Origin: Rhodoferax sp.
GTDB taxonomy: Bacteria; Pseudomonadota; Gammaproteobacteria; Burkholderiales; Burkholderiaceae_C
Reading direction: 5' to 3'
Assembly: GCA_018061265.1 (NCBI GenBank)
Contig: JAGOUM010000029.1
Span: 1 to 36,074 of the forward strand
DNA: 36,074 nt
In this document: piece after piece, positions 1-36,074 of the stretch
How positions within the stretch are numbered: the stretch's first letter is position 1
Layout: every line of letters begins with the position of its first letter
Made by a program: the position numbers and the translations under genes
The notes under the pieces: model-generated
Told to the model about the DNA's origin: nothing
The model's input: only the letters and a program-made list of their open reading frames with translations
The model's database searches: none

Positions 1-1477
1 TGGTGCTGGTCCAGTAAAAATTCAACAGCCCATCCTTGAGCGCGCGGCTTTGCGCCACGGCGTGTAAACCAACCCACTCCGGCACTGCGCCAGCTGGCAG
101 TTGCCAGACCTTTTCGGCTGCAGCGCGATGCGCCGGGTTACCCACCACCATGTCGGCGGGCAGGCGGTGCGAGAAGGTGCCGACCTCGCGCGCCGTGCCG
201 CAGGCCGAAGGCTGGCCGGTGAGCGAGAACGGGCCGTTGCCGGGCTCTGAGATCTTGCCCACCAAAAGATGCACGTTGTAGATCATGTTGTTGACCCAGG
301 TGCCGCGTGTGTGCTGGTTAAAACCCATGGTCCAGTACGACACCACCTTGGTTTTGGGGTCAGCGTAGGTTTTGGCCAGGGCTTCAAGCTTGTCTTTCGG
401 CACGCCGGAGATCTCGTGCGCCTTGTCCAGCGTGTATTCGCTGACAAACTTGGCGAACTCATCAAACGTGATGGGGGATGAGGCATTCGGATCACCCTTG
501 GGTTTGCCGTCAGCACCGGGGTAGCCATTGTTATTGGCAACCTGCTCCAGCGGGTGCTTGGGTCGCAGACCGTAGCCAATATCGGTGACGCCTTTGCGAA
601 ACACCACGTTCTTCTTAACAAACTCCTGGTTCACCGCGCCGCTCTGAATGATGTAGTTGCAGATGTAATTGAGGATCGCCAGGTCGCTTTGTGGCTTAAA
701 AATCAGCTCGCTGTCGGCCAACTCACAGGAGCGATGACTGAACGTCGACAACACATTGAGTTTGACGTGTTTGGCCGTCAGTCGTCGGTCAGTGATGCGA
801 CTCCACAGGATCGGGTGCATCTCAGCCATGTTGGCACCCCACAGCACAAACGCATCGGCGTGCTCGGCGTCGTCGTAGCAACCCATGGGCTCGTCAATGG
901 CGAAGGTACGCATAAAGCCCGCCACCGCCGAGGCCATGCAATGGCGTGCATTCGGGTCCAGATTGTTGGAGCGAAACCCTGCCTTGAACAACTTGACGGC
1001 CGCATAGCCTTCCCAAATCGTCCACTGGCCCGAGCCAAACATACCCACCGAGCGCGGGCCCTTGGCCTTGAGCGCAGCCTTGCATTTGTCGGCCATGATG
1101 TCAAAAGCCTGGTCCCAGGTGACGTGGGCAAACTCGCCATTCTTGTCGTACTTGCCATCTTTCATGCGTAAGAGCGGCTCAGTCAGCCGGTCTTTGCCGT
1201 ACATGATCTTGCTCAGGAAATAGCCTTTGATGCAGTTCAACCCCTTGTTGACCGGCGCGTCAGGGTCACCCTGGGTGGCCACAATCTTGTTGTCTTTGGT
1301 ACCAATCAGTACGCCACAACCTGTGCCACAGAAACGGCACACACCCTTATCCCAACGTACACCGTCTTGTGCGCCGGTTTGCGCCAGCGCCTGCGCGCCC
1401 GGCACACTGATGCCAATCACGGTGGCCGCAGCACTCACAGCCTGGGCTTTGATCAAATCACGACGGGTTACTTGCAT
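1..1477 (-). CDS. napA: Periplasmic nitrate reductase catalytic subunit NapA (3' part beyond window)
   Basis: This is the molybdenum bis-MGD and [4Fe-4S] subunit that reduces nitrate to nitrite in the periplasm. The frame stays open from the ATG at 1477 through base 1, giving about 492 of the roughly 830 residues expected. It begins with a twin-arginine signal ([12 protein letters not shown]). An N-terminal iron-sulphur site follows with spacing CRFCGTGC...NCIKG, and then ARHCMASA, which contains the likely molybdenum-ligating cysteine. The start lies 10 nt inside the end of napD and is preceded by an AGGAG at about 8 nt, so the two genes are translationally coupled. Family and seen motifs agree; only the C-terminus is unverified because it runs off the edge. 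Confidence 0.95.
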
Positions 1478-1728
1478 GGCGTTAGCTCCTGCTCGGGGTT
1501 GGGTTCGGTTTGCTGAAAAATCATGGCCACCGACAGCGCCCCAGGCAGGTGCTCGATGGTTTTGTAGAGGTCGACGGCCTGTACATCGTTGTCACATTCC
1601 AGCGTGACGATGAGGCGGCCGTCGTCGGTATTGGCATGGATCTCAACCCCGGGCAGTTCTTTAAGTTGCCTCAGTAGTCTGGCTTCGTGCAGGGGTTTGG
1701 CGTAAACGATGGCGCTTGAGATATTCAT
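1468..1728 (-). CDS. napD: NapD, cytoplasmic chaperone for NapA
   Basis: NapD is a small ferredoxin-fold protein that binds the Tat signal of NapA and holds it back until the cofactor is inserted. The 86-residue product opens with the family-typical MNISSAIVY and contains LPGVEIHA and DGRLIVTLE. An upstream TTG in the same frame would add 15 residues, but the ATG at 1728 fits the family N-terminus. Its end overlaps the napA start. It is the first gene of the nap operon seen here. No napE, napF or napB lies upstream; napB and napC, if present, would be downstream of napA outside the window. Confidence 0.88.
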
Positions 1729-1850
1729 GGTGGATTTGCCGACGACCGCGAGCACAGGCTCAGGCGACGGCAAAGTCTAAAAGTCACCATGAAAAACAAA
1801 ATTGAACCAGATTAAGTTTTTTGCTTGTCAAGACCGGATTTGCCCAGTTG

Positions 1851-1864
1851 TTGCGCCAGATCAA
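1851..1864. promoter_or_regulatory. Weak FNR/DNR-like palindrome upstream of napD
   Basis: The 14-mer TTGCGCCAGATCAA matches the TTGAT-N4-ATCAA consensus at 8 of 10 positions, with a perfect right half-site. It is centred about 130 bp upstream of the napD start. Its position resembles the boxes in front of nirS and nosZ, which supports a role in anaerobic nap control, but the left half is degenerate. Confidence 0.35.
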
Positions 1865-1925
1865 ACAATTTGTGTGCGGGGACTTGCCCTTACCATTGGC
1901 CTGCAGCAATCACAACGGAGGCATT

Positions 1926-2402
1926 TTGGTCAAATCGGCGAAGCTCGTGCGTAGCCTTTACTTTCTGGCGGGTGTTGTGGCCTTGTTGGCCGGTGCCATT
2001 GGTCTGGTGCTGCCCCTGCTGCCCACAACGCCCTTTGTGCTACTCGCAGCGGCCTGTTTTGCCAGAAGCTCTGAGCGCGTTTACCAGGCCATGTTGCGTC
2101 ATCGTCTGCTGGGTCCGATCCTGGACGACTGGCGCACCCATGGCGCCATGAAACGCCAAACCAAGCGCTGGGCGGGCTTGGTCATGGTCCTGTCGTTTGG
2201 AGCCTCGATCTGGGTGGTGCCCTCGCATTGGCATCGTGCCTTGTTGCTTGTGATTGCTGCGATTCTTGGTTACTTCATTTGGCAGGTACCGGTGCGAGCC
2301 GAATCGGGCCAACCTTCAAGGCCAGGGGGTTGCTACGACCCGCCCGTCATGCCCGACCAGGTGAATGGTTCCACCTTCGGCCCGGACCAGACCCCGCGCT
2401 GA
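1926..2402 (+). CDS. YbaN/DUF454 family inner-membrane protein
   Basis: This is a small polytopic membrane protein of unknown function. The family signature is clear: LAGAIGLVLPLLPTTPF in the first hydrophobic hairpin, then a cytoplasmic stretch with FARSSERVY, and two further helices toward the end. The start is chosen at a TTG at 1926, preceded at 4 nt by GGAGG, giving 158 residues; longer upstream starts have no good ribosome site. The last ~25 residues are polar and unlike the family, and the 3' end overlaps the convergent DUF411 gene by 87 nt. It is divergent from napDA. YbaN-type genes are often found near haem or respiratory genes, but no role is established here. Confidence 0.75.
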   Translation: MVKSAKLVRSLYFLAGVVALLAGAIGLVLPLLPTTPFVLLAAACFARSSERVYQAMLRHRLLGPILDDWRTHGAMKRQTKRWAGLVMVLSFGASIWVVPSHWHRALLLVIAAILGYFIWQVPVRAESGQPSRPGGCYDPPVMPDQVNGSTFGPDQTPR

Positions 2403-2720
2403 AGGCTTCTCGGTGATCAGACGTTGAATGGCGGGCATGGGAATTGGCCCCGCAAGAAAGTAGCCTTTGACACGAGCAATGTGCAGCGATTCGTAACCGG
2501 AAGGGACGTTAAGCCAGCGCTCGATCTTGCGCAGTGCAGCAGGCTCTTTCTCCTGCCAATCAAGCATGTACCCGGCAGCTGCCAATTGCGCGGCCCAGTC
2601 TGCGCATGGCTGGCATTGCCTGGGCGCATACAAGCTGATGGTCGGCGTGTCTTGCGTTTCGGTGGTGTGACCAAGCGAGCCGACTACCAGCCACAAGGCC
2701 AGCAAAAGGATGAATCTCAT
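2316..2720 (-). CDS. DUF411 family periplasmic protein, last gene of the nir cluster
   Basis: This 134-residue product has an N-terminal signal peptide (MRFILLLALWLVVGSLG) and a DUF411 fold. Family marks are the LYAPRQCQPC opening, RVKGYFLAGPIP, and the PSARGL segment near the end. DUF411 proteins are periplasmic and are usually linked to copper or metal handling. Here the family CGCC site is reduced to CQPC (C36, C39), so one cysteine is missing and the site looks more like a thioredoxin-type CxxC. The usual SCHTA segment reads SLHIA. The start overlaps the stop of the upstream cytochrome by 4 nt, so it belongs to the nir accessory operon. A copper or thiol role in nitrite reductase maturation is an inference. 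Confidence 0.75.
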   Translation of the reverse strand: MRFILLLALWLVVGSLGHTTETQDTPTISLYAPRQCQPCADWAAQLAAAGYMLDWQEKEPAALRKIERWLNVPSGYESLHIARVKGYFLAGPIPMPAIQRLITEKPSARGLVRAEGGTIHLVGHDGRVVATPWP

Positions 2721-3448
2721 GGCTTGCCGCCAGTTTGTAGAGTTGTCAAATAGGCCAGGATGTCTTGCAAGTCAGTGGTTTTGAGTGGTATCAAAGCGCC
2801 TGTCATGCCCTCTTCATCGTGGGGGCGTTCTCCTTTGCGGTAGGCCTCCATCTGTTTGAGCAGGTAATTGCTGTATTGCCCTACGAGGCGGGGAAACTTG
2901 CGTTTGCCACGTCCGTCCTCGCCGTGGCACAAGGCGCATTCTTCTCGATAGATGCGTCCGCCATTGTCCACATCGCCCGGCGCACGGGCAATAATCATGA
3001 CTTTCTCCATGGCAGCCAGGCGCGTCAACGCATCATCGCCGGGCGAGAACTTGGGCCATTCGGTGGGCAACTCGACTGACGCCAGATAGGCCGATACATC
3101 GGCAATGTCCTGCTCGGAGAGTTCACGCTCCTGGGTGTAGGGAAACATGGGCAAATTCAGGCGTGTGCGGTCGCGAAATGCTTGAAGCTGAGTGACCAGG
3201 TAGCCAACCCGTTGGCCGCTGATCCGTGGGTATTCCCCGCGCTTGCCGCCTTGCCCCAGATCACCGTGACAACCCGCACAGGTCGCGTTGATCTCTTTGC
3301 CGCGTTCCAGATTTTGTGCCTTCACCGCCACCGCAGCGCTCAAGCCCAAAAGCCCACAAAAAACAACTTTACCCAGCTTGCCCCACCGACGAGCCTTGGA
3401 GACAGGCCGCGCTAAATCGCGTTTGAAACACCATAAATTCACCTCCAT
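2717..3448 (-). CDS. Dihaem cytochrome c (c4-like)
   Basis: This is a periplasmic electron carrier with two c-type haem domains: CAGCH at residues 57-61 and CALCH at 171-175 (243-residue form). Each has downstream features of small class I cytochromes, such as PRISGQ and PRLVGQ. I start it at the ATG at 3448, which has AAGGTGG 5 nt upstream; a longer frame would run back into the gene before it. A basic N-terminal region precedes a hydrophobic segment (VVFCGLLGLSAAVAV), acting as signal or anchor. It sits between the d1-type propeller gene and the DUF411 gene, with a 4-nt overlap to the latter. A likely job is to pass electrons to NirS, inferred from context. Confidence 0.87.
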   Translation of the reverse strand: MEVNLWCFKRDLARPVSKARRWGKLGKVVFCGLLGLSAAVAVKAQNLERGKEINATCAGCHGDLGQGGKRGEYPRISGQRVGYLVTQLQAFRDRTRLNLPMFPYTQERELSEQDIADVSAYLASVELPTEWPKFSPGDDALTRLAAMEKVMIIARAPGDVDNGGRIYREECALCHGEDGRGKRKFPRLVGQYSNYLLKQMEAYRKGERPHDEEGMTGALIPLKTTDLQDILAYLTTLQTGGKP

Positions 3449-3477
3449 CGTTGCCACCTTAGGTGCGTTCGCTTCCG

Positions 3478-4293
3478 TTACCGCGCCAGTTGTTTGAGTT
3501 GCCAACCCACTGGTAGCGTCAGTTGTGCGATGTGTCGACCCACATCGAGGTGAATCACATTGACAGTTCGCCCTCCAGCCAGATCGGCCAAGCCACTATC
3601 GGCAGCCAAGACCAAAGCCTCGTGGCCACCCGATGACATGCATAACTCAACGGCTGGCGATTCCAGGGAGATGCGCCTGGGGTTCAGGTAGCCTGGCACA
3701 AAAATCCCCTCACGGTATTGAAAGTCATGCACCATGCCCTGTGCAATCTCGGGGGCAGTAGGTCGGTAGCTGATCTCCCACAGTTCGGGCAGATCCGCCA
3801 GACTCATCACAAAACTGTCTCGCGCGGTGGCCGTCAGCAGTTCATTTGCGGCTGACGTCTGCCTTCCAGCGCGCGCAGTGAGTGGCAGTTGCTTCAGCAC
3901 CCTAAGATGCTCATCCACAAAGATCAAGGTATGGGGCCTGGCGGTGGCCACAGCCAGCACGGCGGGCAGACCTGATTTGATATCAGACAAGGCCGCGTCA
4001 CCAAGTGAATCTGCCACCCGAACCTGCGCCACCACTTGAGCTTGCTCCAAATCCACCCGCAAAATCCAGGCGTCGTGGGTTGTCATCAGTGCATGCCGAC
4101 CGTCTGGCAAGCGATGCACCTCGGGACGCAAGCCAGGACGCTGTACGCCCATTTGGGTGGGCACATGTTCATGCACCTGCAGGTTGACGTCTGGCAATGA
4201 AAGCTTGCCAGGCACCACAGAAAAATCCGGCGGCTGCGCGAAGGCAAAGTTCAGTGACGTGACCAAACTTGCCAGCAACAGTGCGGCTCTCAT
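3478..4293 (-). CDS. Short cytochrome d1-type beta-propeller protein (NirF/NirS d1-like)
   Basis: This 271-residue secreted protein has a signal peptide (ALLLASLVTSLNFAFA) and resembles the d1 half of NirS and the NirF assembly factor. Recognisable segments are HALMTTHDAWILRVDL, the SFVMSLADLPELWEISY block (d1 proteins have a similar KDIPELWEI), REGIFVPGYLNPRRI, and VIHLDVGRHIAQLTLP. Full d1 domains have eight blades and about 400 residues; this one stops just after the 'LDVGR' blade, so roughly three blades are missing. It has no c-type haem motif. It overlaps the upstream EB_dh cytochrome gene by 4 nt. It could help load or modify d1 haem, or be a degenerate relic; coupling argues for function. 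The d1-family relation is fairly secure, the role is not. Confidence 0.7.
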   Translation of the reverse strand: MRAALLLASLVTSLNFAFAQPPDFSVVPGKLSLPDVNLQVHEHVPTQMGVQRPGLRPEVHRLPDGRHALMTTHDAWILRVDLEQAQVVAQVRVADSLGDAALSDIKSGLPAVLAVATARPHTLIFVDEHLRVLKQLPLTARAGRQTSAANELLTATARDSFVMSLADLPELWEISYRPTAPEIAQGMVHDFQYREGIFVPGYLNPRRISLESPAVELCMSSGGHEALVLAADSGLADLAGGRTVNVIHLDVGRHIAQLTLPVGWQLKQLAR

Positions 4294-5117
4294 TGCTTGA
4301 TGAACTTCACCTCACCATTGGCGGCCATCTCTAGCGCGTAACCGAGAGAAACATGGTGGAAACGCCCGCTGGCGTGGTCAGCATGGATGGCCACTCCAAA
4401 CGGTATGGTTTTACCGGCACCCGGGTACTTCCGGGTGAAAGTCACCGTGTACACATCACCAGCCTTGCTCCCCTCTGCCTTGGCGGCCAGGGCACCCCCA
4501 TCCATCTTGCGCACAGTGGATACCGAACCATCAGCCGCCTTGGCGCCTTTGGCGCTGCGCCACTGCATCAGCTCGTAGCTGCCTGCTGAGGCGTACTTGG
4601 TTTTTTTATCGTCAGCGCCGGGCATGGTGCGGGCGTCCTGATGGCAGGTGGCCCAGCACCCCTCTTGGGCGGCATTAGGCACCGAGGCATCCGGGAACAT
4701 CACTGTGGCCTTGACTTCGTTGTCCTTGTCGGCCTTGTTGGCACCTCCCGTGGGTGCCTTAAAGCTCAGGCGGATGTACAGGCTGGCGTCGTCGTGTGCG
4801 GACTGAAAACTGACCGGGTAAATCATGGTCGAAGGTGCACCCACCGGCTCAAGTTCCTTGTCAGCCAGGCGTTTGAAGTTGAGATTGAGCGTACCCTTTT
4901 CTTCGTGACATCCGGCACAGGATTCACCCTTTTTCATGCCAGCAGTACCACTGTGGCTGGACTTTTTGCTGACCCACTCGATTGGGGTCACACCCGCATG
5001 AAATACATGCACATCGCGTTTTGGCACCTTGGTCCAGTCCGGTGCAGCCATGGCACACTGGGAGACCACGACCAGCATGGACCCTGTAAGCACCGCTTTG
5101 ATCTTTAAGCTCTTCAT
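4290..5117 (-). CDS. EB_dh-type haem-binding cytochrome c protein
   Basis: This 275-residue periplasmic protein has a signal peptide ending near AMA-A and a beta-rich body like the gamma-subunit family of ethylbenzene/DMSO-reductase-type enzymes, which bind haem b. Seen in the sequence: a canonical CAGCH at 67-71, a C-WAT-CH at 154-159 with three residues between the cysteines instead of two, followed by RTMPG, and a C-terminal FTRKYPG...FGVAIHAD segment typical of the family. It starts 54 nt after the NirT stop. It is probably an electron carrier between NirT and NirS or the small cytochromes. The catalytic molybdenum partner of true EB_dh enzymes is absent nearby. Confidence 0.75.
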   Translation of the reverse strand: MKSLKIKAVLTGSMLVVVSQCAMAAPDWTKVPKRDVHVFHAGVTPIEWVSKKSSHSGTAGMKKGESCAGCHEEKGTLNLNFKRLADKELEPVGAPSTMIYPVSFQSAHDDASLYIRLSFKAPTGGANKADKDNEVKATVMFPDASVPNAAQEGCWATCHQDARTMPGADDKKTKYASAGSYELMQWRSAKGAKAADGSVSTVRKMDGGALAAKAEGSKAGDVYTVTFTRKYPGAGKTIPFGVAIHADHASGRFHHVSLGYALEMAANGEVKFIKQ

Positions 5118-5171
5118 TGTCGATTTCCTTTTTTATGTCGGTTTCTGGGCACTTGACGGTGCGGGCAGCAG

Positions 5172-5756
5172 TTACTCGTCTTCTTCTTTCATGCCTTTGG
5201 GTTTTTGATGCGCAATGCCTTTATGGCAATCAATACAAGTCTGTTTGTCGTCTTGGGCGATCTTGTGCATCTTGGCGCCACGGACCTTCTGCTTTTCGGT
5301 GTCCATGCCGTCAAAGCTGTGGCAGTTGCGACATTCACGCGAGTCATTGGCTTTCATCCGTGCCCACTCGTGCTCGGCCAGGCGCAGGCGGTTGGCTTCA
5401 AATTTTTCTCTGGTGTCGATGGTGCCCATCAGCTTGCCCCACACCTCGGCGCTGGCCTGGACCTTGCGCACCATCTTGTGTGTCCAGTCCTTGGGGACAT
5501 GGCAGTCCGAACACACCGCCCGCACACCGGTTCGGTTGGTGTAGTGAATGGTCTTTTTGTATTCCTGATAGACGTTGTCACGCATCTCATGGCAGGAAAT
5601 GCAGAACTCCATGGAGTTGGTGGCCTCTAGCGCGGTGTTGAAACCACCCCAGAAAAACACCCCGGTCAGAAAACCCACCGTCAGCAAGCCAAACATCGAA
5701 TGTTTGGCGCTGGGCAGTCTGAGGGCCGTCCACAACTGCTTGATTCTTGATGCCAT
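5172..5756 (-). CDS. nirT: Tetrahaem quinol dehydrogenase, NirT/NapC family
   Basis: This membrane-anchored cytochrome oxidises quinol and feeds electrons to periplasmic reductases. The 194-residue product has one N-terminal transmembrane helix (about 20-44) and four haem motifs: CISCH 52-56, CSDCH 82-86, CRNCH 142-146 and CIDCH 174-178. Length and spacing match the NapC/NirT/NrfH superfamily. It lies directly downstream of nirS, so NirT is the better name, although it may also serve Nap. An AAAGG ribosome site precedes the ATG. The acidic tail (MKEEDE) is ordinary. Confidence 0.93.
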
Positions 5757-5846
5757 GATTTACCTTTGCAAGGTCAATAAGTGCCACAAGGAGCCCACGA
5801 CCAGAGCGCCGCAGATCCTTGTGCCTGCTACAAAATTACCATCTGA

Positions 5847-7526
5847 TCAGTAGATGTCGTGCTGCGTGTTGTAGACGTTGAACTTGCCGGTGGGGGTAAT
5901 CATCTTCGGATCGGTGATCACCTTTTTCAGCGCCAGTGTCTTGTCGTCATAGACCACAATGGCTGAACGGTCTGTCTTGCCACCCCACAGAGAAATCCAC
6001 ACTTCGCTGCCATCGGCGCTGTACTCGGGGTGTACGGCGCGTTTGACCGCCTTGGTAGGTGGCAAGCCGGAGTCCTTGGCCACGTTGATGATCTTGAAGG
6101 GCTTCGACAAGTCGTCCATCTTCCACACCGATACCGATTCGGCCGTGTCCTTGTCAGCGTTTTGCGCCGAGTCAGCCCACAGATGGTTGGATTTCGGATG
6201 GGTCTTGACGAACAGGTTGCCCGGCACGTGTTTGACTTCTTGCACCATCTTCCAGTTGTATTGTTTGAATGAGGCAAACTTCGGATCATCTGAAGGGGTA
6301 CTTATTAGCGACACCACGTCAGCACCAAGGTGCCCGGTCGCCCAAACCGGGCCAAACTTGGGGTGCACAAAGTTGGCACCGCGACCGGGGTGCGGGATCT
6401 TCGCCACATCCACCAACGCGGCCAGCTTGCCTTCTTTCAGATCCACTGCCGCGATCTTGTTGGACGCATTGGCTGCCACCAGAAAGTAACGTTTGGACGC
6501 ATCAAAACCGCCATCGTGCAGGAACTTGGCCGAGGCAATGGTGGTGGTTTTCAGGTTTTCAATGTCAGAGTAATCCACCAGCAAAATTTGCCCGGTTTCC
6601 TTGACGTTGACGACCCATTCTGGCTTGATCTCGGAGGCCACGATGGACGCGACGCGCGGCTCGGGGTGATATTCACCATCCACGGTCATGCCACGGGTGC
6701 TGACCACCTTGCGCGGTTTGAGGGTGTCACCGTCCATGATGACGTACTGGGGCGGCCAGTAAGAGCCGGCAATCGCGTATTTGTCTTCAAAACCCTTGAA
6801 CTTGGAGGTGTCCACCGAGCGGGCATCGAAGCCAATCTTGACTTCAGCCACCACCGAGGGTTTTTCCATCCACAAGTCAATCAGGCTCAGACGGCCGTCG
6901 CGGCCAATCACATACACATAACGCCCCGACTTGGACAGGCGAGAAATATGCACGGCGTAGCCGGTTTTCACAATGCTGCGAATGTCCTTGGTGTCACCAT
7001 CAATCAGCGCCACCTCACCGGTGTCACGCAACGTGACTGAGAACATGTTCTTCAGGTTGAAGCTGTTCATCTGTTTGGTCGGACGGTCTTTCACCGGCAC
7101 GATAACTTTCCAGGAGTCCATCGTCTGCTTGAAGCTGTACTCGGGTGGCACGTCCGGTGTTTGCTGGATGTACTTGGCCATCAGGCTCAGTTCTTCTTTG
7201 GTCAGGATGTCGTCAAAATTGACCATGCCGCCATCGGTGCCGTAGCCGATGATCTTTTCCAGCCGTGACTGGCCCAGGCTGAGCGTGCCGCCTTCGGTGG
7301 TTTTGCCGTCTTTGTCGGTCTTGCTCCAATGAGGCTCCAGATTCTTGCCAGTCGCACCCTTGCGCAGCACCCCGTGGCAGCCGGCGCAGCGTTCAAAGTA
7401 GATTTTTTTGGCCGACTCTTTTTCAGCGGCAGTCATGGTTGGTGCCACGTTTTGGCTGAACGCCGAGCCTGTCATGATCGACAGCAGAGTTGCCACCGCA
7501 AGGCTGGCCGTTTTTAGTTGCTTCAT
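5847..7526 (-). CDS. nirS: Cytochrome cd1 nitrite reductase NirS
   Basis: NirS reduces nitrite to nitric oxide in the periplasm. The 559-residue protein has a Sec signal (MKQLKTASLAVATLL...GSAFS), a small c-haem domain with CAGCH at 47-51, and the long eight-bladed d1 propeller. Characteristic d1 stretches include GYAVHISRLSKSGRYVYVIG and HPGRGANFVHPKFGPVWATG, whose histidines correspond to the active-site residues. I use the ATG at 7526, which has GGAG 9 nt upstream, rather than an ATG 15 nt further out that forms part of that ribosome site. NirT and the accessory genes follow. A palindromic regulator box lies about 157 bp upstream. Confidence 0.97.
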   Translation of the reverse strand: MKQLKTASLAVATLLSIMTGSAFSQNVAPTMTAAEKESAKKIYFERCAGCHGVLRKGATGKNLEPHWSKTDKDGKTTEGGTLSLGQSRLEKIIGYGTDGGMVNFDDILTKEELSLMAKYIQQTPDVPPEYSFKQTMDSWKVIVPVKDRPTKQMNSFNLKNMFSVTLRDTGEVALIDGDTKDIRSIVKTGYAVHISRLSKSGRYVYVIGRDGRLSLIDLWMEKPSVVAEVKIGFDARSVDTSKFKGFEDKYAIAGSYWPPQYVIMDGDTLKPRKVVSTRGMTVDGEYHPEPRVASIVASEIKPEWVVNVKETGQILLVDYSDIENLKTTTIASAKFLHDGGFDASKRYFLVAANASNKIAAVDLKEGKLAALVDVAKIPHPGRGANFVHPKFGPVWATGHLGADVVSLISTPSDDPKFASFKQYNWKMVQEVKHVPGNLFVKTHPKSNHLWADSAQNADKDTAESVSVWKMDDLSKPFKIINVAKDSGLPPTKAVKRAVHPEYSADGSEVWISLWGGKTDRSAIVVYDDKTLALKKVITDPKMITPTGKFNVYNTQHDIY

Positions 7527-7676
7527 ATTGTCTAACTCCATTGGTGGGGCAGCCGATCCGTCAAAACGGTGTGTTGCAAGGCTCGGTGAAGGCTGCGGCA
7601 GTTCGGTTCGAGCGCGCTGATTGTTGATTTACGGCACCCGGCTTGTCCTTGAACTGCCTTAAGCAAAATCACACTA

Positions 7677-7690
7677 CTGATGAATATCAA
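7677..7690 (-). promoter_or_regulatory. FNR/DNR-type box for nirS
   Basis: CTGATGAATATCAA matches TTGAT-N4-ATCAA at 9 of 10 positions. Its centre is 157.5 bp upstream of the nirS start. CRP/FNR-family regulators (FNR, DNR, NNR) are known to activate denitrification genes from such sites. Which one acts here cannot be told from the site. A class II position would put the transcript start near 7642. Confidence 0.65.
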
Positions 7691-7829
7691 ACGCTCTGCT
7701 GATCGAAGGGTTGTGGTCGTCAGACACTACGCGCCTGTTGTATGAAGGCTGGTACCGCGCCGGCTTAAAGTTTGAGACATTTCAGCCTCTAGCCCTTGAT
7801 GAAAAAGCGCTTAAAGCTATGAAAAAGAT

Positions 7830-7854
7830 AAAAAAACTGGCGCCGAAGCGCCAG
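7830..7854 (-). terminator. Strong intrinsic terminator on the minus strand
   Basis: A perfect 7-bp stem (7837-7843 with 7848-7854) closes a tetraloop that reads UUCG in the minus-strand RNA, and is followed on that strand by seven T residues (7836-7830). This is a textbook rho-independent terminator. It acts only on leftward transcription. No credible gene lies just to its right on the minus strand; it would stop transcription before the nirS promoter region. Confidence 0.85.
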
Positions 7855-8030
7855 TAAACTCTTCACCTCAAGGAAATTGTCCGAGACAGATTTTGACCAA
7901 AGGTTCAAGGTCTGTCCTTGACCCATCTTAAGACCCGGGGCCACCAAGCGACCCACCCCACCCCTGGCGCTTGCGAGCCAACCCGGTCCCGAAAAACTGC
8001 CGCCGCTGTTTTTCACCTCGATTTGTAGCT
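7830..8030 (-). ncRNA. Possible small RNA between nirS and nosZ
   Basis: The leftward terminator at 7830-7854 needs a transcript, and the 200 bp to its right hold no credible protein gene. That stretch contains structured sequence: a hairpin at 7902-7923 (9-bp arm with one bulged base and a 5-nt loop) and an alternative pairing of 7885-7890 with 7911-7916, which exclude each other. I see no clear minus-strand promoter; a weak TACAAA-like hexamer lies at 8027-8022. The boundaries are therefore guesses. Confidence 0.25.
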
Positions 8031-8033
8031 TTT

Positions 8034-8047
8034 TTGATAAGTATCAA
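8034..8047 (+). promoter_or_regulatory. Perfect FNR/DNR-type box for nosZ
   Basis: TTGATAAGTATCAA is a perfect match to TTGAT-N4-ATCAA. It is centred 157.5 bp upstream of the nosZ ATG, exactly as far as the nirS box is from nirS. It should drive oxygen- or NO-responsive transcription of the nos operon; a class II site would place the start near 8082. A clear -10 hexamer was not found. The site is symmetric, so it could also serve a leftward transcript. Confidence 0.8.
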
Positions 8048-8197
8048 ATAAGTCGACATGCATATCCACAAAAACCTAATCTGCCTTAAGGTCAACTCCG
8101 ACCCGAATTTCTAGACTCTCCGGCGTTATCCACACCAAGCCTTGATCCATTCGTGACATCGATGGCTTAACCGTAACCTAACCTGGAGAAAAATCGA

Positions 8198-10486
8198 ATG
8201 AAAAGATTGAGCACACTGGCGGCATCCTTGATGGCCGCCGGTATTGGCTTGGCAGTGACGTCGGCGTGGTCAGCAGACTCGCTGCAGGATGTGATGAAAG
8301 CGCGTGGCCTGAGTCAACAAGACTTGCTGGCCGCCGCCAAGACCTATGTGCCCACCGGCGGGCGCGACGAGTTCATCGCCATCAGCTCTGGCGGGCAGTC
8401 AGGCCAGCTCATCGTCTACGGCATTCCCTCCATGCGTATTCTGAAGTACATCGGCGTGTTTACCCCTGAGCCATGGCAGGGTTATGGTTTTGACGAAGAG
8501 TCCAAAAAAGTGCTGGCCGGTGGCCGCATTGACGGCAAAGACATCACTTGGGGCGACACCCATCACCCCGGCTTCTCTGAAACAAATGGCGAATCAGATG
8601 GTCAGTTTGTGTTCATCAACGACAAAGCCAACCCGCGCATTGCGGTGGTTGATCTACGTGACTTTGAGACCAAGCAGATTGTGGTCAACCCGATCTTCAA
8701 GTCAGAGCATGGTGGTGCCTTCGTCACACCCAACTCGGAATACATTTTTGAAGCTTCGCAGTACGCATCACCGCTGGAAAACAAAAAGTTTTACCCACTG
8801 GAAGAGTTCAACGAAAAATACCGTGGCGGCATGACTTACTGGAAGTTTGACCGCACCAAGGGTCTGATCGATCAAAAGCAGTCGTTCTCGATCGAACTGC
8901 CACCTTACTCGCAAGACTTGTCCGATGCAGGCAAAGGCCCGTCAGACGGCTGGTCATTCACCAACTCGTTCTGCTCTGAGCGCTACGTCGGTGGTATTGA
9001 AGACGGTCGCCCACCTTATGAAGCCGGCTGCTCTGCCAAAGATACCGACTATTTGCACGTCATCAACTGGAAAAAAGCGGCCGAACTGGTCAAAGCCGGC
9101 AAAGCCAAAAAGATCAACGGCCATGACGTGCTGCCCATGGAGGTTGCCATCAAAGAAGGCATTCTGTTCCTGATTCCTGAACCCAAATCGCCCCACGGCG
9201 TCGACGTGACACCCGACGGCACCAAGCTGATTGTGGCGGGCAAGCTCGACACCCATGTGTCGGTCTATTCGTTTGAGAAGATCATGGCCGCCATCAAGGC
9301 AGGCAAGTTCGAGTCCAAAGATCCGTATGGCATTCCGGTGATCGGCATGAAAGATGCCTTGCACACCCAGGTGTCGCTGGGTCTGGGCCCGCTGCACACA
9401 CAGTACGACAGCAAGGCCTGCGTGGCCTACACCTCCTTGTATGTGGATTCGCAAGTCGCCAAGTGGGACTACTGCGAAGGCAAACTGCTCGACAAGATCA
9501 GCGTGCACTACAACATTGGTCACCTGATGACCATGGAAGGCGATACCTCCAAACCGCGAGGCAAATACCTGGTGGCCTTGAACAAGCTGGCCATTGACCG
9601 CTTTAATCCGGTCGGTCCACTGCACCCGCAAAACCACCAGTTGATCGACATCAGCGGCGACAAGATGCAGCTGATTTACGACATGCCCATTCCACTGGGC
9701 GAGCCGCACTACGTGGTGGCGATTGATGCCAAGAAGCTCAAGCCGGCTGTGCGTTACAAGCTGGGAACCAATAGCCGCACCGACGAGGCTCACCCTGATG
9801 CGGTCAAGGCTGGTGAAGAAAAAACCGTCAAGAAGGGCAACAAAGTCGAGGTCTGGGGTTCGCTGATTCGCTCACACATCACTCCCGAGAAAATCGAGGC
9901 TGAGGTCGGTGATGAAGTCACCATCCACCTGACCAACCTCGAGCGTGCGCAGGACGAAACCCACGGCTTTACCGTGTCCACCTACAACGTTCATGCATCG
10001 GTTGAGCCAGGCAAGACCGTCACCGTGAAGTTCAAGGCTGACAAGGAAGGTGTGTACCCGTATTACTGCACCGAGTTCTGCTCAGCCTTGCACCTTGAAA
10101 TGCAAGGCTACCTGCTGGTCAAACCTAAGGGTTGGAAAGCCACCAAGACCACACTGGCCAAGGGCAACTACACCGAGACCGACTACAAGGCCACTTTGAA
10201 GAAGGTGGCAGATACCCAGGTGATCATTGACTCGGTGGTGACCTATATCACCAGCGTGAACTACAAGGATTTCCCCGAGGTGGTCGCCATGGTCGAAGAC
10301 GCATTTGACCAGTTAGGCAAAACCAAGGACCTGAAAGCCAAACACGAAGGCTACGCCGCCAAGAAAGATTGGGAAAGCGCCAACTTGTGGGCCGAGCAGA
10401 TCTGGCAATACCAGGTCAAGACGGCTGACCTGGGCCTGCGCGCCAAGACTTTCCTGGAAGAGCACGGTGCCAAGAAAGTGAAGTAA
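8198..10486 (+). CDS. nosZ: Nitrous oxide reductase NosZ, clade II (Sec-exported)
   Basis: NosZ reduces N2O to N2. The signal peptide is a plain Sec type (MKRLSTLAASLMAAG...SAWSA) with no twin arginine, which marks the atypical clade II. All seven histidines expected for the CuZ cluster are visible: H122, H123, H171, H333, H400, H442 and H504. The C-terminal cupredoxin domain has H589 and the CuA motif CTEFCSALHLEM (C624, C628, H632, M635). After this the protein runs on for about 116 residues of helical, lysine-rich sequence (647-762), whereas many NosZ proteins end soon after CuA. A GGAG precedes the ATG. It heads the nos operon and is preceded by a perfect FNR-type box. Confidence 0.97.
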   Translation: MKRLSTLAASLMAAGIGLAVTSAWSADSLQDVMKARGLSQQDLLAAAKTYVPTGGRDEFIAISSGGQSGQLIVYGIPSMRILKYIGVFTPEPWQGYGFDEESKKVLAGGRIDGKDITWGDTHHPGFSETNGESDGQFVFINDKANPRIAVVDLRDFETKQIVVNPIFKSEHGGAFVTPNSEYIFEASQYASPLENKKFYPLEEFNEKYRGGMTYWKFDRTKGLIDQKQSFSIELPPYSQDLSDAGKGPSDGWSFTNSFCSERYVGGIEDGRPPYEAGCSAKDTDYLHVINWKKAAELVKAGKAKKINGHDVLPMEVAIKEGILFLIPEPKSPHGVDVTPDGTKLIVAGKLDTHVSVYSFEKIMAAIKAGKFESKDPYGIPVIGMKDALHTQVSLGLGPLHTQYDSKACVAYTSLYVDSQVAKWDYCEGKLLDKISVHYNIGHLMTMEGDTSKPRGKYLVALNKLAIDRFNPVGPLHPQNHQLIDISGDKMQLIYDMPIPLGEPHYVVAIDAKKLKPAVRYKLGTNSRTDEAHPDAVKAGEEKTVKKGNKVEVWGSLIRSHITPEKIEAEVGDEVTIHLTNLERAQDETHGFTVSTYNVHASVEPGKTVTVKFKADKEGVYPYYCTEFCSALHLEMQGYLLVKPKGWKATKTTLAKGNYTETDYKATLKKVADTQVIIDSVVTYITSVNYKDFPEVVAMVEDAFDQLGKTKDLKAKHEGYAAKKDWESANLWAEQIWQYQVKTADLGLRAKTFLEEHGAKKVK

Positions 10487-10502
10487 TTCAATCCAGTTTC
10501 AA

Positions 10503-10516
10503 CGGGCGCTTGCCCG
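10503..10516 (+). repeat. Small GC-rich hairpin after nosZ
   Basis: CGGGC (10503-10507) pairs with GCCCG (10512-10516) around a GCTT loop, 16 nt after the nosZ stop. There is no T-run behind it. It forms a tandem pair with the larger hairpin at 10532-10560. Confidence 0.6.
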
Positions 10517-10531
10517 CGAATTTCACCATCT

Positions 10532-10560
10532 CGGGTTGAGTACCGCCGGTACTCAACCCG
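10532..10560 (+). repeat. 13-bp perfect inverted repeat between nosZ and nosC1
   Basis: Bases 10532-10544 pair perfectly with 10548-10560 around a 3-nt GCC loop. The stem is very stable, but the following bases (AAGTTAATTAAAGG) lack a T-tract, so it is not a classic terminator. In an operon this placement often protects the 3' end of an abundant upstream message or marks RNA processing, here giving more nosZ than distal mRNA. That role is an inference. Confidence 0.75.
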
Positions 10561-10580
10561 AAGTTAATTAAAGGAAACCC

Positions 10581-10889
10581 ATGAAGACAATAGTGTTTTT
10601 AGTATCTGCACTGACTGCAATGGCAGCCAATGCAGCCGATCCCGGAGCCGCGTTATACGCCGAAAAGACCTGCGTTGCCTGCCACGGCAAAGACGCCAAG
10701 AAACCCTTGACCCCGAGCTACCCCAAGATTGCTGGTCAAAACGCAGCCTATCTGGAACAGCAGATGAAGGACATCAAGAGCGGTGCGCGGGCCAACGGCC
10801 AAAGTGCCGCCATGAAGGGTGTGATGCACCTGGTCAGCGACGCAGAAATCAAAACCCTGGCCACCTACCTGTCCAAATTGCCCAGCTAA
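10581..10889 (+). CDS. Small monohaem cytochrome c (NosC1 type)
   Basis: This 102-residue periplasmic cytochrome has a signal peptide (MKTIVFLVSALTAMAANA) and one haem motif, CVACH, at 31-35. PKIAGQ follows and methionines late in the chain (AAMKGVMHLVSD) could be the axial ligand. Clade II nos clusters, as described in Wolinella and relatives, carry one or two such cytochromes that carry electrons to NosZ. It follows nosZ after the hairpin pair and has an AAAGGA ribosome site. The functional role is inferred from position. Confidence 0.85.
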   Translation: MKTIVFLVSALTAMAANAADPGAALYAEKTCVACHGKDAKKPLTPSYPKIAGQNAAYLEQQMKDIKSGARANGQSAAMKGVMHLVSDAEIKTLATYLSKLPS

Positions 10890-10912
10890 AACCTGACTTG
10901 AAGGAAATCATC

Positions 10913-11644
10913 ATGAAAACAATTTTGCATTTGGCCATTGCGGCTGCCTTAATGCCACTGTGCAGCGCCTTTGCCGGCCCGCCGCCACCCAAACATGCGG
11001 GCATTGAATCGAAAGATTACCAATGGGCCAAGATGGAAGGCGAGATGAAAGCGGCGCTCGAAGCCAAGGGTGTAGCCAAACAAGGTGAAGAAGGCTACGA
11101 GATTTGTGGCGCATGCCACCTTCCCTCAGGAGCAGGCCGACCAGACGGCACTTTCCCGCAGTTGGCCGGGCAACACACCACAGTGCTGATCAAACAAATG
11201 GCCGACATTCGGGCCGGTACGCGCGACAACCCGACCATGTACCCGTTTGCCAAAGAGTTGACCGATCCTCAGGAGCTGGCGCATGTGGCAGCTTACATTG
11301 AAGGCCTTTGCATCCCGGTGGACCACGGCAAATACGAAGGCGCAGATGCTGCCAAGCAAATTGCCGCAGGCAAAGACTTGTACGAAAAGCAGTGTGTGGA
11401 ATGCCATGGCAAAAACGGCCAGGGCGACAAGGCCAAGTTCTACCCGGTGATTGCCGGTCAGCACTACAAGTACCTGATTCGCCAGATGACCGAGATTCGT
11501 GACGGCCACCGCCGCAACGCCAACCCGGACATGGTCAAGATCATCAAACCCTACACCAATGATCAACTGGTGGCCATTTCTGCCTACCAGGCCAGCATGT
11601 CCATGCCGGGTGCCATGTGTAAACCCAAAGCCAAGAAAAAGTAA
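10913..11644 (+). CDS. Dihaem cytochrome c (NosC2 type)
   Basis: This 243-residue periplasmic cytochrome has two class I haem domains: CGACH at about 65-69 and CVECH about 95 residues further on. Each domain has an AGQH segment after the haem. I start it at the ATG at 10913, which has AAGGA 7 nt upstream and gives a clean signal peptide ending SAFA-G; an in-frame ATG at 10898 would add five residues and has no good ribosome site. The C-terminus is lysine-rich (KPKAKKK). It lies 23 nt after the monohaem cytochrome. It is the likely second electron carrier in the route from NosH/NosG or a bc1 complex to NosZ. Confidence 0.85.
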   Translation: MKTILHLAIAAALMPLCSAFAGPPPPKHAGIESKDYQWAKMEGEMKAALEAKGVAKQGEEGYEICGACHLPSGAGRPDGTFPQLAGQHTTVLIKQMADIRAGTRDNPTMYPFAKELTDPQELAHVAAYIEGLCIPVDHGKYEGADAAKQIAAGKDLYEKQCVECHGKNGQGDKAKFYPVIAGQHYKYLIRQMTEIRDGHRRNANPDMVKIIKPYTNDQLVAISAYQASMSMPGAMCKPKAKKK

Positions 11645-11653
11645 GTTCGCATC

Positions 11654-12637
11654 ATGCAAGACCCAGTCAAACAAAACCGCCTGATCACGGCACTCACCCT
11701 GGTCGCGCTGGTGGCCATGATCGCGGCGTTTTTTGCGCCTATTTGGTGGGTCTCGCTGACCGCTCCCAACTACCCGCCCGACGCGTTTCCCGATGGCATT
11801 CGCATCCACTTCCACTTTGACAGCGTACAAAACGGCTGCCGCGCCACCGGCACTGGCTCACGCATGGCCGCTGAGACGATGCAGGCTGACATGGGACCGG
11901 ACTCGGGGCGCTACAACCCGATTCTGGATGCCAAGAAGGACGTCAACAAAGATGCCACCGGGCTGGACTGTGTCCATGAGATGAACACCATCAACCACTA
12001 CGTGGGCATGTTCCCGATCGCCACAGGCGCACCGGTAGAGCGGCCGATGGCCAAGTATTTCTTTGGCATGTTCACTGTCATGCTGTTGGGCTTTATCACG
12101 CCTGCGGGGCGAAAACGTACGCTGGTGTTGATCACAGGTTTCCTGGCCGTGGCGGCATGGACGGTAACCGAGCAACTGGTTTTGGGACATCTGGCAGCCC
12201 ACGTCAAACACTATGTAGAAGCGGCAGCGACCTTTTTTAACGAGCCCGCCAAACTGCAGGTCTGGGGCAACAATGTGACGCTGTACACCCAGATCGCGAT
12301 TGGCGGCATGATCGCTGCGATGGTGATTCTGGTGGCCGGTGTGGCGCTTTGGCCAAGTTTTTCACTCTTGCTGGTGGGTGTGCCTGCGCTACTACCTCTG
12401 TTTTTTGTCATCGAGTACGCCGGCTGGCTCTGGTTCTTTGGTCACAACATGCACCCATGGGGTGCGTTCACGGTCAAGCCGTTTATGCCGACGCTGTTTG
12501 GCGAAGGCAAGGTGGCGCAGTTTTCCACTTACTCCTACCCGTACTGGGGCTATGGACTATTGATGGTGACATTCGCATGCCTGACGGTGGCAATGTTGTT
12601 GCGGCGCAAGCAATTGCGCGAGACAACGGGCAACTGA
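11654..12637 (+). CDS. Six-helix membrane protein in the NosB position
   Basis: This 327-residue polytopic protein has about six transmembrane helices (near 10-35, 130-150, 156-178, 205-230, 235-262 and 295-315). A large loop of about 95 residues, probably periplasmic, lies between the first two and carries two cysteines. Clade II nos clusters typically encode a membrane protein called NosB beside nosZ, of unknown biochemical role; position, size and topology fit that, so I suggest NosB-like without asserting orthology. It starts 10 nt after the dihaem cytochrome and ends 1 nt before nosD, so it is part of the operon. No catalytic motif is recognisable. Confidence 0.6.
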   Translation: MQDPVKQNRLITALTLVALVAMIAAFFAPIWWVSLTAPNYPPDAFPDGIRIHFHFDSVQNGCRATGTGSRMAAETMQADMGPDSGRYNPILDAKKDVNKDATGLDCVHEMNTINHYVGMFPIATGAPVERPMAKYFFGMFTVMLLGFITPAGRKRTLVLITGFLAVAAWTVTEQLVLGHLAAHVKHYVEAAATFFNEPAKLQVWGNNVTLYTQIAIGGMIAAMVILVAGVALWPSFSLLLVGVPALLPLFFVIEYAGWLWFFGHNMHPWGAFTVKPFMPTLFGEGKVAQFSTYSYPYWGYGLLMVTFACLTVAMLLRRKQLRETTGN

Positions 12638-12638
12638 C

Positions 12639-14018
12639 ATGGCAAGGTGGCGGTCTGCGGTTCCAGCGTTGCTGCTGGGGGCTCTGTCGGTGGTAGTGTT
12701 GGCGCAAGGGGTAAGCGACGTGGTGGGACTGGGGGAAACATCGGGCAAACTCGGTGCCACCGCTGATTTATCCACCGCGCCCAGGGTAACCATCGACCGG
12801 CCCAAACCGACCTTCATGCTGCATGAGCGCCACAAACGGGTCCATGGGCTTAAACCTTTTCAAAATTTGGTGGACGCAGCACCCGAAGGCTCAGTACTGC
12901 GCCCGCCGCCCGGCCGTTACGCCGGGCCAGTGGTGCTGAAAAAGCCACTGACGATTGAAGGCGATGGCAAGGTCACGATTGATGCGGGTGACCGTGGCAC
13001 GGTCTTTTCCATGGAGGCTGGAAATACCACCCTGCGCGGCATTCACCTGACCGGCTCTGGCGACAACCACGACACCGACGACTCGTGTCTTGACGTACGC
13101 GGACACGGCAACGTGATTGAAAACCTGGTGGTTGACAACTGCCTATTTGGCATTGACCTGAAACAGTCCAACGACAGCATTGTGCGTGGCAACACCGTCA
13201 AGTCCAAGCCTGCCCCACTGGGCGTGCGTGGCGACGGCATTCGCCTTTGGTACAGCAATAACAACCTGATTGAGAACAACTTGGTCACTGATTCACGCGA
13301 CATGGTGGCCTGGTACTCACACCGCAACATTTACCGCGGCAATGAGGGGCGACGCAGCCGTTATTCCATCCATTTCATGTTTGCCAACAACAACATCGTG
13401 GAGAACAACCGCTTTATCGACAACGCGGTGGGCATTTATTTCATGTACATGGAAGGTGGCGGTGCGCGCAACAACCTGATCTCGCACGCCACCGGGTCCA
13501 CCGGCATGGCGCTTGGCTTCAAGGAGTCGTCAGACATATTTATTGAAAACAACGACATCATTTACAGCGCCGTCGGTGTGGGCTCCGACCTGTCGCCGTT
13601 CCAGCCGGACACCACCATTCGCTTCAAAGGCAACCGCTTTGCCTACAACGGCGTAGCGGTACAACTCACCAGCGAACTCGGCGGCAACGAGTTCACCGAC
13701 AACATCTTTGAGGGCAACATCACCGACATCACCCAGGGTGGCCGTGGCAAAGGTGACAGAAACAAATGGTTGGGCAACTACTTTGACACTTACCAGGGTT
13801 TTGACAAAAACAAGGATGGCTTTGGCGACACCACGCATGAGCACTATGCGTTTGCCGACCAGATCTGGATGGAAATCCCCGCTGCCGGTTTCTTCAAGAC
13901 CTCACCGGTGCTGGAGCTGCTGGACTTTCTAGAGCGTCTGGCACCATTTTCGTCGCCTGAATTGCAACTTAAAGATGCCAAGCCGCGCTACATCAAACCG
14001 CCAAGGATGGCCAAATGA
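12639..14018 (+). CDS. nosD: NosD, periplasmic beta-helix copper-site maturation protein
   Basis: NosD is a right-handed beta-helix protein that works with the NosFY transporter to assemble the CuZ site of NosZ. The 459-residue product has a signal peptide and repeating NNLIENN, NNIVENN and ENNDIIYS turns typical of carbohydrate-binding/NosD repeats through most of its length. The helix core starts after about residue 80 (PEGSVLRPPPGRYAGP). Length is normal. The stop overlaps the nosG start by 4 nt. Confidence 0.93.
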   Translation: MARWRSAVPALLLGALSVVVLAQGVSDVVGLGETSGKLGATADLSTAPRVTIDRPKPTFMLHERHKRVHGLKPFQNLVDAAPEGSVLRPPPGRYAGPVVLKKPLTIEGDGKVTIDAGDRGTVFSMEAGNTTLRGIHLTGSGDNHDTDDSCLDVRGHGNVIENLVVDNCLFGIDLKQSNDSIVRGNTVKSKPAPLGVRGDGIRLWYSNNNLIENNLVTDSRDMVAWYSHRNIYRGNEGRRSRYSIHFMFANNNIVENNRFIDNAVGIYFMYMEGGGARNNLISHATGSTGMALGFKESSDIFIENNDIIYSAVGVGSDLSPFQPDTTIRFKGNRFAYNGVAVQLTSELGGNEFTDNIFEGNITDITQGGRGKGDRNKWLGNYFDTYQGFDKNKDGFGDTTHEHYAFADQIWMEIPAAGFFKTSPVLELLDFLERLAPFSSPELQLKDAKPRYIKPPRMAK

Positions 14019-14875
14019 GTGACGAACTACCCGACGCACCAGTCCAGGTCGCGCCGGTCAAAGAAAAAAAAATGCGTCTGACGCGCCAGGACCGCCGCCG
14101 CCTGCTGCGCACCGCTTTGCTGGCCGGTGGGGTGCTAGGCGCTGCGCTGTCGGGCTTTTTGCCATTGGTCTACGCACAAAAACAGCGACTACGCCCACCC
14201 GGTGCGCTGGACGAAAAGGACTTTCTGGGTTCGTGCATCAAGTGCGGGCAGTGTGTACAGGTGTGCCCGGTGCAAGCTATCAAACTGGCCGATCTGGTGG
14301 ACGGATTTGGTGTGGGCGTGCCCTACATCGACGCGCGCGCGCAGGCTTGCGACTTTTCCTGTGACGCAGTGCAGTGCATTCTGGCCTGCCCCACCGGCTC
14401 GCTGGCCTACCACAAGCCGGCTTTTTTGCCGGTGCGCGCCGGAGCCACGCTGGCCTCCAAGCCAATTTTGAAAGCCAAGGAAAAAGACCCGGAACCCACG
14501 CTCAACCTCAAGGAACGCATGGGTGTGGCACGACTGACCCGCCCTGAAGCCTGCCTGGCGGTGCAAGGCAAGGGTTTCAAAGGCCCTGCACGTGGCGCAG
14601 ACTTTGACGGGCAAATGCGCTACATGGATGTGGACCGCTGGAAACCCATTCGTATTGCCGATCACCCGTACGACGTGCCCGAGTGCAACCTGTGCGTCAG
14701 TGAATGCCCGGTGGGTGGTGCCATTCGTATGGAAAGCCTGCAAACCGCCGATGGCAAAACCCGCCGCCAGCCGGTCGTGCTGGAACCATGCGTGGGCTGT
14801 GGCGTGTGCGAAATGGTCTGCCCCACGGCGCAACCGTGCATCGTGATTGAAGCCCGGGAGGTCTGGAAAGTATGA
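14015..14875 (+). CDS. nosG: NosG, polyferredoxin (NapG-like) of the nos electron chain
   Basis: NosG is a periplasmic iron-sulphur protein thought to take electrons from the membrane protein NosH. The 286-residue chain has a twin-arginine-like signal (RRRLLRTALLAGG) and four [4Fe-4S] sites: CIKCGQCVQVCP starting at residue 74, CDFSCDAVQCILACP, CNLCVSECP, and CVGCGVCEMVCP near the end. It is homologous to NapG/MauM. It overlaps both nosD and nosH by 4 nt. Clade II clusters use NosGH as a quinol oxidation module where classical clusters use NosR, which is absent here. Confidence 0.92.
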   Translation: MSDELPDAPVQVAPVKEKKMRLTRQDRRRLLRTALLAGGVLGAALSGFLPLVYAQKQRLRPPGALDEKDFLGSCIKCGQCVQVCPVQAIKLADLVDGFGVGVPYIDARAQACDFSCDAVQCILACPTGSLAYHKPAFLPVRAGATLASKPILKAKEKDPEPTLNLKERMGVARLTRPEACLAVQGKGFKGPARGADFDGQMRYMDVDRWKPIRIADHPYDVPECNLCVSECPVGGAIRMESLQTADGKTRRQPVVLEPCVGCGVCEMVCPTAQPCIVIEAREVWKV

Positions 14876-15852
14876 ACAAGGTGCACCAAGCGCGGTTTTT
14901 CGAGCAAATCGCCATCATGTTCGGGCGCGGGCCCAAGAAGCCGACCGAGATCACAGAGCGCGCCCAGCAAGTGCATGAGCTCAAACGCATGGCCAACAAG
15001 GTGGAGGTGCGTGCCGCCATTCTGAAAGCCCACGAGAAACCGCACGGCAACACCTGGCGCAACCGGCGCTGGGCATTTTTGCTGGCCGTCAATCTGTTTT
15101 TTGTGGTGTCCTTTTACTTTGACATCCAGATTTTGGAAGGCTCCCTGTCGGCTTCGCGCTTGATCGGCTTTCACCTGATTGACCTGAATTCGGCTTTGCA
15201 AGTCATGCTGGCGCACAAACACATCATCGTCAACCTGGTGATTGGCACCGCCACTGTATTGGCCATCTGGATGCTGCTGGGCGGGCGCACCTTTTGCTCC
15301 TGGGTCTGCCCTTACCACTTTGTCGCCGAGTTTGCCGAAAAGCTGCACCTGTGGATGGCCAAGAAAAAGTTGGTGTCTGACCAGCCCATGAGCCGCGGCT
15401 TGCGCACCTGGTTCTGGGCAATTTTTGCGTTTGCGGCTTTAGGCACCGGCTACACGGTGTTTGAAGCCATCTCGCCTACTGGTATTTTGTCGCGCGCGCT
15501 GATCTATGGCCCTGGCTTGGCGCTGCTGTGGGTGGCGGCGCTGTTGCTGTTTGAGGTGACGTTTTCCCGGCGCGCCTGGTGCCGCTATGTCTGCCCGATT
15601 GGCTTGACTTATGGCGTAGTGGGCATTGTGTCGCCGGTGCGCGTCAAGTACACACTGCAAGGCTGCTTTCATGAAGGCGACTGCAAGAAGGTCTGCCTGG
15701 TGCCACATGTGCTCGAAACCGTGGTCAAAGGCCGCGCTGTGGATACCGAAGTCATCCTTGGCCCCGACTGCACACGCTGCGGTGCTTGTGTGGATGTGTG
15801 CCCCACTGGCTCGCTCAAATTCGACATCAAGGGTCTGTCAAAGATTCTCTAG
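14872..15852 (+). CDS. nosH: NosH, membrane iron-sulphur quinol dehydrogenase (NapH-like)
   Basis: The 326-residue protein has a cytoplasmic N-terminus, about four transmembrane helices (near 63-82, 120-140, 180-200 and 205-225), two membrane-surface CxxxCP motifs (CSWVCPYHF and CRYVCPIGL) and C-terminal ferredoxin cysteines (CFHEGDCKKVC, then CTRCGACVDVCP). This is the NapH/NosH architecture, which passes electrons from menaquinol in organisms where it has been studied. It is coupled to nosG by a 4-nt overlap and is followed 30 nt later by nosF. Note the possible link to the menaquinone genes downstream. Confidence 0.92.
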   Translation: MNKVHQARFFEQIAIMFGRGPKKPTEITERAQQVHELKRMANKVEVRAAILKAHEKPHGNTWRNRRWAFLLAVNLFFVVSFYFDIQILEGSLSASRLIGFHLIDLNSALQVMLAHKHIIVNLVIGTATVLAIWMLLGGRTFCSWVCPYHFVAEFAEKLHLWMAKKKLVSDQPMSRGLRTWFWAIFAFAALGTGYTVFEAISPTGILSRALIYGPGLALLWVAALLLFEVTFSRRAWCRYVCPIGLTYGVVGIVSPVRVKYTLQGCFHEGDCKKVCLVPHVLETVVKGRAVDTEVILGPDCTRCGACVDVCPTGSLKFDIKGLSKIL

Positions 15853-15882
15853 CCTGGCCCCGAACCTTCGAACCACAACACC

Positions 15883-16743
15883 ATGATCCGTTTTAACAAG
15901 CTATCTAAAACATTCAAGCGCGTCAAGATACTTGAAGGCATCGACCTGGACATTGGTCTGGGCGAACGTGTAGCGCTGATTGGCTCCAATGGTGCCGGCA
16001 AAACCACGCTGATCCGTTGTCTGCTGGGCGAATACACCTTTGATGGCGAGGTAGTCATCAATGGCCGCAACCCGCGTACCGAGCGCACGGAGGTGTTGGG
16101 CCAGATTGGCTTTGTGCCGCAGTTGCCACCACCGCTAAAAATGCCGGTGGCGCAGCTCATCGACTTTTCTGCCGCGCTGTGCAAAACCGAGCCCGCGCGG
16201 ATTCACGAGGTCGCCATTCGCCTGGGGCTCGACCTGGCCAGCATCCTGTCGCGCCCGTTCAACAAACTCTCGGGAGGCATGAAACAAAAGCTGTTGATTG
16301 CCATCGCCCTGGGGCGCGATGCCAAGGTGCTGGTGATGGACGAGCCCGCTGCCAACCTTGACCCACAGGCGCGCAAGATCTTCTTTGATCTGCTGGCCGA
16401 GCGGGCCGAGCACGTCACGATGCTGATCTCCAGCCACCGAATTAATGAGGTGTCATCCTTAGTGACCCGGGTGGTGGAGCTCGACACGGGCAAAGTGGTG
16501 CTGGATGACAGGGTGGCGGCCGAGGTGTCGCTGGCAGGCATTTTGCTTGGCCGGGTGGTGTCACGTCAGCATGAGCCGGCACTGGCCAAGGCGCTGGCGC
16601 AGTGGAACTTCAAAACTTTGGACTCAGAAGGACTGGAGTGGGAAGGCCAGGTTGCCGGCCCGGACCGACTTCGATTCTTGGGCACAGCGTCGCGCTACGC
16701 CGCGGTGGTTAGCCACGTGTCGCTGACCGAGGTCTCACCGTGA
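15883..16743 (+). CDS. nosF: NosF, ABC transporter ATPase
   Basis: NosF is the ATPase that with NosY forms a transporter needed for CuZ assembly, interacting with NosD. The 286-residue sequence shows Walker A GSNGAGKTTL, the Q-loop region GFVPQLPPP, the signature LSGGMKQK, and Walker B VLVMDEPAANLDP. A C-terminal extension of about 70 residues follows the core, as in other NosF proteins. Its stop overlaps the GTG start of nosL by 4 nt. Confidence 0.93.
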   Translation: MIRFNKLSKTFKRVKILEGIDLDIGLGERVALIGSNGAGKTTLIRCLLGEYTFDGEVVINGRNPRTERTEVLGQIGFVPQLPPPLKMPVAQLIDFSAALCKTEPARIHEVAIRLGLDLASILSRPFNKLSGGMKQKLLIAIALGRDAKVLVMDEPAANLDPQARKIFFDLLAERAEHVTMLISSHRINEVSSLVTRVVELDTGKVVLDDRVAAEVSLAGILLGRVVSRQHEPALAKALAQWNFKTLDSEGLEWEGQVAGPDRLRFLGTASRYAAVVSHVSLTEVSP

Positions 16744-17249
16744 AACGACGCCATTTTTTGACCGGCAGCGCCGCCTTGGGTCCGCTTGCCGCATTCACCC
16801 CGTTGACCAGTCTGCTGCTGGCTGGCTGTGGCGACGATGGTCACTGGGCCGAAGGCATGACCCCTATCAAGTGGGACCGTGACGTTTGTGTTCGCTGCAA
16901 GATGGTCATCTCTGACCCGCGCTTTGCCGTTGAGATCAAAGGTGGTCCGAAAAACACTGTCTTCAAGTTCGACGATATGGGTTGTGCGGCGACCTGGCGG
17001 GTTGAAAAGCTGACCGAACACCCCTGGATGGGCGATGAAAAGACCGGCTTTTGGGTGGCTGAGTATGGTGCAAAGGGCGAAAAATGGCTCAACGCGCTGA
17101 GCGCCCATTTTCAAGCGGGCCGCACGTCCCCCATGGGCTACAACTACGCCGCCTTTGCCGAGCCACAGCCTGACACCATCAGTTATGAGGCCATGATGAA
17201 GATCACCAGCAGCTTCTGGCCCGCCAGTTGCCTGCCCGCCAAGGGCTGA
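16740..17249 (+). CDS. nosL: NosL, outer copper-binding lipoprotein
   Basis: NosL is a periplasmic lipoprotein that delivers Cu(I) for the CuZ cluster. The 169-residue product starts with GTG, overlaps nosF, and has a lipoprotein signal ending LLLAGC. The family copper site is seen as CVRCKMVIS, about 20 residues into the mature protein, followed by FDDMGC. Its place between nosF and nosY is usual for nos clusters. Confidence 0.92.
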   Translation: MKRRHFLTGSAALGPLAAFTPLTSLLLAGCGDDGHWAEGMTPIKWDRDVCVRCKMVISDPRFAVEIKGGPKNTVFKFDDMGCAATWRVEKLTEHPWMGDEKTGFWVAEYGAKGEKWLNALSAHFQAGRTSPMGYNYAAFAEPQPDTISYEAMMKITSSFWPASCLPAKG

Positions 17250-17284
17250 ACCGCGGCCTGCTGCACACTGAAACCATCCGACTT

Positions 17285-18112
17285 ATGAAACAACTCTGGT
17301 TAACCGCCAAACTCGACATCATTGAATCATTGCGCGCGCGCTGGTTCATGATTTACACACTGGTTTTTGGCGGCATTGTGGCGCTGCTGTTTTTGTTTGG
17401 CCTGACCGAATCGCGCGTGCTGGGCTTTATTGGCTTGTCGCGCCTGCTGGTCACCTACATCCAACTCACCATGGCGATATTGCCGATTTTTGTGCTCATC
17501 ACCACCGTGCGATCGGTCGCTGGCGACCGCGAAGCTGGCGTTTACGAATATCTGCTGTCGCTCCCTGTTTCACTGGCTGCCTGGTTCTGGGGGAAGATTC
17601 TGGGGCGCTATCTGGTGATTTTTTTGCCAGTATTTGGAGCCATGGTGCTGGCGGTGCTGATTGCGCTGGTGCGTGGCATTGATGTGCCCTGGGGTATTTT
17701 CAGCTATTACACCGCGCTGCTGGCGGTAATGGCGGCGTGTTTTCTGGGCATCGGCATGTTGATTTCAGCCATGGCGCGCAGCACCGATATGGCGCAAGGG
17801 GCGGCATTTCTGGTGTGGCTGACGTTTTTGCTGTTCCTCGATTTGATCCTGTTGGGCCTGATGATTCAGGGCAAGGTCGAACCCAACCTGGTGGTCACAC
17901 TGGCGCTGGCCAACCCGCTGCAGGTGTTTCGCACTGCGGCGCTGGCGTTGTTTGACCCGCAGCTGATCGTGCTGGGGCCGTCGGCCTATGTGATTCTGGA
18001 TTTGTTTGGCGTGTTGGGCTACAAGGTGTTTGCGCTGGTGTACCCGCTGGCGCTTGGGCTGGTGTCAGCCACACTGGGCTTTGTGCTGTTTCGCCGGGGT
18101 GATTTGCCGTGA
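17285..18112 (+). CDS. nosY: NosY, ABC-2 type permease
   Basis: NosY is the membrane part of the NosFY transporter. The 275-residue protein has six predicted helices with the ABC-2 pattern, including GDREAGVYEYLLSLPVS after the second helix. The ATG at 17285 is preferred to an earlier in-frame start inside nosL's end because it aligns with the usual MKQLWLTAKLD opening. The stop overlaps the GTG start of the thioredoxin gene by 4 nt. Confidence 0.93.
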   Translation: MKQLWLTAKLDIIESLRARWFMIYTLVFGGIVALLFLFGLTESRVLGFIGLSRLLVTYIQLTMAILPIFVLITTVRSVAGDREAGVYEYLLSLPVSLAAWFWGKILGRYLVIFLPVFGAMVLAVLIALVRGIDVPWGIFSYYTALLAVMAACFLGIGMLISAMARSTDMAQGAAFLVWLTFLLFLDLILLGLMIQGKVEPNLVVTLALANPLQVFRTAALALFDPQLIVLGPSAYVILDLFGVLGYKVFALVYPLALGLVSATLGFVLFRRGDLP

Positions 18113-18654
18113 CGACGCGCTTTTGCCTGGGTTTGCTGGCCTGTTTTCTTGCCTGGACCAGCAGCGGCGTTGGTGCACAACCGGTTGGCACTTCTGTCAC
18201 TACATCTTCAGTAGCTGTCAGCGCACAGCCCATAAGCGCTAGAGCCATATTTTCTGTAAATTTATTTGATCTGGACAACCAGCCGGCGACACTGGCAAAC
18301 CGCCAGGGTCAACCCATGGTGGTGAACTTTTGGGCGCGCTGGTGCCCACCGTGCCGGGTTGAAATCCCTACGCTGGCGGCACTCCACGCACGCAAGACCG
18401 GTGTCGTGGTGATTGGCCTCAACATCGAAACCGACCCGGCCCCGGTGCGTGACTTTGCTTACGCCTACGACATCAACTACCCCGTGCTGTTAACCCGAGG
18501 CGCCGGCCTGGACTTGATGCGCAACCTGGGCAACAGCAAAGCGGGCCTGCCCTTTACCGTGGTGCTGAACCGCCAGGGCAATATTGTGGCGAGCCACACC
18601 GGTGTGGTGACCCAGGCCCAACTCGATGCCGCCGTGGCATTGGCACTGCGCTGA
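18109..18654 (+). CDS. TlpA/ResA-like membrane or periplasmic thioredoxin
   Basis: This 181-residue thiol-disulphide protein has an N-terminal signal or anchor (CLGLLACFLAWTSSG), a low-complexity spacer, then a thioredoxin fold with WCPPC at 78-82 and the cis-proline segment KAGLPFTVV. It begins with GTG overlapping nosY. Such proteins reduce cysteines in apocytochromes, Sco or CuA sites. Given the neighbours, it probably keeps the NosZ CuA cysteines, NosL or Sco reduced. The fold is certain, the target inferred. Confidence 0.87.
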   Translation: MTTRFCLGLLACFLAWTSSGVGAQPVGTSVTTSSVAVSAQPISARAIFSVNLFDLDNQPATLANRQGQPMVVNFWARWCPPCRVEIPTLAALHARKTGVVVIGLNIETDPAPVRDFAYAYDINYPVLLTRGAGLDLMRNLGNSKAGLPFTVVLNRQGNIVASHTGVVTQAQLDAAVALALR

Positions 18655-18659
18655 ACACC

Positions 18660-19397
18660 ATGGCAGGCGACCACGATCTTGATCACAGCTTTGGCAGCAT
18701 GGCCGTCAGCGCCGATGAGCGCCGTGCGCGCATTCGCCAGGTGTTTGAAGCAGTGGCTCCGCGCTACGACCTGATGAACGACCTGATGAGCTTTGGTATC
18801 CACCGGCTGTGGAAGCGCACGCTGGCGCGCCGGGTGATGGGCATCACCGGCCAGGTGGTGGATCTGGCGGGTGGCACCGGCGATGTGGCCCGCCTGCTGT
18901 TGGCCCCGGGTCGCCGTGTGACGGTATGCGACCCCAGTCTGGCCATGATGCACGCCGGACAACAGCGCCCGGGCGGTGCGCAACTGCAATGGCTGGTGGG
19001 AGAGGCTGAACACCTGCCACTGGCCGACGCCAGTGTCGACTTGCTCACCATCTCGTTCGGGCTGCGTAACACCACCCACATTGCCAGCGCATTGAGCGAA
19101 ATCCGCCGCGTGCTCAAACCCGGCGGGCACTTTGTGTGTCTGGAGTTCTCTCGCCCGGCAGCCTGGCTGGCGCCGTTTTACGATCTGTATTCGCGCTGGG
19201 TCATCCCGCGCCTGGGTGCTGCCGTGGCGGGTGAGCCACAGGCTTACCAGTACCTGATTGAATCGATTCGACTGTTTCCTGACCAGCAAGGTTTTGCCAC
19301 GTTGATGGGCCAGGCCGGCCTGGCCGAGGTGACCTGGGAAAACCTGTCGTTTGGCATTGCCTGTCTACATTTTGGTGTTCGTCCCCGTGAATACTGA
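18660..19397 (+). CDS. UbiE/MenG-type quinone C-methyltransferase
   Basis: This SAM-dependent enzyme methylates the quinone ring, turning demethylmenaquinone into menaquinone and/or acting in ubiquinone synthesis. The 245-residue sequence has the family opening VFEAVAPRYDLMNDLMSFG, the SAM loop VVDLAGGTGDVA, SFGLRNTT, and LKPGGHFVCLEFSRP. Every landmark of UbiE/COQ5 is present. It sits 5 nt after the thioredoxin gene and overlaps menA by 11 nt. Betaproteobacteria normally keep ubiE near other ubi genes, so a copy in a nos operon beside menA points to menaquinone. I leave the symbol open between ubiE and menG. Confidence 0.9.
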   Translation: MAGDHDLDHSFGSMAVSADERRARIRQVFEAVAPRYDLMNDLMSFGIHRLWKRTLARRVMGITGQVVDLAGGTGDVARLLLAPGRRVTVCDPSLAMMHAGQQRPGGAQLQWLVGEAEHLPLADASVDLLTISFGLRNTTHIASALSEIRRVLKPGGHFVCLEFSRPAAWLAPFYDLYSRWVIPRLGAAVAGEPQAYQYLIESIRLFPDQQGFATLMGQAGLAEVTWENLSFGIACLHFGVRPREY

Positions 19398-20307
19398 TCT
19401 GCCAACCGCCAACGGGTCCGGCACCACCCAGCTGCCCATGCTACGTGTGTGGTGGACTGCGATCCGCTCACGCACCCTGAGCCTGGCGGTCACGCCCGTG
19501 CTGGTGGGCGCGGCGCTGGCCTATGCAGACGGCATGACGCTGCAATTGCCGGCTTTTTTTGCTGCCATGGCCTGCGCTGTGCTGATCCAGATTGGCACCA
19601 ACCTGCACAACGATGTGCGTGACTTTGAGCGCGGCAACGACCGCGCCGATCGCGTCGGGCCCTTGCGTGTCACCGCCTCGGGCTGGGTTAGCCCCCGCAC
19701 CATGCACCGTGCCACGGCCTGGACCTTTGGGATGGCCGCTATGCTGGGAGTGTACCTGGTGGCGCTGGGCGGCTGGCCGATCTTGCTGGCTGGCATGGCG
19801 TCGTTGTTGGCAGGTTGGGCCTATTCTGGCGGGCCACGGCCGGTGTCGTATACACCGCTGGGCGAAGTGTTTGTGCTGGTGTTTTTTGGCTGGGTGGCGG
19901 TGCTGGGCAGCTACTGGTTGCAAAGTGGTCAGCTCTCGCTCAATGCCTGGCTGTGCGGCACGGTGCTGGGTCTGCCCGCTGCGGCGGTGCTGCTGGTCAA
20001 TAACTACCGCGATCTGGAGGACGACTTGCGTAGCGGCCGCCAGACCCTGGTGGCGCTGCTGGGGCGTGACGAGGCGCGGGTGGTTTACGCCAGCATGATT
20101 CTGCTGCCATTTGCGCTGGTGCTGGTGCTGGCTGGGCGTGGTCTGCTTGGCACGCTTTTGGCATTGGTGGTGTTGCCCCTGGGCATCCAGCTGACCCGGC
20201 GCATGCGTCACAACACCAGTGGCCTGTCGCTCAATGCCTTGCTTGCAGACACCGCGCGGATCAGCCTGTTGCTCGGTCTGGCGCTGTCCATCGGGGTGTT
20301 GCTATGA
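19387..20307 (+). CDS. menA: 1,4-Dihydroxy-2-naphthoate polyprenyltransferase (MenA type)
   Basis: MenA attaches the isoprenoid tail to 1,4-dihydroxy-2-naphthoate, giving demethylmenaquinone. The 306-residue protein has the UbiA-superfamily helical bundle with two aspartate motifs in MenA form: NLHNDVRDFERGNDRADR followed by GPLRVTASG, and NNYRDLEDDLRSGRQTL. These resemble MenA more than UbiA. It starts with GTG, overlaps the methyltransferase gene by 11 nt, and shares ATGA with the transporter gene. Other men genes are not in the window. An alternative would be a UbiA paralogue, but the second motif makes that less likely. Confidence 0.8.
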   Translation: MNTDLPTANGSGTTQLPMLRVWWTAIRSRTLSLAVTPVLVGAALAYADGMTLQLPAFFAAMACAVLIQIGTNLHNDVRDFERGNDRADRVGPLRVTASGWVSPRTMHRATAWTFGMAAMLGVYLVALGGWPILLAGMASLLAGWAYSGGPRPVSYTPLGEVFVLVFFGWVAVLGSYWLQSGQLSLNAWLCGTVLGLPAAAVLLVNNYRDLEDDLRSGRQTLVALLGRDEARVVYASMILLPFALVLVLAGRGLLGTLLALVVLPLGIQLTRRMRHNTSGLSLNALLADTARISLLLGLALSIGVLL

Positions 20308-21203
20308 ACTCGCCGTCTGTCGGCCAGCTGCTGGCACTGATGTTGGCACTCATCATGCTCTATCTAGGCTTGACGCTGCAAGTTGCCGACTTTAAGCGCG
20401 TGTGGCAACGCCCGACTGCCCTGGCGGCGGGGCTGACCGGACAGCTGCTGATGCTGCCGCTGCTGGGTTTTGTCGTCGCCAATTGGCTGTCATTGGACCC
20501 GCTCATGGCGGTGGGTTTGATGGTACTGGTGGCGTGCCCCGGGGGGGTCAGCTCCGGACTGCTGACACACCTGGCGCGTGGAGAGGTTGCATTGTCGATC
20601 TCGCTCACTGCCGTCACCAGCGTTGCCGCGATGTTGACGCTGCCGCTGGTGGTGAATTTGTCGATGCATTTTTTTCTCGCACAGAGCGATCCTGTGGCCT
20701 TTGACCTGGCCACCATGGTGCGAAGCATCTTCTTGCTCACCACGCTGCCTGTGCTCATTGGCATGGGCTTGCGACAGTGGCAACCCGAGCCGGTCTTGCG
20801 TCTGCTGCCTGCTGCGGCGCGCCTGGCCACCGGGCTGTTTGTGCTGATTGTGCTGGCGACTTTTTGGGAACAACGCCAGACGCTGATGACCCAACTACCT
20901 ACGCTGGGCAGTGCCTGCGTGTTGCTCAACAGTTTGGTGCTTCTGGGTGCCTGGGTGGTGTCGCGTGCTTTCGGGCTGGGTGCCGCAGAGCGAACCGCGG
21001 TGGTCACCGAATGTGGTCTGCAGAACGCGGCGCTTGGCATTTATGTGTGCGTGCAGCTGTTGCACACCCCGGCCATGAGTGCACCGAGCATTGTTTACGC
21101 CCTTCTGATGAATGGCGGGGCATTGGCCTTTGTCTATTTTGTGCGCGCCAAGTCACCTTCCGCAGGGCTAACCCGCGGCCCAAACCCACTTTCGTCCCCA
21201 TGA
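20304..21203 (+). CDS. BASS-family (bile acid:sodium symporter-like) transporter
   Basis: This 299-residue protein has eight to ten hydrophobic helices and BASS landmarks: MVLVACPGGVSSGLLTHLARG in the crossing-helix region and TECGLQNAALG near the end. Known members import organic anions such as bile acids, pantoate or pyruvate, usually with sodium. It is tied to menA by a 4-nt overlap and to the next gene likewise, so it was probably recruited for the same purpose. A carboxylated aromatic such as dihydroxynaphthoate would be a logical substrate; that is inference only. Confidence 0.82.
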   Translation: MNSPSVGQLLALMLALIMLYLGLTLQVADFKRVWQRPTALAAGLTGQLLMLPLLGFVVANWLSLDPLMAVGLMVLVACPGGVSSGLLTHLARGEVALSISLTAVTSVAAMLTLPLVVNLSMHFFLAQSDPVAFDLATMVRSIFLLTTLPVLIGMGLRQWQPEPVLRLLPAAARLATGLFVLIVLATFWEQRQTLMTQLPTLGSACVLLNSLVLLGAWVVSRAFGLGAAERTAVVTECGLQNAALGIYVCVQLLHTPAMSAPSIVYALLMNGGALAFVYFVRAKSPSAGLTRGPNPLSSP

Positions 21204-21586
21204 AAAACACCTTACGCCTCACCCGCAGCGCGCTTTTGCGCATTGCCCTGCCATTGGCTTGCCTGGCAACCTGGGCACAACCGATCGAGGCCGGCTTGCA
21301 GGCCATCACTGAGCTTGCACACGTCAACGGCCTGGCGATGGCCTGCCAGGAAATGGGTATCGCCGCCCAAGCCAAAGCGCTGATGCTGCGCCATGCTCCA
21401 AAGACTGCGCGCTTCGGCAGCGCATTTGACGAAGGCACACATCTGTCATTTCTGGCGCAAACCCGAAGCAGCGCCACTTGCCCCGACGAGCCAACGCTGC
21501 GCCTGCAGCTGCTTGCATTGGCCCTGACGCTTCAGGCCAACCTGCCCGCCGGGCCGTCCAACCAAACCGCCACGAAGGCACCTTGA
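21200..21586 (+). CDS. Small secreted protein of unknown function
   Basis: This 128-residue protein starts in the ATGA overlap with the transporter gene. It has a basic, then hydrophobic signal peptide (LLRIALPLACLATWA, likely cut after WA). The mature part is helical, with two cysteines (in AMACQEMG and SATCPDEP) and AQAKALMLRHAPKTARFG. I do not recognise a family. Its position between the transporter and the Sco gene, and its export, suggest a role in the envelope with NosZ maturation or electron transfer. The spacing of 2 nt to sco shows co-translation. Confidence 0.6.
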   Translation: MKNTLRLTRSALLRIALPLACLATWAQPIEAGLQAITELAHVNGLAMACQEMGIAAQAKALMLRHAPKTARFGSAFDEGTHLSFLAQTRSSATCPDEPTLRLQLLALALTLQANLPAGPSNQTATKAP

Positions 21587-21588
21587 CC

Positions 21589-22239
21589 ATGAAGCGCATT
21601 GACCAACAAACCCTGATCCAAGCCCTGGTGCTGGGGGTATTTATTCTGCTACCCGGCTTAAGCCCGGCGCAGCCCGCGACAGCAGGCGTTTCGCCGGGCA
21701 CAACGACGAGCGCTGAGGCCAACCCGAAGGCCAACACCCAGCGCGAATCACCGCGCTACCTGCTCATGGGAACCCATGGCCGTGCCGTTCGTTCGGAAGA
21801 CTTCCGGGACCGATATCAGTTGATTGCCTTTGGGTTTGTTTCATGCCCGGACGTTTGCCCGACCACCATGCTTGAAATGCAGCAGGTTTTGTCTGGACTG
21901 GGCGAACGCGCAGCTGATTTGCAACCAATCTTCATCAGCATTGATCCTCAGCGTGACACCATCGAAGTGCTGAAAGCCTATGCAGCCAACTTCGACAAAC
22001 GCATACTCGGCCTGACTGGATCGGCTGATTTGGTGCGATTTGCGGCCAACAACTTCAAGGTACAGTTCAGCAGAGTACAAGAACCAGGTTCAGGAGCAAA
22101 TGTCTACACCATGGACCACACTGCTGGAATGTTTCTGCTTGGGCCTGATGGTCAGTTGCTCAAAAAGTTTTCCTTTGGCACGCCTGTTGCCGAAATTCAA
22201 GCAACTATCGAGCAGTGGATGCGGATGGACGTCAAGTAA
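21589..22239 (+). CDS. Sco1/SenC copper chaperone
   Basis: This periplasmic protein of thioredoxin fold delivers copper to CuA sites. The 216-residue product has an N-terminal hydrophobic segment and the metal site CPDVCP (C86, C90) plus the conserved histidine in MDHTAG (H177). The DPQRDT segment is also typical. The start follows the previous stop by 2 nt. As the last gene of the nos string it most likely metallates the CuA centre of NosZ, although Sco proteins also serve cytochrome oxidases. Confidence 0.9.
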   Translation: MKRIDQQTLIQALVLGVFILLPGLSPAQPATAGVSPGTTTSAEANPKANTQRESPRYLLMGTHGRAVRSEDFRDRYQLIAFGFVSCPDVCPTTMLEMQQVLSGLGERAADLQPIFISIDPQRDTIEVLKAYAANFDKRILGLTGSADLVRFAANNFKVQFSRVQEPGSGANVYTMDHTAGMFLLGPDGQLLKKFSFGTPVAEIQATIEQWMRMDVK

Positions 22240-22643
22240 AGGTCACATATAAGCAATGTCTGGACCTGGCCATCAAGAGCCAGCCGGTTCCTCAATTTGT
22301 TCGCCCGAAACTTGACGTTGAACACTTTGTCAAATTGGGTGACCGCATTGCTGCCGGTCACGGACGCGAACTTTGTGCCCATTGGAGTCATTGCGGAAGC
22401 CCAAATAGAAGTCTGTTAATTGACATTCACTATGAGCAACATATTGAGATGACGTCAGCAAAAGACGTTCGCAGTAGTGACAAGCAGCAGCTCTAGCCAG
22501 GGCCGAGGCGTTCAAACAAAACTATCCCAAGGTTTTGACAGCCGCACCGCGCAATTGATGATGCCAACCATCGAGTATGTTTGCGGAAAATTACCCCACA
22601 ACTCGCCGCTCTTGGGGTCTAGGTCCTCAGACAGTAGGCCCAC
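22240..22643. other. Intergenic stretch after the nos operon
   Basis: About 400 bp without a credible gene. Short open frames here show no signal peptide, ribosome site or family motif. No hairpin with a T-run follows the sco stop, so the operon end is not visible. It precedes a LysR relic. Confidence 0.5.
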
Positions 22644-22823
22644 ATGGTAATTGATCGCCTGCTGGTCGCTCAAGAACTGGCCGATGGCAGCCTCGTGCAG
22701 TTGATGCCCGACTACCAATCACGTGCGGGGCAGCCAGTCTATGCGGTCTACCCTGCACGACCCTGGCTGGCATTCATGACAGCGACCTTTGTGGCCTTTT
22801 TGCAGGAGCGTTTGTTTGTCTGA
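22644..22823 (+). pseudogene. LysR-type regulator, C-terminal remnant
   Basis: The 59-codon frame ends with a normal LysR tail: VAQELADGSLVQLMPDY, then PVYAVYPARPWL and VAFLQERLFV before the TGA. This is the last part of the effector-binding domain. A TAG at 22635 closes the frame upstream and no DNA-binding half is present. It is a decayed fragment. Confidence 0.7.
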
Positions 22824-23086
22824 CTCAGCCAATTCGTCGGAAACTTGGAAGACGTGGCATCTGTCTCTCAACGTCGGCTTCCTGATCTGCATAGGAAATC
22901 TGCTTGACTCATACTGGAGCGCCCGCTTTGGGCACTTATGTAGAGATCTACATTGGGGACTATGCATATGGGGAGCGTAAAAACTGGCGAGCCGAGCTAC
23001 CTCAGCAACGAGATTCCAAATCAGCAGTGCATCGTTGCCGGCACATTTCACGATGTTCAACGTGATGGGGCAGGTTGGGCCCCGCC
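22824..23086. other. Spacer between the LysR relic and selO
   Basis: No gene or clear regulatory element was recognised in these 263 bp, which also form the downstream flank of selO. No convincing terminator for selO was found. Confidence 0.4.
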
Positions 23087-24835
23087 CTAAGACGAACAAC
23101 TACAGTGCGAGGTGCCACCTAAGTCAAAGTACTCATCCCGCTTCTTGGTGTAATACAGAGAGGCGAGCTCTGACGACTGTTCACTGTAGGGGTCAGCCAG
23201 CAAGGCGTGAAGGCGCCGCACCAGCGTGAAGTCCCCAGCGTCTGTGGCACCGCGGTAGGCATCTACCAGCATCCACTCCCTTGGGATGTACTTGGGGTTG
23301 ACCTGCTTCATGGCCATCGACACCTCCAAGGGATCACGCCCGTCTTGCGCCAAGGCCGTGTGCCACTTCTGCAGCCACGCACCCCAGCGGACTTCCATCA
23401 CCGTCGGATCTTGGCCATATGCCCCACGGGTTGCGTAGAAGCTGGGGCGCAAGTCCGCCACCTGCTTGGGTAGGCTGGAAAGTTCCCGCCAGAAGATCGT
23501 GTAGTCCACCGGGGTTTGTGCCATGAGGGTGTGCAACTCGGCAAATAGCTCCGCACGAAACTCGATCAAGCCCAATTTTTGAGCCCACATGGCGTTCAAC
23601 GTTCCCGCCATGATGTCCGGCAGCGCCTGAACCACCTCGTCCAATGCCTCAATGGCGCTGGCGTCCTGTCCCAGTAAGGGGACCATGGCGGTGCAGAACA
23701 TCCTGAAATTGACCACTGCTGCCATGGGCTGGTTCATAAACGAGAAATGCTCCCCACCACCAATCCACATTTGAAACGCGGGGTCATAGGCTTCCATGAA
23801 ACCAAAGGGGCAGTAGTCCAGTGTCCGCCCCCCCAGTGCACAGTTGTCGCTGTTGAAGTTGCCTTGGCAGTACCCAACCCGAATCCAATGGGCCACCAAA
23901 TGCGACAAACGCACACCAAACTCACGTGCCATGGCGACGACCTTGTCCGCTAGCGTCACCTCAGGGCCGTCCAGGGCGGCGGCCAAGTCCGGATATTCGC
24001 GCTCGAGTGCATGCAGAAAAATCGCCTCCAGTTCGGCCAGCGCATGCGGGTGCGCGTTGCGCCTCGCCCGCCGGCCGAACAATTCGACTTGACCGACCCG
24101 CAAGAAGGAAGGGGCCGCACGGGTAGTGATGGCCGCCGGTTCGTCCACCATGCGGTCGGGCTCCTCGGTTTTGGCACCGGGTGAGTACCAAGGACGTGTG
24201 ACCTTTTCACTGCCCGAGACAAAGAGGCACAAGGCCCGCGCGCTTGGCACTCGCAGGGCCGCCATGGCTTCCGAGGCCAAAAACTCACGGATGCTGGAGC
24301 GCAGCACAGCCCGGCCGTCGCCACCGCGGCAATACGGGGTGGTGCCGCCGCCTTTTAGCTGGAACTCCCAATGCTGCCCGTCGGCGAGAAGTACCTCCAG
24401 CACCGAAATGGCGCGACCGTCGCCATAGCCATTGCCGGTTCTGAAAGGGCAGTTGCTCACCATTTCCTGTCCGTAAATGCTGAGTGCGTAGCCGGTCGCC
24501 CAGCCGCTGGCGCGCACGGTATGGGTCGCTCCGGCGGCGTGGGCTGCAGCCACACCTGAGTCCAGATCACCCGTGAAGAACTGCATAAAAACCGGGTCAC
24601 TGGCAACCTCGTCTGCCAACCCCAATGCCTGAAAGAAAGATTGGCTGTGAATGACGTAGCGGGGCGCTGGCAGCGGGGTCGGACGCACCTCAACGTAGTG
24701 ACCGGAGTTCACCTGGCGTGCGGTCTTATTTGGCGCATGGCGGGCCTGCTCCGGGTCCGGGGCGAGATTTCGCAGCAAGCCAGGATGCGTCCGTTGCATC
24801 AGGGCGGCGAAGGAGAGCGGGGGGATGCTATTCAT
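23087..24835 (-). CDS. selO: SelO/YdiU pseudokinase (protein AMPylator)
   Basis: SelO transfers AMP from ATP to serine, threonine or tyrosine residues of proteins and is linked to redox homeostasis. The 582-residue protein carries family landmarks such as GDGRAISVLEVLL, QLKGGGTTPYCRGGDGRA, GYCQGNFNSDNCALGG with the metal-binding Asn/Asp, and DYCPFGFMEAYDP. It ends in CSCSS, where vertebrate SelO has selenocysteine near the end; bacterial proteins use cysteine. Length is normal for a betaproteobacterium. It is monocistronic, with no functional tie to the nos genes visible. Confidence 0.93.
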   Translation of the reverse strand: MNSIPPLSFAALMQRTHPGLLRNLAPDPEQARHAPNKTARQVNSGHYVEVRPTPLPAPRYVIHSQSFFQALGLADEVASDPVFMQFFTGDLDSGVAAAHAAGATHTVRASGWATGYALSIYGQEMVSNCPFRTGNGYGDGRAISVLEVLLADGQHWEFQLKGGGTTPYCRGGDGRAVLRSSIREFLASEAMAALRVPSARALCLFVSGSEKVTRPWYSPGAKTEEPDRMVDEPAAITTRAAPSFLRVGQVELFGRRARRNAHPHALAELEAIFLHALEREYPDLAAALDGPEVTLADKVVAMAREFGVRLSHLVAHWIRVGYCQGNFNSDNCALGGRTLDYCPFGFMEAYDPAFQMWIGGGEHFSFMNQPMAAVVNFRMFCTAMVPLLGQDASAIEALDEVVQALPDIMAGTLNAMWAQKLGLIEFRAELFAELHTLMAQTPVDYTIFWRELSSLPKQVADLRPSFYATRGAYGQDPTVMEVRWGAWLQKWHTALAQDGRDPLEVSMAMKQVNPKYIPREWMLVDAYRGATDAGDFTLVRRLHALLADPYSEQSSELASLYYTKKRDEYFDLGGTSHCSCSS

Positions 24836-24925
24836 ACAACTGTTTGCGGGTTTTCCGAAAGTTGGAATTGTTTGCCAAGGGTATTGTCAACTTGAGCCAC
24901 TGATGGTTGCGCAGAGAATGCTGCC
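24836..24925. other. selO upstream region
   Basis: Ninety bases between the selO start and the transposase remnant. Probably holds the selO promoter on the minus strand; no clear elements could be assigned. Confidence 0.3.
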
Positions 24926-25048
24926 ATGATAAAAGCCACAGTTGTTAATCCGACTTCCTACTCAGGCTACCGCTTCCCGCGCGAACTGATCAGCTACCCG
25001 TTGTGGTTGTACTTTCGCTTTCCGCTGAGCCTGCGTATGGTCGAAGAA
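24926..25048 (+). pseudogene. IS6-family transposase, N-terminal remnant
   Basis: The first 41 codons read like the start of IS6-family transposases: GYRFPRELISYPLWLYF followed by RFPLSLRMVEEV. Similarity stops after VEEV, where the family continues with an active 'LAxRG' segment. No DDE domain and no terminal repeats were found nearby, so this is a relic. It shows past insertion between selO and the amine oxidase gene. Confidence 0.65.
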
Positions 25049-25155
25049 GTGCCGGCCCAATCGGCCACACTACATCAGGTTGCCGGTTCGCGGCTTGTGT
25101 TGTGTTCTTGTGGCATCCAACGTTGGGCGAAAGTGCCTTGGTACGGAGGTAACGG

Positions 25156-26526
25156 GTGTCAAAGCGCGAGTTTCTGAGATTGCTGGGTTTGGTGTTGCTC
25201 GGCGGCAGCGCCCGTGCATCTGGCGATGCGATCAAGCAAGCGGGCTCAATGGGCAAGGAGCGAACTTTGGTTATAGGTGCTGGGCTCGCTGGCCTTGCTG
25301 CAGCGAGGGAACTGAAGCACCATGGACACGAAGTGGTTGTCTTGGAGGCTCGTGACCGACTTGGCGGGCGAATCTGGACCAGCAACAAATGGCCGGAAAT
25401 CCCTCTTGATCTTGGTGCGACTTGGATACATGGTGTCAAGGGCAATCCGATCACCGGCCTAGCTGACGAATTGAAGGCAATACGCTTAGCAACCAGTTAC
25501 GACCGATCAATGACCTACAACAGCAGTGGCCGATTGCTCACTAAGTCCGAGGAAGCACAAAAGCAAAGCATTAGCAAACGTGTGCTCAGTACGCTTCATG
25601 AGGCTAAAGATCTTGACGAGGATACTTCGGTTCGACGGGCGGTTGCTTCGCTGGAACATGAGCTTAGAAACTCGCCGCAAGCCACGCGTTTTCTCAACTT
25701 TTACTTGTCCGGGAAAATTGAGCAGGAGTATTCGGGTAGTGCCAGGCATCTATCTGCCCACTGGTACGACAGTGCCAAAGAACTCAATGGTGGCGATGCC
25801 TTGTTTGCTCACGGCTTCAGAGTGATCACCGATTTCTTAGCGCGCGGTATCGACATTAAGCTTTCCCAAGTGGTCAAAGAAATCCGCTGGGGGGAAGCGT
25901 ACCTAAGGGTGGCCACGCACAGTTCCGAATTTGTTGCCGACAACGTCGTGATCACGTTGCCTCTGGGCGTGTTACAGAGCAATGCCGTGCATTTCACGCC
26001 CACATTGCCCAACCCGAAGATCAATGCCATCGCAAAACTTGGGATGGGTGTATTGAACAAGTGCTACCTACGGTTTCCACGGGCTTTTTGGCCACATGAT
26101 GTCGATTGGCTCGAATATGTCTCGGCCCAGCATGGCGAGTGGACTCAATGGGTGAGTTTCCAGCGAGCGGCACAAGTGCCCATCTTGCTGGGATTCAATG
26201 CCGCAGACCGCGGGCGCGAAATCGAGTCATTCTCGAACGAGCAAATCGTGGAAAGCGCCATGCAAACCCTGAAAACCGTCTTTGGGGCGGACATAGCCCA
26301 GCCCATTGATTATCAAATTACCCGTTGGGCAACCGATCAGTTTGCCAGAGGGTCCTACTCCTACAACGCCTATGGATCTGCACCGGAGATGCGAAACACA
26401 CTGGCTACGCCGCTGAATAGGCAAGTTTTTTTTGCCGGAGAAGCTACCCATATGGAGTATTTCGGCACGGCACACGGGGCCTATCTATCTGGTTTGCGCG
26501 CTGCAAAGGATATCCTTTCGCCATGA
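25156..26526 (+). CDS. Flavin-containing amine oxidase (FAD-dependent)
   Basis: The 456-residue oxidoreductase belongs to the monoamine/polyamine oxidase superfamily. It has an exported-type N-terminus (EFLRLLGLVLLGGSARASG), the dinucleotide loop VIGAGLAGLAAARELKHHG, the LEARDRLGGRIWT motif, and the C-terminal FAD site VFFAGEATHMEYFGTAHG. The GTG at 25156 is preferred because GGAGG stands 6 nt upstream. The gene stands alone. Its base composition looks lower in G+C than the nos genes, and it follows a transposase relic, so acquisition is plausible. Substrate cannot be told; polyamines or other amines are the usual guesses. Confidence 0.85.
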   Translation: MSKREFLRLLGLVLLGGSARASGDAIKQAGSMGKERTLVIGAGLAGLAAARELKHHGHEVVVLEARDRLGGRIWTSNKWPEIPLDLGATWIHGVKGNPITGLADELKAIRLATSYDRSMTYNSSGRLLTKSEEAQKQSISKRVLSTLHEAKDLDEDTSVRRAVASLEHELRNSPQATRFLNFYLSGKIEQEYSGSARHLSAHWYDSAKELNGGDALFAHGFRVITDFLARGIDIKLSQVVKEIRWGEAYLRVATHSSEFVADNVVITLPLGVLQSNAVHFTPTLPNPKINAIAKLGMGVLNKCYLRFPRAFWPHDVDWLEYVSAQHGEWTQWVSFQRAAQVPILLGFNAADRGREIESFSNEQIVESAMQTLKTVFGADIAQPIDYQITRWATDQFARGSYSYNAYGSAPEMRNTLATPLNRQVFFAGEATHMEYFGTAHGAYLSGLRAAKDILSP

Positions 26527-27223
26527 CATGTAAAGGTGATCCTGATCTTGAGCAGATGGCATCCCGATATGCCAACGGGAAGGGCAACCTCCGTTTCCCA
26601 TTCGCTGAACCGATTCCATACTACCTGACCTCTCGTCTTACCGCACTGCGGGTCGCTCAGATGCACTTAAAAATGACGACCAAGGCGACGAGGATGCGCA
26701 ACGATTAGAAATAACCGCATCTTTGTCCCCTAAAACCGTGCTCAACGCTGTGGACAACTGTTGGAACAAGTCCCAAAAGCTGCGTCAGCCTTGGGCTTGC
26801 GGCACGTGCACATAATTTGTGCAAAGCAATGACCGTCGTCAACTTGGTTTTCTCCTTTCAAAGCAGTCAGCTCAAAGTTACCCGGAGCGAGACAGAACGA
26901 CCGACGAACGGCTTGCGGCTTGGAAGATGTTGGCCAACCCGACGTCTCGCCGTGAGAGTGACGGCACTCACAGCCAATGGCGTGTGGTACCTTTGACTCA
27001 TGATCTCCAACTTGGCAAATAGACTGTCAACTTGTTCCAGAAATGCCTCCCGGCTGACATGTGGCCACTTCGGAACGAATCCAACCAGAATAAGCGGCCC
27101 AATCCGCCTCGTTGGTCTAAGGGGAGTGGTAGCCAATCTGAACAAGCAGATCTGCGACGACGCCTGAATCAAACCGAATTGCGAAGTGAATTCGCGCGAA
27201 GTTGCTGGTGAGCATATTGATTT
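26527..27223. other. 697-bp stretch without a recognised gene
   Basis: Several short open frames exist on both strands, the longest about 100 codons on the minus strand (26867-27172), but none has a ribosome site plus a recognisable motif. No tRNA, repeat array or strong terminator was found. It may be decayed sequence. Confidence 0.45.
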
Positions 27224-28096
27224 TTAGCTAGCTGAGCGCTTCCAAATCGGTGGCACGATTTTTCCCCGCCTTACCGCCATCACCAACATCACAATAGCCG
27301 TTGTTGTGCACACGAAGAGTGCAAGCACGGACGATTCGACGCCAAAGTTGCCGCCCGTCAGAAGGTCGGGGCCTTTGATGGTGGATCGGATCAGGCCCTG
27401 CGCGGCTTCGTTGCCGGAGACGACGCCAGAAAAGATGGCCGACTGGGTGTAATTCCACGCCACATGGAAACCCATGCTTAACCAGAGTCGGCGAGTCAGC
27501 ATATAGGCGGCAGCAAGCAAACTGCCAGCCTCGACTGCGATAAACAAAGCGCCTTCAATCGTACCGTGCGGGTTCATCAAGTGGGTCAGGCCGAAAACAA
27601 GCGAAGACACCACCAGGGCGGCCCAACTACCGAACCACTTTTCGACCGCACCGAACAGGACGCCGCGGAACAACAACTCCTCGAAGATCCCCGAGCTCAG
27701 CGCCATGGCGATCGCTGGAATCATGAAGCGCAACGGGTTTAGGCCCGTAATGCGGTAGATACCAAGCGCCATCAGGACCAACTCGCAGGCGGTGTAAAGT
27801 CCAACGCCGATGAGCAACCCTAGGCCGAGTTCGCGACCCATGCCCAATGTGGTCAGTTCAGAGGCGGCACGGTGCTCAACGAAGTGTGCATAACCTACGT
27901 ATATCGCGAGCCCGGCGATACCCAGCGCAATAATGTGCTGAACTGACTTGACTGGCTCTGCGGCGTAGCTCGTCATCACATCTTCGTTTAGGCCCATCAT
28001 CACCAGCAAGACAAATCCGAGCACCAGCACGCGCGCTGGTGGCGAACTGAGAATGCGGCGCGCGAGGCCGGTCTGGGTATTGGAAAGTATCGTCAT
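27224..28096 (-). CDS. CPBP-family intramembrane metalloprotease (CAAX/Abi type)
   Basis: This 290-residue polytopic protein has about eight hydrophobic segments and the three CPBP motifs: EELLFRG (E139, E140, R144), FGLTHL (H172), and HVAWN (H211, N215). Bacterial members are used in bacteriocin self-immunity, signalling or lipoprotein modification; the substrate here is unknown. It is a single gene with no phage-defence partners visible. Confidence 0.87.
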   Translation of the reverse strand: MTILSNTQTGLARRILSSPPARVLVLGFVLLVMMGLNEDVMTSYAAEPVKSVQHIIALGIAGLAIYVGYAHFVEHRAASELTTLGMGRELGLGLLIGVGLYTACELVLMALGIYRITGLNPLRFMIPAIAMALSSGIFEELLFRGVLFGAVEKWFGSWAALVVSSLVFGLTHLMNPHGTIEGALFIAVEAGSLLAAAYMLTRRLWLSMGFHVAWNYTQSAIFSGVVSGNEAAQGLIRSTIKGPDLLTGGNFGVESSVLALFVCTTTAIVMLVMAVRRGKIVPPIWKRSAS

Positions 28097-28560
28097 CGGC
28101 GTGCTGTCAGTTTGGGATGATCGGCTAACTTTACCCGACCTGCATCTTGGGAGTAACTGGTTGGTTTATAAAATGGAGGGAGCCAATCGTCGATGTCCGT
28201 TCACTGCCTTTTCCCCCAATAGCCGACAAGGGTCGATGGGGTGAGACCCTTTCTTTCGATCAGAACCTAAGGTCCATTTCCGAAACAACAGAACAGGGAG
28301 CCGTCAACGTTCAGAATCCAATGGCTGACGGTTTTCAAGGTCAACTCCGTCTTCGCTTAGCTTTGACACTTGCGTAGCTAGGTATCTATGAAGAGGTACT
28401 AGACCGTGTCCAGTGTGCTGGTCTACAACGACCCCAACGTCATTGCGGCCGGGCGCGACGCCCAGTTGGCGGCAGCGGCGCCGATCTTGCTCAAGGTAAA
28501 GAGAACCGATGTGGTTGTCAGTTATGGCTGGCCAGCAAAGATGACCAGGGTCTTGCGTGA
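28097..28560. other. Intergenic region upstream of the protease gene
   Basis: About 460 bp. It should carry the protease promoter on the minus strand. Near 28408-28500 a short open stretch (VLVYNDPNVIAAGRDA) has coding-like character but no start or stop of a full gene and no family I recognise; it may be debris. Confidence 0.4.
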
Positions 28561-28950
28561 TCGGGTGAAAAATCCCCAAGCGTAACTGGCCCTTTTGAAC
28601 TGAAAGCGCGGCAATCTTCTCAGGGTGGCTACAAACTGAGTGACGAAGGGCACGAGCAATGGCAGTTTGTGCAGGACGAACAACGGCTCGCGGTTACTGT
28701 GTGCGGCAATCGGTCGTCTGATGATGGCGAGGTCGTGCATCGATGGGTTTTGGTCGGACTAGGTGTGGCCTATAAGTCGAATCTTGATGGAGCCAGCAGT
28801 CTGGCCAGTGGCCGCCTGGTCAGGCTGTGTCTGGATTGGACAACTGAGCAGGCGCCATTGGCCTTGATCTGCGCCGACCGGCGGCAGTTATCCGCCACCG
28901 TGGTGTTGCTGCGTGACCACCTGCGCGCGCGGCTGGCCAGCGTTGGCTAG
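28561..28950 (+). pseudogene. LysR-type regulator, C-terminal effector-domain remnant
   Basis: The frame is open from just after a TGA at 28558 to the TAG at 28948-28950. Its second half is clearly a LysR effector domain end: SSDDGEVVHRWVLVGLGVAY, then LASGRLVRLCLDW, and RRQLSATVVLLRDHLRARL. The N-terminal helix-turn-helix half is missing, and upstream sequence in all frames does not supply it. This is a second LysR relic in the window, distinct from the one at 22644. Confidence 0.7.
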
Positions 28951-29039
28951 AACTATGGTTTCTGAGGCAATAGGTCTGTCCGTCACGCATGTCGTTTTGA
29001 TCAACAATCAATCTTCTTCACTAAGACCTGAGGATGGAA

Positions 29040-30221
29040 ATGACTCAAAAATCATTTGTTGCTGGCGTTGGCATGATTCCCTTCGTCAAACCCGGTGCCA
29101 GCGACACCTATGACAGGATGGGAGCCGAGGCGACCCGGCTCGCGCTGGCGGATGCAGGGCTGGATTACGGTCTGGTTCAGCAGGCGTTTGCGGGGTATGT
29201 CTACGGTGACTCCACCTGCGGGCAAAAGGCCCTCTACCAGGTGGGCATGAGCGGCATACCGGTAGTCAATGTCAATAACAACTGTTCTACCGGATCCACC
29301 GCGCTGTATCTGGCGCGCCAGGCCATCGCCGCCGGTGCCGACTGTGTGCTCGCTCTTGGCTTTGAACAAATGGTGCCGGGTGCTCTGGGCAGCGTGTTCA
29401 AAGACCGACCCAGCCCGTTTGATGCCTTCGACGCCGTCACCGATGCACTGGTGGGCATGCCCGAGGTGCCCCTGGCGCTGCGCTACTTTGGCGGCGCAGG
29501 GCTGGCGCACATGCAGCGTTACGGCACGGGACTGGATAGTTTTGCAAAGATCCGCGCCAAGGCCAGTCGACATGCGGCCAACAACCCCATGGCACTATTT
29601 CGCAAGGTGGTCACCGAGCAGGAGGTTCTGGACTCTCCTGTCCTGTGGCCCGGTGTCATGACCCGGCTGATGGCTTGCCCACCCACCTGCGGCGCGGCAG
29701 CAGCCGTGCTGGTGTCAGAAGGGTTTGCCAAGCGCCATGGCTTGCGCACCGATGTGTTCATTGCCGCACAAGCCATGACCACCGACCGCGCCAGCACCTT
29801 TGCGTCCAGCGACATGATGCGCCTGGTCGGGTATGACATGACCCGTGACGCAGCGAATCAGGTCTATGAACACGCGGGCATTGGCCCACAAGACTTGGAT
29901 GTGGTGGAACTGCATGACTGTTTTGCCCACAATGAACTCATCACCTACGAGGGCCTAGGCTTGTGCCCCGAAGGTGACGCGGTCAAGTTCATCGCAGATG
30001 GTGACAACACCTATGGCGGCAAAGTGGTCACCAACCCGTCGGGCGGCCTGCTGTCCAAAGGCCACCCACTGGGAGCCACGGGACTGGCGCAGTGTTATGA
30101 ACTGACGCAACAACTGCGGGGCAACGCCGGGCAACGCCAGGTGGTGGGTGCGCGCACAGCCTTGCAGCACAACCTTGGATTGGGTGGTGCCTGCGTGGTC
30201 ACTCTTTATCAATCCGCCTGA
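29040..30221 (+). CDS. Thiolase-superfamily protein (SCP2-like acyl-CoA thiolase)
   Basis: The 393-residue protein resembles the sterol-carrier/SCP-x type thiolases and lipid-transfer proteins. It has NVNNNCSTGSTALYLARQ with the nucleophilic cysteine, the ELHDCFAHNELI block, NPSGGLLSKGHPLGATG with the catalytic histidine, and a C-terminal GGACVVTLY. The ATG at 29040 is chosen because GAGG stands 6 nt upstream; the ATG at 29034 touches that site. It is followed 13 nt later by an acyl-CoA dehydrogenase, so both act in fatty-acid or sterol-like side-chain degradation. The exact chain substrate is unknown. Confidence 0.87.
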   Translation: MTQKSFVAGVGMIPFVKPGASDTYDRMGAEATRLALADAGLDYGLVQQAFAGYVYGDSTCGQKALYQVGMSGIPVVNVNNNCSTGSTALYLARQAIAAGADCVLALGFEQMVPGALGSVFKDRPSPFDAFDAVTDALVGMPEVPLALRYFGGAGLAHMQRYGTGLDSFAKIRAKASRHAANNPMALFRKVVTEQEVLDSPVLWPGVMTRLMACPPTCGAAAAVLVSEGFAKRHGLRTDVFIAAQAMTTDRASTFASSDMMRLVGYDMTRDAANQVYEHAGIGPQDLDVVELHDCFAHNELITYEGLGLCPEGDAVKFIADGDNTYGGKVVTNPSGGLLSKGHPLGATGLAQCYELTQQLRGNAGQRQVVGARTALQHNLGLGGACVVTLYQSA

Positions 30222-30234
30222 TCGGGAGAACGCC

Positions 30235-31386
30235 ATGCCCACACACAACGCAACATCACGCTGGTTGGACCCGGATCTGGACCTCTACCGTGACATGGTG
30301 CGTCGCTTTGTCGCCGCTGAGGTTGATCCGCACCAGGCGCGCTGGCGCGAGCAACAACACGTAGACCGCGAACTGTGGCGCAAAGCCGGAGCACTTGGCT
30401 TTTTGTTGGCCGACATCCCCGAAGAATATGGCGGAGCGGGTGGCAACTATGCCCACATGGCGATCCTGTTTGAAGAACTTGCCTTTGTCGGTGACCGCGC
30501 GTTTGGCGTGCACGTGCATGCCATCGTGGCGCATTACCTTCTTAACCAGGGCACCAAGGCTCAACGTGCCCGCTACTTGCCGCTGCTGGCCAGCGGCGAG
30601 ATGGTGGCCGCCATCGCCATGACCGAGCCTGGAACGGGCTCAGACCTGCAGAGTGTGCGCACCCGGGCCGAGCGTGAGGGCGAAAGTTACCTGATCAACG
30701 GATCCAAAATTTTCATCTCCAACGGTTACCTGGCTGACTTGGTGGTGGTGGTCGCCAAGACCGACCCTGCGGCAGGCGCCAAGGGTTGCTCGCTGTTTTT
30801 GGTGGAAACCCAGGCGCAGCCGGGGTACCGAGTGGGGCGCATCTTGGAAAAAATTGGCCAAAAGGGTCAGGATACCTGTGAGCTGTTTTTTGACAATGTA
30901 CGGGTAGGGGTCAATGCGCTCTTGGGCGGTGTCGAGGGCCAAGGGTTTTCCCACCTGATGAGCGAGTTGCCTTATGAGCGCACGATGCTGGCCATTTCGG
31001 CCATGGGAGCCATTGAACGCGCCCTGCGCTTGACGGTGGACTACACCCGTCAGCGTCATGCGTTTGGCAAACCGCTGATCGAGATGCAAAACACCCGTTT
31101 CAAACTTGCCGAGGTCAAAACTCAGGCGGTAGTGGCGCGTGCTTTTGTGGATGACTGTATTGTCCGCATGGTGCAGGGCAATATGGATGCCACCACCGCT
31201 TCCATTGCCAAATTGTGGCTCAGTGAAACCGAGGGCCGCGTCATTGACGAATGTCTGCAACTGTTTGGCGGTTATGGCTACATGCTGGAATATCCGATCG
31301 CACAGATGTATGTCGATACCCGGGTACAGCGTATTTATGGCGGCACCAGCGAGATCATGAAAGAAATCATCGCGCGTTCGCTTTGA
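30235..31386 (+). CDS. Acyl-CoA dehydrogenase (long-chain/isovaleryl type)
   Basis: This FAD flavoenzyme makes the alpha-beta double bond of acyl-CoA and passes electrons to ETF. The 383-residue protein shows ACAD signatures: GFLLADIPEEYGGAGG, AIAMTEPGTGSDLQ for flavin and substrate, and QLFGGYGYMLEYPIAQ. The position of the usual MCAD catalytic Glu reads IYGGTSEI, with Gly; instead the Glu in LPYERTMLA fits the long-chain and isovaleryl enzymes. The ATG at 30235 has GGGAGA upstream. It is co-transcribed with the thiolase gene. Confidence 0.92.
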   Translation: MPTHNATSRWLDPDLDLYRDMVRRFVAAEVDPHQARWREQQHVDRELWRKAGALGFLLADIPEEYGGAGGNYAHMAILFEELAFVGDRAFGVHVHAIVAHYLLNQGTKAQRARYLPLLASGEMVAAIAMTEPGTGSDLQSVRTRAEREGESYLINGSKIFISNGYLADLVVVVAKTDPAAGAKGCSLFLVETQAQPGYRVGRILEKIGQKGQDTCELFFDNVRVGVNALLGGVEGQGFSHLMSELPYERTMLAISAMGAIERALRLTVDYTRQRHAFGKPLIEMQNTRFKLAEVKTQAVVARAFVDDCIVRMVQGNMDATTASIAKLWLSETEGRVIDECLQLFGGYGYMLEYPIAQMYVDTRVQRIYGGTSEIMKEIIARSL

Positions 31387-31755
31387 TTGGCCACACACTT
31401 TGGTCAACTTGAAGCACGGGTGGGTTGGCGGGGTGTTGTGGCCGACGATTTTTGACTCGTGGCCAACTTTAGCCATGACGGTTTGAAAAGGCATTGTCGG
31501 CACACCGTCAAATGCCACCAGTGATTTCCGACTGGAATCGAACTGAGCTAGGCGAAACCTGCCCATCGAGAGTGACTGGACTCGCTGCTTATCGATAGCT
31601 ATGCACAAGCAGCACAAACGGACATTCAAAACGACCGCCAATTTGCTAGACTGAGTTGGTTTTGTCCAACATAGTTTATCTTCCGTAGGAGGCTCACTTG
31701 GATTCGTTCAGCATCGCAGCGTGGCAGATTGACGCTTCTTGTTAAGCCCCACAAA
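31387..31755. other. Spacer between acyl-CoA dehydrogenase and GST genes
   Basis: Roughly 370 bp with no gene. A small inverted repeat (GTTGG/CCAAC, about 31654-31669) lies upstream of the GST gene; it lacks a T-run. A purine-rich TAGGAGG near 31686 does not have a convincing start codon close by. Confidence 0.4.
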
Positions 31756-32382
31756 ATGCCTCTCACGCTCTTTGGCTCACGTGGTTCTGGCTCCGCCGCT
31801 GTAGAAATGGCACTTCGTGCCGCCTCAGTTGAATACCACCTCGTGCGAGCGTCATCCTGGGAGGCCGACTCGGCCTTCAGCCAGCTTCTCGAACTGAATC
31901 CTCTCGGTCAGATTCCAACTCTGCGCCTTGAGGACGGCACCATCTTGACCGAGAGCGTCGCGATACTTCTCTACCTCGGCTTGGAGCATCCGGCGTCTGG
32001 ACTGCTACCAACAACATCTGTCGCGCGCGCCTTGGATATTCGGGGGTTGGTCTATATCGCCGCGAACTGCTACTCGGCCGTCACTGTCAGTGACTTCCCG
32101 GAACAGTGGACCACGGCTACGACCAAACAAGCACAGACCAAGGTTCGAGAAGCGGCGCGTGCTCAACTTCACCGAAAGTGGGACGTCTTCTTTGATGTCT
32201 TCGGGACGAGGTTGAGACCCACTGAACCCGGAGCACTCGATTTCCTCGCCGTTGTTGTTTCGCAATGGTCCGGTACAAGAAAGCATCTCAAGGCAGAACG
32301 GCCCAGTTTCTATGAGATTTTGCTTCAACTGGAAGCACATCCCAGACTGGCATCAACACTGCGAGAACACCGTGCGGCCTAA
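31756..32382 (+). CDS. Glutathione S-transferase family protein
   Basis: This 208-residue protein has the GST thioredoxin-like N-terminal domain with LELNPLGQIPTLRLEDG and ILTESVAILLYLGLEHP, where the Glu-Ser pair binds glutathione, and a helical C-terminal domain. I start it at the ATG at 31756, before MPLTLFGSRGSGS, which fits the family; an upstream TTG would add nine residues. It is monocistronic. The substrate is unknown. Confidence 0.85.
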   Translation: MPLTLFGSRGSGSAAVEMALRAASVEYHLVRASSWEADSAFSQLLELNPLGQIPTLRLEDGTILTESVAILLYLGLEHPASGLLPTTSVARALDIRGLVYIAANCYSAVTVSDFPEQWTTATTKQAQTKVREAARAQLHRKWDVFFDVFGTRLRPTEPGALDFLAVVVSQWSGTRKHLKAERPSFYEILLQLEAHPRLASTLREHRAA

Positions 32383-32823
32383 TTCAGTAGGGGACGGCTT
32401 CCTTTCCTCGCCCCCCCACACCACCTATCATCAGGACCCGCAGTGGGCGCTTCAACAAGTAATTTGGATGTCCGCTGCCTGTAAATTTCTCTGTCGGCTA
32501 TCAGCCGAAGTCCGCCCCACAGATTCGACTCGCCTGTCAGCAAGCATTCGACCCAGCAAACCCTGAAATGGGTAACCCCGACGTTATGAAGGTCGGGGTT
32601 ACAGGGCGAGGTTTTTGTCCATGTTGAGAGGTACTAATTCGCTGTCCCCAGTCTCTCTCCCTTAGCTAAGGCAGGCGGTGCGGTGCCGCACAGTGCACGA
32701 CGGACCGTGGACGACATTCACGCTTCATCCAAAGAGGCCATCTCATTCAGTTCCTCGATCACCTGACATTGGCCTTCCAGTGCCTTGACTCATAGTGAAA
32801 CTATCTTTTTGAATCCAGCCAAT
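32383..32823. other. Intergenic region between GST and the integron relic
   Basis: About 440 bp with no gene recognised. It holds a strong inverted repeat (32572-32602) and a short GC-rich palindrome near 32679-32692. The intI fragment ends at the right border, so this may be sequence joined by deletion of the rest of the integrase. Confidence 0.5.
32572..32602. repeat. 11-bp perfect inverted repeat
   Basis: Bases 32572-32582 pair perfectly with 32592-32602 around a 9-nt loop, and a further CCCTG (32561-32565) can pair with CAGGG (32602-32606) across a bulge. A T-run follows 12 nt later (GTTTTTG), so a plus-strand terminator for GST is possible but distant from the stem. It could also be a mobile-element or REP-like hairpin. 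Confidence 0.55.
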
Positions 32824-33063
32824 TCACTTGAAAGCCGACACCTTGCGATCGGTCGCCAAATACGTCAAGAATGCTTCAACCTCAACCGTACTCATGTCGC
32901 GCGGATGCCGCATTCGTCCGCCCTTGCCAGACCAGTGAATGAAAAAACGCACCCAGTAAACATAGACTTGTTCGGTGCTAAAGCTATAGTGCATGTACCG
33001 AACGCGCTCGCGCAACTGATCCATCTCGCGGACGGATCGCAGCGGAGGGTTGCCGGGTTTCAT
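32824..33063 (-). pseudogene. Integron integrase (IntI), truncated after the N-terminal domain
   Basis: The 79-residue frame matches the start of integron integrases: [20 protein letters not shown], then [19 protein letters not shown], then [16 protein letters not shown]. After KVSA, where the family continues with a conserved Ser-Thr/Asn-Gln-Ala stretch, the frame ends in two unrelated residues and a stop. The tyrosine recombinase catalytic domain is entirely absent. It reads leftward, away from the attI-like site to its right, the normal integron layout. It cannot be active. Confidence 0.82.
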
Positions 33064-33146
33064 GGAGTTCTTATAACTGTTTATTTATCCAATAACTGTG
33101 GCGAATAGCAAGGCTACAAGCAACTTACAAGAGGATTTCATGGCCA

Positions 33147-33204
33147 ACTTATGGAGCTGCACCCAATTTTTAGAGCAAGATTTGCTCTGGGCATTACGTT
33201 AGGC
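33147..33204 (+). other. attI-like integron recombination site
   Basis: The core GTTAGGC (33198-33204) matches GTTRRRY. A TTATGGAGCTGCA block starts about 50 bp upstream; from memory of class 1 integrons, attI1 has TTATGGAGCAGCA at nearly the same distance (36 versus 37 bases to the core). The site is about 135 bp upstream of the intI remnant start and on the correct side. A 7-bp hairpin (AGAGCAA/TTGCTCT) lies within. The first gene begins 4 nt after the core. Confidence 0.6.
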
Positions 33205-33207
33205 CAC

Positions 33208-33564
33208 ATGAACACCATGCGCGTCGTCGAAATCCGCTCCTACCAACTCAGGCCCGGCAGTTCAGCGGCCTTCCACTCACTGGTGGCGGAACAAAGCGTT
33301 CCGTTGCTTCGTGCAGCGGGGATCGATGTTGTCGCCTATGGCGCTTCACTTCACCAAGCCGATGCCTATGTTCTTATCCGTGCATTCGACAGCATGGAGC
33401 ACCTACACAAATCACAAGACTCTTTCTACGCAAGTCCCGCTTGGCGCCAGGGACCGCGCGAGTCGATCATTGCGTTGATTGAATCCGACGCCAATGCAGT
33501 TCTACAGTTGGGTGCCAACACCGTCGAAGGCTTGCGCGGCTGTGCCATGCCTGCGCAGCAGTGA
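33208..33564 (+). CDS. NIPSNAP-family protein, possible integron cassette gene
   Basis: This 118-residue protein has the NIPSNAP ferredoxin-like fold: VVEIRSYQLRPGSSAAFHS at the start, LRAAGIDVVAYG, and the ending with DSFYASPAWRQGPRE. The function of bacterial members is poorly known. The ATG at 33208 is 4 nt after the GTTAGGC core, just where the first cassette gene of an integron begins; an upstream start would cross the recombination site. I do not find an attC site after it, so the cassette is either incomplete or fixed. No ribosome site is visible at the start, as is common for cassettes. Confidence 0.78.
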   Translation: MNTMRVVEIRSYQLRPGSSAAFHSLVAEQSVPLLRAAGIDVVAYGASLHQADAYVLIRAFDSMEHLHKSQDSFYASPAWRQGPRESIIALIESDANAVLQLGANTVEGLRGCAMPAQQ

Positions 33565-33647
33565 AGCAAACTACCTCATGCCAAGCGAGGACTGCTGGTA
33601 GAGCAATGTGGCTTCGCCAGCGCCTACTCGCACTGGCATGACACTTG

Positions 33648-33686
33648 GCCCGCGAGCCCGTGGTACCTATCATCGGCCTCGCGGGC
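33648..33686. repeat. Inverted repeat downstream of the NIPSNAP gene
   Basis: GCCCGCGAG (33648-33656) pairs with CTCGCGGGC (33678-33686) around a 21-nt loop; a second small hairpin (33690-33694 with 33700-33704) follows. No T-run is present. It occupies the place where an attC would be expected but lacks the GTTRRRY and RYYYAAC core boxes. Confidence 0.5.
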
Positions 33687-33773
33687 TATGCGCCATCCCG
33701 GCGCCATATCATCGTGCCATTCTGGAAGCGCATGCCAAGGCAGCCGTGATTTTCAATCAAATGTAAACATCCT

Positions 33774-34343
33774 ATGAAAGTAGCCAACATAGTCCACCTG
33801 GCAGTTGGAGGCGCGATCCTGCTGTTGACCGGCCTTGCAAGCGCTTCACCTTTTGATAAAAAAGAGGCCTTGCAGAACATTTCCTTCCATGTCACAAGCC
33901 CCAACAAGGCGGTAGGCAACACAGTGCGCATTGTTCCGGCCGGGTTGCAAATCGACAACTCGCCGATTGAAATGGACATCCAGGGTATCGTCACTGGTGC
34001 CGAAGTGGCAGACCTCAATGCCGATCAATCGCCGGAGATCTATATCTACGTGCTCGAGCCAGGGGCTGAGAACCGTATGTCCCTCCTGGCGTTTGGTGCC
34101 AACAAGAAAAAATCACTGAGCGGCGTTTACCTGCCAGACCTGGGCGATACAAAGGGCAACCATAAGGGGTATTGTGGCAATGACCAGTTGGAGGTGGCGG
34201 AAAGAAAATTCCTGCGTCGATTCCCGCTTTGTGACAAAAACAAGCAGCCGACTGGGAGGCTGCGGCAACTCCAGTACAAGCTAAAGGCGGGCGAGGCCGG
34301 TTGGCTGTTGAAGCTTGAAAAGGAAAAAACCGTACCCGGATGA
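33774..34343 (+). CDS. PliI-like periplasmic lysozyme-inhibitor family protein
   Basis: The 189-residue exported protein has a signal peptide (VHLAVGGAILLLTGLASA-S). Its body fits the PliI-like domain: GIVTGAEVADLNADQSPEIYIYV, ANKKKSLSGVYLP, GYCGNDQLEVAERKFLRRFPL, PTGRLRQLQYKL, and AGEAGWLLKL. Founding members inhibit invertebrate-type lysozyme; many relatives are uncharacterised. It is monocistronic with an open 200-bp region before it. Confidence 0.75.
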   Translation: MKVANIVHLAVGGAILLLTGLASASPFDKKEALQNISFHVTSPNKAVGNTVRIVPAGLQIDNSPIEMDIQGIVTGAEVADLNADQSPEIYIYVLEPGAENRMSLLAFGANKKKSLSGVYLPDLGDTKGNHKGYCGNDQLEVAERKFLRRFPLCDKNKQPTGRLRQLQYKLKAGEAGWLLKLEKEKTVPG

Positions 34344-34422
34344 GCCAAGTTTGATACAACTGCAAGTCAGAACTTCAGATTTGCCCTGTATCAACCCTCT
34401 GCAAATCAACTATTGACCGATC

Positions 34423-35442
34423 ATGGCAAAAGAGACCTTCTTGGCAACCTTCGGATTGATTGGCCTGCGACTGCTGGAGAAGTATGAGATTGATCCCCAG
34501 CGGTTCGCTCAGCAGGTGGGCGTAGCCACAATTGATGTGCCATCCGCCAAAGCGCGCTTGCCAAGCGGGTTGCTGGACCGTGCGTTTGCCAAAGCGGCGG
34601 ACCTGATCGCTGACCCGGCGTTTGCCTTGCGGTCCGCCGAATGCTGGCATCCATCTCATTTGGGAACACTGGGCTATGCGTGGCTGTCGAGCGGGTCGTT
34701 GAGCAAAGCCTTGAATCGCATGTCCCGGTTTAACCGAATCCTGGGCCAGCGCAAATCCAGCCTCTGCATCGATCAGCCCGATGGACTGCGCTTCATCTAC
34801 GATCATGGAAGAGGAGACACGGCAGTGGGTCACCTCATGGCAGACTTCGACTTATCATTGATTATCTCCATGTGCCGAATGAATGTGGGTGGTCAACTCG
34901 CACCAATTTCAGTGACTCTGCGCCGCCCGTTACCGAGAAACAGGACTCCTTACGATGCCTATTTCGACTGCCCGATTGAGTTTGGCGCACCACAGGACGG
35001 TTTTCTTCTGGCACCGTCCATCGCGGAGCGGCCCTTGCCCACCTCTAACCATGAGTTGGCAATCACCTTCGACACGATCCTGCAAAAGCAATTGGCTGAA
35101 CTGGGTGTAGGGGATCTGGTCAATCGCTGCAAAACCTACCTGCTTCAAGAGCTGACTTCGGGTGAACCATCCGATGCCGAGTTGGCCACGGCAATGAGCA
35201 TGAGCATGAGCAGCCGCACACTGCAACGCAAGCTGGCCGAGTTGGGCTGGAGCTACCGCAGCCTGCTGATGGGTGTGCGCTATGAACTGGCACTGCGTTA
35301 CCTCGATGACCCTCACAAGACAGTCACTGACATCACTTTCCTGCTTGGATTCTCAGAGCAGAGCGCCTTTGCCCGTGCTTTCAAGCGCTGGAGCGGAAAG
35401 TCCCCTACCGAATATCGGGAAGGTCGCGGAATTCCAGGCTGA
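34423..35442 (+). CDS. AraC-family transcriptional regulator (OruR-type)
   Basis: The 339-residue regulator has the long N-terminal 'arabinose-binding' domain of the OruR/ArgR-like group (LLEKYEIDPQRFAQQVGV, RSAECWHPSHLGTLGYAW) and a C-terminal double helix-turn-helix: MSMSSRTLQRKLAELGWSY, then VTDITFLLGFSEQSAFARAF and KRWSGKSPTEYRE. Such regulators control catabolic genes or stress responses. The target is not clear from the neighbours; the broken lipoprotein gene downstream could once have been one. Confidence 0.9.
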   Translation: MAKETFLATFGLIGLRLLEKYEIDPQRFAQQVGVATIDVPSAKARLPSGLLDRAFAKAADLIADPAFALRSAECWHPSHLGTLGYAWLSSGSLSKALNRMSRFNRILGQRKSSLCIDQPDGLRFIYDHGRGDTAVGHLMADFDLSLIISMCRMNVGGQLAPISVTLRRPLPRNRTPYDAYFDCPIEFGAPQDGFLLAPSIAERPLPTSNHELAITFDTILQKQLAELGVGDLVNRCKTYLLQELTSGEPSDAELATAMSMSMSSRTLQRKLAELGWSYRSLLMGVRYELALRYLDDPHKTVTDITFLLGFSEQSAFARAFKRWSGKSPTEYREGRGIPG

Positions 35443-35855
35443 GTCCCCGGCCGGACTCCTTCCCACACGCTCAGCGTACTTGGCTCACTTTGGCGCTTTA
35501 AGTCAAACGATTGGCGAAAAGGGTCAAGCGCGAGAAAAATCGTTTTCCTATGCTATCTCTGTTTGTGTTGAACAGAGCTTGTCATGCATCTCACGCGTCA
35601 CTGCCAAGTCGGACCAAGTTGCCGCAGGATTTTTTCGATCCTAATTCCTACCGTTCCTTCTTTTTCTCCAGCCCATGCGGCACCAAAGCCGGGTTGTTCG
35701 TTGATCCGACGATTCAATTTACTGGTTTGAAGGACAAAGGTGTGTCGTACGCCGCCTCTTTCAACGCCGAGTTATTCAAGCAACTAAGACCGGCAATGGT
35801 TGCAGCCCCAAAAAACAGTTTCCCCAGTTAAAACAGTCTTCCACAGGAGTATTTC
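35443..35855. other. 413-bp stretch after the AraC gene
   Basis: An open frame (35511-35831) exists but has no ribosome site, no signal and no family motif I recognise, although its second half (DPTIQFTGLKDKGVSYAASF) has coding-like composition. It may be a decayed gene. The end of this stretch provides a GGAG ribosome site for the small frame at 35856. Confidence 0.4.
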
Positions 35856-35984
35856 ATGATCGATCGTCGCAACTTCTTCCAAACATCATTAATAACTGTA
35901 TCCGGAATTGTCGGCTTGCCATTGGCTGGCTGTGGTGGTAGTAATTCAAGGAAACTCTGCATAAGTCGACATGACTTTTGTTAA
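35856..35984 (+). pseudogene. Start of a Tat-exported lipoprotein, cut after about 33 residues
   Basis: The frame opens with MIDRRNFFQTSL, a twin-arginine signal, followed by a hydrophobic core and lipobox LPLAGC at residues 21-26, then GGSNSRK. After this it runs into unrelated sequence and stops at 42 codons, far too short for a Tat lipoprotein. GGAGT stands 6 nt before the ATG. The likely cause is an insertion or deletion near 35948. Confidence 0.6.
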
Positions 35985-36074
35985 AGAAAACACCCTCTAG
36001 CCCACTCTGAATATACTCTCGTTGCTTTATAATAAATAGCATGAAATCCAGCAGTATTCAGCCTTCTTTGGGCT
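35985..36074 (+). other. Right edge, possible 5' end of an insertion sequence
   Basis: A perfect TATAAT lies at 36028-36033, followed by an ATG at 36041 that begins an open frame (MKSSSIQPSLG) running off the window. The sequence GGAAACTCTGCATAAGTCG just upstream (about 35950-35968) has the look of an IS terminal repeat, placed ~90 bp before the start as in IS5-like elements. The identity cannot be settled without the next kilobase. Confidence 0.3.

Follow-up and report, generated by a model that had tools for sequence, protein, structure and literature searches.

The closest described systems are found in bacteria that rely on exogenous 1,4-dihydroxy-2-naphthoate (DHNA). Porphyromonas pasteri shows DHNA-dependent growth and keeps only menA and ubiE; both it and some P. 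gingivalis strains lack menFDCEB, with DHNA restoring growth (PMC9704088). Similarly, Lactiplantibacillus plantarum uses exogenous DHNA and lacks the early pathway (PMC10746273, in part). DHNA auxotrophy is known, and a paper of 2017 (Fenn et al.) calls DHNA transporters undescribed. With respect to respiration, the clade II nos cluster of Wolinella succinogenes includes a NapGH-like pair (PMC2907700, in part). The locus reported here lies in a 36,074-nucleotide stretch of DNA (the window) from a Rhodoferax metagenome-assembled genome (MAG; 89.5% complete; G000), and differs from the precedents. In Porphyromonas, menA and ubiE are scattered single genes and no transporter is named in the text consulted (PMC9704088), whereas in the window they form one run with a gene for a BASS transporter, within a respiratory operon; in L. 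plantarum, a fermenting bacterium, the partial menaquinone pathway is used for extracellular electron transfer, the excerpted text giving no link to a BASS protein (PMC10746273). A literature search, covering mostly titles and abstracts and few subscription journals, found among the papers listed no report of nos with menA/ubiE or menaquinone genes, or of a BASS or other DHNA importer, both being weak negatives.

The nos operon is of clade II (Sec-dependent), with all frames open, and the ubiE-menA-BASS run sits in it between nosY-tlpA and sco. NosZ and NosH exceed their model cut-offs and NosD is identified via Pfam; NosG is below cut-off, and nosB, nosF, nosL and nosY are assigned by position. 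The features are as follows.

8198..10486, + strand: nosZ, clade II (Sec-dependent) N2O reductase (TIGR04246, 907 bits, cut-off 625)
10581-10889 and 10898-11644, + strand: two c-type cytochrome genes (PF00034/PF13442)
11654..12637, + strand: presumably a nosB-like membrane protein, named by position (conserved in nos loci; no match in Pfam and NCBIfam searches)
12639..14018, + strand: nosD (PF05048 NosD, 101 bits)
14015-14875, + strand: nosG, NapGH-type quinol dehydrogenase part (NapG models matched below cut-off)
14872-15852, + strand: nosH, NapGH-type quinol dehydrogenase part (TIGR02163, 240 bits, cut-off 213)
15883-16743, + strand: open reading frame (ORF), which we take to be nosF (conserved in relatives)
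16740-17249, + strand: ORF, which we take to be nosL (no match in Pfam search; conserved in relatives)
17285-18112, + strand: ORF, which we take to be nosY (weak ABC-permease matches; conserved in relatives)
18109..18654, + strand: tlpA/ResA-like thioredoxin (PF08534, PF00578)
18660..19397, + strand: ubiE/menG methyltransferase (TIGR01934, 248 bits, cut-off 158)
19387..20307, + strand: menA, predicted DHNA polyprenyltransferase (starts with GTG; the open frame extends back to TTG at 19351; NF004751, 283/264 bits; tree)
20304..21203, + strand: BASS transporter, candidate DHNA importer (PF01758; PDB relatives; predicted model; menA adjacency)
21200..21586, + strand: 128-aa ORF, family unassigned, between BASS and sco (no match in Pfam search; present in 19/45 BASS loci)
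21589..22239, + strand: sco, copper chaperone (PF02630, 151 bits)

The names nosF, nosL and nosY are given from position and look. Elsewhere in the window, a divergent nir cluster carries a NapC/NirT-type gene (5172-5756) beside nirS.

The genes are closely spaced, at -4 nt (nosY/tlpA), +5 nt (tlpA/ubiE), -11 nt (ubiE/menA) and -4 nt (menA/BASS). An earlier note on this DNA had given the same gene order, with gaps of +5, -11, -4 and -4 nt from tlpA onwards; the first three are correct, but the last -4 joins BASS to the 128-aa ORF and not to sco, which starts at 21589. The order nosY-tlpA-ubiE-menA-BASS is seen again in other genomes, so its placement in nos is not due to chance. An assembly artefact is rejected because the nos-linked order occurs in many genomes and the triplet occurs outside nos in records not labelled as MAGs.

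Judged from its sequence, the gene at 19387..20307 is a MenA predicted to prenylate DHNA. Its product passes TIGR00751 (175 bits, cut-off 102) as well as NF004751 (283 bits, cut-off 264), i.e. both MenA models; Pfam assigns it to the UbiA superfamily, and its 13 listed NCBIfam models include no equivalog of the 4-hydroxybenzoate prenyltransferase (UbiA). In a MenA tree of 74 sequences (91 loci, less 11 duplicates and six with no match or a fragment of <200 aa, i.e. L040, L048, L050, L095, L109 and L111), it clusters with the MenAs of MenD-positive, nos-linked genomes. The cut-offs and the tree thus exclude UbiA, in agreement with the earlier note, which had proposed a MenA-type prenyltransferase. 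UbiE passes the TIGR01934 subfamily model (248/158 bits) and misses the strict UbiE/MenG equivalog cut-offs (best NF001242, 245 vs 351 bits).

The transporter is, on sequence and modelling grounds, a divergent BASS protein, matching Pfam SBF PF01758 (113 bits, cut-off 24.3) and missing the TIGR00841 cut-off (166 vs 326 bits). Sequence searches reveal PDB relatives (best E 3.6e-33), and the predicted model (mean pLDDT 75.9; low confidence at 84-93) has a TM score of 0.83 to ASBT_NM, the best structural match being ASBT_NM in complex with the small organic acid pantoate. ASBT_NM and ASBT_Yf (PDB 3zuy, 8oyg, 4n7w) share the fold (TM 0.82-0.85 to the window model), and Gln47, Glu236 and mostly Gln240 are kept, although identity to the window BASS is 23-25% and the gene context is different. 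Gly85 is present in 43/46 proteobacterial menA-linked BASS rows, compared with Asn in 57/58 other rows; position 85, which falls in the low-confidence region of the model (84-93), is presumably the place of a Na+ ligand.

The host MAG has MenA and UbiE in the window, and genome-wide searches, which covered MenD and MenB of the classical pathway and MqnA/D of the futalosine pathway, found none of these over cut-off; PF02621 had no match, all of this in a MAG that is 89.5% complete. Within that scope, no complete menaquinone pathway elsewhere came to light that would undermine the salvage proposal of the earlier note, and, because MenD and MenB were not found, a Rhodoferax-like host of this type probably needs its neighbours to make a quinone building block.

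The wider survey of clade II nos clusters that the earlier note had called for adds a mutual exclusion of BASS and MenD. Among 45 loci found by BASS similarity, menA is directly upstream of BASS in 42 (32/35 without the query's own 10 rows), and nosY is present in 26. MenD was found in 0/46 BASS genomes (45 with the window BASS type plus L124, the only one of 16 Bacteroidales loci taken, with the Bacteroidaceae type), compared with 20/34 MenA-positive genomes of the order sample without the window BASS clade, counts to which many incomplete MAGs contribute (completeness not being given for those reached by locus) and on which Fisher values ignore relatedness. The 34 were taken from 47 other MenA-positive order genomes, omitting G040, G140, G203, G288, G373, G393, G397, G398, G399, G406, G418, G422 and G431. 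MenB over cut-off was likewise found in 0/46 BASS genomes, and PF02621 in one, a Chromatiales genome with a partial match of 36 bits. MenB-like proteins in four of the 46 (G499, G500, G502, G506; 282-322 bits vs a cut-off of 342.7) we take to be BadI-type hydrolases, rather than MenB under another name. The remaining 14 of the 34 order genomes have neither MenD nor the window BASS clade, seven of them (G101, G145, G184, G221, G282, G370 and G054) with MenB over cut-off; other solutions therefore exist, and a universal rule that MenA without MenD always occurs with BASS is rejected.

The case for a link between clade II nos and menaquinone in this group gains strength from 11 of the 47 other MenA-positive order genomes, which carry two or more nos genes close to menA; all 11 have MenD and are counted in the 20 above. 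In three of the 11 the order is nosY-tlpA-ubiE-menA-menB-menC, with menE, menF and menD close by; since menB-menC occupy the position of BASS in these relatives, the transporter appears to stand in for DHNA synthesis. In seven genomes the order is menA-tlpA-menC-nosZ, with menB preceding menA in six of them. To our knowledge, the clade II nos cluster of W. succinogenes, reportedly described by Simon et al. in 2004, has no menA, ubiE or BASS gene. Seven Rhodoferax copies of the ubiE-menA-BASS triplet lie outside nos, which is therefore not its sole partner; one outside copy is in Rhodoferax antarcticus ANT.BR, a record not labelled as a MAG, and menA-BASS pairs without nos genes occur at L105, L106, L110 and L114. 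No annotated menA was present within 2.5 kb of nine plasmid-borne BASS relatives (9 of 56 matched records).

A separate case is provided by the Bacteroidaceae, whose BASS proteins form a second, distinct clade in a BASS tree of 104 sequences (after removal of duplicates and fragments <230 aa, L130 among them). Of 30 fetched loci, 12 (seed and L124 included) have BASS next to ubiE and menA, with the genes arranged in three different ways, and the other 18 have no menA within 1.5 kb. MenD over cut-off was found in 0/12 menA-adjacent Bacteroidaceae genomes, 3/52 BASS-positive genomes and 18/28 BASS-negative genomes, the 28 being those with the lowest handles among 149 (20 shown negative; eight, G557-G564, negative as not among the 52 listed matches). 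One of the 12 (G646) has a MenD-like match of 161 bits, below cut-off; a match of this kind is also the second match in the MenD-positive genomes G538, G545 and G577.

The host group otherwise mostly relies on ubiquinone. From the observed gene order, protein families, mutual exclusion and failure to find MenD, MenB or MqnA/D, we infer DHNA as the cargo, an inward direction, menaquinone as the product and NosGH as its consumer: BASS would import DHNA shed by neighbouring bacteria, MenA would add the polyprenyl tail and UbiE/MenG the methyl group to give menaquinone, and electrons would pass from menaquinol via NosGH and c-type cytochromes to clade II NosZ. We consider it likely that ubiE-menA-BASS is a salvage module of this sort, completing menaquinone and linked to N2O respiration, as the earlier note had proposed; neither the search for a full pathway nor that for a UbiA-type enzyme contradicted the proposal.

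The module might be real and yet supply menaquinone to other consumers, e.g. a NapC/NirT-type cytochrome or low-potential redox reactions, its position in nos reflecting co-regulation only. The NapC/NirT gene beside nirS, the Rhodoferax triplets outside nos and the four nos-free menA-BASS loci are consistent with this; we nevertheless consider it unlikely, given that menaquinone genes are linked to nos in several different arrangements, with nosY in 26/45 BASS loci and men genes both before nosZ and after nosY. Less probable still is that BASS moves a different compound, such as pantoate, some other organic acid or a precursor from earlier in the pathway, or that it expels a toxic naphthoquinone. 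BASS proteins carry varied cargo, the structure closest to the model has pantoate bound and the TIGR00841 cut-off is missed; however, an earlier precursor would be useless without MenB, an exporter would have no reason to exclude MenD, and two separate BASS clades adjoin menA.

The 14 genomes with neither MenD nor the window BASS imply that another route or importer exists somewhere, but a scenario in which DHNA is made by an undescribed route in the genomes considered here, with BASS being incidental, leaves the BASS-menA adjacency (42/45 loci) and the MenD exclusion unexplained, and we judge it improbable. It is most doubtful of all that MenA and UbiE make another quinone from something other than DHNA; the shortfall of UbiE against the strict equivalog models would fit, whereas MenA passes two cut-offs and groups with MenAs of MenD-positive, nos-linked genomes.

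With respect to the preferred salvage interpretation, a gene that neighbours menA and ubiE in two phyla and seldom co-occurs with MenD is a concrete candidate for a DHNA importer. On balance, though with less assurance than for the module itself, we favour the proposal that the window BASS clade and, separately, the Bacteroidaceae clade are the missing DHNA importers, by which DHNA as a public good becomes menaquinone, and that N2O reduction in Rhodoferax/Rhodocyclales, which removes a greenhouse gas by turning it into N2, depends on cross-fed DHNA. The triplet in R. antarcticus ANT.BR makes the module testable in culture. If the proposal is correct, part of the biological N2O sink would need other bacteria to supply a vitamin-like factor, and the difficulty of growing some of the N2O reducers concerned in isolation could be partly explained.

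The genome to which the window belongs (G000), a MAG of 4.24 Mb in 261 contigs with a completeness of 89.5%, carries on contig C100 (the window, 36,074 bases) a nos operon whose downstream part contains late menaquinone genes and a BASS transporter gene, the names nosB, nosF, nosL and nosY being assigned by position.

2717-7541, minus strand: cluster divergent from nosZ, comprising nirS, a NapC/NirT-type cytochrome and further cytochromes
From 8198, plus strand: nosZ (Sec-dependent), two cytochromes c, nosB-like, nosD, nosG, nosH, nosF, nosL, nosY, tlpA
18660-19397, plus strand: ubiE
19387-20307, plus strand: menA
20304-21203, plus strand: BASS
21200-21586, plus strand: 128-aa ORF, followed by sco

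The junctions from nosY through the ORF after BASS are -4, +5, -11, -4 and -4 nucleotides. The gene positions and families described in the earlier note were correct, to which only an extra ORF separating BASS from sco has to be added. This 128-aa ORF, which has no Pfam match, is conserved ahead of sco, downstream of either BASS or a second nosD; 19/45 BASS loci have a similar ORF.

To probe the proposal that the operon serves salvage of 1,4-dihydroxy-2-naphthoate (DHNA), the whole genome was searched for early menaquinone enzymes; in this 89.5% complete MAG neither MenD (best match 49 bits vs a cut-off of 244) nor MenB (143.8 vs 342.7 bits) was found over cut-off, and the futalosine pathway enzymes MqnA/D (PF02621) gave no match. 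Because the MAG is incomplete, relatives' genomes were brought into the search: MenD was over cut-off in none of the 13 Rhodoferax genomes searched, including G435, a two-contig carrier of the ubiE-menA-BASS triplet, and in 7/9 non-Rhodoferax genomes. MenA was matched at 1e-10 in 17/89 Rhodoferax genomes, strongly (E below 1e-100) in 12; menA lies inside the nos operon in five (G000, G002, G475, G480, G005), and the triplet occurs outside nos in G005 (second copy), G023, G434, G435, G004, G458 and G453. G005 thus carries the triplet twice (L055, L056): within nos, and next to purine-degradation-like genes. Purine-degradation-like proteins, judged by eye from translations, lie upstream of the non-nos triplet in G005, G023 and G435; the neighbours in G434 (R. 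antarcticus) are unlike these. In G472, menA has an internal stop and is adjoined by neither ubiE nor BASS.

The mutual exclusion of BASS and MenD extends over 80 genomes, 46 of them with BASS (45 of the window type, plus the Bacteroidaceae-type locus L124): MenD was over cut-off in 0/46, whereas it was so in 20/34 MenA-positive genomes of the order (Burkholderiales) without such a BASS (Fisher 4e-10, relatedness ignored). MenB was likewise over cut-off in 0/46, and PF02621 had one match, a partial one, in the 46. A BASS profile run at 1e-30 over 51 genomes scored highly only in G000 and G435; the BASS tree places four weaker matches of 110-135 bits (G054, G177, G334, G363) outside the clade. 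Fourteen genomes have MenA with neither MenD nor window-type BASS: G045, G172, G293, G299, seven of family f20 (G054, G101, G145, G184, G221, G282, G370) and three of family f10 (G177, G334, G363). The f20 genomes have MenA and MenB over cut-off and no MenD at 1e-30; since MenB is over cut-off in them, these 7/14 exceptions may have a divergent early pathway instead of lacking one. In the f10 genomes MenA is present, MenB, MenD and the window-type BASS clade were not found, and there was no convincing MqnA/D, with just 20-28-bit matches in two.

Searching the genome collection with a profile of 12 BASS proteins gave 61 loci, of which 45 are non-Bacteroidales (L072-L114, L130, L132; one record labelled Victivallales), under names including Sulfuritalea, Rhodocyclales, Burkholderiaceae, Steroidobacteraceae and Chromatiales. 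Among these 45, menA is directly upstream on the same strand in 42 (L109 counted on a 59-aa match alone), ubiE adjoins menA in 34 and nosY is present in 26. Ten loci (L072, L073, L075-L081, L097) are the query's own rows, chosen for menA linkage; with them removed, the figures are 32/35, 24/35 and 22/35. Of the loci lacking menA, L095 and L130 start no more than 256 bases from the end of a contig, and the 1.4 kb upstream in L111 contains no menA. In many nos-BASS loci, BASS is immediately followed by another nosD-like gene (39-47% to nosD; L072 6972-8126 and others), which the window lacks; L100 (3329-4051) and L104 (3254-3976) carry between tlpA and ubiE one further gene, which has 30-33% similarity to menA and looks UbiA-like.

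MenA was matched in 48/399 sampled genomes of the order, G000 included, and for the other 47 the surroundings of MenA (up to 20 kb) were retrieved. In 11/47, menA has two or more nos genes nearby, a lower bound given that several contigs are short, and in several layouts; clade II nos in the order is therefore repeatedly tied to menaquinone genes. G055, G185 and G222 have nosY-tlpA-ubiE-menA-menB-menC followed by menE and menF, menD being nearby; seven family f15 genomes have menA-tlpA-menC-nosZ, six of them with menB ahead of menA, and in the seventh, G141, the contig ends at that point; and G102 has nos-sco-ubiE-menA. All 11 genomes with nos-linked menA in this survey have MenD. In the BASS-type operon, the transporter occupies the position that menB-menC hold in G055, G185 and G222. 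In the MenA tree, the nos-and-BASS-linked proteins fall within one 48-row clade (100/98), together with the nos-linked MenAs of the MenD-positive G055, G185, G222 and G102 and with f10 MenAs lacking BASS; f15 MenAs lie outside. As both types share a clade, the tree indicates a switch between BASS and MenD-positive types within one lineage, in either direction.

A separate case is L124 (Bacteroidaceae, yak rectum), a tight BASS-ubiE-menA run whose BASS is just 32% identical, whose MenA and UbiE pass TIGR00751 and TIGR01934, respectively, and whose genome has neither MenD nor MenB over cut-off. BASS of this type was found at 1e-40 in 52/201 genomes of the family. Thirty loci were examined: in the 12 with the highest similarity (66-100% identity, counting the seed), menA and ubiE adjoin BASS, in one of three orders, and the remaining 18 have no menA and ubiE within 1.5 kb. 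MenD was over cut-off in 0/12 menA-adjacent genomes (in one, G646, a MenD-like match reaches 161 bits, below cut-off) and 3/52 BASS-positive genomes (G536, G577, G700) vs 18/28 without BASS (Fisher 1.2e-4 and 3e-8, respectively, relatedness again ignored). In the BASS tree, one clade (100/96, 46 rows) unites the menA-linked proteins of Proteobacteria, and those that adjoin menA in Bacteroidaceae make up a second (100/88, 12 rows), nested within a clade of Bacteroidota; 6/9 plasmid-borne BASS proteins are nearer to the proteobacterial set. The two separate clades therefore favour at least two origins of the BASS-menA link, subject to the caveat that several outgroup branches are long.

Sequence and structural model (mean pLDDT 75.9) agree on a BASS fold, the best structural match being ASBT_NM with pantoate (TM 0.83, 24% identity). 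Gln47 (46/46), Glu236 (46/46) and Gln240 (38/46), which align with residues assigned to the Na+ site of ASBT_NM, are kept in the proteobacterial menA-linked proteins. Position 85, in a segment (residues 84-93) modelled at low confidence, is Gly in 43/46 and Ala in 3/46 of these, and Asn in 57/58 other rows; ion coupling might possibly be altered.

In the proposed mechanism, DHNA would be imported, prenylated by MenA and then methylated by UbiE; NosGH would oxidise the resulting menaquinol, and electrons would pass via cytochromes c to NosZ. Gut and oral bacteria are reported to grow on externally supplied DHNA (PMC5738691, PMC9704088), and L. plantarum to make use of it (PMC10746273). Among the matches listed from open-licence literature, there was no description of the nos-menA/ubiE arrangement or of a DHNA importer; the word 'transporter' is absent from PMC12502741 and PMC12421875, 'naphthoate' from PMC2907700, and 'quinone' and 'ubiE' from PMC9381517. 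DHNA salvage is known; what appears to be new is its probable arrangement as a single run of genes, candidate importer included, within a respiratory operon.
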